NCBI GenBank assembly: GCA_029168955.1
Contig: JAPDOI010000143.1
Location: 992,001-1,056,000 of the forward strand
Direction of reading: 5' to 3'
Source of the DNA: Aplectana chamaeleonis
Lineage: Eukaryota; Nematoda; Chromadorea; Rhabditida; Cosmocercidae
DNA length: 64,000 nt
Shown here: positions 1 to 64,000 of the stretch, piece by piece
Position numbering within the stretch: position 1 is the stretch's first letter
Layout of the letters: each line of letters opens with the position of its first letter
The notes under the pieces: generated by a model
Seen by the model: only the letters and a program-made list of their open reading frames with translations
Database searches by the model: none
What the model was told of the DNA's origin: nothing
Translations under genes and position numbers: made by a program

Positions 1-286
1 TTTGCCTGGAAACACGCTTGCCCTTGATGTTCGCGCAGATTAGAAATATAATACTTCTCAGGTTACCAACAATAAAATTCAATGGTGAGTTCGGCCTCAG
101 ATTGGAGAGTGACCAAACTGCCGTAATCTCCCGAAAAAAACCGAAATAGATATCATATTTGTGTTCAGCACCGCAAATAGCGCTCCCAGGGTAAAAATTG
201 GGAGGAAATTCATGTCCTCCAGAGTCTCATAAAAGGGAATTGCTTCTTTTCTGATTACTAGCCTTATTTCACGTTTTCCTTTATAG

Positions 287-1391
287 GGTAGGAATGAAGA
301 GAGCTGGTTGGTGGCGAAGGAATACCTGGAATATGCGAGGAAATACCAGGCTGGAACGAGTGCCATTCGAGCCCATATCTTCAGAATTTGCCATCACAGG
401 TTGATATTATACATAGATCTGGAAAAATCCTTCATTTTTTCTCTATGGAATTGTTATCACTCTGTGGTGTTTAACAGAATGGGCTTTAGTTTGCTGGAAT
501 ATTCTGACCTGCGAATGAGGGTGTCCACTGAGCACCGCCTGGAAGATTTCGAATCGGTTGTTGAGGAGATCAGAATTAGAACGCGGGCGATCGCCGACGG
601 GGAGGAATCTCGACAACGGATAGCGGCGACTCGAGAGCTTTTCGAGCGAATTCAGTATGTTTTCCGGTAGAACCCATGTATTTGTCTTGTTTTTCCCTCC
701 ATAAGTGCTTTTGTTGAGGTGCGGAGAAAAGGAGATGGATCCTATAGAGGTGTCTCGAAGTCCGCATTGGATTTGCAAGCCGTATTTCCGGTTGTCAGAG
801 GTTCGTCTTTGTTTGTTTTCTGGGTATGTTGAGTACCTGTATGGAGCAGCAGTTTGTTCAGGTGGCTCGAGAGAGCATTGTTGGCGAGGGAGAGAAGACG
901 TATAAAGAGAAACGGAAAGAGCAACTTCAAAAAATTGCTGAGGAGCAGGGACTTTCTCTGAAGTTAGCTGTTTTAGGTTGCCATTGTAGTCTCTTATTTC
1001 TACCTCACAATTCCAGACAAGCACGAAAGAGAGAGCGAAGAAAGTTGAATGGTCAGAGAGCAATTAAATCGAAGCGGGTTGGTTCATGTGCTTTTTACGA
1101 TGACGGACCATCATATTCAGTGATGTTCTACGTTTAGCTGAGGTTCCCTCCATGTGCACGTTGTACTCAACCGGCCGGGCAGGGTTGTGCGCACGTATTC
1201 TGTAAGAAGTGTTGTCGCTGGACTTGTAAGCAGAAAGGATGGGATTGTAACGGTATGGCCTGTTTTATTTTCGGTTTTGTGTCCCACGTCCTGTAAACTT
1301 CATTTTTGCAGCTCACCGAATGAAGTACTCGCATCTCTTAGTTGAGCAGAATAAGAAAGATGAAGTTATAGAAGCGGCTGTGGAAGTTTAG
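287..1391 (+). CDS. 3' part of an unidentified six-exon gene
   Basis: I do not recognise this protein. Exons that join in phase are 287-399, 478-666, 706-790, 862-962, 1017-1051 and 1312-1391, ending in TAG. Introns start with GT (GTTGAT, GTAGAA, GTTGTC, GTTAGC, GTCAGA) and end in TTTATAG, TTTAACAG, CATAAG, GTTCAG, TTCCAG and TTTGCAG; the 706 acceptor and the 790 donor are weak. The joined frame gives about 195 residues, rich in Arg, Glu and Lys. Helical charged stretches include RIRTRAIADGEESRQRI (exon 2), EKRKEQLQKIAEEQGLSL (exon 4) and KQARKRERRKLN (across exons 4-5), which suggests a coiled-coil or RNA-binding protein. No start codon was found in the first exon, so the 5' end probably lies upstream, outside the window. 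A longer open frame on the opposite strand (443-1063) respects none of these splice sites. Phase consistency over six exons is the main support. Confidence 0.55.
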
Positions 1392-1554
1392 TAGGATACA
1401 CCATATCTTTGACTACGTTTCCTTCCAACTCTCTCTCTCTCTCTTTTTCTCTTGAGAGTGATTGTTTTTTATGTGTTGCTTCGAGGCACTCGACGAAATA
1501 TTAGCCTAGAAGTGTTCACACTCGAGCCGTAGTACGTAGCATGGGCTTGGCCCA

Positions 1555-1663
1555 GTGGCCGTATTCATAAAACCACGGGAGCCTCCTGGGCTGTCCGCCG
1601 CATACATTGACTGGTTCTAGAATTTTTTTCGAAAGCCTACCGTAGTTTCATGAATACGGCCAC
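1555..1663. repeat. Short inverted-repeat element (MITE-like)
   Basis: The ends GTGGCCGTATTCATAAAAC (left) and its near-complement (right, 1644-1663) face each other across about 70 bp. No coding capacity. A CT-rich microsatellite lies just upstream at 1429-1445. The stretch 1392-1751 shows nothing else. Confidence 0.6.
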
Positions 1664-1751
1664 ATGTGTTCCATCTCTGTGGTATAAACAAATACCCCGG
1701 CTTTATATGCTAATCTAGACCCATTGGGTTTAGGTTTGGAGACTCGAGCTT

Positions 1752-2011
1752 GCACGTACGCGGCGGGTTAGGTTGGGGTTAGGCAGGGTTTGGGGCGTCG
1801 GCGCGTTTCATGATTGCTGTGCGAGTGCTGGAGATAATCAATAGTTGGGGTCTCAACGGGGTTTCGGCTGTCCCACCCTCCTGGGTAGGGTTTGCGAGGG
1901 AAAGATTTTTCAGTGCTAGCCTAACCCCCTTTCAGCCCTCGCGCCGCTATCATCAAACGTACGGACGCTTCAAACCCTGCCTAACCCCAACCTAACCCGC
2001 CGCGTACGTGC
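1752..2011. repeat. 260-bp element with 42-bp inverted ends containing GGTTAGGC
   Basis: Arms 1752-1793 and 1970-2011 are almost perfect reverse complements. They contain GGTTAGGTTGGGGTTAGGC, which includes one copy of the nematode telomere hexamer TTAGGC but no telomeric array. The interior is unique sequence without a convincing ORF. This is a non-autonomous transposon-like foldback. From 2012 to 2541 I see no gene or repeat. Confidence 0.6.
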
Positions 2012-2549
2012 ATGCCGCCCCAGGATCGCATTTCTAGTTTTCTAGGTGCCGCATGCTCACATCTCACCAGGCGTCCCCGTGACGCCCTTCTCTCATTGGT
2101 CAGTTTGCCTATTGACAGATCATGTGTAGGTTTTGTTTGGCGGGAGGGAGGGCTTTTGGGAGAGGTATGCATATGGCCCTCGGTACCGATGAAGGCGAAG
2201 TCGAGTTTCCCGTATCACATAATTCGCAGCGGAAGTCGGACTCTGAACAGGGTTCAGCAGCCCTGTGGCAAGGGTCTCGAAAAAGCTACGACATTCCCCC
2301 TTGCTTAATTTTTCTTTCAAAGGAAAAATCATGATTTCCTATTACTTGTTGATTTTCTTCGCAATTCTCTGACCCAAGCAAAATTTCAAGAATTCAATTT
2401 TTTTATTTCTCTCCAGCATGGTCTACTTACGCTCCCTTATTAATTTATAAAAAAAACTATCTACTCATGAACTTTTCCCCAGAAAAATTTCCGATCCCCT
2501 TTAGTTTGCCATTTTTATCCTAAAGGTTCTCTCACTCCCCTACCTCCAC

Positions 2550-3005
2550 CAGGGATGAGCGGAATTCCGATTTCCGAATTCCGATTTCCGATGGTTTTTG
2601 GCCTTCCGATTTCCGAATTCCGATTTCCGAAAAAAAGCCTGAAAATGCGGAAGAAATCGGAAATATTCACGAGATAAAAAATTTTTACGCTCTCCCTAGC
2701 CAAATTCCCAGAGGGTTATTTTGGGCGCTGAATTTGGATTCGAGGTCCGTTTTCACTTTTCACAAAGCCAGAGTTAATTGTGTTTGCATGAAAACTTTCA
2801 GTAAAGAAGGATAAGTTCAAGTTCTTTGGTACACGCAGTCACCAGGGGGAGCGTTAAGAATTTCACTGAATGTATTTCCGATTTCCGCATTCCGATTTCC
2901 GATGGTTTTTGGCTTTCCGATTTCCGAATTCCGATTTCCGAAATTGAGAAGGTCCTTCCGATTTCCGATTTCCGAAGTTCAGAAAAAAATTTCCGCTCAT
3001 CCCTG
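2550..3005. mobile_element. Non-autonomous hAT-type transposon with 8-bp target duplication
   Basis: The element begins CAGGGATGAGCGGAA and ends TTCCGCTCATCCCTG. It is flanked on both sides by ACCTCCAC (2542-2549 and 3006-3013), a perfect 8-bp target-site duplication as made by hAT transposases. Both subterminal regions are arrays of the hexanucleotide-like word TTCCGATTTCCG, with a shared TTTTTGGC spacer. There is no transposase ORF, so it must be mobilised in trans. The ends resemble the element at 57463-58629. Confidence 0.85.
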
Positions 3006-3013
3006 ACCTCCAC

Positions 3014-3960
3014 CCTTTGGTAGGATATTATGTTTCGCTCAACCTTGACTCCGAGCTATTTGAGTTCGAATTGTCGCCACTTATGACTAGGCAGGTAGCT
3101 GAGCGGGCAGCTCTTGAGTTTTTTTTTGAGAGGGTATCAGTGTTGAGCCATTGGCTTCGTCTGATTATGCCAGCTACCACTTAAGTCAGTTTAACAAATA
3201 GGCTCCGGCTCGTGCGGTTAACGAACAACACAAATTGTTATAAAAACATGTTTGTAAAATTTCCATTGTGCGGTTCAGTGGTAGATCACTTGGGGATGTA
3301 GCACTAAGCGGAAGTAAATTCGTATAACTACGCGATATAATCGGTCTCAGCTGAATTTGACGAAAACGGTGTTCAAGAGAAACGTATACGTTTCTGAAGC
3401 CCAATTAATGCTCACCGGAACGACCATTCCTGATTGTTCAAGCTACGTTATCTAGGTCACGAGGTCCACATGAAGAAAGGTCTAGTGCTGGAGTTGAGTA
3501 AGAGAACGAGCAGCTAGGGGAGCTTTTATAACCGTCTGGGAAATTTTGATGAAGACGAAGAACATCTGTCTCCGTGCCCACCTGATCGATTCCACAGTTC
3601 TTCCGGCTTTAGAGGCAGTGTTCACGATAAAAAGCCGTATCACAGTTTTCGATGTTGTTGGGTACGTAAGCCCACTAAGAAGAGGTTAGTCGGTGAAAGT
3701 TCCCACAGAACACTTGAACAGCGGAGAAAAACTCGTAAAAGAAATCTCTGAAAAGGTTTATAATGCCTGCTCGCGTTTCGGGAGGCTGCGCACAAGGCAT
3801 CGAAGCTGACGTCGGGGAAATCGTTACGAGCTTAAAATTTTCAGGTATCCTCTGGTTCTGGGCCAATAGAAAGGAGATAAATGTTAAAGATGACGGAAAG
3901 AGATGAAACGTATTAGACAACAATGTTTCGCCTCTTATCCCTAAACATTGTAGATTTAAT
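3014..3960. other. No gene; isolated TTAA-MITE end
   Basis: Nothing coding is visible. At about 3611-3635 there is a single end of the dispersed TTAA MITE family (GAGGCAGTGTTCACGATAAA). No matching opposite end is nearby, so it looks like a truncated copy. Confidence 0.4.
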
Positions 3961-3989
3961 AAGCAAGAGGATCTTGAAAATATGTTAAA

Positions 3990-4260
3990 CTAGCACTCCC
4001 CGAGGCTCGTCGGTAGGGTAAGGAATGCAATAGGAATTTTAATGTTAGTAGCCACCTCATAGGCAATGTTAGTAGCCAGATTTGCTCTGTTTCTGCGCGC
4101 TTGTGCAGAGCAAGGGTAGAGACAGCGAGAAAGTGTGGGGAGAAGGAGACGCAGCGTACGCGCGCGGATGCACGCGATGAAAGGGAACAAATTTCACTCG
4201 GAAGCGGAGGATAAGTGGCTTCGCCTTCTGTCTCCTGTATCAAAAATTCTTCAAAAGTAA
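3990..4260 (+). repeat. Dispersed repeat family R-A, copy 1
   Basis: The core around 4085-4180 reads CTTGTGCAGAGCAAGGGTAG, then AGACAGCGAGAAAGTGTGG, followed by a CG-rich stretch (ACGCAGCGTACGCGCGC) and CACTCGGAA. The same order of words recurs at 15095-15235, at 21190-21300 (opposite strand) and, more diverged, at 29810-29915. The open frames here are products of the repeat, not genes. Confidence 0.6.
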
Positions 4261-4532
4261 TAGGGGTCAATTTGCATGCTGTAATGTTAGAACCTTTCGA
4301 AAAAAAGAAGAATATTTGAAAATTCGGTGCCTGTTCCTACGGTAAAACCATAACGTCCTATAGCAGGGCAACTGTTATGGGTCGTGGGCGGGGTGGCCCA
4401 ACGGGTTGGCTGGTTCACGAGATTTTCACCAACTTCCCAACAGTTTTTCATCACACTTCCGTTCTTAATCTTGTTAGAAGGACTCAAAGCTTACGTTTTA
4501 GCCAAAAAAAAACGGGCAACTCTCTCATCGTG

Positions 4533-4790
4533 AGCAATGCCTTTAACGCATGCTTTGGAAACCTGGGCAATACGCAAACAGGATGAAAGTGTGGTCCGCG
4601 TCAGTCAGCGCGCAGTCGAGAGGATGACGCTCGGAGTCTCATGTATCACGCAAGTGAGAGAAGGGGTTAGTAGTTCCGAGCTACGCAGACGGTCAAAAGT
4701 CAGGGACGCGGTCGAATATGCTGTCCTTCTGGGTCACGGACACTTCACGGGCAAGAGTATAGCCGCGTGCTTCGTAACCACATTAGTTTG
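4533..4790 (+). mobile_element. RTE-type LINE fragment (C-terminal region of reverse transcriptase ORF)
   Basis: One frame reads ETWAIRKQDESVVRVSQRAV, then ERMTLGVSCITQVREGV and SSELRRRSKVRDAVEYAV. This is the signature of the region after the RT thumb in nematode RTE-1-like retrotransposons: a G-x-E-x-W block, then RaMER-x-x-LG, then LR-x-x-S-x-I-x-DA-x-x-YA. No catalytic RT motif remains upstream, so this is a 5'-truncated relic. The ORF closes at 4789. The stretch 4791-5200 has no gene; AATAAA near 5086 could be its old polyadenylation signal. Confidence 0.6.
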
Positions 4791-5180
4791 ACTCAAAGGT
4801 AGATTTGCCTACAAATTAAAGCCTTACCTTATTTGAAATACTAGTTCAACCAATCCTTGTGAATGTCACTCTCACCCGCAGTGAAAAAACCCCATCGTTT
4901 TTAGTTGTAGAGAATTAAATGTTTTTTTTTGTAGGAAAGCCAATGCCTGGTATTGTTAGAAATACGGACTTTGTATGTTGCACATTCTCAGAAAGATTTA
5001 TATTGTATATCGTTAAGATTTATATATTTATATCGTTATTGTTTGATTTTGTACGGGTACCAACCTCCTCCCAGTTGTTGTGTAAATAAATGTTTGTTGT
5101 TATGATTTTTCGATGTATGATTAATGTCACGAAACATCTGTAATATTTGAATTTGGTATTTATGATTCTGCCTTATATGA

Positions 5181-5200
5181 TTTAATTTACTGATCTGCAG
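5181..5200 (+). promoter_or_regulatory. Possible trans-splice or outron acceptor ahead of pbs-7
   Basis: The stretch 5181-5200 is AT-rich and ends in CTGCAG, 34 bp before the proposed pbs-7 start codon. Nematode mRNAs often receive a spliced leader at such a site. There is no direct proof here. Confidence 0.25.
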
Positions 5201-5233
5201 GTTTTACGTGTGCCTAATAATTAAGCCGTTGAG

Positions 5234-8049
5234 ATGCAGCGAACCCTGTGAGTGCCATCTGTGATTCTGTGTCTCGTTTTTGCTCACAATTTCAATTCTT
5301 CATTCAGAAATCCGACATGTACCGGCACATCAGTCATTGCACTGCAGTATGATAAAGGCGTTGTTTTGATGACGGACCGTGTTGTTTCGTATGGAAAAAC
5401 TGCACGATACAAGGTTTGTTTACAATCTCGCACATCTGGGTGTTAGTATTTGAGGCGCTTGTTATACTCTGATGCGTGGCGCTACAGAAATGACTGGGTA
5501 TCTCTTACTGATGGACACATCCACTGTGCTGAGGCGCAAAAAGAACAATCGTTCGTGGACATTGTGGAGGGAAACCGCGGCAAGGGGAAGTTCATGCCTC
5601 GGTAGAGTGAGGTCGGTCCGAAAGGGACTTTCCGCCCTCGCGGCCGGCGTGCGTCTCAAGCGGCCATCGCGAAGGCATTTTTTGAACCTGTGTATCGATC
5701 AGCAAGAATATTAGACGAATATAAGAGTAATATCAGAGCCAGCTGTTTGCAGCCGTGGGTGGGCTCGTCCGAGAAAAGTTCATTGTGGCCGCTCCACATG
5801 CGCGCCGGCCGCGTGAGTGAACCGTCTCATTTGGTCACACTTTATATTGTATTAGTGCCAGACCTTACGCGTTTGCTAAATGATTATCAGATATTGTCAG
5901 CTGAATATTTTTTGGACGTGGGGCTGTAAAAAAAAACAAAATCCCTTGGTTCCTTCGCGTATGGGGGCGTAACGGAGGTTAGGGACTGCGAGGGAGCCGA
6001 GGAAAGGCGGGCTCAGCAGTGTTGCAAGCACCGCCATGAGTGGTGGGAACTTCGGTTTTTCTTCGCAGAGGATAGATTTGTCGAAACTACGAAAATACAG
6101 TTGACACGGAGCGGTGTGTCGGTTGTGGCTCCACTTTGTCGGTGCACAACATGATATGCGGCAAACTTCTTGCACGCAGCACATGCGTTGCATACACCGA
6201 GTTAGAGGTAGCATATTGGGCACCGACTATGGAGCCTTGATCTACACCGATCCGTGTCGACTGCAGAAAAGCCATGCTGCAGTAATAGGAAGTAAAAAAA
6301 ATGTGCTAGAACTTAAGGATTAAGACCTTTCGCCAATTCTAGTCTAGCGAAAGGAGACGCGATCATCTGAGGCGAGCCGTGCGTTAATCGCGACACCATC
6401 GGTCAACAAAGGTCTGATTGCCAACGACGATCTAGGCCTTGCCTGTACGCTGGACTATAATTGGCGAAATGCCTATATGTGCCTGCCCTACGCAGCAGCT
6501 TTCTATTCCGCTGAAGTATAAGCGAGATTCCGATTTTCGATTGTTTCCAACCATCTGAATCCCGCTTACTGAGAATGTCTCAAGGGAATTGTTGGAGCTA
6601 CATAAGGGTGCGGCGCCGTTACCTGTAATTTTAAGAATCTGATAACCATGACGTCGCAGCTCTAGGACTAGTCTACATTGTAGACTAGTCCTAGAGCTGC
6701 GACATCATGGTTATCAGATTCTACAATAGGGTGCTTAAGTTCAAAAAGTTGTTTTTTTTTCAATTTCTGTGGTTTTTCGTGCTCCGATTTCCGCTTTTGA
6801 AAAGAGGTAGCTGCGTTTTCCTTTCCATTAAAAACACTGAGGTGGTAACAGTTGTATCCTACAGAGAATGCGTGAATGATGTGTGAATGAAGAAAAAAAA
6901 TTTGATAGCTCCCGAAAAGTAATCCAGAGGATTTTTTCGGAATCCATCTTTTCCTTGATCCATACACTATTTCCATGTTCTCCGTCAGCTCGCGGTTCAG
7001 TTGCGTTTTCAAGCCCATTTAGTATCACCCCTGGTGCTGAATTTGCATCCAAAAGTTGACCGTTATCTCACGTCAAAAAACCCGTCTTCCACCCATGCTT
7101 TCGAAGCTATGTGAAATTGAATGAGAGCAGAAGGCAATGTTCCCCTGCTTTAGAATGTTTCTCGTCAATACAAAGTTAACAACAACATGATTGTCGCGTT
7201 CGGAGGTGACCATGCAGATTTCCAGTGGCTTCAGAATGTGATTGAGAGACAGGTGGGTCAGTCACGGAGCATCATTACAAGACCTCGTTGGAAAAGTTGT
7301 CATTGCAGGTGCTGGCATGGAAAATGATCGGCCAGGATTTGTCACCGAAAGCTCTCCATGGATATCTGACTAGTTTGATGTATGCTCGGTAAGTCTTCTG
7401 GTGCAGGATGTTAAACTTAAGTTGTTATTATTTGCTTAATTTTAGTCGCACCCGTCTCAACCCCATCTGGAACACGTTGATCGTGGCGGGAGTAGAGGAT
7501 GTGGAGAAGGGGAACAAGGAATGCAGCGTACCGTTCATCGGTGTGATCACACAGAAGGTTCGGTTGGAACTACCGAATCACTGTTTGCTCCTCTGAGAAA
7601 AGGGTGTATCATTCAGGGAGTAGCCTACCAGACGAAGCATGTTGCTACCGGAATAGCGGCTATGCTTCTCAATCAAGCTGTTGAGGATGAGTGGAGGAAA
7701 AAGGTTGGAAAAAGCTGAATGTTGTCTGGTTATTGTATAAGTTGGGCATGCTAAGCTCAAAATATGTGGAAAGTTTATATTGATTACTTTTGCAGGGAGA
7801 TAAATTGTCACGTGCAGAAGCTGAGGCCGTAGTGCGTAAAGCTCTTGAGCTCACCATCTACCACGACTGCACTGCTGATAATGATTTTGAAGTGGGTGTG
7901 GTGGATACCGAGGAGGGAGTAATTCTGGGCAAACAGGTAGGTTTTCAAACCAGGCGCAATGGGAAGGACAGTGCATGAAACTTCACTCCTTTCAGGAAAC
8001 CATCATAGGTGACTGGAGCATCGCTGAGACCAACTGTCAGTATGAATGA
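5234..8049 (+). CDS. pbs-7: Proteasome subunit beta-7 (PSMB4 type), seven exons
   Basis: The product is the non-catalytic beta-7 subunit of the 20S proteasome core, which sits in the two inner beta rings next to the catalytic subunits. Exons are 5234-5247, 5308-5413, 7154-7252, 7309-7388, 7446-7557, 7617-7703, 7796-7936 and 7996-8049; the first carries only the initial MQRT and part of a Leu codon. All junctions are GT/AG and in phase, giving 230 residues, about the size of the nematode protein. Family marks include [20 protein letters not shown] with [38 protein letters not shown] (human: SRRSKMNPLWNTMVIGG), [12 protein letters not shown] and the C-terminal DWSIAETN. The short N-terminus lacks the long mammalian propeptide. 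Intron 2 (5414-7153) is much longer than the other introns (52-107 bp) and carries repeats, a near-perfect palindrome and coding-like sequence. No stop or frameshift is visible; the gene should be functional. Confidence 0.95.
5447..5812 (+). other. Coding-like stretch inside the pbs-7 intron, one internal TAG
   Basis: One frame is open for 122 codons except for a single TAG at 5603-5605. It starts after a TGTTAG acceptor-like site and ends at a strong donor (CGC then GTGAGTG at 5813). Residues look protein-like: [37 protein letters not shown], then [18 protein letters not shown]. The TAG falls next to a possible donor (GTAGAG at 5602), so two exons are possible. I cannot assign a family. A further 47-codon frame at about 6099-6239 (containing ERCVGCGS) could belong to it. 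It may be a nested gene, a decayed gene copy or an insertion brought by a repeat. Confidence 0.3.
5930..6060. repeat. Dispersed repeat shared with 12660-12760
   Basis: TTGGTTCCTTCGCGTATGGG, then CGGAGGTTAGGGACTGCGAG, closely parallels TTGGTTCTTACGCGTGCTGG, then CGGAGGTTAGAGACAGAGAG at 12659-12720. It lies inside pbs-7 intron 2. Confidence 0.45.
6634..6722. repeat. 89-bp near-perfect palindrome
   Basis: Two 43-bp arms meet at a 3-4 bp centre (ACTAGTCTACATTGTAGACT). They differ at only one position, ATGACGTCGC on the left versus GCGACATCAT on the right. It lies within pbs-7 intron 2. In RNA it would fold into a long hairpin. Confidence 0.85.
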
Positions 8050-9175
8050 GTTCGCGTATTTATTGATCGTTTCGTGGTATTTACATCTCAATTGTTTTGT
8101 AGAGATATTCAACGTGTCTGAATGTAATGAATATTTAATTATGTGCGTGGGTGACTAGAATACATAGTGAGTACAGTACCAAAAACAAGAAAAAGTATTG
8201 GAAGAGCTACTCTTCAAGTGGCCAACATGCCCACACATTTGATTTTTAGCCGAAAAATCGGCTAGCTAGCGCATCCGGGAACCATCTCTAAAATGACTGT
8301 TGGGTTAGTCTTGGAATATTTGGCCTTCTTTTTTTCTGCGCCACGGAAGCATCCCTCAATGTGCCCTCGCCTCTGAAGCGATGTGCGAAAGAAATTTGAA
8401 GGCGTTCATGTCATCTACGGCTCACTAGTGGGCGAGAAATACAGTATAAAACGGTACCGACTGCACAATATCTCGCCATGAAGTCCACGTGATAACGAAA
8501 GAAGTTGGGGACAAAAGTTTTGGATGACGCAAGAAAATTCCTCTGTGCTTCAGCCAGAACAGGATAAAGTCACAAGCATAATGAAATCGAAAATATCAGA
8601 TCATTAGGCAAAAGATAAACATGATGGGTGAGCAACCATATGGATGCCGAACTTATCCTGCAGAGGTTGCTGGGCGGGATTCTATCCCGCTATCCCACCT
8701 CTAGCGCTGTTCGGTAGCTCACATTGCTACGCTCTGGCGCATTCCTGAAAAGCCATCTTCTTGAAAAGCTATCGCCGGCAGCGAACTGTCGTTTTGTGGA
8801 AGCATCGTTATCAGCTCTGCCCTGGAGTTCCTCCTCGTTTATGCCTTCTTTGGCTGATTTTAAACACAGTGTATAGAGGAACGCAATGTCGAGAGAGCTT
8901 AGAAAGAGGTGACAGCTCAAGAGGGTCCGCCCGGCCCCAATTTTTAGGATTGTCTTAAATGCTTTTTTTTTGCTGTGGCAAAGCAAGTATTTACGAAAAT
9001 CTCGTTAATTGGTGGCGGGCGGACTCCCTGTAATTAGCTGTCCTAACTTGCTCCTTCACGCTTTTTCTCCGACTTCACTTATTTTCAATTTTGTGATGGC
9101 AAGATTTACCCTCTCTTGAGGCTAACACAACATCCGTTTTCATCACTAATCTTTACTTCCACTGAAGTGTTCACA
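8050..9175. other. No gene seen
   Basis: Downstream of pbs-7 I see no convincing exon, repeat or clear AATAAA signal. Short frames at 8690-8986 lack codon-level or family support. Confidence 0.4.
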
Positions 9176-9473
9176 ATGAAAACCCTTTCAGAGTTGCGCT
9201 CAGAAATCGCAGGTATAGATGCTTACGATAGGAATCCTGCCGAAAAAGCTCAAAGAATGGCAGTAGAAGCCGAACAATAGCTGATAGGGCAAGCCGACGA
9301 AATCGAACGGGGGTCTGGCTGTTCATCACTTTTGACTACAGGCAATGATGGGATATGGCTTAGCTCGTCTACTGACTAAGTTCAGCTGCAGTGTCCCTCA
9401 TCAGAGGCCACATCCGCTGTTCAGTCCGGGTCTAGCACCGGCCAACTACCATGTTTTCCACTCGATGCGGTAC
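9176..9473 (+). pseudogene. Gag-like relic, N-terminal part only
   Basis: An ATG-initiated frame reads KTLSELRSEIAGIDAYDRN, then AEKAQRMAVEAEQ, a TAG, then LIGQADEIERGSG and, after another stop, a Ser/Thr-rich stretch to about 9470. The charged, helical start followed by a polar linker resembles N-termini of BEL/Pao gag polyproteins in nematodes, but I cannot confirm this by search. The frame has two in-frame stops and is cut off where a TTAA MITE end begins at 9496. No LTR is seen. Confidence 0.3.
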
Positions 9474-9495
9474 GTTCCTCACGGATTTTAACGCT

Positions 9496-9670
9496 TTAAA
9501 GGCACAGTTCAGCCTCAGAACCGAATTTTTGTTTTCCTGCTTATCTTGGAGAAAATTTTACGCTGATCACAAAAGTGTCTCCAGAATCGCTCAGACCTCT
9601 ACCAACGGAGTTATGGCCCCTCAAAGGTTCTGAATTTGAACGGCGAGAGGTGCGCGGACGAGTTGTCTCG
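9496..9670 (+). mobile_element. Partial TTAA-family MITE
   Basis: It starts TTTAAAGGCACAGTTCAGC, then internal words shared with full copies: ACGGAGTTATGGCCCCTCAA and ACGAGTTGTCTCGAGC. The opposite terminus is missing. The closest relative in the window is the copy at 23216-23707, which also has AGGCACAGT ends. Confidence 0.5.
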
Positions 9671-10139
9671 AGCCTTTTTTCTCGTTATTCGCAGCTATCC
9701 GTTTGAAGCAGGCCAGCTACTACAGAAAGATGTAGGAATTCCACACATTTCCGGAAGGGGCGTAGTGTCGTTCGGAAAAGTCCTCGTTAGGGAGGGAGGT
9801 CGTTAGTTCGTTGAGACCCTTTGCCGACAAGCTGTTGGACCCTAATTTCCATGCATAGCCGAACAATAAAGTACCGGAGCGTTCCCTATCGAAAAAAGCT
9901 GAATTCATTTCTCATAAACAGGTTTGTTCAGAATGATTCGTTGTTGATAACATGGGCTAATGTTTCATGAAAAATAAACTGATGGACAAAAATGAAAAGC
10001 TCATGATAGCGTTACAATAACTGTAGCGCAGCTGACGCGTACCACATTTTCACTTCAAATTGCGCACCGCATTTGGCTTCAACTCGCCCATGCGTAACTC
10101 TGCAAGCGCGAAGTCAATTTTCATAGTATTTTTGAAAAA

Positions 10140-10760
10140 AGCCCTTTTTCCATTGGAAGAAGCGTGGAAAGTTGGTAGGTACATCCAATAATGGTCTTAA
10201 ATGTAGCATACACGCTCGTAAACGTGTTTGAGATAACTACGGAAATAGAATCGTAGGGCTCAGAACTCGACGTCTACGCATTTGGAAGCGTCAGAATTGA
10301 CCCACAATGCCGCCACACGAGTGAGAAGCTAACCCCGCCTCTGTATCTGGCCGCCCATGTATTTGCCGTTTTCATCCCAAACAGGGGTTCTGGGCTATTT
10401 CCACCGTCGTCGACGTTTGTGGGTAGTACAATGGATACAATAATCAAGCCATATACATCGACGACAAAGGGAGTGGCGCAGCACCCCTGTTTTGAAGGAG
10501 AACAGCGAATACAGGGGCGGACAGATACCTGGGCGGGGCCAACCTCTTACTCGTGTAGCGGCATTGTGGGTCGTTTTTGACGCTTCAAAATGCGTAGGCG
10601 TTGTGTTCTGAGCCATACCATTCTATTTACGCAGTTATCTGAAACTTGTTTACGAGCGTGTACGCTGCCTTCAATTGTATCCTGAGAGTCGAAAAGAATG
10701 GAGAAAACGACGTGATTCAGGTCGAAAAGGCGGCAGTGCCCTTTTTTTGACGGCATTAAC
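10140..10760. repeat. Foldback element, diverged inverted arms
   Basis: The left arm, about 10200-10400 (ACGCTCGTAAACGTGTTTGA, CCACAATGCCGCCACACGAG, CCAAACAGGGGTTCTG), is matched in reverse by about 10478-10665 (CTCGTGTAGCGGCATTGTGG, TTACGAGCGTGTACGCTGC). Similarity can be followed weakly outwards to about 10060 and 10800. No coding capacity; the exact ends are uncertain. It is probably a non-autonomous DNA element. Confidence 0.55.
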
Positions 10761-10889
10761 GATATTTGAGGAAAGCTTCTTCTCGAGCTGAAAAGCTGAT
10801 TTTTGGTGAGCACGCTTGAAATGGGTGGAGGTAGCTCCTAATCGATTTTCAAGTTGACAGCTCAATTTAAGCGGAGCTTGGAAGCTGAA

Positions 10890-12007
10890 AAAAACAAATG
10901 CATCTTACTATAAACCACCCGACGTTGACTCATCTGTAAAAATTTACCGATAAAAATCAACACAGTTACTGATAGCTCTTCGCTCAATGTTGTGCCCTTC
11001 TTGAGTTGGTATTGCGCTTCAAGCTATACAACTATAATTTGTCAAAAGTGTCCGGAAAGCCGCATGTTGTGACTAGGGTTTCAAGAGTGCAAGTGTACCT
11101 GATCCCATTGCGAGTGCGCGGGACGCCGTGGAAGAAGTTTGGCGTCTCAGCAGGAGCGCGCAAGAGGGGGACGCCTTTCAATGTTTTTGGTAACAAGTTC
11201 AAAAAGTTATACTCGTTTGATAATACCGATTGGTGCCGATTTTATGGCTCACAGAAGGCGGAAGCTGCAAGAAGTGTAGTTTCTCCAAAACGGAACTCGC
11301 TAAGCGAAAATCCAGTCAGATAGGGAACCTTTGGGAAAAATACATGAAGTTTGCAGAAGTTTAGAAAACGTGCCTTGAAATCATTTTGAAAAACGATTTG
11401 GCGCAGGAAGAGGTGAAGTTTTGAAAATAATCGGAATTGTAATGAAATGACTCGAATACGATTCGGCGGTCAAGCAGAAGTGGCTAATACGGCAATCAGC
11501 AGTGGCGGAGCTAGAAAACCGCAGCGCCCCAATGCATACTCAGACAAACCATCGCTCGGAGTGGGACCGGCTCCTCCCGATTATGACGTCATCGCACGGA
11601 CAGCGGCCGGATACTGGCACCGCGGTTCCTGTCCAATAGGAATATCAGCGTCGGCCGCTTTTCGGTCGCTCTCGGGGCCACAGCGGTGCAATCGCCAGAG
11701 ATAGAGAGACGCGGGATTGCTTGTTCTTTGAGTGATAACATGCGGGCCACGTTATCACTCGAATAACAACCAGTCCTGCGGGTATAAAAGGCGGCTCGTC
11801 TCGAGTAGACGGGTAGTAGGCCTTTCGAGGCCACTCTTGAGAGGTGACCTCGGGTCACTTCCAGGACGAAATTTTTTGTCTGCCGTGGGGATCCCCCATG
11901 GTGGGAAAGGCTTTCTCACTGCAGATCATGCTGGGATGATATCCTTGTTGCAGTCTGTGGCAGGATTAACCTGCTGGCCCACAGGCTGTAACAAGTACCT
12001 TATCCTC
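10890..12007. other. No gene; repeat fragments
   Basis: At 11476-11530 the words TACGGCAATCAGCAGTGGCG and GAGCTAGAAAACCGCAGCGC recur at 13270-13315. The region 11640-11860 is GC-rich with a TATAAAAGG box-like word at 11783. The frames at 11006-11323 and 11732-12208 show no recognisable protein and are probably chance. Confidence 0.35.
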
Positions 12008-12478
12008 TTAAAGGCGGTGTTCACGAAGAAAAAGTTGCACGTTTTTTGGCTAAAACGCAAACTTTGGGTCTTTCTAAGAAAATTAAGAACGGAAGTGCGT
12101 CGAGAAACGGCCGGTAAGTGGGTAAAAATCTCGTGGGCCAGTCATTCCAATGGGCCACTCTGCCCACGTCTTATAACAGTTTCCCTGAATTCGTTATTAG
12201 TTGAGTGATGGTTTCCGATCAAATGCCCCGTTCTTCCCTTGATTTCCAACGTCTCTCTTAATTCAGGTCAGCTCGCACACATCGGCTGCAAAAAACGGAA
12301 GTTACAAGCCTCGGACAACTCGCCAACCATTTTCCCTAGCTCAATTTTTGAGAAGCCTTAACTCCGTTTCCAGGGGGTCTTGTACAACTCCAGGGACATG
12401 ATTGAAATCAGCATCGGACCATTTTCAAAATAGGCGAAAAAAGAGAAAAACGACTTTTATCGTGAACACTGCCTTGAA
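12008..12478. mobile_element. TTAA-family MITE, full copy
   Basis: The ends are TTAAAGGCGGTGTTCACG and CGTGAACACTGCCTTGAA. The inside carries the family core: CGGCTGCAAAAAACGGAAGT, GACAACTCGCCAACCA, TAACTCCGTTTCCAGGGGGT, GAAATCAGCATCGGACC. TTAA (or TTGA) at both edges points to a piggyBac-like TTAA target preference. Confidence 0.75.
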
Positions 12479-12767
12479 GAGGCTTGAACCTCTCCAGAAG
12501 AGGCGGAAATGAAGACAAAATAGCAGTTAGGAAAATTTCGAGAATCGCCCAGACAGGGACCCCACTGCCAGTTGGGACCGAAGATCGCTCCGAGCGGGAC
12601 TGCTGTCGCCCGGAGAGCGGCTGCTGTCGCCCGAGTAGATACAGGCTGTAAAACGGCGAAATTCACTTGGTTCTTACGCGTGCTGGTGCGGAGCGGAGGT
12701 TAGAGACAGAGAGAGAGCGGAGGGCAGACGGAGGCTGAGGCATCGCCCCTCGAATGATGTAGAGTGC

Positions 12768-12905
12768 GCACAATAATTCTAGTCTGATGAATGGACGAGG
12801 CTGCGGCGGTAGATCATGCCGCGCGAATCGAAACTGCATTCTCCATTGAGGCCGCCAACCCCGCACGGCCAGCCGCCTGGTCCGTGCGTCAGACTAGATT
12901 GAAAA
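12768..12905 (-). mobile_element. TTTAGTCTGA-ended MITE (family B), copy 1
   Basis: Ends TTCTAGTCTGATGAATGGAC and CGTGCGTCAGACTAGATTG surround GCGGCGGTAGATC and GGCCAGCCGCCTGGTC. It is the reverse orientation of the copies at 14666-14791 and 16716-16853. The flank GAAAACGGAAACCAT is also shared with copy 2. Confidence 0.7.
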
Positions 12906-13029
12906 CGGAAACCATAAATTACGACGTTTTATAGAGGGTAGCTAATTTTCGCTCGGAGCGGAGTGAGAGTTTCGCTCGAGTCGCTCTCCGGTCTCGCTCC
13001 GGGCGATGATTTGTCTGAGTAGCCTTCGA

Positions 13030-13500
13030 TGAGTCCCTGGTCCTTCACTACTTATCGATAGTTGGTCTATGCTTGACCTCCATATCTTATTCGAGTCATT
13101 CCACCACACATCCAATTTTCTTCACAACTTCGGCTTGTCCTGCAAGATGTGATTTTCCAGACAACTAACGACAAGTTGGGACGGAAGAAGCATTGGATTT
13201 TATTAGGTTCTCCGTTGGGCTCATCCGAGCAAAATCAAGCGCGCTCTGGGAAAGTTGAAGTCCGAAGCTCCGTAACGGCAATCAGCAATGGTGGAGCTAG
13301 AAAACCGCAGCGCTCTTGGAGAGCGCTCTTCGTTTGTATTAGATGAGTTTTTCGGAGAAGCTTGTAAAATGCGGTCCCTCGTCTGTTACTGCTTATCGAT
13401 AGTTGGTCTATGCTTTACCCCCAAATGGTATTTTAGTTATTTCTCTACATTTCACATTTTCTCATAACTTCGGCTTCCCCTGCGCCAAATCATTTTTTTC
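13030..13500. repeat. Direct duplication of about 140 bp units, 340 bp apart
   Basis: Unit 1 (about 13030-13170) and unit 2 (about 13372-13500) share CTTATCGATAGTTGGTCTAT, then CACA-CTTCGGCTT-CCTGC in the same order. Between them lies GCAATGGTGGAGCTAGAAAA, also found at 11485. No coding sequence. The stretch 13500-14660 holds no gene that I can support; frames at 13765-14186 are unsupported. Confidence 0.55.
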
Positions 13501-14665
13501 AAATACTTCAAGATGTTTTTCTGATTTTTATAACTTCTAATTTCTCGGAAATATGACATCGCCAAATCATTACTTCTGTCGAGAAGCTTAAATTTTGTAA
13601 ATTGCGATTTGAGTACCATGGGCCTGTCTCTCAGAGCTGAAATTTTCAATCAGAAGGATGCTGCAAAATCAAGCTCTAGCTTTCTGAGCTACGACGCTCA
13701 TTAGGAACCTAATGAGCTCCCGCCGCTGGAAGGCGCTGCAGCATGGCTTGGAGGGGAATCAATCATGCGGCGCCGCATGATCGATACTCCTCCGAGCCAT
13801 GCTGCTGCGCCTTCAGGCGGTGGAACTCTGATCGATCCCTTAAACCCGTTCAGACTGAACGCGGCGGAATGCCGGACGGTTTTTTATAAAGTTGTGGGAG
13901 GTACTTGTCGCAACGTAAGACTTTATCAGCGTATGCAAACCATGAGACGAAAAGTTTCAGGGTTGAGCGTCTAACGAAGGGTAGCACGCCACAGACATTG
14001 CCGCGCAGGACTGGCGCTCTTGAATGGAGAAGCATCGACAATCATCTAACTAGACGTGTACAATCTGAAGGTGACACAGCCACTGCGTCCCCGCTTCCGC
14101 ATGCTCTGGCGAACGATTTGGAGTGGGACGTAAGGGTATGGGTGGTGCGAAGTCGCTCAGACAAATTAGTCGTGCGAAGACAGTGACGCGGGTGCGGGCG
14201 ACGTCTGACGAGCCAAGAGGATACGCAGAGAAATTGGTGTGTTAGCTTTTATACTGCCAGAACATACTAGCATAGTCACTCAGTCCTCGCGAAGGACATC
14301 AGTGTAGCCTGAGCTGGTCAGTTTTCGTGGTATGGGAAGGACTGAACGTTGTTTCAGAAGTTGAATATTGTGAAGGTTAGACCGAAAGAGAAAGTATTTT
14401 TAGTCGAAAAGAGACGAAAACTAAAAACGATTTCTCATGAGACTCTCTCCCATCTCTGCCGAATCTCTGATTAACGCAACTTCTCTAGAGAGGCGAACCT
14501 GGAGGAATGGGGCGATACGGTATTCGAGGAGCTCGAAGAAATCGACCTCCGCCGATGGGCTGCTGGCCCTACCCTCTTTTTCGCCATCATGTCAACTTTA
14601 CGGATAGATCACTGTTCATCATTTCATAATTAAGACTTAATAATCTGTATATAGTTTCCGTTTTC

Positions 14666-14791
14666 AATTTAGTCTGACGCATGGACCAGGCGGCTGGCCG
14701 TGCCGGGTTGACAGCCTTACTAGAGAATGGGGTTTCGATTCGCGTGGGGTGTTCTACCGTCGCAGCCTCGTCCATTCATCAGACTAAAATT
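14666..14791 (+). mobile_element. TTTAGTCTGA-ended MITE (family B), copy 2
   Basis: It starts ATTTAGTCTGACGCATGGAC and ends CATTCATCAGACTAAAATTA. It shares CAGGCGGCTGGCCGTGC and CTACCGTCGCAGCC with the other copies. Confidence 0.75.
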
Positions 14792-15009
14792 ATTATGCTA
14801 ACTCTATCTCTTCCAACAGTTATTATATAGGGTGACGGAGTCCAACCGCCCGCTGAGATGTAGAATCTGCACCATCTTTGCAGTTGGACAAGCGCGTCCG
14901 GTCGTCTTCTGCTGATGAAGTCAGGTTGTTGGAATTCTTCCTGACGCCGTTCTCCGAATATGACTGGTGAGCGAATTTATATTATTTATTCCTTGTGTAG
15001 TCATATGTA

Positions 15010-15260
15010 TCAAGAATGAATCCTAATAGTTACATGTGTTCTGATCCCTGTTTCGTTCATGTATCCTCCCTCTGTTTCGGAGCCGAAATCAGCTTGTTCC
15101 TCTGTGTGTTTGTGCGGAGCAAGGGTAGAGACAGCGAGAATGTGTGGAAGAAAAAGGGGAAGCAGCATACGCGCGTACCCGCTCGCAATAAACGGCAATA
15201 GAATCCACTCCGGAACTGAAGATCGCAATATCGAACCGTGCAACCAGTACGTATTTTTCA
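15010..15260 (+). repeat. Dispersed repeat family R-A, copy 2
   Basis: Core TTGTGCGGAGCAAGGGTAGA, then GACAGCGAGAATGTGTGG and CATACGCGCGTACCCGC, then CCACTCCGGAA. Same layout as 3990-4260. Confidence 0.6.
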
Positions 15261-15467
15261 CTTGTTATACTGGGCCTAGAGGTATCGAATCAGGGAATGG
15301 CAATACACATCACATATTAGGACCTATCTCGCGCGTGCAAACTATGATTTGTGCTCCACAGAGGTGTACAAATATGCCGTTATATCTTTTTTATGGTCAT
15401 ACTGAGGTAATTTTTAAGCAATGGTGGTTTTATGTGTTTATTTTCTAAGGTTGATAGATGAATGAGT

Positions 15468-17560
15468 TCAGCACTTTCCGCATGTATTCCTACAGCTCAT
15501 TCCATCAGGAATGAAACGACATCTGTCTGCTGCTTTTGCCTCGTCACAAATCTCCTTGCCCAGAAAATCCTTGCATTCCTGAAAAAAGTTCCCCTTAGTT
15601 TCTTAGAGAAATGGAATTGTACAAGAATGCACCAATGGATTGCTGCCATCACAAACTCCGCAGGTGTTCATGCAAGTTGTCTTTGTCATCTCTTCAGTGC
15701 ATTTTCCTTCCGCTTTCCACTGCTGGCACTCACTGGTAAGTCTGAAGTCCATACATTTCTGAAAGAGTGAAATCACTGCAACTCAATTCTTCTACATATT
15801 GCCAACCACCATTTCTCGATCAATTCAGAAGGTGTTGCTTTAAGTCTTTCACACTCCTGTTAGTCTATAATTGATGCAGTAGCGTCCATATACGAGCATC
15901 AACTGACAATGAGGTATGGATGATTGTTCACAAGTTGGCCGCGCAAAAAGTAGGTCGTTGTTAGTAGTAATCGACGTACAGAACCCATGCATCGGCAAAA
16001 TTTCCCTGCCGTATCCTCACGATACAATCTTCTAGTAGTACAGACCAATGATACGAACACCAACTTAGATACTGTCAGCTCGGAACAGATCGACGTATCG
16101 ATTTACCCTGCGTCCATTTGAAGGCAGTGTTCAGGATGAGTTTCACACTCCAGTTCGACACAAAAATGGGAGCGTTTGGTCGTGAGGTAACTAATAGTGA
16201 AGGAACAGCAAAGAAAAACGTTCAGAATAAGTCTAAATAACAGTTCTTAACGTTCAGGGTGTGGACGAGAATTATTGGCCCTGCTGATTTCCGCAAGCGC
16301 GCGCTAATCGCGAACTGTGCGCGAATCGACTAGGCTAGACGCGGCAGATTTGCTTGACGATTTGCCATCGAAACGTGTGCGGCGCCACAAGCTCGTCCGA
16401 ATGGGGGGGGGCGGACCGGGATAGATAGGCGCACTGGAACAACTTTCAAGGCCGTTTCTATCGATTTCTGACCCGTTTCGCTGCTTTCTTCAACCCTATT
16501 CTCTCCAGCATCTGCCAACTCAGTGCTTCACACTGAAACCTCGAGAACGAGGTTCATCGTGGACACTGCCTTTGAACGACGCACTGTCTCTATCTTCGGC
16601 GCTAAACACTGACCCAAAAAGGATTCTGCATCGATCATACATGCTATCCCTGCTGAGACATCCGACAAGTTCGCATGTGATAGACTGGTATGCATGACGT
16701 AGGTATGGTGTCCGTACTCAATTTAGTCCGACGCATGAACCAGGCGGCTGGACGTGCGGTGTTGGCGGCATCACATGCCCACGGGATTTTAAATCGCGCG
16801 GGGGTGATCTACCGTCGCAGCCCCGCCCATTCATCGGACCAAAATTATTACGTGAACTCTACACTCCACTTTTACATAAAAAGCATGTCTCTATAAAACC
16901 AGGGGAGCTTTAGCGAAAATCTCATATCTAGCACCCAAAAGCAATACAAGAGCCTTTTAATTTACTTGTAGAGCAGTATCTATCTTCACCTCTCTTAGCC
17001 TCGACATCTTGCCGATAACCAGACGTTCTGTCCTGTTGGAACTCAAACACCTTGCAGGGAAGAAGCTATTGCGTTTCTACTACTCGTCGTTGAAATAATC
17101 GTTCCTATAACTTCTCACTTCACGGTAGTGATATGTAGGATTCCTAGAGAAATGTTCAATCATGTTTGCCTTTTTCGACGCACTCAATAAATATATGAAT
17201 GAATGAATAAACTTTTTAGTGCAAATGAACGAGTTATGATCTGTCTTCTCCACTGCGTTCACCCGCGGAATTACTTTCTTTCTTACTCAATACCGTCTTA
17301 AGTTTTTCAACCCCTTTGCACAGCATTTTTAAATTATGGTTTCAGAGCTCATTGGTAGCGTATTTTCTGTCGTGATCTTAACACCAGTAGTTGGAGTTGT
17401 GACCATAGCGCCCAGCGTAGTCGGCATCTCGTGATCCTTGCTTGGAGCAAGGTCATACACAAAAACATTCCAAAAACTGAGCACTCAAAGAAAAAAAAAT
17501 CTTACCTCTGCAGACTAGACATTGAAGAGTACAAGTCCAAGCAACATTTGGAAGAACATG
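15468..17560 (-). CDS. Secreted-type protein with two ShKT domains, 5' exon frameshifted
   Basis: Two exons each encode one ShKT (SXC) domain, a six-cysteine module common in nematode secreted proteins. Exon 15633-15758 begins KCMDFRLTSECQQWK and ends CMNTCGVC. Exon 15468-15578 begins ECKDFLGKEICDE and ends CRNTCGKC followed by TGA. Both have TTTCAG acceptors and phase-0 junctions. An upstream exon (17383-17476) encodes a Thr/Pro-rich linker (MPTTLGAMVTTPTTG) that joins in phase 0. Further upstream, after ATATTCCAG, an ATG (about 17558) starts a hydrophobic MFFQMLLGLVLFNV, a good signal peptide, but that frame meets TAG before the GTAAGA donor at 17505. The phase is off by one base from the linker exon. 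This could be a real inactivating change, a sequence error or a wrong exon choice. The 1.6-kb intron before the first ShKT exon contains two MITEs. The role is unknown; in nematodes such domains occur alone or attached to secreted enzymes. Confidence 0.6.
16118..16576. mobile_element. TTAA-family MITE inside the ShKT gene intron
   Basis: Ends TTGAAGGCAGTGTTCAGGAT and ATCGTGGACACTGCCTTTGAA. The interior is more diverged than the copies at 38 kb and 55 kb. Confidence 0.6.
16716..16853 (+). mobile_element. TTTAGTCTGA-ended MITE (family B), copy 3
   Basis: Ends AATTTAGTCCGACGCATGAA and CATTCATCGGACCAAAATT, same internal words (CAGGCGGCTGGACGTGC, CTACCGTCGCAGCC). It lies in the ShKT gene intron. 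Both ends carry the compensating change TCTGA to TCCGA, so the TIR is still paired. Confidence 0.7.
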
Positions 17561-18138
17561 ATTATCTGGAATATAATGGGAAAGTACACTGACTATTCCG
17601 GGCCTCCTAACATGAATTGGCAGAGACGTATTCTTCGTGTCGCAATGAGACAATCTTAACTCATAGCTCCTCTGGGAGAAGAGAGAGGCGACGGCACCGC
17701 TAGAGGATGAACAAGACGAATTGAGCAGCACATGCGCAACCGAAGAATCATGGAGCATTCTTGCGTTCTGATCTGCGAAGATATAAACCGCGGATGTACT
17801 CGAAGTAGGCAACATGAGCTATCTTTTGAACAGATATGTAAAAGATTCCGAAAATCGTGGGGAAGGCGAAACTGTTGCCGATTAAGCTATCATAGTGCCG
17901 ATATCGTAGTAAAGAAGCTTCAGCGGGATTAGTATACCCATCCTCACGCGTTCGCAGATTATTGGAATTTCGGGATTGGTACATTTTCAGAACTACTGCA
18001 AAATTTAAAGGTTCGAATTTACGCCTGGGAACTTGTAGGTAATCTTGTTTCGTTTGGTTTGACTACACGTTGTGACCGTCTTGAAAGTTGTTCATGAACC
18101 TCACCTCATTTTACCAACTACGTGACGCTCTGGAAACC
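17561..18138. other. No supported gene
   Basis: Overlapping frames on both strands (17732-17984) have no recognisable domain. They could hold a 5' exon of the ShKT gene but splice support is weak. Confidence 0.3.
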
Positions 18139-18630
18139 TTAAAGGCAGTGTTCACGATAATCTTCAATTCTGAGATTATTCGCTATATTGATTAAGTGGC
18201 TCCGAGGTAGATCAAAAATGAAGTAGGAAATGAGAAAAACGCACCAGAAGTACACGGAATCCTTAAGTATCTTCCCGCCTCATAAGTATCACAGGAAGTG
18301 TTTGCTGTGACAACAAAATCTTTTGTGGACCCATCCATTGCAATTCTCTACTCTCTGTTGTCCCGTTCTTTCCTTAGGGCCCTAACTGATCCTGCTTTGC
18401 ATGAAATATTCTTCTAATTTTGATTGACCCAATTTTCCACCGGTGAAAACCGCCGTGAACAGGTTCATCGTACCGGACAACTAGTCCATGTTATAGAATA
18501 ATGTCACTGAAATACGACGCTTTAATGCGTTTCCAGCCGTTTCTTCGCAATTTTGGTAAGACTTGGAGGCCAACACATTGTTTTATGTGGAAAACTCGGG
18601 GACAAAAATCATTGTGAACACTGTCTTTAA
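18139..18630. mobile_element. TTAA-family MITE
   Basis: Ends TTAAAGGCAGTGTTCACGAT and ATTGTGAACACTGTCTTTAA, 492 bp. No ORF. The target TTAA is preserved at both edges. Confidence 0.75.
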
Positions 18631-18667
18631 GCTAGAAAAAAAAACATGTTCGCAGCAGGGAGGGTGA

Positions 18668-18774
18668 CAAGGCACCTAGCATTTGCCGAAGTCAGATCTT
18701 GCGATGACTGGTAATACCCTAGTGTTGTCTGACTTCAGCATTTATGGTGAGTGCAGAGTTGAGGTGCCTTGTGA
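18668..18774. repeat. Hairpin-forming inverted repeat
   Basis: ACAAGGCACCTAGCATTTGC with GAAGTCAGATC is matched in reverse by GTCTGACTTCAGCATTTATG and GAGGTGCCTTGT. Arms are about 35 bp and imperfect. The stretch 18775-19140 has a short frame (MYRTMKRTSAQTCKLLNVCG) that I cannot assign. Confidence 0.5.
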
Positions 18775-19144
18775 GATATGAAGTGTAGGAGCTACGCGAA
18801 GAAGGCAACCGCCAGCTCCATGATTACGCCTCTACTCGGCTTCGTCCTTTTATCCGGAACGAAACCGGGAATCGATTTTTCCATACTATGTACAGAACGA
18901 TGAAGAGAACTTCTGCTCAAACATGCAAACTTTTGAATGTCTGTGGCGTCTGTTTGGGAACAGGTCTCGAGGACCGAGTGAGTAGTATGAAGATATGTCG
19001 CAGATTTTTTGATATAGTTATACAACTAGCTCAAACCGACAACCACGTCTTCTCATTTTCAGAGCTATCCCTTGACTGTAAAAACTGTTAAGCTTATGAA
19101 AGATAGAAAGCTGAGTTGTCAATGAGAATGGTGGGAGAATTAGG

Positions 19145-19625
19145 AGAATTGATTTATTTATTTATTTATTTCATGGACGTGGACCATATGGTCACACTTG
19201 TTGTGATACATTAAGAAAGAGGAACCCAACGGAATCAAGCTCTGATAGCGATTTCAGAAACCACAACGTAAAAATGAAAAATTTTAACCACTTATGACAA
19301 AAAGAATTGGATACGTCTCGAAGTTAAGATTCCTGAACAACTCTTTGGTAACTGATGAAAGTCCTAAACGCACCTGGTGTCATAGCTAGAACATCTCCCT
19401 TAAGTAGGGATCTAAATTTGTGGAACACTCTGTTGCAGAAAAAATTTCTCCTGACTTGGCTTCTAGCTACAGAGTCTCGAATACCAAAACCGCCACTCCT
19501 GGTTCTATTAGAAGTAAATGTCAGAACGTTAGAAAAGTCAACAGAGAAAAGAAAGCAGTATCTGTTTTGTGAAAACCCCAGGTATGTTGCTCTGATTACC
19601 ATCAATAGAAAACTTACAAACACTA
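19145..19625 (-). mobile_element. LINE 3' end with AAAT microsatellite tail
   Basis: On the minus strand a frame contains NRTRSGGFGIRDSVARSQVR and RNFFCNRVFHKFRSLL. This matches the C-terminal block of nematode CR1-like LINEs (N-x-R-x-R-G, RSQ-x-R-x-x-FF-x-x-R-x-x-x-x-W-N-x-L). It is followed by a stop and then ATATGGTCCACGTCCATGAA ending in (AAAT)n at 19150-19170, a typical LINE tail. The RT core is absent, so it is 5' truncated. Further plus-strand frames to 19798 are shadows. Confidence 0.6.
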
Positions 19626-20029
19626 AGTGTATGCTGCTCCCTCTCCTTCAGAAGGGACGGTGTCTCTACCACACTTGCGTGATACGATCAAAGTCGAATT
19701 GGGAGAATATGAGCTTTTTGCGTGATCCGCCTTATCTTACTTATTATCCTTATTATCAGTGCACGCTGACGAAGGCAACTATTTCGCAGTCAGACTGAAC
19801 GCGATTGCGTAGATGTAGTACGTCTTGTTGCGCGTACGCTGCCATCAAGAGGGCGACGTCAGTGAAGTCGCTCAACTTCTTCTGAAAAACACACGGAGGG
19901 TTGAGGGGGCTCAAATCGGGTCACCAAAAAGGGCGGCGTGTATCTGCTTTTCCACAGTCACCGCTCCTCAACACGATCGCTTTCGAATCGATTGATCAAA
20001 TACTATATTTTAGGCTCCTTTTTAGTGCT

Positions 20030-20895
20030 TCGAATTAGGTGAGTTCACCAGTAAGACCGTATGAGTCCACTGGTGTCGTTATCTCAGAAACTTTGTCGTT
20101 AGTTCCGCTATGTCAACCGATGCGTGTTAGATAGCCCAATTCCGAACCTATTCAAGAAAAAAACTTGTTAGCCCTTCATTTTTGATAGTTTTTTTCCGAG
20201 TTTTGTTTTTGTCAGTTTTCGATGCTGAGAGCTCCACTTCTTTGACTAATGGCGTCAAGTTGATAGAATTTTCGCGCGTATACTGCACTCGAGTAATTTC
20301 GAGGAATTATGAAAAACTCTGCTCGGTTCGTATCGTTATAAAGCTGTTTTCGATTCACTGTATTGGGAGCTGAACGGTTGTTCTTCCATTTTTTACCAAC
20401 GTGTTTTCTTAGAAGCAAACGCTCGACTTTCTAGACAAAGCTATGATCGCAGCGTCCCGGCTTTTCTTCACTCAGAGATTGACAATAGATAAAGCGTTTT
20501 AGAGTCCTTCTTTGTGCTCAGAATCTGCTTTCTACCCTACGTCACATACATATTCAAACAATCCGCATGTTAGAGCAATAGCTCTCGTCTCATGCTGCTT
20601 CCCTACACCTGGACAAACAGACTTCCGACATCTTCCAAGATAAAAAACTGTGCCGAGTAATAGCATCACAACGAATTAATCGGTTGAGGTGGTGGCCCTT
20701 TACACACAAAGAGTTACGTTTTCGCAATTCGACATTTCACGCTCATTTAAGTTTAAGTAGTCCCGAGAGGAGAGACAAAATCTTTCTCGGTGTGCGAAGC
20801 TCCTATCCCTCAGCGGCCGTCGCACACCGTGGAACTCCAATTTACTCCATTTCTTGCAATCCAGCGCAGTTCTGAACTCTTCTTCCACAATCAAG
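20030..20895 (-). repeat. Degenerate inverted partner of 23790-24550
   Basis: Words run in reverse order and complement to the 23.8-24.5 kb segment: GAATTCTTCTTCCACAATC-type end at 20875-20895 versus TTGTGGAAGATGAGTTCAG at 23816, then CAGCGGCCGTCGCACACC versus GTTGTGGACGACCGTC, CATACATATTCAAACAATCC versus GGATTGTTTCAATATGTATG, and GATTGACAATAG versus CATTGTCAATCTC. Identity is low, so this is an old duplication or foldback arm. Confidence 0.5.
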
Positions 20896-21189
20896 ACACA
20901 ATAATTAGATTGTAATTTCTGGCATGCTGCCAGTCACCTGGACATCGTTTTGAAACGGAAATCAGGATTTTTTCATGTGGAATTCTGCTTTCCTCGCCTG
21001 TAGATGCCTACTAATACCCCCTCCCACAACTTTCACAACTACTCAATTCTAGGATCTCCTATTCCTACTTTACCTCCATTAATTTCAACATTTGACAATA
21101 TAGGGTGTCGAATGCCTCTGTTCTGTATTCAGAATATTTGAGTGTTAGCTTGTATCCTCTGCTTCCGAGTGTGATTTATTTCCGTTCAT

Positions 21190-21300
21190 TGCGTCTGTGC
21201 GCGTACGCTACGTCTCTTTCTCCCCACACTTTCTCGCTGCCTCTACCCTCGCTCCGCACAAGCGCGCGAGAGCAGAGTAAATCTGGCTCGGAACCAGAGG
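21190..21300 (-). repeat. Dispersed repeat family R-A, copy 3 (reverse)
   Basis: CGTACGCTACGTCTCTTTCT, then CCCCACACTTTCTCGCTGCC and TCTACCCTCGCTCCGCACA is the reverse complement of the R-A core at 4 kb and 15 kb. Confidence 0.6.
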
Positions 21301-21310
21301 GTACCTTGAA

Positions 21311-21493
21311 TTTAGCCGGCACGAGGTAGTACAATGGTTTATTGACAGACTAACTTTTCAGCGGTCTCGCCCTCTTAGAAGTCTGAAAAGGTCGAATCTG
21401 CGTGTGAAAAATACTCGATGGAACGTAGTTTCACCCTACTGAGAACGTTAGTCTGTAGATAAACCATCATACTGCCTCGTACCGCCGGCTAAA
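21311..21493. mobile_element. 183-bp MITE with about 45-bp inverted ends
   Basis: TTTAGCCGGCACGAGGTAGT, then GGTTTATTGACAGACTAAC on the left is mirrored by GTTAGTCTGTAGATAAACC and CTGCCTCGTACCGCCGGCTA on the right. No ORF. The interior CGGTCTCGCC..AAAATACTCG is unique. Confidence 0.7.
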
Positions 21494-23215
21494 GCCTAAT
21501 AATATTCTAGTGTCGAGGTTCATCGAGAGTCGGACGAGGAGATTATTAGTGTTATTCCTCCCCAGCATACTGATAAACTTAGTTTCCGGCGCCAGTCCCA
21601 GAAAGAATATTTTTCTGAAAAATTTCTGCGCTCCCCGACGAACGGCGCGGTAGCGCTTGATTTAATCACGATTTCGTTTCCAATCCTCGGAAGGAGTTGT
21701 CGTGGCTCGGGACGCGACGCGCATTGGACACCAATTCCTCACCCCTAGGTGTATGATACACTTTGTGGCTATAGTTAGCGACAGGCTTGCAATCTCCCAC
21801 AAATCGCGGCGGGACCCGCATCGGAGCAACGGCATCGGTATTCGTAGGAACAGTTCTAGTGCGAAGTGTCGCGGAGGGCTGAGATACTGCAAATGTGCCA
21901 AAGGCTGTCGCTGGGCAGCGCGCTGCGACAGCGACAGGTTTATAGGGCGGGAGCTCTGCGAAAAGCGGTCGTTGTCGCTGTGCAGAGCGACGCGACCGTG
22001 TGTAACAAAAGTATACTATGCCCACTAGTCAACGGCAATTGCTCTAAAATTGTCGGAAGCATTTGTCGCGATGCGGACAATGTACCTTTTTATCGCATAC
22101 TCCCACACACTCGTTCCAATCGTGAGGTCAGTTTTGGGGAAAAAAAAGTTAAATCTTAGAGTTAACCTAAGACTTAAGTGAATATAAACGTTTCCCGACT
22201 ATCCTTCGTAGGGTTGAAATCCAAAACTTGTAGTTGGCGAACTGCAACCGAGAGTCCAAATACCGAAACTTCGCCCCGTTCCAAATTTTATTCCATTTAA
22301 AATTTTCAGAGATTGGTCTGTATCCATGCCACCTTTGTGTACTCTCCAAAAAGCTTGAATTGGCTCGATCTCTTTATCCTCGACGAAAATAAGTGACTTG
22401 AGCGCGATTGTCATATATCAGAGGCAGAATCTTTCCTAGGGGGGGGGTCCCGAAACCCACTTTGGGTCCCAACTGGATTATCCTGATTCGAATGAATTTT
22501 CCGGTAACGTCCATGACAGTTTTTCCGAGTTTTAGAAACGAGGATACACAGAGAATACACATCACATTGGAAAGTTGCACGATTTGCGTCCTCTGTCCGT
22601 ACCACATGAGGTGTCACGGCGACCAAAGATCTTCTAGTCCAACCATGCGCTCTAGGGCCACGACTAATCTTGCCCGCTCGAACCAAACGCGCTCCAAGAC
22701 CAATGGCGCACGCGCGCCAGGATACCGGGGGGGGGTCAGAATTTTCGAAATTCTCACTACTCTTCCTCTCATTCTTCCTTTTGCTCAGTCTCCTTGAGCC
22801 TCCACGTTTTTCCTCCCGAGATTTTCATCAAGCTAAATTCTCAAGCGAATTCCCGATCGAGAGGGGGGGAGGGGACGAGCATTGGTGCTTGGGGGGATGC
22901 CCACTTGTAGAGCTGCGCTTACCTTCTACAAAATATGAGTAGCTACGACTGGTAGCTCAGTTTCGTATCGTAGCTATTTTTTCGATACTTTCCTTGGAGG
23001 CAGGTGTAGAAGTTATAAACTTTCCATGTTTTGAGCCCTCAATTACCCCACTTGGCAGCATTTTTGACCTAATCGGCGCATGAAGAGGCCACAGCTAGCA
23101 AATGCGTTCTTAAAATGCTGAAGGACGTTAGCATCAACATAAATTAAATGAAGAAGCTCCAAGCAGATATTGCGCGTTTGCTGGAAGTTAGTCTTTGCGT
23201 TTGAAGATTCTCTAC
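21494..23215. other. No gene; GC-rich and G-tract stretches
   Basis: Overlapping frames on both strands at 21662-22030 sit on a GC-rich palindromic stretch (GCTGTCGCTGGGCAGCGCG, then CTGCGACAGCGACAGG). G-tracts occur at 22441, 22730 and 22863. No protein family is recognisable. Confidence 0.35.
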
Positions 23216-23707
23216 TTAAAGGCACAGTACACCCTCAGATATGACTTTTGAGATTTTCATATAATTGTGTAAAAGACCTCTCCTGTATAACACGTGCCAA
23301 ATGCGAAATCTCAATTCCTCCACATAAGCGAGATATAAGCGACCACCACAGGCCCGACCCCCTTCGCTCACCACCACAGGCCCGACCCCCTAATAAATTT
23401 CCGAAGTCGATAGCGGCTCGATGGATGGATGAATTCCAACAAGTCGTCGTTCTTCAGTCCATTACCGGACTGTCTCCTTATCCTAGCTTTCTCTCACGCA
23501 ACGATTGCGAATGAAGAGAATTACAAGCCTGAGACAACTCGTCCACCAAATTTTCACCCTCAAAATCTAGGCATCTTTGAAGAGCTATAACTCTGTTCAA
23601 AGGGGGTCTTGGACGATTTCAGAGATACCACTGTGATCAGCGTTTGACTGTCTCCAAGTTAAGCATGAAACCTGAAAATTAATTTTTTGGGTGTCCTGTG
23701 CCTTTAA
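23216..23707. mobile_element. TTAA-family MITE, variant ends
   Basis: Ends TTAAAGGCACAGTACACCCT and GGGTGTCCTGTGCCTTTAA. The internal core shares AACTCTGTTCAAAGGGGGTC with the main family. It contains a tandem duplication of CACCACAGGCCCGACCCCCT at 23343-23391. Confidence 0.65.
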
Positions 23708-23789
23708 TGTGATTCCGAATCGAAGGGACTCTGTCGCTGATGAAAAAAGCTCGTCGCAACTGGCCCTCAGGCGACTACCAGCATGCCAG

Positions 23790-24550
23790 AAAATACAATC
23801 TCATTATTGGCTTTATTGTGGAAGATGAGTTCAGAGCTGCGCTGGATACCAAGAACTGGAGTATATTGGAGCTTCGCGTTGTGGACGACCGTCTAATCCA
23901 TGATGATGCTTTGACTCGGTACAGTTTTTTTTTGCCTGAAGGATATCTGAAGTTTGTTTGTCCAGATGTAGAGAAGTAGTTTGGAGATGAGACGAGAGCT
24001 ATTGCACTAACCTACGGATTGTTTCAATATGTATGTGACTTAGAGCAGAAAACAGTTTCTGAGCATAAAAAAACGCGCAAAAATATATCGTTCATTGTCA
24101 ATCTCTGGATAGAAGAAAGCAAAGACGCTGCCATCATAGCTTTATCATAAAAGTGGAGCGATTTCTTCTCAGAAAACACTGGTAGAAATAGAGAAACAAT
24201 CGTTCCGCTCCCGAGATAGCGAGCTGAAAACAGCTTCATAGCAAATGGATGCAAACCTTACAGAGCTTTTCGTGAATTCTTCGCAGGTACTCAAACGCAG
24301 TATACACGCTTGAAAATTATATCAATTCGAATGCCTTAGTCGAAGGAGTGGAGCTCCCAGCATTGAAAATTGACAAAAAAACTCGAAAAAAAAAACTGAA
24401 AAAGAATTAAGGACTGAAAACTCTCTTTGTATAGGTTCGGAATCGGACTATTCACCCATTTTCGGTTGAGATAGGGAAACTATCGACAAAATGGCTGAGA
24501 TAACGACGTCAATGTATACACACGGCCTTCACTGGTGAGCTCATGTCACT
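23790..24550 (+). repeat. Degenerate inverted partner of 20030-20895
   Basis: See the partner arm. A frame here (23740-23979) reads GFIVEDEFRAALDTKNWSIL and ELRVVDDRLIHDDALTR. The partner arm retains a similar frame (EEEFRTALDCKKWSKLEF), so the ancestral element may have been coding. Family unknown. About 2.9 kb separates the arms. Confidence 0.5.
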
Positions 24551-25980
24551 GGGAGCATCACAAATTGTGGGGAAAACGTGTTCGAAAACCTCGGAGTATT
24601 TAACGTTCAACTTCCATTTTACGTCTGCCTTGGTGTGCCCTGTGCAATACACAAACATTGGAAAACTGGACGTCTGAATAGGTCAGCCCCTTCTAGCATT
24701 TTGGGTAAACTGTTTCTTTTTTTACTTTCTATGGTCAAATATTCTTAAAAATTAGGAAGCTTCTAGTGCCCACGTTTTGGTGCAGTGGGTCTCTCGAAAT
24801 CAAGATAATAGATTTTTGGGTTTTCCGGCAGTTTGGAGCCTATCGCGGCGCTTCTGCTCCTCTCGTGAGATGATCAACCATGATAACGCTTCTTACACCA
24901 TGGAGCAGATTTCGAAGTTGTAGTAATATGAATACGCAGCATCGAGGTCTCAAGCTTTGCCAACTATCTCCACTTGGTTCAAGCATTGGATCGAGAAGGA
25001 AAAACATGAAGGAGAAACATTCAGCCATTTTTGAAATCTGTAATGAGGGAACCAGAATAGGTCAGGCTAGGTGAATGCGACGCTCTATTCCATACCGCGC
25101 TTGATTTCGCTTTGATCAGTTTAACGGAGAAGCTTGTGCAATGATCGACCACCAAATCGTGTTTTTGGTTATTTCACTTCTGTTCCTAGTTTCTCTAGTA
25201 CTCCAGGCTCTTTTACGCCGAATCTTTCTCAAAATATTTAAAGATATTTTTTAAACTTTTTTTTTACTTTTAAATGGCATTGCCAAGTAGTTACTTTTGC
25301 CATAAAGCTAAATTATCAGAAATTGTGGTGAGCGCGAAGCGCTCACCAGATTTGGCTTTGATTCGCCATCGCGCAACCCCCTGATCTCAGTATCAGGGTC
25401 CAGAGTAAACGTAGGAAGACCGTTCTTTTTGCATTTAATACATTTTAGAAAACTGAATAATTGTTAAAAAAATGGTTCGGAAGGGTTACCTGGTATTCGA
25501 GAAAAATTGTCGAAACCACGTGATTTTGGTTAGAAAAACGGTTCATCTTCTTTTTTTTTTAGTTGGCGTACACTATCTTGTTGGAACACTTATCGTTGAG
25601 CTAGAAATCTCATTTTTGACCAGAAAGTTGGATATGATTGCACCTACCTCCTGTCAAATTTTGCACTTGTAGCTGAATTTTTGTGGAACCACAAAATTGA
25701 GGGTCAAGAAAGACAAAAACACGTAAACATCCTTCCATATAATAAAAGAATCGGAGCACAAAGTACGACCACCTGGGCCTCCATCACTATAGCACTACTT
25801 CGTCACATCTCTACCCACTCCAAAACAGTATTGAGCTGTATGTGCATTTCGGTCCACCAAAACCTTCAAAGTATAGTTAGGCTCATACGATTGTGCACTC
25901 ATTTAGGGAAGGTTGGGGGATTACATTTCTCGGTTCTCAACATTCTGCCATCGAAATAGCCTCAAAATCAGCGAGCAGTC
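24551..25980. other. No gene seen
   Basis: No exon chain, repeat pair or RNA gene recognised. Frames at 25472-25672 and 25681-25959 lack support. Confidence 0.35.
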
Positions 25981-25984
25981 TGAG

Positions 25985-28530
25985 CTCGTTTCCTTTCTTC
26001 AGTAGCTAGACATCCAGCGGGCTAAACCTCTCGGCTGGGACGACTCCGCAAGCTTTTAACAGAGCATGAAAATAACGACAGTGTCATAGGCTTTCTTCCA
26101 GTCGAGTGCAGCCATAATTGAGCAGCTAGGCGGTCTCTTCTGGTTTAACCCATCCGTAAGGAATCCGGTGAGTTCACCAACGCTGAGGTGGTGAAGCCTT
26201 TCCAAAATCCATTCTGCCAATCAGGGATTTGCAGTTGCGTCTCCAGTGTAGGAAGAATGGTTTTTCAAAAGTGCGAGCCATAGATAAGATGATCGAAATA
26301 GGCCTGTAGCTATTCATATCCTCAGCAGGTTTTCCGGGCTTCAGGAGTGGAAAGATTCTTGCCTTCTTCCACGACGCTGGGATCATTCCGGTTGACAGGA
26401 TTATGTTGGAAAGCGCTCGAAAGCATTCACGAAAAATTGGTCTTGAATGTTTGAGCATGATAGGGGCCACACCACTTGTATCCAACGCTCTAGACGGCTT
26501 GCAATTCTTCAAGGCGACGTCAATGAGGGCGGTCGTAATGAGTGGGACGTCTTCTCTCAAAAAGTTTTTGATCCATCGTAAGGTCTTTAGTGACGATTTC
26601 AGGCTTTGATGAGGGCATGGCAAACTGAACTGTTTGCATAGAAGGTTAGCCGCATTCTTGTTGTTCAACGGCTCGCCTTTATGCAGAATTTGGATGGGAT
26701 TGGGTTTCACTGAACTTTCATGGTTGTCCATAGCTTGGAGGAGTTTGTACGATGATCTATTCCTTCCACGAACGCTCTCCAAGTCTGTTGTCGGTCCATC
26801 CTCACTTCATCTGCGATTTCTCTGTTCAGCTCAGGGATCCTGGTGTTGGTGGGGTCCCTTTTACGAATCGAGTCTCCTTTCCTTATGAGGTCCTTAGCGT
26901 TATCCGACAGTCCCGGCATAAAAGCCTTACTCCTACCCTTAGGAATAGATTGTGACATTGCTGGCCTCACGGCCGATGTCAGGAATCGATTAATCTCCAG
27001 TGGGTTTGCTCGGAAGTCAAAACCAGCTGATTGCTGTTCTCGCACAGAAGAAAACTTGAACCAGTTCGCCTTTTTGGAGTTATCGACCGTGGTTCTCGGT
27101 GAGGAAGATATGAGCGCCTCGCTTCTGATCTCCATCAGGATCGGGAGGTGGTCGCTCGCCCCTGTGTTCACGGTGTTCCAAACTGCTGACGATGCTAAGT
27201 CCTGTGAGCACAGCGAGAGGATCTTCCATATGTCGGCTTCCTAGTAGGGTGAAGGGCATCATTGAGAATCACAAAATTGGACTGCGCTATCTCCTCTTCG
27301 AGGTCCTGTCCACGTTGATCCTCTACACCCCCTGACCATAAAGGACTGTGCGCGTTGACATCTTCCCGATTGTGGATTTCCCGCATGTCAGGAATTGGGC
27401 GATAGACAACACGTATGAGGGTGGGCATGAGGATTTTGGCGGATGGTAGAGGTTGTGAATGTGAACAGATCCAGCCTTCGTTTCCACAGCTATGGAGATG
27501 CATTCCGTCGTAACATCCCTAGCTCTCAAAGTGATCACACCGCACTGTAAGTCGTTTCTAACCAGAAAAGCCACACCTCCTCCAGAGCTCGGTCTGTCGT
27601 TTCTCAGGCATGTGAAGCCTCGAACAACCGGTGATCCGTGATTCAGGTCCAGCTTGGTCTCTTGAATGCCCACAATTTCGGCTCCTATACGGTATGGGAG
27701 AGCTTTTGGTTCCGCTGATTTGTTGCGAAAGCCATTGATATTCCACTGGATTATCTTCAGAGAAACGGGACTTGAACGTTAAGGTTGAGATGCCGGCACG
27801 GCGACGCATTTCGGGCACTCGTATGAGCTGTCCGCATCCTTGAAAGACTTGAGACCGGAACATTTCTTCTCATGAGTTCATTTCCTGCACTTTATACGTT
27901 GGACGCTCCCTGCAGCGGCTGAGGTACCACACTGGGTGCAGGGCCATCGAATCCGACAAGGGGGTCCAGGGTTTGCTTCCATTCCGGCACGGATGAGTAG
28001 ATAACTGATAAGCAGCGACGGTTTATGCTGACCCGCAACCGAAAAATTGGCTCCAGGACTCGTGAAAAGTGTATTCTGGAAGGTATAGTCGAGGACCTTG
28101 GACTTTGGAAGGATGACGACAGTTGTAGACGACTTCTTCCTCGTACGCTCTTGCCAACGAGTAGGCGATCTTCCATAAGAGCATCACTTTGATCGTCCCG
28201 TTCGTCTTGTTGTACAGAAAGAGGGTTACGGACGCGAAAGCCTCCACTGCTGTGCCATCCTCGTCCTTCCCCTATATGGGCGCGAGATCTCGTCTCATAT
28301 TGCTCCTCCGTCTCCCGTAAACAGTCCCGTTCAGCCCCATACGAGAGCTAAAGGAAACGTGTAGGTTTTGACTCATTAATTCATTGCTGTGGCCACAAAT
28401 CTTAGTTAGTAAGTACCCAGAATGCATGGAACTCAAACTACAGGCAATCACTCTCTGATCACAGTTTGAGCTGGGAGTCTTTGAATTGGCTACGCCTCGC
28501 AATGTAAAAGGATTCATCAACAACTAGGTG
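25985..28530 (-). mobile_element. Decayed APE-type LINE: PHD-like finger, endonuclease, truncated RT
   Basis: Reading 28200 down to 26000 in shifting frames: a Cys-rich finger (CTQCGTSAAAGS, then THEKKCSGL and YECPKC, about 27790-27960) of PHD-like spacing. Then the start of an APE endonuclease (IIQWNINGF, about 27740; IVGIQETKLD, 27670), FLVRNDLQCGV, and the endonuclease end NTGASDHLPILMEIRS (27165). Then the RT palm start KKARIFPLLKPGK and MNSYRPISI (about 26300), and motif A DWKKAYDTV at about 26080. RT motifs B and C are absent, so the 3' part is lost near 25990. At least five frame changes make it non-functional. The ORF1-like region above 28200 is unrecognisable. Confidence 0.75.
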
Positions 28531-28884
28531 TACAGGGAATCTAAACACAAACACAAAATTCATTAAAAAAGACCATATTCAGTTGGTCTTCTTTGAGAGA
28601 AAGAAGATGCTTAAATTGAACTCGTCGCTCCACAGGCTAATTTGCGACCTTTCTGATTAAGGCCCTTAGATCTTAATTGATAGACTTTTTCGCTCGCTCA
28701 TGAGACACTTCAGTTTTTCGAGCAGCAAAAAAAAACCCTGGAAAACAGCAGTTTGGCCTTGGAAGTGCTCTATTGGTTAGCGTCGTCTATAAAATAAATT
28801 GACTTTTTAGACTATTAGAGAAACCTTACAACTATGGCTGTGGAGCTGTTTGTAGTCTACTGATCCATCTTAAACTGTAGGCGC

Positions 28885-29600
28885 TTATGGAAGTTTTCGA
28901 AAGGCGCCGGCCAATTTGAGTAGATACTGCCGGGATGACCTACGTCGTGCTCCATCGCGTGATCGATGAACTACTGAACAATGTTGGCGTGTTTTGTATT
29001 GCTTTATCGTGCTACAAGTCATCCGCAATTGCTTCGTCAACCTTACAATACTTCGCCCGATTGCAATCTTCACTGTTGCCAACGGCACAAAAGATCTTTG
29101 AATCAGCCGCACGTTAATTCAGTAACCCAGAAGCGCAATTGCAGCTAAAGGCGATGGAATGGCGTCCACTGCTGCATACATTGGGAACGCGATGAGTGCG
29201 AGCTAGAACAATGGTGCAAAGTCCGTGAAACATTTCATACTCTGTTTTGCATATATGAAAGCCTCACTGCCTTCCTTCTAACTCTACTCAATGGGAAGTG
29301 AGAACTCTACGCAGGTTAACAATCTCCATAGCGGTACAACGTCTGAAGTCATCCAATGACAGCACAATGTTGTTTAAATATGTGTGACAGGTGACTTCGA
29401 AGAGGATTCGCTTCGCAACTGCCAAATTCGTGGTGGCCAAGCACAATCCACCAAATCGCGTATCTTGTTGGTTGAATAGATCTAAACATGCGAAATACAT
29501 TTTTGGCATTTCCAAACATTTCAGCAGAATACACTGGCTTTGAAAACACACCCGGATCTCCAATGTTTGAATACCCGGACCGTCTCAGTAGTTCTGGCAT
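28885..29600 (-). other. Possible minus-strand exons, unidentified
   Basis: Two protein-like stretches: 29288-29600 (SGYSNIGDPGVFSKPVYSAE or an overlapping frame with LDLFNQQDTRFGG), and 28885-29112 (KIFCAVGNSEDCNRAKYC and, after a TTGTTCAG acceptor, DHAMEHDVGHPGSIYSNWP). No family recognised and no verified splice chain. Could be relics. Confidence 0.2.
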
Positions 29601-29789
29601 GTCCTGAGACGAGCCCTGTCGTCACTCACTTACACTGAGTGCCACTAACGCGTGATACTTGGGAAAACACTTAGAACAGCCATACTCTTTCTTTTATCTG
29701 AGCACGGAGAATAGCTTTAGCTAAACCTATAATGTTTTTTAAATCTCGATACAAGCATACAACCGCATGTATATATCCTCTGATCCGGA

Positions 29790-29920
29790 AGCAGTTTCAG
29801 TAGTTTGTTTCTTCGCGTGCTTGTGCGGAGAGAGACCGCTGGAAAGTATGACAGGCGCATCATAGGCGCGCACAGGCCCGCGATCGACAGCAGTAAAATT
29901 CATTCCGAATTAGGGAATAT
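29790..29920 (+). repeat. Dispersed repeat family R-A, diverged copy 4
   Basis: TTCGCGTGCTTGTGCGGAGA, then GACCGCTGGAAAGTATGACA, GGCGCGCACAGGCCCGCG and CATTCCGAATT follow the R-A order with many changes. From 29921 to 30452 no gene is seen. Confidence 0.4.
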
Positions 29921-30452
29921 GTAGATCGATCGTCTCATTTGATTGGATTAGCTTTGTTCTTCGACGAAACCGGTGACAGTCCCAATTCACCTAGGATTTC
30001 ACGAATACTTACGGTGACCTTGAAACGGGTAAGAAATAATTGAGTTGAGAATAAAATAGAAAAAACTAAGAAATTTGAAATAAAAAATGATACTTCAGAG
30101 TTGAGAAATGTCAAAATACTGCTGGAAATTCTTAAACACCAGACTGTATCTTGCAAGTGAATCACTCTCATTCGCTCCATTTACGTGCAGCTCTCGTTGA
30201 AATGAGAGTGTATAGTTAGCACCTTTTCCAATTGTAGCGTTACGTTCATAGCCTGCACCTCCATCCTTTCCCAGTCCTAGCACATTTTAGACGCATTCGA
30301 GATGGGGTTCTATAGCGGTTAAGCAATCAGTGTTGAAGACCGCTAACTAAAATCACTCACTCATAAAGACTGCAAGTTCTCTTATTAAAGCTAGCACGAG
30401 AATCGCTATGTTCCCAGCAACACCCACTGCGGAAAAATCGCTGCTCTCTTAC

Positions 30453-30992
30453 TTAAAGGCAGCGTCCGCGCAGAAAACCGCACTTGGTTTTTTCATATCA
30501 ATCCAATGTTTGAACCCAGTGGAGATAGTTGGCAAAGCTTTAGACCTCAAAGCTGGGTACTCGTAATGCTACAGCCTTTCGAAAACCGCTCCGTGGTCTG
30601 AAAAGGCGTTTTCCCGGTCGATCATCTAGCACAAGGAGCAGAAGCGCCACAACAGGCCCCGGCAAATCCCAATGTCCATATTCTTTATTTCGAGAAATTC
30701 TCGCGTTCAAACATGTGTATCGGAAGCCCCCTATTTTCATAAGATTCCTGACGCTAAAAAGTCCAAAATATATAATCAATTTAAAAAGTTACAGGGGCTG
30801 AACCCCTTCAGACGTCCAGCATTTCCGACAAAGACACACCGGACAGACGTTGAAAAAGGAAGGTGAATGCTTCTGGATTTTCAAACGAATTTCTCTCCAG
30901 AATTTGAGTGTTTTGGGTGGTCTCTGGTGAGGTTACCTGCTCAAAATAGTGAAAAACTTGAACACGATTTTTTGCGCGTACACTGCCTTTAA
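30453..30992. mobile_element. TTAA-family MITE, long diverged copy
   Basis: Ends TTAAAGGCAGCGTCCGCGCA and TGCGCGTACACTGCCTTTAA, 540 bp, with ends that are mutually complementary including the GCGCG variant. No ORF. Confidence 0.6.
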
Positions 30993-32634
30993 GGGCCCGA
31001 AATTTCCTTATATAGAGGCAGTATGTCTCGGAGATATTTATTGCAATTTCTTTCAGTTTTGCTCCTTTGTCTGGAACGAGACATCATCGTAGCTGTCGTG
31101 GTCGCAAAGTACAATAATAACATCACCTGCTCCAGCCATCTGAATTGTTCGCTTGAAAACAAGAAGTATCGAATGAGCACAGCGTAAAACCTAATCCACA
31201 AAAAAATTTGGCCGTCGCTAGCTGGGAGCATGCTGTGAGAGATGGACATCATAATCAAACATAAAAGCAACAGAAAACATCAAAAACAACACACTGAGAA
31301 ATTGGGACGCAGATTTGGCTGCGAGTCTCATAAGTGCTGAGCAATCGAATACTCAGGAGACCTACGGTGAGATCGCTTCTTCCACGCGAGACCCACGCCT
31401 ATTTGTTCCAAATTATTTGCGCGTTTTGAGCGAAGAAAAGATTTTGCTCACAGCATGCCCACTTGTGTACAACTAGATCTTCACAATTCGTGCGTTATGC
31501 TGATCTCAGTTGCAGCCTTCGGTGTTAATTACGTGACCTGAAATTGAAGGGTTTCGCTCTTAATCAACCCATTATCGTGCACATCTCCAAGAAGTTTTCA
31601 CGATGTCGAAGGGTGATTTTAAATCTACTATGTATGTTGATACTGAGAAATTTCACTACACTTATGTACCCCAAAAAATCATCCGAACTGTACCGCTCTC
31701 TTAACATGTATCTGAAACCAGTCATGTTCAGCCGGCTTTCACGCATCATCATTGGTTGCTGCATCAGGGCCAGTGACGATTGCTCAAAATGAGAATGGTA
31801 AGTGTAAATGATGGTCTAGAACGGGCGAAAAACTGCATCAGGTAAGTCGACGAAGAAGAGAGATATAACACGAAGGTTTCACGAGAAACTCACTCTCAGA
31901 AGGGTTGATTTTCAAAGCTGCCGAGGGTAACTAAAATCCTATCCTACGCCTAATTTGTAGGTTTGGTGCGATAGGAATCGTAATAAGACATGGTTTCGCT
32001 CTCTAAACTTCTTAAGTGAGAGAAATCTTCTTCTTAGGTGAGATGAGCATGCCCGGATGTTGAGGATTCTCGTGCTAAGGAGTATTCAGCACTGTAACGT
32101 CTGTACCATTTGTGGTGCTTGTCCACCGAGCTAGACGACGATCGAACGAGGGAACCTTTCAGATCAATTTGTTGTTTTCACGGGGTTCTAACATTAAGGA
32201 TACGCAATTTCAAGGTCTCATTCCTTGTAACGTACTAAGCTCAGACTTAGAACACAGGAAAAAAATATGAGAAAAAATATTATCTGCAGAAACCAACAAA
32301 AAAGATTCGCCACGGCTAAAGGACTCTTCACCGTATCCCTGGCCGGGTTTTCGCCGTGAGCGAGCCGCCGCGTTGAGCTGTTAGCATTTTAGCGCGTTTG
32401 TCCACAAACATCACTCGGAGCTGTGATATCCCTTTGTTATCAAGTCACAGTGCTGATGGTAAATCTTAGCCTAGAATGCAAGCGCCGAATACATCAACAT
32501 TTAGACATGAAAAAATTGTGAATGGTCGTTGTTTCCGATTGATGACGCGCAAAGGTTTCCTCTTCCTCATATGAGTACACAGAAAAAACAAGAGCCTACT
32601 CCGATGTTAGCCCCTCATTATCAAATTTAGCCAT
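30993..32634. other. No supported gene
   Basis: A 34-codon frame at 31603-31704 (MSKGDFKSTMYVDTEKFHYT) looks protein-like but has no partner exon. A hydrophobic minus-strand frame at 30989-31270 lacks support. Confidence 0.25.
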
Positions 32635-33490
32635 ACGTTACTCCTATACCAAAGAAGAAATCGTTTTCTGATCCCAACAATTACAGGCCTATTAGTATCA
32701 CATCTATTTTTGCAAGGTTCTTTAAAAAGGATTAAAGAAAAGAATTATGGCTCATCTGGAGAAGCACTCCTTCATCTCGGAGCACTAACATGGCTTTCAA
32801 AAGGGTGAATCTAGATTTCCGGCGATGCTGCAGTCACTTGAAGACTGGACTCGTGCGCTGGACAATGATATTGGCGTGGATGTTAATTCCCTCGATTATT
32901 CCAAGGCGTTTGACACAATTTCCCATCGTAAACTAGTAAATAAACTAGAATTAGTGGGTGTTCACCCGTGGATAGTGGCCTGGATTCGTGCCTTTCTCAC
33001 TGATAGGACCTACAGAGTTCGGCTTAACATTGCGTTCTCCTCCCCTGCCTCAGTCCTGAGGTTATGCTCCTCAGGGTAGAGTGCTTTTGCCGGTTCCTTT
33101 TAATAGTTATACCTATGGAGTTCCTGCGATCATTTCCTCGTATAATGCTGGCTGTTTGGCATTTGCTGATGACTTCAAATTTTATATTCATGTTTTGACC
33201 ACGGGAGATTCGGAGCGTTCGTAAAACGCTCCAAGTGACGTAGCCAAATGGTCGAATGAATGTAAATTGCCGCTTTCCAGCGAAAAGACTGAAGTTATGA
33301 AGGTTGGTAAGAGGCGAGTTTGTGGATTCTATACTATTGACAGTATGCAGTTGAGCGAGGTTAGCGAGATTAAGGACCGACGATCACTGCTCCCAAGTCG
33401 CGTCCATGGCGAATAGGATGATGCACAGTGCGTTTCGAGCACTATCAACTACCAGTGCAAACGTACTGACTGAGGTGTATAAAACGTTCA
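32635..33490 (+). pseudogene. LINE reverse transcriptase relic
   Basis: Conserved RT blocks appear in order but in shifting frames: PIPKKKSFSDPNNYRPISI (about 32650), HGFQKGESRFPAM after a stop (32795), motif A LDYSKAFDTISHRKL (32893), AWIRAFLTDRTYRVRLN (32980), a damaged motif B (33065) and motif C LAFADDFKFY (33155). The catalytic Asp pair FADD is still spelled. This pattern is of CR1/jockey-like LINEs. Neither endonuclease nor a 3' tail was identified. Not related closely to the two minus-strand LINEs. Confidence 0.75.
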
Positions 33491-33778
33491 CTTATCGAGA
33501 ATGGTACGGCGGTCTTCAATCCATATACACTCACGCGACGCTTTTATCGGTGTGAATCGTTCTGTGCTTTGTTTTTTGAAGGCATCGTAGACGCGAAAAA
33601 CCGTATAATATGTTTCCATGTTTTTGTGTAGTTTGGCCTCCCTAGTGAACAGAAATGTCGAAGGGGCCCATGGGAAAACCTTTATTTGTAAAGAGAAGAA
33701 AATAGGAACACATTGTAAATACAATTTGAATTTCGCGACTAGCGACTAAATCGTTTTTAAGTTTTTCTGCATTTGGAG

Positions 33779-33885
33779 CAAGGGTGTGCGGCGAAAGAAA
33801 TTTAAAATTTCGGCAAACGGCAACCGCAACTGTAAACCCCAAAAATGACCGGCAAACGGCAAAACGGCAAAATCTGTTTTGAGCT
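33779..33885 (+). mobile_element. Possible single hAT-type end
   Basis: CAAGGGTGTGCGGCGAAAG followed by repeats of CGGCAAACGGCAAAA resembles hAT termini with subterminal short repeats, as in the elements at 2550 and 57463. No opposite end or target duplication was found. The rest of 33491-34935 holds no gene that I can support. Confidence 0.3.
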
Positions 33886-34748
33886 ATAATACACCAATGT
33901 TTGTTTAGTCATGTCGTATTCCATGCAATATCTGCTAGTTACTCTGTGCCTGGCGTTCCAATACCCTTTATAGAGAAGAAAAATCCCTTATATCAAAACG
34001 TTCTTGAAAGCCTAAGATGATCAAGAGTCATTATTGAATTCAACAGGGCCGTAAGCTTATCCATGACCAGAGATACTTTTTTAATTCCTCCCCCTTAATT
34101 GAAGTTTCCGTACGAACCAATGCCAGAAATACGAAAGATGGGTGTTTTTTAGCAATGCGTAGTGTGATAGACCAGCAAAGGATTTTTTTCTGAAAGGGGC
34201 TTGCGGCCAGCTTGACCCAGCCTAGTCGGTTCGAGGACGATCAGCGAGCCGTAAGCAAGCTTGGTGCGATGGGAGTGTGCGCCGGCCCAAAGACTGTGGC
34301 CGATACAGGTACGACATTCATGTGCGAATACGTGATGATTGGTCCTTTGATGACGAAGGACCACACCGCTATCAGCAGCCGCGGTCTAGGTTATGACCGG
34401 AGCCGCTCATTATTTTTTCTGTTAGAAAATAGCAGTAGGCTCAAGGTTCTCAATGTCGCTCAGTTCAAACTACGATTGAATGGTTTCTCTTGTGAGGCTA
34501 CGGGAAGCGAGTGAGACTAGTCTGGTTGAGTGCAGTGCTCACGATGAAAGCAGCGTTCGAATTTTCACAGGAAATCGAGAGCTCCGAGGGTCATGCTGAT
34601 CGAATACACAGAATGAGAAGCACCTAAAAACGGTTTGACTGATACCTGCGACGCGCGCGACCAAAATCCGCTGCGCTGACGTCTTCGCTGGGGCGCCGCG
34701 TCTAGTGCGTTAAGCCAGGGCGCTCCCTTTTCTATGTATTCGGCCTAC

Positions 34749-34762
34749 AATTCGGCACGAGG
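34749..34762 (+). other. Sequence identical to an EcoRI cDNA-cloning adaptor
   Basis: AATTCGGCACGAGG is the 14-mer well known from the cloning edge of lambda cDNA libraries. It may be chance or a trace of contamination in the assembly. Confidence 0.4.
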
Positions 34763-34935
34763 TCCGGTCCATTACAACAACATTTCAGTTCCAGAACTTT
34801 AAGTTCCAGAGAGTCCCGCCCACTACCCCTGCGGCTACCGAGGAAGAAGACGGGGCGAGCACACCACGTTCAAGTTTCGGGGCCGAATACTACCTGCTAC
34901 TGGTTGCTCGTTTTGAGCCGATTTTCGTTTCGTGT

Positions 34936-37022
34936 AGTGAAGCTATGAGAATTTCATCTAAGAGCTCATCTGTTACTTTACACCTCATTGTCCATAAAGT
35001 ACCCACCTCTACCGTCGGAAGGATTCATAAAGAATACGCGTAATGAAAGACGAACGATTCGTTTGAAGTAATTGTGTTCTTCTCATCGATTGAAAATAAA
35101 GCAATGCCCCAAGACGTCCTATCATTCATATGGAATGGAAACCACTAGGTGGAATAGCGATAATGTTGCAGCACAATCAACCTTCACCACTCTCTCTTGG
35201 ATGACATTCCTCATCACTGGAAGTCATACTTTTGCAGCCCATTGAATTTCTGTTAAATAAATAACGTGCTGAACTTGCTGAGTCGTATAATAACCAGCGT
35301 GATGTGATAAAGACATCAAAAATCTCTTTCCTAACCCTCTTCTTATCTATTTCCTTTAACACACATCCTTATACGTAGCTTATATTGCAACCGCTAGAGC
35401 GCGTCGAGATAAGACCTCGTAAGCCTAGAACAACATTTTCTATCCCTTTCATGCAAACGATGTCGATGGAATGACTGCGATCAAATTCGATAGCGAAGTT
35501 AAGTTTTGACCCCCCCCCCCAACAGCATAATCGGGAAATAATGCGCAATCGCTTGAATGTAGAGTTTGGAATTACATAGACTCTGTTTCATTCCAAGTGA
35601 ACTCAAGCGTTACTTTCATTGGGGCAACATACAGCCAAGTACCCTTTGAGCTGCCACAGCTAAAACCGGAAAATTCGCGTGAAATTTGTGAGTTCAGCGG
35701 CCTTACAACTATATATCACAATTAAAAAGGTGAGAACACCATCTCCCAATAATATAACGCACTAATAGCGTGTCAAGCTGTCGAACGCCCCGATGTCAGC
35801 CGGCGATATGTCGAAGGTATGTCCCGCACTTATGCCACATAAGGCGATCAACGGGATTTCCGTTACGGGAGACTACGCAACTGGCCGCGCATGAAGCCTG
35901 AACCGTTACAAAAAGGTAGCGTTCATACTTTTCTCCCCGCTCGACTATGCATATCAAACCAAATTGCTGACTGTCGGGTGCTTTCGCAGCAGCGAAGGGG
36001 GCCGACTTAGCTACCAAATTTGGTAACGCCTATTTTTCCGTTCCAAACAACTTTCCTGCTTTTGGAGCGCTGCATACAACTTCGTGGAAGAATGTGGGAC
36101 TCCAGGTTTCTACAGAAGGATTTCAGAGCAGTGGCTGGAGAGTGACAATCAACACGTGAAACGTTACGGATGGTGGGCTAGATTCCTTGATGGTTGATTA
36201 AATCCCGCTGGAGTAAACTGGGCTTCGGGCATGGTGCTACAGCAGCAGGGAAGAAGCACTTCGATATCGTCCTTGGTCACACCCATTTTCCCTTACCGGA
36301 ACGACTCCTCTCATTTTGAAAGTGTAGAACCTCGGTATGGTGCCCAAATTGCGCAGCGAGCCAGAATATTAGGCGTGGCCGAGAGAAATTGCTCTGCTTC
36401 AATACCACATCGGGCTCAACAAAAAAAAAGACATCGTGTAGTAATCAGTGAGACGGGCGTCGGAACACCACGCACATCCTCTCTTAAGTTAACACCGCTG
36501 GAAATATACTTTAGAAAATTTGGGCGCTTCTGGCTCGAAAATTACGACCTACAGGCCTCGGCATAGTGGGAAATCTGCGAGCGAGAAATGATGAGGGGTG
36601 GGGAGCGCTACGCAGTCTGACCGCGCACGCGACCGCACCGCATAGACTGCGGGGGGGGGGCGCTGAGTGTCTTGCACGTCGCGGAAATCGCAATTTCGCG
36701 GCGAAACTCGCGGCGAAATGCGCTAGACGATTGTGATTTTCAAGCGATTTTGCGAGTTGCTGCCAGTTTCCGCGCTCCATTGCTAATACTTGTGCTCTAT
36801 CACCATTCTCTATTCAAATGTTCACGATTTTGATTGTTTTCTCTCTCCCTCGTTCTCTTTTTTCTTATTTCTGGTGTAGTTTCAGGGTGCAGAACTATTT
36901 CGGGGGTTGGCACTCACAATTAAAATGGGAAATGGCTCATGCTGCTCTCAGAAATCGATCTAATTTCATGGACTTCTTAGGGAATTACGAGGGATATGGC
37001 TATCAAATATCTAACAACGAGA
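34936..37022 (+). repeat. Left arm of a large inverted repeat
   Basis: The 2.1-kb arm is the reverse complement, with scattered changes and small indels, of 39003-41723. Matching marks: GTAGTGAAGCTATGAGAATT at the outer end, TCATATGGAATGGAA with CCCAAGACGTCCTATCATTC, CCGATTATGC-type C-tract at 35510, CCGGCGATATGTC at 35800, AGCGCGGAAACTGGCAGCAA (reverse) at 36765, and GGCTATCAAATATCTAACAA at the inner end. Frames inside (for example the minus-strand MERGNWQQLAKSLENHNR, 36511-36780) are mirrored in the other arm and show no known family. Confidence 0.85.
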
Positions 37023-38008
37023 TTGCTGTTCGTGGGTGCGTGAAGACTCGGGGATTTGACCCGAAAGATGCAATGTAAACGAGAGGTGATTCAGTGGATT
37101 TATGGACACGCGCGTGACGCGCGGGAGGGGCGGTGGACTATGAAAGTTCTTACCGCGCAGGACGCGCGGTAAGAACTTTCATATTTCATCAGCACCGCCA
37201 TAGCGGTACCGCCCAAACCGCCGTAGCGGTTTTACCGCTTCAATCAATAATTGCTTCTCGATTTGAGTTTACTCCAACATAAATAATTCTGGGACTATCC
37301 TGTCCACCGCATACGCAAATGCAAGCCAGGAGCTTCTGTACAAGTCCCAGTTGAGGCCCGAATTTTACCCGCACCGCCGTGGTGGTGCTGCTGGAGATTT
37401 CATAGTGACTTTCCGCTCGTCCCGCGCGTGCCGCGTGGTGAAAAGTTAGATAGTCCGCCGCTCGTCCCGCGCGTGCCGCGCTTGCGGTGAGGACTATGAA
37501 AGATGCCTAAGGCGTCGGCATAGTGGAAAGTCTGCGAGCGAGCGAGCGAATAGGGGCGTATCCTCGAAGATTTTGCGGCCGCTTCGCTGGAATCCATGCA
37601 GAGTGTGATTTCGATTAGAGCGCGGATGTCGATCGATTGGAGCGCGGAAGTCAATCCTCAACTTTCATTTCGTTATTTCGCAGAATGGGCCGCAGCTGTC
37701 GGAAGTAATTTGATTGAATGATCCCATATTTTCTCCTCTCTGTGCCCATTTTCCAAATTACTGTGCGGAAAGAGCTGTGATGGTCACGCAGGATTTCAAA
37801 AATGAATTGAACGATACCGCTTTCGGAAATGCTTGAAAACAGGATATTTAACAAATGATAGGCTGAAATTTATCTATATTCATTTCATGCGGCCTCATAA
37901 ACCATTACTGATAACTATTGTTGGTATAAAATCTTGGAACGCACCCCAGAAAAGAAACTGAAGCTGAAACTAGGTGCAAAACTAGTTGGGAGGTGGGGGC
38001 ACTCAGGA

Positions 38009-38504
38009 TTTAAAGGCAGTGTCCACGATAAAAATCGTTTTTCTGCTTCCCCGCTCATCTTGAAAACGGCTCCATGCTGATTCCAATGATGTCTCTGAAA
38101 TCCAACAAGACCTTCTGGAAACGGAGTTATGGTCCCTCAAATATTGAGCTAAGGAAACATGGTGGACGAGTTGTCCGGGGCTTGTAACTTCCGTCTTTTG
38201 CAGCCGATGTGTGCGAGCTGACCTGAGTAAAGAGAGAAGTTGAGAATGAAGGGAAGAACGAGGCTTTTGATTGGAAATCATCACTCATCTCACGATCTCG
38301 AGCATTCATTTGCTCACGTCGGTGGGCGTGTGTTGCGCTTTTGGGGTTTGCCTTGAGCTCGAAATGGCAAATTCGGGCTCTTTTGGAGCTCTTCCTGGCT
38401 CATTTTCATGCGTTCTTTCGACGTCAACGTTACAGTGTGCCCATCCACTACTCATTCCTAGTGGAAACTGGAACACATTTTTTTATCGTGAGCACTGCCT
38501 TTGA
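38009..38504. mobile_element. TTAA-family MITE, first of an abutting pair
   Basis: Ends TTTAAAGGCAGTGTCCACGA and TATCGTGAGCACTGCCTTTGAA. Its core (ACGGAGTTATGGTCCCTC, GTTGTCCGGGGCTTGTAACT, CAGCCGATGTGTGCGAGCTG) matches 55027-55521 in the opposite orientation. Confidence 0.8.
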
Positions 38505-38955
38505 AGGCAGCGTTCACGATGATCATCCTCGTTGACTTTCCACAGTGAAATGATAGGCGAGAAGGATCCTAGGCTCCCAGTGTCGAAAGAACGGTAGAAA
38601 ACGAGCCAGGAGTGGCAAAATGACGGCTGCAAACAAGCGTATCGGTGCCCCAGACACGCCCCGTGCCCCAGATCCGCCCCTTGAAAGGAACAAATGAAGA
38701 CTCAGATTACAGGAATGATCAAGTGAAGGAAGTGCTGATAAGTGAGCTGATCGCTTCATTGCACTGATAATTATCATCCTTCTAGCGGTCAATTCCTCCA
38801 AGCTCAAAAATCAACGTAAACAAGAGAGGGCCTATTTTGGCTCAAAAACGCGTCTTTCGTGTCCTCTTTAAGCATGCCTTGCTATATAGGGCACCAGACC
38901 TTCCGTAAACCGTTGAGATATTGGGAGTGGAATTTATCGTGAACACTGCCTTTAA
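38501..38955. mobile_element. TTAA-family MITE, second of an abutting pair
   Basis: Starts TTGAAGGCAGCGTTCACGAT directly on the end of the previous copy, sharing one TTGA, and ends TTATCGTGAACACTGCCTTTAA. The interior differs from the first copy, so this is a subfamily. Confidence 0.7.
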
Positions 38956-39002
38956 GTACCCCTAGAAATGAAAGGATTCATCCATGAAAATGAAAATTCT
39001 TT

Positions 39003-41723
39003 CGTTGTTAGATATTTGATAGCCATATTACTCGTAATTCCCTAAGAAGTCCATGATATTAGGTCGATTTCTGAGAGCAGCATCATCCATTTCCCATTTT
39101 ACTTGTGAGTGCCAACCGCCGAAATAGTTCTACACCCTCAAACTATACCAGAAATAATGAAAGAGAACAAGGGAGAGAGAAAACAGTCAAAATCGTGGAC
39201 ATTTGATTAGAGAATGGTGATAGAGCACAAGTATTAGCAATGGAGCGCGGAAACTGGCAGCAACTCGCAAAATCGCTTGAAAATCACAATCGTCTCGCGC
39301 ATTTCGCCGTGAGCTTCGCCGCGAAATTGCGATTTCCGCGACGGGCAAGACACTCTGCGCCCCCCGCAGTCTATGCGGTGCGGTCGCGTGCGCGGTCAGA
39401 CTGCGTAGCACTCCCCACCCTTCATCATTTCTCGCTCGCAGATTTCCCACTATGCCGAGGCCTATAGGTCGTAATTTTCCCGAGATGCGCCCAAATTTTC
39501 TAAAGTTTATTTTCAGCGGTGTTAACTTAAGAGAGGATGTGCGTGGTGTTCCGACGCCCGTCTCACTTAATACTACACGAAGCCTTTTTTGTGTTGAGCC
39601 CGATGTGGTATTGAAGCAGAGCAATTTCTCTCGGCCACGCCTAATATTCTGGCTCGCTGCGCAATTTGGGCACCATACCGAGGCTCTACACTTTCAAAAT
39701 GGGAGGAGTCGTTTCGGTATGGGAAAATGGGCGTGACCAAGGGCGATATCGAAGTGCTTCTTCCCTGCTGCTATAGCACCAAGCCCGAAGCCCAGTTTAC
39801 TCCATTGGGTTTTAATCAAATCCGTAACGTTTCACGTGTTGATTGTCACTCTCCAGCCACTGCTCTGAAATCCTTCTGTAGACCTGGAGTCCCACATTCT
39901 TCCACGAAGTTGTATGCAGCGCTCCAAAAGCAGGAAAGTTGTTTGGAACGGAAAAATAGGCGTTACCAAATTTGGTAGCTAAGTCGGCCCCCTTCCCTGC
40001 TGCGAAAGCACCCGACAGTCAGCAATTTGGTTTGATATGCATAGTCGAGCGGGGAGAAAAGTATGAACGCTACCTTTTTGTAACGGTTCAGGCTTCCCGC
40101 GCGGCCAGTTGCGTAGTCTCCCGTAACGGAAATCCCGTTGATCGCCTTATGTGGCATAAGTGCGGGACATACCTTTGACATATCGCCGGCTGACATCGGG
40201 GCGTTCGACAGCTTGACACGCTATTAGTGCGTTATATTATTGGGAGATGGTGTTCTCACCTTTTTAATTGTGATATATAGTTGTAAGGCCGCTGAACTCA
40301 CAAATATCACGCGAATTTTTCGGTTTCTTGCTGTGGCAGCTCAAAGCGTACTTGCTGAATGTTGTCCCAATGAAAGTAACGAAATTGTGGAGCCGGTTGT
40401 TGGTTTTCGCAGCAATGCTACGCGACCGTGTGCGTAGTATGAATGGTTTCTAAACATTGTCCGAGTAGTTTTCCTCAAATAGTCATCAATGTTCGTCACA
40501 TTAAAGGATCGAAAAAGTGTATCCCATTTTGTACATGGGTGGTGGGAAAAGTTTTCCACAACTGTCGTCTGTCTTGTGTGCTTAACACGATCATGATGAG
40601 ATATTTCCCGAATGTCTTCAATGTTTTCCTCTCTTTTTTGCAACATTCCATCGTATACATGCGAACAATCAACCTTTGCGCATCACCGCTCCAATGTACT
40701 TCTAGGCGCTTAGAGTTCAAACCTTGTCGAGCGGCGCATGGCGTGCCTCAGGCTCCTTTGACATTTATTTTGCCGTCCGAGCAGCGATATCCGACGTTGC
40801 ACGCGGGGCCCACCAGGCTTGCGGTAGAGCCGAGCAGTAATTTCGATCACCCCAACCCAGCAAGGGAGAGGTTTAGCCCCGACGCTAAACGCCGCGGTGC
40901 GTCGTCGGTCATCCAGCTTAGCATTGCGGCTCACAATGAGATCGCATCCCTTTTCTGTATCGTGTCGGGCGGTGACGATCGCTAGACTGCGAGCGAAAGG
41001 GGCTGCAGGGTACGGAGCATGGCGGAATGTATGTGATTTTAAACTCTACATTCAAGCCATTGCGTATTATTTTCCGATTATGCTGTTGGGCTGGGGTCAA
41101 AACTGAGCTTCGCTATCAAATTTGATCGAAGTCAATCCGTCTACATCGTTTGCATGAAAGGGATAGAAAATGTTATTCTAGGCTTACGAAGTCTTATCTC
41201 GACGCACTCTAGCGGTTGCAGTATAAGCTACGTATAAGGATGTGTGTTAAAGGAAATATATAAGAAGAGGATTAGGAAAGAGAATTTTGATGTCTTCATC
41301 ACATCACGCTGGTTATTATACGTCTCAGCAAGTTCAGCACGTTATTTATTTATTAAAAGTCCAATGGGCTGCAAAAGTGTGACCTCCAGCAACGAGAGAT
41401 GTCATCCAAGAGAGAGTGGTGAAGGTTGATCGAGCTGCAACAGTATCGCTATACCACACTTGAACACTGAAGTCCCAATGCTTGAAAGAGCGTTGATCTA
41501 GTGACTTCCATTCCATATGAATGATAGGACGTCTTGGGGCATTGCTTTATTCTCAATCGATGAGAAGAACATGATTACTTTAAACGAATCGTTCATCTTT
41601 CATTACGCCTATTCTTTATGGTTCCTTCCGGCGGTAGAGGTGGGTGCGTTTAGGAAAATGAGGTGTAAAGTAACAGATGAACCCATAGATGAAATTCTCA
41701 TAGCTTCAGTACACGAAATGCGT
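39003..41723 (-). repeat. Right arm of the large inverted repeat, with an extra 640 bp
   Basis: Reverse complement of 34936-37022. It is about 640 bp longer than the left arm because of an insertion at about 40383-41028. The plus-strand frame MERGNWQQLAKSLENHNR (39240) mirrors the left arm's minus-strand frame. Differences are scattered single bases and small indels, for example the C-tract of the left arm is GGGCTGGGG here. Confidence 0.85.
40383..41028. mobile_element. Segment present in only one arm of the inverted repeat
   Basis: The arms agree up to CAATGAAAGTAACG (40369-40382) and again from about GATTTTAAACTCTACATTCA (41034). The DNA between has no counterpart in the left arm. It holds frames on both strands (40443-40985 plus; 40496-40720 minus) without a known family. 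It is either an insertion into the right arm or a deletion from the left; no clear terminal repeat or target duplication was found. Confidence 0.6.
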
Positions 41724-42430
41724 TTCAGTTGTGGTGCTTGCATGTGTGTGCGCAAAAAGACATTCATCAATGTTTGCCACATTGATTGGTCGAGTAAATG
41801 TTCCCTATTTCGGAGATCGATGGTTGTTCTTCCAGATGGTGGTGTCTGCCAAAGGCCAATGCATACGATGTGAGAGGGGGGCAGCTACAGTGTATATGAG
41901 CTATTTCAATCGATTTATATTATGGACCCGGTCGCATCGGCCGCCGCGAGAGGTATGCACAAGGGCTGAGCCATATTGTTAGATGACCACGTACCGTCGT
42001 TGCTGCGCCGAATCATTAGGCATGCAATTCTGCCGCGTGCCGCTAACTCAAGGCAGCTCCCCGTGGCCTGCGAAAATCTTGAACTGATATGAGTCAAGCA
42101 GAGAATCAGATTGGTCGGGCACATATCGATCCTACAAACAATTCTGCGTTAGCTGGTTATTGAGTTTATTAAATGTATTGTAATTAATGTAATGTGACAT
42201 TCTAAAGGTTCTGATATTTCTAATTTTTGCGTCCTCTGGGTAAAAAGGAAATTTCCATCACTGATTGTGTACGCAATGCTGCTCTTTATGTCTCCTCTCC
42301 GCTTTCCCTCTTATCCTAAGCCTCTGGTTCCTACACACTTGTGTAGAAACCATTGGACTTTCGTTTTTACACAGGCTTCCTTTTTTTATGCTGTACATCA
42401 TGTTTTTGTAGAAAACTTTGGGCATTAGGG
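41724..42430. other. No gene seen
   Basis: Only short unsupported frames. It ends at a TTTTTGTAG acceptor-like site that opens the next gene. Confidence 0.3.
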
Positions 42431-42440
42431 AAAATGAAAT

Positions 42441-43205
42441 TTGGGTGGATGACTGAGGTAATTCTACGAAGACAATTCGAACTTGTGGTCGTATTGGAGA
42501 AAGAAGAAGAGGAATGGGGAGGTGATCATATAAGCTATTTGAACTTGATCCCTTTGGAAACAATCCTTCCAATTTGTGCGCCTTTGGATGCATCGGTGGA
42601 ATTTTTCGAAGCTATGGAACTGAAATGTGAAAATTTCCTTGTGGTGGCGTATGGTCATGGATTGGAGCTTGAATTGAAGCTCGTTTCGGTTTCCAAAAGG
42701 AATGAGTACATAGCAGCATTTAAGAATTACATTTCACTAAACAGGTTAGTGCGGCAGTTCGGAGTGTGATGAAGAGGGTAGTTGCATAATTAGTGATGAT
42801 TTTTTTCAGTGATTGCCGAGTGGCTCCGGATTGTCATAGACTGTCAAAGTTTCGAGGGTAGTGTGAGTATGGGTTCATACGTTCTGAATTCACATAGTTT
42901 TTTCATTAGTGTTCCTAATTTGCATAGGTTATAGGATCATTTCTGTGTGAAAATATGGCAAGAAGATCGAGGTCTCCAGTGGTGAAGAAACGAAAGGTCG
43001 TAAGTAGTGCGGGTTTTTTTTCCGCCTCAATACTATTTCAATTTGTTTGATTAATATATATGTAGTTTTTTTCAGATCATGGAGCTTCCAGCGACGAGGC
43101 TTCCAGCGCTGACCGTAAGGCAAAACCCAGTACAAGGAATGAAAAGAGGAAGTTCGACGGATTTTCCAAGTTGATGAAGAAATTATTTCACCTGAAGAGG
43201 GTGTA
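42441..43205 (+). CDS. Unidentified spliced gene with basic tail
   Basis: I do not recognise the product. After an acceptor (TTTTTGTAG at 42413) an ATG at 42432-42445 starts a frame with an acidic patch (LEKEEEEWGGDHISYLNLI), then YGHGLELELKLVSVSKRN, up to a donor at 42746 (AACAG then GTTAGT). Later exons fit one another in phase 0: 42812-42867 (IAEWLRIVIDCQSFEGS), 42930-43000 (ending MARRSRSPVVKKRKV, a classical nuclear-localisation-like run) and 43078-43171. The first junction, however, is out of phase by one base with that chain and would instead give a stop at 42861. An alternative final frame (KRKFDGFSKLMKKLFHLKRV) ends at 43205. AATAAA follows at about 43293. So the locus is probably real, but either my splice choice is wrong or the gene is damaged. 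Confidence 0.35.
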
Positions 43206-43850
43206 ATCCAAGCGACGGGATCTCTGATTAACCTGAATTTGTGGTGAAGAATTTTAAAAAATGTAAAATGAATTGTTCTTATTAAATTTTTAATAAATAT
43301 GTTTTCCTTGTGCTTAGTTTTTAATGTGGTGTACAGGTTGAAGCCTGTTATCCTCAGCTTTAACTTTGTGTTTTGCCTTTTCTTCAAATTTTTTAGAGTT
43401 TTTCTTATACCGGATCTGCGATAGTTTTCCCACGGAGAAAAAGATTGTAACAAGATGCGATTCATCGATCAGAATAGGCAAGAACTTTAATTAGTCAGTC
43501 AGCGTTCTGTTTCCTCTCTACAGCAATTGGGATGGTTCACCATAGGCTTTTTTAAGAAAAAAAAAACTAGGCGACCAGTGTTGGACTCGGCTATAGGTCC
43601 ACGACAGTCAATTTTTTCCAGTCCATCTATACAATTACTTTTTGATTAATTTGCTCCTCATATGGGTTGAAGGTTTTTTTGCAGTTGACGTCACGGCTGC
43701 GGTTCCGAGTGGAAATGCTCTATCAACGGATAAGTATTCAAGCAACGTGAAGGACACTACTTTCGCAAGTACAACTCGGTTACTAAAAATATCTATCTTT
43801 TTTCATTGCACAAATTTGTTCATTTCTTTCTTCTTCTTTGGAGCCACAGA
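43206..43850. other. No gene; 3' side of neighbouring genes
   Basis: AT-rich; contains the AATAAA signal near 43293. A minus-strand frame at 42929-43465 is the antisense of the gene above and is not supported. Confidence 0.35.
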
Positions 43851-45096
43851 GAGGGGTTCTGTCACAGGTTCAGAAACTCGGACACTAGCGTAGGGTTCGT
43901 CCACAGATCCATTGTCGTTAATGTAGTCGGTCTCTTCGAGAAACTGAACACGTGCGCAGTAGTATGCCCTCGACCACCGCAATCAGGACACCCGTCAGGT
44001 TCGCTGTTAACAATCCTATACAATTATGACATAAGCATTGGGAAGTGTCCACAGCGTAACGGTGCAAGAGTGCACCTGGCACGCCTGCCAAGTTCAATCT
44101 CGTTCTCGCTGACCTTCGGAGGTGCGACTCCCAGGATGGAGTTTATGGCAACTCTGCTGAAGTGTTCCTTCAAGGATTGTGTATGCTCCAACCGCAAGAG
44201 GCGGAGGCGTTCCTGTTGTGCTTCGGTCCATCTCTGCTCATCTACTTTCGACCGAGCATCGGCGAAAGGCTTTCTGATACATCTCTCTCTAACCGGGTTT
44301 AGTACTCGTCGCGATGGGTGATTCGGCTGCTTCATGATGTTAATATACATTTGTTGCGCCTGGAGTTAACAGTGGTCTCTGACTGGCAATATGCGAGCTT
44401 CGGTGTGTAAGTGCTCAATTGGAGAGCTTCTAGAACAGCCTGTTGCAATTCGCGCTGCAGCTTGGACCAGGATGTTCTGACACGATATGCTGCCAGACTT
44501 GTGCAGCATACTCCAGGTTGGGCTGTACGATGGCCTTGTACGTGGTCAGGATCGTTTCTTTACTGCACCCCAGGACGTTCCGCCGTGAGCACGTAGAAAG
44601 TCTTGTTTTCACTGCAGCTTGCTTCTGCTCAGTGTTCTTATGGAACCTCAACGAAGGATCCAACACGAGTCCGAGTAGCTTGGGGAATCGGGCGGCCGGC
44701 AATTGAGTTTCGTCCCATTTTACCATAGAATGGGCGCAGTGCTCCGCATTATCAGTGGAAAAGACAGTGACGGATGATTTGGAGGCAGAGACTGTGAATG
44801 TCGCGACCTCGGCACAGAACAGTAATATCATCCGCGTATGCAACGACCTTGATGTTTTGAGGGGGAACGGGCAGATCTTCTAGATATAAACTGAAAAGTG
44901 CAGGCGATAAAACTCCTCCTTAAGGGACACCAGCGGCGATGGGGATGCTATTGGAAACATGTCCCTGGAATAGCACATTTGCCCGACGACCTTTAATGAA
45001 GCCAGTTATCCACCGCTTCTGCCAGGGCTTAATGGTAGACTCTAACAGACTCTGTGATAGTAGGCCTAGATTGACAGTGTCAAATGCTTTTGTTAA
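43851..45096 (-). pseudogene. LINE, 3' half of ORF2 (RT motifs A-C to C-terminal zinc motif)
   Basis: Reading minus from 45090: motif A TKAFDTVNLGLL, then GVP-stop-GGVLSPALFSLY (motif B, Gln codon changed to TAA), motif C VVAYADDITVL (about 44830), and thumb-like GLVLDPSLRFHKNTEQ and TYKAIVQPNLEYAAQVW. The C-terminal region has RCTLAPLRCGHFPML, CPDCGGRGHTTAHVF and LTTMDLWTNP (about 43880-44090). The last block is the terminal Cys/His motif common in such LINEs. Frame changes near 44840 and 44400 plus the TAA make it inactive. Its 5' continuation lies 6.2 kb away at 51307, separated by the Penelope-like insertion. Confidence 0.85.
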
Positions 45097-45362
45097 TAAA
45101 AGGAAAAATATTATTGTTAAATTTTCGTACAGGGCTAAAGGTGTAAGTTGAATGTTAATGAAACAACACAGTTTCGTTCCTGCCCTTAGACTGTGTGCAA
45201 AATAACAGTTAGTGTTATGTGGAATATAAAATTTGTCTAGAGTGAAATAAATATAGAGCTACCCCGGAACTCATCAGTAAGGGGGTAGCTCTATAAAAGT
45301 AACAATGATAAATCTTAGTTCCAAAATGGTACACAATTTAGGTCTAGATTAGTTAATCACTT
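45095..45362 (-). repeat. Left pseudo-LTR of the Penelope-like element
   Basis: 268 bp, starting AATAAAAGGAAAAATATTAT and ending TTAGTTAATCACTT. It is nearly identical to 51032-51299; differences include ACTCATCAG versus ACTCTTCAG and small indels in a G-run. It contains a hairpin ATAGAGCTACCCC facing GGGGTAGCTCTAT. It lies 3' of the RT. Its ends are not the TG/CA of true LTRs. Confidence 0.9.
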
Positions 45363-45892
45363 CACACTGTTAGAGACAAAGAGAGGTTAAATATGAAACA
45401 AGGCTGAAGGTTAATGATGAAGTAGTTATCTATTAGTTAATAATGTTATAATGTTATACGAGAGCATGAGTACAGGTTAGTATGGTGAGACTAAACAATT
45501 TAATTAAAAAATTATAAAAGAAAAGAATACAGAGGCGAGGCAGGATCATATTAGTAGAATAGTGCAGTGCAGGAGAATATTAGTATAGTGCAGTGCAGGT
45601 GAATAGAGCAGGAAGATGTGTGAATTCCACAGTGGCAGGGAAATGATATTTTCGCAGGTTTGATGTAGCAGTCAATTTGGCTGCGTACATTGAGTGATTA
45701 GTCAACAGCCACACACCGCCTGTGACCACTGTAGCAAATCAAACGTGTTATAAAACGGATGGTCTGTAACAAACTTCCATCATGAGTCTTACGCCTAGTT
45801 TCTCAGCTGATCAAAAGAAAAGGTCGAGCTGTATAATTAACGAATTTAGAGTGAATTACAACGACTTAAGACAGAAATGGATGACCACAGAA
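45363..45892 (-). other. 3' untranslated region of the Penelope-like element
   Basis: AT-rich, no ORF. A two-copy direct repeat (TAGTGCAGTGCAGG, twice, about 45558-45605) is present. Confidence 0.5.
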
Positions 45893-48800
45893 CTATCTAT
45901 CTCCTTTTAATAAACTTTGTAACCATCTATTATCCCCTAATTTAAGATTATATTTGTAGAAAATAAAACTATTTTTATTTAAACATTTAAGCATGCAGTT
46001 ATAAATGAAGTTTATTGTATATCCATTTTTCTCCAGAATGGTTCCAAGTGATTTGATACGATCTCTGAAATCAAGAAAAAAGAACAAGTTCTAGCAATCC
46101 TCAGAGTTTCGGTGAAAATGGTGGCTTTCTCAACATTATCTGATAGGAACGAGTCCCTATGTGGTAGTCTTTTGACTTCGAAATTGAAATTGTCAGTTTT
46201 GTTGTATGTATTTTATCGTTAACTATCGCAATTTCCAAGTCCAAATAATTACATCTGTATTCGTCTGTGTGAGTAGGTTCAAGTGTCAGTATATTGTCAT
46301 AAATGTTTTGGAGTAAACGATTGATATCTTCACCCTTTCTATTATGGATTATTAAGATATCATCCATATATCGGAAACGAATTATGTTTTTTACATTGAC
46401 ATTACCAATTGAAAATTTATACTCGAAGTAAGACATCGTTAAGTCTGCTAATAAAGGACTAACATTACCTCCCTGCGGGACCCCTATGTTTTGTAAAAAG
46501 TTAAAACCGCTAAATTGGCAGAAACTATTTTTAAGTAAATAATCCGTGTAATAAATTATATCCTGTATTTGATAATATCTAGTTTTATTACTGTCGATTT
46601 TGTCCGTGTAGAAGGTTCTATTATAGCCATTGTACGCTAAATATTTTTTGCCCGAGTTTTTATAACAGATTTTCAAAATTTCTGTCAAGTTTCGTATTAT
46701 GATGTTGTGTGGAAGGTTGGTAAACATGTTAGTGAAATCCGCAGAAAATAATTTAGTATTGACCATACTGATGAAATGTAATGTTTTGCTAATATCTATG
46801 TTATCAATAGACCAATAGCCCAAGAAATTTTTGTTATTTGTTTTGATTGCATTCAAGTAGTTTTTAAAATGATTTCTTATAAAAAGGAACAATTGCTTGA
46901 GCTCTACTGCCAGTGGTTTAATGCTACTATTCTTAGCTCCTGTGATGAATCGAAATTTAACCGGTGACTTGTGTAATTTAGGTAAGCAGTAAATGTAGGG
47001 AATATCAGGATTATCTATACCGTGTCCAATATTAATATTACAAAAATTTATATGTCTATTCATGACCTCTACCCTACTTTCCAGGTCATAAACATTATAA
47101 GTGTTATTATGTATATTCAGATTATTATCTGTTATTAAATTTAGTTCTGATTGTATGATTGAAACGTATAATTTTTTACACACAAAACCATAGTTATTGC
47201 TTGCTTTGTCTAGCGGACATATGACTAGATTGTCCTGTAAATATCTTAAATAATTACTATTGTGTTGTATCTTATCTGAAGCTCTCAAGAAATTTCTATC
47301 CATTATGTGCTTTAATTTTTTTGATAAACACATTTCAATAATGTTAGCAATAGAATTTAGTTGTTGATCTGTGAGTTTATACCCTTTCTTATAAACTTTC
47401 AATATTTTATGTGATGTTTCTTTTTTCCACTGATGAATTAAGTCTTTATTAACCAACTTTGGGAGTCTGAATTTAGTACCTTTTTCCATGATGTTTTTTA
47501 ACGAAAAATCTTCGACTAGAGCTAAATTACCTGTAATTATATGACCATGATGATTATTCACAAAACCTTTCCAAGAACTTTTATCACATATGCATTGATT
47601 ATTGAGCGTTTCATTTAGAATATCCGAACTCAAACTTTTTAGAAATTTATTATAGTTGAAAATTTTCAAAGAGATAGGAGGTGGATAAGTATAAACAATT
47701 CTAGCCTTTACATAATCGTTATTCGCACTGATGATGTTTTTAATATCCGTCCTGTTAATAATTTTATTAATATTAATTCCATTGAAAAAATTTATGTAGG
47801 AAGTCAATGCATATAGTAATATTATCTTTTTTTGATTTGATTGCAAAATTCTCATTTTTATGGTGAAAACTACTGAGTATGCTGAGAATTATCTTTCTTT
47901 TATAAGCTGTAAAGTTTTCCATAAATAATTCGTCGTGACTTTTATTTAGAATGACAGTAATGAACTTTCTATTAAATGAACAAAAGTATTTATATATGTC
48001 GTACAAATCATCCGTACTACGAATTTTATTTATGAAATCTTCAACATTTTAAATTTTATTAATATAGTTTCTATTGTTACTTCTTTTCCTTTCTTTGACA
48101 ATTGACAAGCTATAAAAAGGATGATTATTTTTATAGTCAAGCGGGTTACTAATATCTGAGATGTTACCATAACCCTTAATATTATCATTAAGTCCGAATG
48201 GATAAGCTGTATTAAGAAGTTTTATCCAAAATAATTCTTTTTCGGGTAAAACATTATTGTCTTCATTACTTTCCAAATCATCCAGAATCTGTACTTCAAC
48301 TTCACATGTTAAGCAAGTTGTGAAGTGTTCATAAAGATAATTTTTAATATCTTGTTTCGAAATATGATAAAGATGCTCCTTAACCCTATCTTTCAGTCTT
48401 CGAGTTGTAAGACCGACATATTGCATTCCACATTGCTCACAGGATAAACAATATATTAACTTGTTAGAATTGCAATTCGTATCAGCTGTAGTAACAGTAT
48501 ATATTTTCAATTTGGTGGAATTACTCACCACAAATGAGTTTTTGTTATTAATCTTGCAAATAGGACAATAAGTCTTATCACAATCACTTGAAATATTTTC
48601 ATTACCAACATGTTGTAAAATATATGTACCATCAATCTTCTTTTTTTCAAAAACTTTGAATAATTATAATAATTATCATTATTATAAACCCGAACGATGC
48701 AAGACCTATAAGGCCGGTCTCTGCCACTATGAAGTTTTAGGAGGATAGTATTTAGCAGGGCTGCTGCAAGGTTACTGCAATCTTTGGAGTGGCTAATGTA

Positions 48801-49110
48801 TGGTAGAGATAAATAATGTAACGACGTGTAGCCGACTTTTAGGATGGCGACAAGGTAATCCCCCCATACAACCTTATCTTATAACCCCCTCACAAAAGCC
48901 CCCGTTATTTTTTTGAACAAGAGCACGGGAACCCTTGTCAAAGAATTGTAAACGAGTGGAAAAGGAGTATAAAGAACTAAAAGAAAACTTACCTACAGCA
49001 TCTAAATTCACTCGATGCTGACATATGTAATTAGGAGAATGTGACAGATTGATGGGTACAAAGCTAGAAGGCAATATTTTTTCAAAAATTATATGTTGGT
49101 AAAAAATCAA
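45893..49110 (-). pseudogene. Penelope-like polyprotein: GIY-YIG endonuclease, CxC linker, reverse transcriptase
   Basis: Exon 1 runs from ATG at 49110 to 48987 (MIFYQHIIFEKILPSSF) and ends at a strong GTAAGT donor. The intron reaches an AAAG acceptor at about 48656. Exon 2 has CPIC, then the endonuclease KLIYCLSCEQCGMQYVG and RRLKDRVKEH (GIY and YIG blocks with the CCHH-type cysteines and histidines). After TAA at 48049-48051 the same frame continues to about 47860, where a frame change leads into the RT frame (46101-47855, 584 codons). In that frame: CIC at residues 88-90 then HHGHIITGNL, PYIYCLPKLHKSPVKFRFI, motif A LFSADFTNMFTNLP, motif B IGVPQGGNVSPLLADL, motif C RYMDDILII (residues 495-503) and YLDLEIAI. 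A further frame change near 46170 continues the thumb (RIKSLGTILEKNGYTINFIY) to 45893. Catalytic residues are intact; one stop and two frameshifts make this copy probably inactive. Confidence 0.85.
48656..48986 (-). other. Predicted intron in the Penelope-like ORF
   Basis: A consensus donor (GATGCTGTAG then GTAAGTTTTC on the minus strand) and an AAAG acceptor just before VFEKKKIDGTYILQ give an in-phase join (one leftover base plus two). The acceptor is not a typical TTTCAG. Without the splice the endonuclease frame has a stop two codons upstream and no start codon. Retained introns are known in Penelope elements. Confidence 0.5.
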
Positions 49111-49349
49111 TAAATAAAGGTCCTGTAAGGAAATTTAATGCTGAGTATTATATTATTACGCAGCCAAATACTATGCGTAAAGGGTTAGGAAGTCATTCCA
49201 TTAGCGTATCTTACGTCTGTATCCTAGGTTACTTCAGTTACACTTATCATTTTACCCCATGATTAAAAAGGAATAAAACTGATAAATAAAAGATCTTTCT
49301 CAAAATCTTTCATATAGACTACTTATTAAAACATACTATCAGTGCCAAT
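49111..49349. promoter_or_regulatory. Candidate bidirectional promoter region
   Basis: 239 bp separate the divergent start codons of the endonuclease-RT gene (minus) and the cargo gene (plus). The stretch is AT-rich. No specific box can be claimed. Confidence 0.3.
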
Positions 49350-50630
49350 ATGGAAGCCCGTCGTTTGGAATTTCAAGAGATAGTAAATCGGAAAGTTCTG
49401 ATAGACTGGGTACGAATCCTTGGTCTACCAAATCCGCGTAAACATACATTCGACTCAATCTTGGACGATTTTGCTCACGACATATTGGAGTAAGTGTCTA
49501 TTTTTATTAGAAACGTGGTAATTAACTTAGCCATATAAGTTTAAATTAAACTATCATATCGGTTGAACGAAATTCTAACTATATTAAACTAGAAAATTTA
49601 ATAGGTATCCTCGAACTAAGCCCAATACTTTCACATGGACCAGCGGTGCTGGTTGGTTTGGAAATCACCGAGCCATACGTGTGAGTAGATGGATAGTATC
49701 TATGTAGATAAAAGCTGTTGAACCTTTTAAAAGTATTATTTAGGCTAAAATTTCCTATGACCTATGGAAACATTTCAATAAGAACGGAAGGAAGATATTA
49801 TTCAACTATAACAATAGGAATGGCACAAATATTCAACTTATCCGCGAGAAAACGCTACCGTTGCAAGATTCCGATCGACTTGGGTAAGTAGCCTGTATAA
49901 ATATATTTAATGTTTAAATACACTACATTTCAGATTATTCATACGCAAGACCATACGAACAGCATATGCAGAAATTGAGCGCGACCCTCCGGAGATAACA
50001 CTAAGCCGTGGGATGCTGAGGATAGGCGATGAAGTGGTACTGATGATTTTCATAAGTAATTGGCATTGTGTGCAGAATTTTTTTAATATTAAGTATATTA
50101 AAACCAAGCTTTCCAGCCGATGAAACCAGCAGTGGCTGCTGTCAGGCTGAATATGGATCTTGCAGGATGGAACGGATCGGAACTATGGATCGGAGATCTT
50201 AACCAAGCAGGAGCTAGAAGCAATTAGGGTTAGCAAATTGTAAAATGCTGTTTGCTGAATGTTAGTAAATCCACTAAAATTGCAGAAAAAGGAAATAGTC
50301 CGAGGATCACTGCAACTTCCTGACATCAACATCGCCTTAAATGCTGCAACCCCTGTACCCGAGCAAGAACATCCACATGAGGTATGAACGAAGAACATAA
50401 CAGGCTGCATACTAATTATTATTTAAATCAATATTATGTATAACCTATATTTTTAGGCCACACCTGTAGCAGCTGATGTATTGTTCGCGGAGCCCATAGT
50501 TGTTATACATCAGGATGAGCCCATGGAAGAAGTCCCTGAGGAGGAGAAGCTGGAACCACTGCATCTGCGTGGCCGTATAGTCGGTCGCGTTCAAGCCGGA
50601 ATTGAACATCTGCATTTGAACAAGGAATGA
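49350..50630 (+). CDS. Unidentified seven-exon gene carried inside the Penelope-like element
   Basis: I do not recognise the protein. Exons 49350-49489, 49605-49680, 49744-49883, 49934-50036, 50166-50228, 50286-50381 and 50457-50630 join in phase with GTAAGT, GTGAGT, GTAAGT, GTACTG, GTTAGC and GTATGA donors and -TAG or -CAG acceptors. The product is 263 residues, ATG to TGA, with no stop. The first half is basic and aromatic (GLPNPRKHTFDSILDDFAHD, TWTSGAGWFGNHRA, DLWKHFNKNGRKILFNYNN), like a DNA- or RNA-binding fold. The last exon is acidic then basic (EEVPEEEKLEPLHLRGRIVG). AATAAA follows at about 50696. The start codon is 239 bp from the divergent endonuclease ATG at 49110, suggesting a shared bidirectional promoter. 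The exon-4 donor GTACTG is the weakest; reading through gives a stop at 50119. It lies wholly between the pseudo-LTRs, antisense to the RT. Confidence 0.75.
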
Positions 50631-51031
50631 ATTAAGAAAGTCTACGATATATATAGTTTAACCCCGTTTTATAGAAGAAATGGATTTCAATTAAGAATAA
50701 AGTTTGAAATTAGATATAAAAATATTGAAAGAATAAAATTAATACTGAAGGAAGATGTCATCTGTTGATGACAGGCCCAGTTGGCCCAAAAATACAAGCC
50801 CCAATTGGGCCAGAGGAAAAGTTCCTCAACCTAATAAGTAGGAGAAAAGGTGAGAAAGGTAAGATATGATCAATAACTAAGAAAAATACGTTAGACAAAC
50901 GGTTAGAATTTTAAGTATGCAATGTTTAGGTAAAGCGAAGTAGGCAAATGTTATTAGGAATTTTTACAAAGAAAACTAACTTATGTGAGAATCGGGAAAA
51001 CCTCGAGTACCAAACATAAGTTTGCAGCATC

Positions 51032-51299
51032 AATAAAAGGAAAAATATTATTGTTAAATTTTCGTACAGGGCTAAAGGTGTAAGTTGAATGTTAATGAAA
51101 CAACACAGTTTCGTTCCTGCCCTTAGACTGTGTGCAAAATAACAGTTAGTGTTATGTGTAATATAAAATTTGTCTAGAGTGAAATAAATATAGAGCTACC
51201 CCGGAACTCTTCAGTAAGGAGGGTAGCTCTATAAAGTAGCAATGATAAATCTTAGTTCCAAAATGGTAAACAATTTAGGTCTAGATTAGTTAATCACTT
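51032..51299 (-). repeat. Right pseudo-LTR of the Penelope-like element
   Basis: 268 bp, direct repeat of 45095-45362. It is 5' of the endonuclease-RT gene, in the position of a promoter for the element. The flanking 51300-51306 (TAGTTAA) is not in the left copy. Confidence 0.9.
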
Positions 51300-51306
51300 T
51301 AGTTAA

Positions 51307-52445
51307 TAAGTCCAGGGCCACACCAACAGTACGTTGGGGTTTGATGGCATTGAAGCCGTCCAGAACATAGCTCACAAATTCCAACAAGGCCGTAGTGATG
51401 GAAGGTAATTTACGGAAACCATGTTGGTGCTGCTGTTGGCTGTTATGCTCGGCAAGCTCCTCCTCAACCAGTTTTTTTTTGGTGATGGGTGAGAGCAGAC
51501 TGATCGGCCGGTACCCTTTAGCCGTGGATGGTGAACTTCCCGGCTTCGGCAGTGGACTAACACGAGCCACTTTCCGATTTTGGGGTAAAGTACATGTACG
51601 AGAAGATGTTTTTATGACGTCAACGAGAAGTGCTCATCTCCTTTATCACAGTCGACTTGCTCAACTCCTTTATCATCTTCTCAAACTAGGCAGTTTCTTC
51701 AGGACTGCTGGGCTCAAACCGTCTGGCCCTATTGCCTTCGAATTGCTCATCTCCTTTATCACCTTCTCAAACTGTGCAGGCGTGACTGCTTCATCTACAT
51801 CCATGAGAGGCAATTTACAGAGTTCTCGCTCAGTTATTCAATTCTGCTCCTCTCTTTTGGTTTTAGTGATGAAAAATGCTTGCCAAGAGCATTTGCGGCC
51901 TCCTTCCCTGATTTGGAGACTCAACCTTTAAATTTAATCGTGGAGTTGTTGATGGAGGTGAACTTTCGGAAGATCGTTTTCAAAGCCTTCCAGGTTGCTG
52001 CTGCATCCTTTCTGTAGTTCATCGTTCATTTCTGTGTAGCTTCTTGTCGCCTTTCTCATCACTTTCCTACCATTCCGCTTTTCATGAGTGGATATCCTGT
52101 GAACTTTTTTATCTTGATTTCGTATACGAAAAAAAAACGGAGCCGAGTCCTAACTCGGATTATAAAAACGGCGTCGAAGATCATTCCGATGGTCCTCTCT
52201 GGGTTCCATTTGTTGCTCTGACACGATACTAAGTGGGCTGTATCTCTGCTTTAGCCTGCGATCATCAGCAGTGTTTCCTTTTTATTGAAATAGGCAATGG
52301 GTGTGACAGTAATTTCCTTGCAAGGTTTCCGAAGTCTTCGATAACCGGTAAATCCACTATCTCACCATTACTGATGAGAGCAGGACATAGCGTGGCAATG
52401 ATAACCGTGAAGTTTGTGGACTTTCCCGAGCCTGAGAGCATGTGA
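51307..52445 (-). pseudogene. LINE, 5' half of ORF2 (end of endonuclease to RT motif A)
   Basis: Reading minus from 52445: a probable endonuclease end (NFTVIIATLCPALISNG), a linker (NEMNDELQKG region), TPAQFEKVIKEMSNSKAIGP then DGLSPAVLKKLP (about 51710-51780), then VARVSPLPKPGSS and AKGYRPISLLSPITK, HQHGFRKLPSITTALLEFV, and VGVALDL at the break. The region 51640-51760 contains a short internal duplication. The broken codon continues at 45093. Together with 43851-45096 it forms one LINE of about 2.4 kb, 5' truncated. Several stops and frame changes are present. Confidence 0.75.
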
Positions 52446-52865
52446 GGTCATTAGGGCGTCGTGGAAAATGCATAGGGCTTCAGATGACGTCATTAGGGCG
52501 TTGTGGAAAGTGCAAAGGGCTTAAGATGACGTCACGAGGACGTCGTTGAAAATGCGTAGGGCTTCAGATGACGTCATAAGGACGTCGTTGGAAGCGTATA
52601 GGGGTTCAGATGACGTCACTAGGACTTTGTGGAAAGCGCATAGGTCTTCAGATGACGTCATCAGGGCGTAGTGAAAAGTGCATATGGCTTCAGATGACGT
52701 CACTAGAATGTCGTGGGAAGTGCACAGCGCTTCAGATGACGTCATCATGACGTCGTGGATATTACGTTGCGCTACAGATGATGTCATCAGAACGTCGTGG
52801 AAAGTGAGCAGCGCTTGATGTAGAGCGTGCGCTGTGTCGTAAAATGTGAGTAGCGCTTCATCTGC
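52446..52865. repeat. 42-bp tandem array with a TGACGTCA palindrome per unit
   Basis: About nine units of the type GTCATTAGGGCGTCGTGGAA, then AATGCATAGGGCTTCAGATGAC. Seven contain the perfect octamer TGACGTCA (the CRE/ATF site); the outer units are degenerate. Because 42 is a multiple of three, the minus strand stays open for 89 codons with a 14-residue repeat (MTSSEAL-type), but there is no reason to think it is translated. It abuts the end of the LINE. Confidence 0.85.
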
Positions 52866-55026
52866 AGCGTGTGCAACAAGTTGATTAGTTAATAATAATC
52901 ATATGAATCCATACTAATCAAAAATATAGAAGATTCATCGGGGGAAAAAGTGAACAATTCATCAAAAAGGGCTCTTCCAAGCAGAGGTGGTTAGATTTCT
53001 GTAACAATCGTTTCAACCAAAAGGGAGGAATAGGAAATTGGAGGGAGGAGAGTCTAAAAAAACTTTAATGTTTTCTAGGAGCGATTTTCTTGATCGACAC
53101 ATCTATACTGCGAAAACAAATTGTTGTGGTATTTTACGAGGAGGGGTCTGATGGTTTCCCAAAAGGGACCTGCATTCGTTCAAGAGATTATATGGGAATA
53201 CCCGTGATTGACGTTGTACTTGAATTGTTTCATTTTTCCAGAAAGCTGGAGCTAACCGTCTGTGTCGATCAATTTGACACATTCTTGTCTTTTACTAATA
53301 ATTATTAGGTACACATAGATGTATATTTTCAGCGATTTTCACATAATCGGGCATTTTTGGAACCACAAAGCTCTTCCTTGTAAAATACCGCAACGGTCTG
53401 TTTTTGCTGTTTAGAAATGTCAACCAAGCAAATCGCTTTTATAAAATATTGCCAATTGTTTTAGGCTCTCCCTTCTCCATTCTCCTATCGCTTCCTTTTT
53501 AATCAAACATTTGTCACGCGAACCAAACCACTTTGGCTTGGAAGACCCCTTTTCGATAGAATTTAGATTAATTTAGGCAATGTGGTGCCTAAGGATATGG
53601 ACTTTCTTGATTATTCTGAGTTGGAATCGTTTTATGATACAATCACTACGGATAGTGACGGTGGGGGCGGGGAAAAGGATAAGTTTATTTAAAACATCGT
53701 AAAATACAACACCACGATAACAAAATCAAAAATATTTAGGTAGAGGCTGTTATCAAAAAGGCGAAGGAAATTTTCAAAGAAGATGACCGCCACAAATACT
53801 TGTTGGATTGGATATGAAAACATAAAGTATGTGATTTTAAACTCGCTAGCGCTGAAGAACACCATTTTTTCAGACAATTTGGGGTGTTTTGAACGAGACG
53901 GTTTCAGACATTTTTTTCTCATCAGACATTTTTGGGGTGTTTTGAAAAATAAGGATTAGGCTCAAAACTTGAATGTAGGAGTTAGTAAGGGTGCTGAAAA
54001 CGAACTAGCGGTTGGTTTGTCGAAATTTCGGGGTTAGCTGTAGGCTATAGCAAGTTTCATGCCATCCAATTTGAATTAAGCATTAGAAATGTCTATAAAG
54101 AAAATGTTTTCAGAAACATGACAGAAGTCGAGAAAGTTTCGAAAATTGGAAAAATCCGAAGGAAAGGATGAAGTGAAATTTTCAAGAATTGCGTTACAAG
54201 TTTAGGAGTTGTTGATCTTGTTGTTGTCCTAGTTCTGATTAAAGATTGCATTCTGTTAATTCAGTGTTGCTTTGTTAGTGTAAAATATACAGCTTAGAGT
54301 TGTGTTGTGTTTATTGTTTTCGTTTTATAACATGTCGATTTGAACTGAAAAAATATTAGTGTGACCATTGCTTTGTTGGCTGTGCGAATCTGTTCCGTTT
54401 ACTTATTTTGGGTGTTAGAGTCTGCTCCGTTTCGTTTCCGAGATTTAATGCCGAAACGGAACAAAATAGCGCCACGTTGTTGATGGTAATGTATCTACGC
54501 AAGACCTTGGTATAGGAGTTTTCTACACACCGAGAGAGGAGTTACCTTGTCTTTCGCGGCTCTAATTCCACTCGGTATAGCCCAGTATTAGCATTTTTAG
54601 CCCGGAGTCATGAGCCGCCGTACAGGTCCGGTTTTCACGTAAACGGAGCTGGCAGTTCTTTTTTCTGGCTACCGTAACCGCGACTTTTTTCGTTGTAACT
54701 CTGAGTATCATGGCCCTGCGATGCGATTGCATGATATTCATGGGTATCGATCGGAATCGCGACGCACGTCGATCAGTATCCAGGGCAGGGCATTTCCATT
54801 TTTGAGCTGAAATGCGTACGACCCCTCACCACCCATTGAGCAGTTACACAGCCGTGATGGCCCTGGTTGCTCCGTGCCTCGGCAAAGCTATCTTTTCCTT
54901 CCTGAAGACGAAAATTCTTGCGAAAAGTGTACAGCTTCCACGTCCTTGCTGAGTGGATTGTTTTCCACGATTTTGGGACTGGAAAATTCACGCAAAAAAA
55001 ACATCAAAACTCCTGTATTTTTTAAA
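52866..55026. other. No supported gene
   Basis: AT-rich. Two short protein-like pieces: 53599-53694 (MDFLDYSELESFYDTITTDS) and 53744-53809 (AVIKKAKEIFKEDDRHKYLL). They could be exons of a small acidic protein, but no in-phase join was found. Confidence 0.3.
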
Positions 55027-55521
55027 TTAAAGGCAGTGTTCACGATAAAAAAATGTGTTTCAGTTTTCACTAGGAATGGGTAGTGGAGGGGCAAAATGAA
55101 ATGTTGACGTCGAAAGAACGCATGAAACGAGCCAGGAAAAGCTCCAAAAGAGCCCGGAGTTACCAATTCGAGCTCAAGGCAAAATCCCAAAAGCGCAACA
55201 CATGCCCACAGACGTGAGCAAATAAAAGCTCGAGATCGTGAGACGAGCAATGATTTCCAGTCTTTAGCACCGTTCTTCCCTTCATTCTCAACTTCTCTCC
55301 TTACTCAGGTCAGCTCGCATAGATCGGCTGCAAAAGACGGAAGTTACAGGCCTCGGACTACCCGTTCACCAAGTTTCCTTAGCTCAATTTTTGAGGGTCC
55401 ATAACTCCGTTCCCAGAAGGTTCTGTACTATTTCAGAGACATCATTGGAATCAGCATGGGGACGTTTTCAAGATAGGCGGAAAAACAGAAAAACGATTTT
55501 CATCGTGAACACTGCCTTTAA
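55027..55521. mobile_element. TTAA-family MITE, well-conserved copy
   Basis: Ends TTAAAGGCAGTGTTCACGAT and CATCGTGAACACTGCCTTTAA. The interior matches 38009-38504 in reverse orientation (AGCTCCAAAAGAGCCCGGAG, CAGGTCAGCTCGCATAGATC). 495 bp. Confidence 0.85.
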
Positions 55522-56640
55522 GCAACAAAGTCTTCTAGGACACTAGCCGCTTGACCCTGCTCCAGACAGTAATACCGAGAGTCACACCAAAGATCGGACC
55601 ATATGTTAGGATTGTAACTTCTGTTTCTTATGCGAGTCTGCTGTGAACTTGGCGACCGTTGCGTGCTGGCCATGGCCAAGCGGGTCGCCGATTTTCTGAA
55701 CGGGTGAGGGTGGGTCGCAAAAAATTGACCTGAAAACGAAGGTTAGGGGGCAGAAAAATTGACCCAAAATGAAAATTTGGTGGAGATGTCCAAGGAATTT
55801 TCGATAGTTTTGATCACTAGAAGATAGGATCGTAGCATTGCGCAGGTTTTAAACGCTTGTGATCGACTGCTGAACGAATCTGACGGTTTTGGTATCAAAT
55901 ATATTCATTTGGTTTTCCGAATGATCCGAATATTCAAAAAATCGTGTACTCCGATTCCATAAAAAATCGTGCTTCGAGGAAGGGACCACAAAAAATTTGG
56001 ATCATGGAAAAAAATTTGATGGTGGGGGGTTCCCCCGATTTCGAAAAATTACGCAACTTCCCGCATGACCCGGACGCTAACTCTGCTGCTGATATTCTTT
56101 GAAAAAAAAACGCGATGCGTGTAGGAAGTCCGCAGCGGTTATAGTAATTGGCCTATGGCGCTGAGAACACGTTGCTCCCATACATTTACAGGATACTTTG
56201 CACAATGGACTGGGAGTTTTCTTTTTGAGTTGGCTTGATTACCTGTGCACCGTCCGTGTTGTTTTTTTTTCGGGACGCCGCAAAGCATCTATTACACCGT
56301 TATCCTAAAAGTCGAGCGGTCTAACAGGTGAAATTACTATGGTAAAAAATGATAGACAATTGCTCCGTTCCCGAGATAGTGAAATTATTACTGCGTCGCG
56401 ACTTTCTAAAAATTGACAAGAACGAGACAGTCCAATGCAAAAGAAGGTGCAAAAATATAGATCATAAGTAACAGCAGTCTGTCGGAGATCAGGTGGGAGT
56501 GTTTCCCATTAACCCGTCAGCTTCCCAAGGGGATGTTTGGAGCAATTCCAGCCTGCATTTGATATGTGACGATTGATTTCCAGCGAAATATATATCACGG
56601 GATAGCAATCTAACATAGCAAGTACACGCTGCAAACTCTT
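55522..56640. other. No gene seen
   Basis: No exon, RNA gene or repeat pair recognised. Confidence 0.35.
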
Positions 56641-57400
56641 AGAGCGTCTTTCGCGCTAGTACCTTGATGCTCCCGTGATCCGCGATAGTACCGTGTTCGT
56701 CTCCCCCTAGTCTCGCGATCCGCGTTCGTTCCGCGATAGTTACCCAATCGACTCATGCGTTGGCATTCTCGTTCTCGTATCGTGATGTTACCGCGATCGT
56801 TGAGAGGTTTACCGCGCTAGAACCGTGGTGTACTCGCGATCCGCGATGGCACCGTGATCATCTTCCCCCGGCCCCGCGTTCGCATGATGTGCAGATTTGT
56901 ATCGTCCATCACTAGATGAGGGATCGCCGCGACGCTGCTTGGCGGGAAAAATTGCGCGATCAATAGCCACTCTCCCTTCGTTTTCCCGCGCGCAATTTTT
57001 CCCGCCAAGCAGCGGGGCGGCGATCTCTCATCCCGTGATGGACGATAAAGCAGCGCGAATTACGGCGAGGGCAATACCTTATAGCTTCGTGTTGATCTGA
57101 TAGACAACCTTCGCTCGGGTGAAAATCAAGAGGGCCTGGATGCGGTACCATCAAGAGGCTGGCGGAATCTCGCGACCGTCCCGCGATAGTTCAAGGCTCG
57201 GTTCGTCGCGGGTCCGCGATGTAACACCCCGAATACATCAATGTGCACACGCGATTCTCTCTCAGGTTGAAACTGGTAGGATCTCGCAATCGTTCCGTTA
57301 CAGGCCCAGGCTCGACCCCTCGCGGTTTTGCTATGGAGCATCGTGGGAGCATCGATGAACGATCGCGGTACGCCTGGGACATGTTGATCGTTTTGTTAAA
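56641..57400. repeat. CG-rich degenerate repeat with words CGCGATCCGCGAT, carrying a MITE
   Basis: CGCGATCCGCGATAGTACCG, TCGCGATCCGCGTTCGTTCC and CTCGCGATCCGCGATGGCAC recur at 56677-56860, and related words (CTCGCGACCGTCCCGCGATA, CTCGCAATCGTTCCGTTACA) at 57169-57302. A family-C MITE interrupts it at 56901-57047. No gene. Confidence 0.5.
56901..57047. mobile_element. Family-C palindromic MITE, copy 1
   Basis: Begins ATCGTCCATCACTAGATGAG and ends CTCATCCCGTGATGGACGAT, flanked by TA. Arms of about 65 bp (GCTTGGCGGGAAAAATTGCG facing CGCAATTTTTCCCGCCAAGC) surround ATCAATAGCCACTCTCCCTT. TA flanks suggest a Tc1/mariner-type target. Confidence 0.85.
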
Positions 57401-57462
57401 CGCAAGATCGACGTAGCAGTCAGCCGCAACTCTCTCCGTCCACCCGCTAGGGGGCTAGGAAC

Positions 57463-58629
57463 CAGGGATGTGCGTAATAGAAATTTTGTAATTCGTTAGT
57501 CGTTCAACCGGAAAAAACCCTCGTAAGCCGTTAGTCGTTAATCGTTTGTCGTTAAAAATCTAGGCTTCAAAAACAAGCACAGCTGAGTCAGAAAAAAAAG
57601 CCCTTATGAATAGAAAAAAAGCAAGGCATGAAGGATGTATGTTTTCCGAAGCATTCATGGCCATCAAAGACTCATTCCTTGGTAGAAAACCTAGTTCAAA
57701 CTGCAAACCTAAATCTACATAATTAAAAATAACTCCTTAACCACTCGGACTTCGCCGCACGGAAACCTAATAGTCGGAAAAATGTGTGTTTATCAATTTT
57801 GTCATTTTTTCGGTAAGAAAGGGAACAATATGGGAAACCGACAAAGTCTAGAACTCAGCTTTTTCAGTGCAAAATTTGCCATTCTGCGCTATTTGATGCT
57901 ATCTGAGATCTACCCGAGGTGACAAAGCGTAGAGCTGCAGCAACTTTGCACTAATTGTTCTTTGCTCAGCTTCGCGAACCGAGCGCTCGCGTGGTTTAGA
58001 GCTTGTTCCCATAATGGGAAAGTCAAAAGAAATTAACAGTGCAAGAGTTACCTTTGAGAGGTCCCAGGACCATTTTATGGAAACCCATATCTCGAATTTA
58101 TGACTGAAAATCGAAGGACGGCACCCTTATAATCCAATTATCGGATACAGTTCCCGTTGTTGAACAGTTGTGGCCTGCAGGCACCGCTCCATATTATCAC
58201 CTCTGAATGTGCCCTCTGCGAAAATCTCCGCTGGAGCGGGTCAGTGTCGGAACCGGTTCAGTGAGCCTACCATAAAGTAGCCCGGCCGACACGAGATCGC
58301 ATGCAGGCTGCGCCTAACCTTGAGCAACGTTCGGTTGGGGTGTTTAAGTGGGGATTCCAGAGCTGCGAAGCAGTGCCAGTAGAAATAATAAATACTGAAG
58401 GCTATGGTTATACTGTACCATTCAACTAGAACAACCAACAGGGTATCAATCCTGGTGTGAGGCTCGGGTTGGAGAGCGATTTGAATGACTATTGGCTTTC
58501 TAACGAATTTTGGGATTGCTTACGAAAATATTTTCAATTTCGTCAGATGTTAGCCGTTAGTCGTGACACCCAAAAAGCCCGTTAGTCATTAAATTCGTTA
58601 GTCGTTAGTCGTAATTACGCACATCCCTG
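57463..58629. mobile_element. Non-autonomous hAT-type transposon, 1167 bp, 8-bp target duplication
   Basis: Begins CAGGGATGTGCGTAA and ends TTACGCACATCCCTG, flanked by CTAGGAAC on both sides (57455-57462 and 58630-58637). Subterminal arrays of CGTTAGTCGTTA occur at both ends. No transposase frame. The CAGGGATG terminus and subterminal short-repeat design match the element at 2550-3005. Confidence 0.9.
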
Positions 58630-58733
58630 CTAGGAACCCTCCTGTCTACCCATCTGGAAGCCGGGAGCCTTCGTGTGTACGTGCCGGGTACCCAGGAAGG
58701 TGCTTTTCATTTACACAGTCATTTTCCGATTAT

Positions 58734-58881
58734 ATCGTCAATCACTGTATGAGGGATCGCTGCGACGCTGCTTGGCGGGAAAAATTGCGCGGGGGGCAAC
58801 GAAGGGAGAGTGACTATTGATCAAACGATTTCGCGCCCAACTGCTGAGCGCGGCTATCTTCCTGTGAGGTACCTACGATAC
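58734..58881. mobile_element. Family-C MITE, copy 2, hybrid right half
   Basis: Left half is the usual family-C end (ATCGTCAATCACTGTATGAG). The right half is different: CGATTTCGCGCCCAACTGCT, then GAGCGCGGCTATCTTCCTGT, ending ACCTACGATA. The same hybrid form occurs at 61851 and 62339. Confidence 0.75.
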
Positions 58882-58898
58882 TCGAAAGTGATTGCACT

Positions 58899-59045
58899 AT
58901 CATCCATCACTGGATGAGGGATCGCCGCGACGCTGCTTGGCGGGAAAAATTGCGCGCGGGAAAACGAAGGGAGAGGGGCTATTGATCACGCAATTTTTCC
59001 CGCCAACCTGCTTCGGGGCGATCCCTCGTCCAGTGATGGACGATA
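58899..59045. mobile_element. Family-C palindromic MITE, copy 3
   Basis: TATCATCCATCACTGGATGA to CCAGTGATGGACGATA, standard symmetrical form, 18 bp after copy 2. Confidence 0.85.
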
Positions 59046-59566
59046 TCTTTCGGTGATGTAACCTTAAATATTGCAACCTGATTTTAATGATTATTTCGCT
59101 TTTCAATAGTTTAGAAATATTGATTGTTCTAATATCCAACTATCCGACATATCTAGCTAAACCTAATATCCGAAAAACTCAATAATGCGATTTTCAAAAC
59201 TAAGCCATTAATTAACTACTTTAATATTGAAATTTCGGTCTATCGCAGAAAGGGGGGGCAGGGCTGGGCACGCGTCCCGGTTAACCTTAGGGGGGTGCAT
59301 ATTAGACGTTGCAGAGAGGGCAAAGGGGGGGGGGGTGCCTTAACCGAACACCAAAAAAAGGAACGAACTCCAAGTTCTGTCGAATTTCAGGAGAAAAAAT
59401 AATACGCACTATTCTTCTGATTTGTCATATATTCTTCCCCGCTTTTTGAGTCGAACACTTAAAGAATTCAAATTGTTGATAGAGATGCAGGTTGTGTTCG
59501 CAATAGTTCATAGTAGCTGTCAAAGTTTGCTTTGATGAAGGAATACACCACTCTGTTTTCTTGTAA

Positions 59567-59707
59567 CGTCCATCACTGGATGAGGGATCGCCGCGACGCT
59601 GCTTGGCGGGAAAAATTGCGCGATCAATAGCCAATCTCCCTTCGTTTTCCCGCGCGCAATTTTCCCCAAGCAGCGTCGCGGCGATCCCTCATCCAGTGAT
59701 GGACGAT
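59567..59707. mobile_element. Family-C palindromic MITE, copy 4
   Basis: CGTCCATCACTGGATGAGGG to CCCTCATCCAGTGATGGACG, with a small deletion in the right arm (TTTTCCCCAAGCAGC). Confidence 0.85.
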
Positions 59708-59911
59708 AGCAAGTAAGGATTGATGTGATGTCATGTTTCTTTGGTGCAACGTTCATTGATTACGCGGGTGGCTACCGATTCGAGGCAAAGATACTAAGAC
59801 AGCGCCCAGAAAAACTATCATTCAAGTTCAAAAAAAGATTAGCGAACTGATGTATAATAGCCTAGGTCGCTCATTTTGAGCCAGTCAAAGCAAGGCTTAT
59901 CGGGCTTAATA

Positions 59912-60060
59912 TATCGTCCATCACTGGATGAGGGATTGCCGCGACGCTGGTTGGCGGGAAAAAATGCGCGCGGGAAAACGAAGGAAGAGCGGCTACTGAT
60001 CGCGCCATTTTTCCCGCCAAGCAGCGTCGCGGCGATCCCTCATCAAGTGATGGACGATAT
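59912..60060. mobile_element. Family-C palindromic MITE, copy 5
   Basis: TATCGTCCATCACTGGATGA to AAGTGATGGACGATA, symmetrical form with a few substitutions. Confidence 0.85.
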
Positions 60061-60289
60061 CAAAATCTTCTTATAACTGTTATACTTTGCCATGACCAAC
60101 CGCTACGCTGCTTACTTTGCCCGGACTCATCCGAGCAGGCTAGGATTCATTTCGACAGTTTGAAAGTACAGATAGCACAGTCAGCATCACAACTAGTCTA
60201 CAGATTTTAATTCATGAGAATGTGACTCATGAAGAGAGCCAACTGTAAAAATTGAAGACTGCAAGTTACTATGAAAGAAGCGAATGACC

Positions 60290-61230
60290 GTGTCGTCCTT
60301 ATTGAGAAGTACCCTGTGCATAAAAACCCGAGTTTTATCCACCTTGAATGCCGCGATCCCTTGGAATTCGGCTAACCGTGCGACACGGTGTTTGTCCGCA
60401 GCTACACAACGCGCACTGGAGTGGACGCGCACGCAGTATTAATTAAAAATGTATTTTATTACAGAACGGGGCGGAGAAAATGATTGAAACTGGAGTAAAT
60501 GGAAGGAGGCACAAATAGGATTCTTTCAATGTATCCAGTATAGAAATTTAATGTAAACAAACTATGTTGGAGCGGAGTGAATTTTTTGGATGTGATAAGG
60601 TTCATTCAAACGAACCTAGTTGATTAAAAACACCCATAAACATGAGAACTAAGAGCATTGAGAGAAAAAGGAGGATCGGGCAAACATTTTAATACCAATA
60701 GGTTTGATATTCAATGTGATTTAAAGACCTTGAAACTCGTCCCGGTTTTGTCCCGGTTTTGTCCCGGTTTTCGGGGTAAAACCGGGACGAGATTTAAGGT
60801 CTTTAAATCACTTAAAAAACCGGTCCCATTGATGCTAGAATAATTTCCAGATTCTCCTCTTTCTCACAATACCCTTTGCTCTCAGTTTAATGCTAGTTTT
60901 GATCAACTAGGTTCGTTTGAATGAACCTTATCACGGCTAAATATTGATACCCGCTCTAACTTTGTTAATTTAGTTTAAATTTCTAAAATGGGTACATCCA
61001 GAATAGAATACCTTTACCATCTTCCATTTTCATCGGTTTAAATCCTTTTCTCCTCCCCGTTCTGTATTAAAATACACTTTTTATCAATATTGTGTGCGCG
61101 TCCATTCCCGTGTGTGCTGTGTAGCTGCGTACAAACACCGTATCGCACGGCGAGCCGATTTTTTAAGGGATCGCGGCATTCTAGGAGGGTAAAACTCGGG
61201 TTTTCTACTCCCTACGAATCACATGAATCA
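60290..61230. repeat. Long imperfect palindrome centred near 60765
   Basis: Arms of about 450 bp: ATCCACCTTGAATGCCGCGA (left) facing TCGCGGCATTCTAGGAGGGT (right), TACAGAACGGGGCGGAG facing CTCCCCGTTCTGTATTA, GATAAGGTTCATTCAAACGA facing TCGTTTGAATGAACCTTATC. The centre has CCGGTTTTGTCCCGGTTTTG tandem units and their inverse AAAACCGGGACGAG. It is a foldback element without coding capacity. Confidence 0.8.
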
Positions 61231-61850
61231 TAACATTGTTCCACAACACAAAATAGTTCTGATTTCCACATCAGAACAATCAAACACAGATCAACTAATC
61301 CTTCATAGGTTTATGAAAACATTCGACAGAGAACAATAATTATCGCAATAGTAGTAGTTCTGTTGTTGGTAATTGTTCAATTGTTTTGTATTGAAAAATG
61401 TTTTATCTTTTGTCATAACTTACCGTCTCACTAACAAATTTTCCTCATGGGGCTGTTTTGAAGTTCAGAAATTACACTACCCTTTTTGTTGCCATTTTCG
61501 GATTTTTCTCTATACAGTGCTTTTTTATATTCTTGTTTATCAAAATGAGGAAGTCAAGATCATAGCTGTCCAACTATTCGGAAAACAGCTGATTTCGATT
61601 TCCTATAAGGGGGTGCCTAAAAATTACCGAGCTAAGGGGGTGCATATTAAGAATCATCATGCCGGGACGTGTGCCCAGCCCTGGGGGGCTCTATTGTGCG
61701 ATTTACTAGGCGCGCGCCATTTTCCAGTGACGTCGCGTTTTCCCTTTGTATCCCTACATACGACCCTGCATGTCTTTGCTCCTCGTCTTGTCCCTTCTCA
61801 TTTTCCTCCTCGAGCACTCTACAAGGCGCAGTATCTTTACTCTCACGATA

Positions 61851-61999
61851 TATCGTTGAGGTCTCACAGAGAGATAGCCGCACTCAGCAGTTGGGCGCGA
61901 AATCTTTCGATCAATGGCCACTTTCCCTTCGTTTTCCCGCGCGCAGTTTTTCCCGCCAAGCAGCGTCGCGGCGATCCCTCATCCAGTGATTGACGATAT
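61851..61999. mobile_element. Family-C MITE, copy 6, hybrid form reversed
   Basis: TATCGTTGAGGTCTCACAGA, then TCAGCAGTTGGGCGCGAAAT on the left; standard family-C end (GCGGCGATCCCTCATCCAGT) on the right. It is the reverse orientation of copies 2 and 7. Confidence 0.8.
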
Positions 62000-62338
62000 G
62001 TGACGCGGACCCATCGCAGTGGAACCATACACTTCGAAATGTGCCGAATCTTAGCATTCTTATTTCAAAAATTCGCTTTTGTCTATGAGTGACACGTCGT
62101 ACCTTGGTTTGCTGTCACCCTCTCACTTGGTGTGAAATTTTTCAATATCACTCGGCACGATTTCGTGCGAACGCAGTGTGATGAGGTGCAAGACCCGATA
62201 GGGCAGTGACCGCGCACAACGTGAGTGGGTGAAGGCTGTAACAGTCTTGGCTCACAAGAAGAAATTTGTGAATTTAGTGATGGAATCGTAGCGACCAATA
62301 CCCAGTACAACATTTCATATTACTCGGCAACATCAGCA
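62000..62338. other. No gene seen
   Basis: Spacer between MITE copies 6 and 7 without recognisable content. Confidence 0.3.
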
Positions 62339-62487
62339 TATCGTCCATCACTGGATGAGGGATCGCCGCGACGCTGCTTGGCGGGAAAAATAGCGCGCGG
62401 GAAAACAAAAGGAGAGTGGCTATTGATCGAACGATTTCGCGCCCAACTGCTGAGCGCGGCTATCTCTGTGTGAGACACCAACGATAC
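62339..62487. mobile_element. Family-C MITE, copy 7, hybrid form
   Basis: Left end TATCGTCCATCACTGGATGA; right half CGATTTCGCGCCCAACTGCT, GTGTGAGACACCAACGATA. Confidence 0.8.
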
Positions 62488-62850
62488 TTGGATGCCTATT
62501 AAAGATCTCTCTTGTTCTCTGTATTGCCTCTACCAATCTTGCTTCCACTGTCACGTCTTCTAGGTCTTTTATACAAGTCTGCTTCTTCTTGGTGAACAAA
62601 TACTGATTTCATGTTCAGTGAAAATGTGTGCCAAATGATATGTTTTTTTGGATTCCAATAAAAATTGGGCTGAGTAGTTGTCCAAATCGGTAGTGTAATT
62701 CCCTCCGGATTGATAATATAGTCGTAAATGACCGGTTTCGAAATATTGCGTACCTTTCAGGTGGCGTTCGGGCGGTATTTAAGAAATCATCTGGAAAAAC
62801 CAGGAAGGCACCGTAGTAACTTCACGTCATACTGTATAGCTTTTGCTGTT

Positions 62851-62998
62851 ATCGTCCATCACTGTATGAGGGATCGCCGCGACGGTGCTTGGCGGGAAAA
62901 ATTGCGCGATCAATAGCCACTCTCCCTTCGTTTTTCCGCGCGCAGTTTTTCCCGCCATGCAGCGTTGCGGCGATCCCTCATCCAGTGATGGACGATAT
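62851..62998. mobile_element. Family-C palindromic MITE, copy 8
   Basis: ATCGTCCATCACTGTATGAG to CTCATCCAGTGATGGACGAT, symmetrical form. Confidence 0.85.
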
Positions 62999-63224
62999 GC
63001 TGTGTTTGCTCCGCTGGATCGTGTTGTAGGGATTTGTGAAACGTGTATTATAATGTAAAATTGTGCCTATCTCGATAAAAATTTTACTGAATTCTGATAC
63101 CCTTTTATGCAAGTAGCCCAAATGTTTAAATCACCTTGGTTTCTATTGGGTATTGGGTGTGATTTATAGGGGTTCTATGCTATTATTTGATTATCTTAAT
63201 TCTAGATTGCAACACGCGGTATTA

Positions 63225-63610
63225 TAAGCTAAACAAAAACACAGTGGAGCTGAATAAAAAGCTGAATTGCAGTGAAGCTGTATTATAAGCTGATTTACAG
63301 TAAAGCTGAATTATAAGCCGAAGTACAGTAAAGCTGGATTACAGTGGAGCTGTGCTAGAGGCTGAATAACAGTGGAGCTGAATAAAAAGCTGAATTATAA
63401 GCCAAATTACAGTAAAGCTGGGTTACAGTGGAGCTAAGTTAGAGGCTGAATTCCAGTGAAGCTGAATCGCAAACTGAATTACAGTAAATCTTGATTACAG
63501 TGGAGCTGAGTTAGAGGCTGAATTACAGTGAAACTGAATTATGCGCTGAATTACAATAAAGCTTGATTACAGCGGAGCTCAGTTAGAGGTTTGATTATTA
63601 CAGTGAAACG
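63225..63610. repeat. Minisatellite of GCTGAATTACAGT-like units
   Basis: Irregular tandem repeats of about 14-17 bp built from GCTGAATTACAGTGAA, GCTGAATTATAA and GTGGAGCTGAGTTAGAG. There is also a higher-order unit of about 70-90 bp. No gene. The remainder to 64000 has nothing recognisable. Confidence 0.75.
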
Positions 63611-64000
63611 CGAACCCTACAAAGCGAGAACGGGAGGTTATGCTATGAGATAGAGATGGAGATTGTACATCACCGAGAAAGAAACCCTGTTCGATAGGGC
63701 TTTTTAAAGGAATAGATGAATGTGATTCGTATTGCGTTCCCCAGGAGTGTTCGAATGCACAAATTGGTAGTGTTGAAATAAGTAGTCATATACCTGATGA
63801 TGATACAATCTCAGTTTGGTTGCTATACGGGTACCTGCAAAAAAAGTACATCGACAACTGTGGTATTCAGATAACATCGTCTTACCCTCAGTGCGTACGC
63901 AGCAATGAGAAGTCTTCAAGTAATGTGAAGTTTCTTGTAATAGTGTACTTGAATAACGATGGACATATGTGTTGTGCCGTTATTGTACATAAAAGGAAAG

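Follow-up and report, generated by a model that had tools for sequence, protein, structure and literature searches.

A 6.2-kb unit in the window (the whole 64-kb stretch of DNA that was analysed) occupies a single insertion site in an older LINE. It holds a broken Naiad-type Penelope-like element (PLE), with its EN-RT gene on the minus strand, together with an intron-bearing gene (hereafter the cargo) on the plus strand. The best explanation, to which we give about an even chance, is that the unit is a two-gene Naiad-type PLE that moved as one, with an ORF1-like gene antisense to EN-RT. A wider reading, held tentatively and with a chance somewhat below even, is that Naiad-type EN-bearing PLEs are two-gene elements with an RRM-type ORF1 of their own, and that in strongyle nematodes this gene was inverted, becoming divergent and antisense, with several exons and its introns kept.

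One insertion site in an older LINE

Self-comparison of the window gave direct repeats at 45095–45362 and 51032–51299 (97.8% identity over 269 columns), confirming the 268-bp repeats that a sequence-only reading of this DNA had placed around both genes, and an 8-bp target-site duplication, GTTAATAA, was found at the two outer ends. The left copy of the duplication shares 5 of its 8 bases with the adjoining direct repeat, and the plus strand of the window contains five occurrences of the 8-mer. The features of the element and its flanks are as follows:

44430–45091, minus strand: host LINE RT, interrupted, downstream half, outside the element (RVT_1 with joined flanks)
45092–45099, no strand: target-site duplication, left copy, GTTAATAA
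45095–45362, minus strand: pLTR, element 3' end in RT sense (direct repeat)
45944–46206, minus strand: fragments of the RT C-terminus, read in two further frames (tblastn of P0019)
46101–47888, minus strand: RT part, open for 595 aa and containing the CxC pair, GVPQGG and YMDD (PF00078)
48049–48663, minus strand: GIY-YIG endonuclease part of the EN-RT gene, with an in-frame stop at its end (PF01541, E 2.4e-4)
51032–51299, minus strand: pLTR, element 5' end in RT sense (direct repeat)
51302–51309, no strand: target-site duplication, right copy, GTTAATAA
51310–51633, minus strand: host LINE RT, interrupted, upstream half, outside the element (RVT_1 E 0.0016 alone)

When the flanks were joined in silico, RVT_1 was matched at E 8e-27 (94.7 bits), as against 1.6e-3 and 7.4e-19 for the separate halves, and the LINE RT frame was open through the site, with older stops farther out. 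Since joining restores a single LINE RT domain, the 6.2 kb occupies one insertion site. The PLE RT was found once in the 64-kb window, as was the combination of RT and cargo. An assembly chimera could appeal to this single assembled copy, but is very improbable given the target-site duplication and the host RT domain that joining the flanks of the whole unit restores. Elsewhere in the window, minus-strand frames at 26174–27778 appear by eye to be LINE-like, with an AP-endonuclease-type start.

Both pLTRs carry a hairpin, a strong one at 45244–45303 in the left copy and one with perfect 13-nt arms (51189–51201 and 51221–51233) in the right. No Rfam family matched these hairpins above its cut-off and, for the hammerhead ribozyme reported for PLEs, no Rfam hammerhead was found in the pLTR at the gathering threshold or at E ≤ 5.

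The endonuclease-CxC-RT gene proposed for the minus strand was borne out, as EN, CxC pair and RT were all located, with EN N-terminal to RT, an order common to P0022 and to two of the related loci described below (L002 and L003). The RVT_1 (PF00078) match of the RT, at E 2.8e-8, exceeds the Pfam cut-off, and the GIY-YIG match, tabulated above, scores slightly below its own. The CxC pair between EN and RT (C99, C101) is invariant in all 12 aligned rows. Relatives of the RT numbered 32 among 7580 candidates at E ≤ 1e-10, the two best being 48% and 46% identical. As to decay, the one in-frame stop previously noted (48049–48051) is present, but comparison with P0019 gives three frame changes rather than the two frameshifts counted earlier. 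By its gene order, CxC pair, pLTRs and target-site duplication, the element is a broken Naiad-type PLE; EN before RT is the order of Naiad and Chlamys elements, and the CxC pair is a Naiad label. Naiad elements share with it the N-terminal EN, the CxC pair and the pLTRs, and the window element appears to differ in having a second, antisense, intron-bearing gene. A separate observation concerns the bbs-1 gene model of Pristionchus pacificus (P0048), a stretch of which matches the window RT (36% over about 195 residues); this model is perhaps fused with a PLE.

The cargo gene and its nematode family

The cargo is a predicted GT–AG spliced gene on the plus strand (49350–50630), antisense to the RT and inside the pLTR-bounded unit, as the earlier reading had it; the chain of exons given there encodes 262 aa plus a stop (263 codons). 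The introns are 50–115 nt long in the listed model, which is given here with two neighbouring signals:

48968–48973, plus strand: TATAAA between the two genes
49350–49489, plus strand: exon 1 (splice chain, homologues)
49605–49680, plus strand: exon 2 (splice chain, homologues)
49744–49883, plus strand: exon 3 (splice chain, homologues)
49934–50036, plus strand: exon 4 (the donor at 50037 is the best fit to homologues; the earlier end may be 50033)
50117–50228, plus strand: exon 5, conserved, net +1 frame shift (homologues)
50286–50381, plus strand: exon 6 (splice chain, homologues)
50457–50630, plus strand: exon 7, to the stop codon (a C-terminus with little homologue support)
50696–50701, plus strand: AATAAA 3' of the cargo stop

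Although a chain of seven exons and 263 codons does exist, the gene is not intact as had been claimed, since the conserved exon 5 (112 nt) carries a net +1 shift, reading PMKPAVAAVRLNMDLAGWNGSEL in the conserved frame and then on to a stop. The exon 5 of the earlier chain (50166–50228) begins at an internal AG and omits conserved residues; this later acceptor, which gives the open frame, may be a real splice site. The cargo has one lesion in 0.84 kb and the RT four in 2.6 kb, and because these densities are similar the contrast previously drawn between a clean cargo and a decayed RT fails. Third-position GC is 0.42 in cargo exons 1–4 and 0.24–0.31 in the RT. As the upstream gene of the related locus L001 is also GC-richer than its RT (0.47 vs 0.31), this difference is no mark of a foreign gene.

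A first homologue search with the cargo gave three matches, and a profile search recovered 18 homologues in six species, all of them strongyle nematodes: H. polygyrus (3), N. brasiliensis (3), A. duodenale (4), A. caninum (2), C. nassatus (5) and S. vulgaris (1). The DNA of the window is thus likely to come from a strongyle as well. Since five of these species have between two and five homologues each and the sixth has one, the suggestion that the cargo might be a single-copy ortholog is contradicted. Judged from these sequence comparisons, the cargo is a real gene belonging to a many-copy nematode family. The matches cover exons 1–4 and the start of exon 5. Four homologue models have gaps, which begin at the exon 1/2 border (P0003), within one residue of the 2/3 border (P0018), at the 3/4 border (P0014) and at the 4/5 border (P0017). 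The P0017 gap ends at the 5/6 border and that of P0014 no more than two residues from 4/5, and those of P0003 and P0018 terminate inside exon 3. We read the missing stretches as probable skipped exons of a common exon plan, in which exon 5 would lie at 50117–50228.

Two pairs of homologues on different contigs are very close, one in A. duodenale (P0004 and P0018; 209 of 215 aligned residues identical) and one in N. brasiliensis (P0008 and P0017; 192 of 216). In the cargo tree the species are intermixed, and 5 of the 16 forks are well supported; P0001 is nearest to the window row by path, and the window row falls in no strongly supported set. A mobile, intron-keeping gene would look like this, though the pairs and the mixed tree do not name its vehicle. 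The close pairs, which indicate movement or copying of the gene by a vehicle unseen, would also suit a sequence of events in which an ordinary Naiad with one ORF was inserted and the cargo was brought into it later, by a DNA segment or a different mobile element. Such an order of events is improbable, as no terminal inverted repeat, flanking duplication or foreign boundary was found, the longest exact matches being 10 nt.

Related loci and the predicted fold of the cargo product

Five PLE loci (L001–L005) were obtained from 82 pattern stretches in an RT-alignment scan of prokaryote genome contigs. The records are named as bacterial MAGs, and the loci in them are likely to be eukaryotic contamination. 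Three of the five (L001, L002 and L003) have a second gene upstream of the RT in sense orientation, in one case with predicted introns. L004 begins inside the RT, and L005 is a short RT fragment with no ORF1-like gene recognised among its listed ORFs. In L001 a six-exon (five-intron) sense gene of 225 aa is predicted upstream of EN-RT, the protein being unrecognised by Pfam and PDB comparison. L002 and L003 have an upstream sense ORF that by eye has an ORF1p-like layout. The L002 ORF weakly matched PF17489, the trimerisation domain of L1 (E 0.046, below its cut-off), and the coiled coil of ORF1p (E 0.32); the L003 ORF, which is truncated by the contig end, gave no domain matches. In a comparison with E-values computed for a set of eight sequences, the two upstream ORFs share 28% identity across 137 residues, as against 44% for the corresponding RTs. 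L001 and L002 appear to be head-to-tail arrays of about 5.2–5.3 kb (the repeat period of L001, 5,217 bp, is as expected of a tandem unit), and both are Naiad-type units, as is L003.

The cargo profile aligned with the L001 protein in the expected register, with a score of 22.0 where the best of 60 shuffles had 19.9, and in a second test 6 of 250 shuffles reached the L001 score. The L002 and L003 proteins and human ORF1p were outscored by 223, 227 and 184 of 250 shuffles, respectively. Sequence therefore contributes less than place and predicted fold to the link between the cargo and the second genes of L001–L003.

The top PDB match to the predicted fold of the cargo family, a moderate one, is human LINE-1 ORF1p, and 2ldy was aligned over 155 residues of the predicted model, but at 14 Å. 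The cargo product is accordingly described as a predicted RRM-like, LINE-1 ORF1p-like protein. A family link to ORF1p itself drew no support from three further comparisons. Profile comparison of the cargo family with ORF1p (Transposase_22) remained at control level, and Pfam has no family for the cargo and returned none of the Transposase_22 kind for the homologues scanned. The model of P0002 has just a helix at residues 3–18 before the RRM-like part, and not a long N-terminal coiled coil. Finally, the C-terminal half predicted alone had no ORF1p row among its PDB matches. The cargo differs from ORF1p also in being intron-split and antisense.

That the second gene lies in sense in the related elements leaves room for another arrangement, in which two partial sense ORF1-RT copies stand head to head and the gene only appears antisense; head-to-head inverted arrangements that have palindromic junctions are described as common in PLEs (PMC3846280). 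Nevertheless, the unit has no inverted pLTR copy, no inverted pair longer than 17 nt occurs in 48600–49400, and no RT remnant was recognised between the cargo and the right pLTR, so that a head-to-head origin has a low probability.

Known elements and a possible mechanism

The closest precedent is that of the Penelope-mobilised genes of Adineta vaga. According to the published account (PMC3846280), an intron-containing NRPS gene lies between Penelope pLTRs with an 8-bp target-site duplication, and an LRR gene is suggested as a further case. The window presents the same configuration, an intron-containing gene between pLTRs with a target-site duplication. Because of this precedent, the main rival is a host nematode gene family caught between two pLTRs and spread with its introns by the PLE machinery, without a role in transposition. 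The multi-copy nature of the cargo family is also what captured families show. We regard this origin as rather unlikely, since the Adineta gene moved in trans with no adjoining element sequence, whereas the window has RT and gene in one unit, and since the cargo has a fold match to a retroelement protein and a second gene occupies the corresponding position in related elements.

Under the favoured two-gene reading, the cargo would be an inverted counterpart of the upstream sense genes found in related elements. The two genes may be transcribed in opposite directions from one promoter lying between them. Translation of the spliced plus-strand mRNA would yield a basic-tailed protein of RRM type, which might coat or package the element RNA in the manner of LINE-1 ORF1p, and the EN-RT protein would nick an AT-rich target and copy that RNA. 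As the minus-strand element RNA would carry the cargo in antisense, its introns would remain unspliced and be copied into DNA; an antisense template is likewise proposed for intron retention in the Adineta genes (PMC3846280). Antisense placement is a possible means of preserving the introns but is not needed for it, because the sense upstream gene of L001 has five predicted introns.

Accessory genes are known from other PLEs. Terminons and Athena elements (PMC6431247, PMC5408684) share with the window element the possession of accessory ORFs (exonuclease, esterase and others), but are EN-deficient, telomeric and up to 40 kb long. Terminon identity was rejected, as Terminons are EN-deficient and telomere-associated, whereas the window element has a GIY-YIG domain and its insertion lies in a LINE. 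The ORF1 of some PLEs is again an accessory protein, though an SGNH esterase and not an RRM protein (PMC3905857). EN-containing PLEs are described as single-ORF elements in a review (PMC6431247). In the accessible passages of the literature on Naiad/Chlamys, permuted, nematode and ORF1-bearing PLEs and Terminons, and on antisense ORFs, neither an antisense gene with introns nor an ORF1 of RRM type was found in an EN-containing PLE.

If the two-gene reading is true, an ORF1-like RNP gene would align PLEs with LINEs in having a separate RNA-packaging protein, and a multi-copy, nameless nematode family now annotated as host genes would be explained. The antisense spliced gene would also be a natural test of intron keeping in PLEs, a question raised in PMC3846280.

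Several other repeats were observed in the window. A long inverted repeat pair (35608–37020 and 39002–40381) is 93.6% identical, its arms lying about 2 kb apart. Near-palindromes at 60323–61204, 10197–10674 and 6634–6722 (75%, 78% and 97% identical to their own reverse complements, respectively) are perhaps fold-back elements. A repeat of about 150 bp occurs in several copies and both orientations at 56896–63000, and a minisatellite with 8.7 copies of a 42-bp unit lies at 52443–52806.
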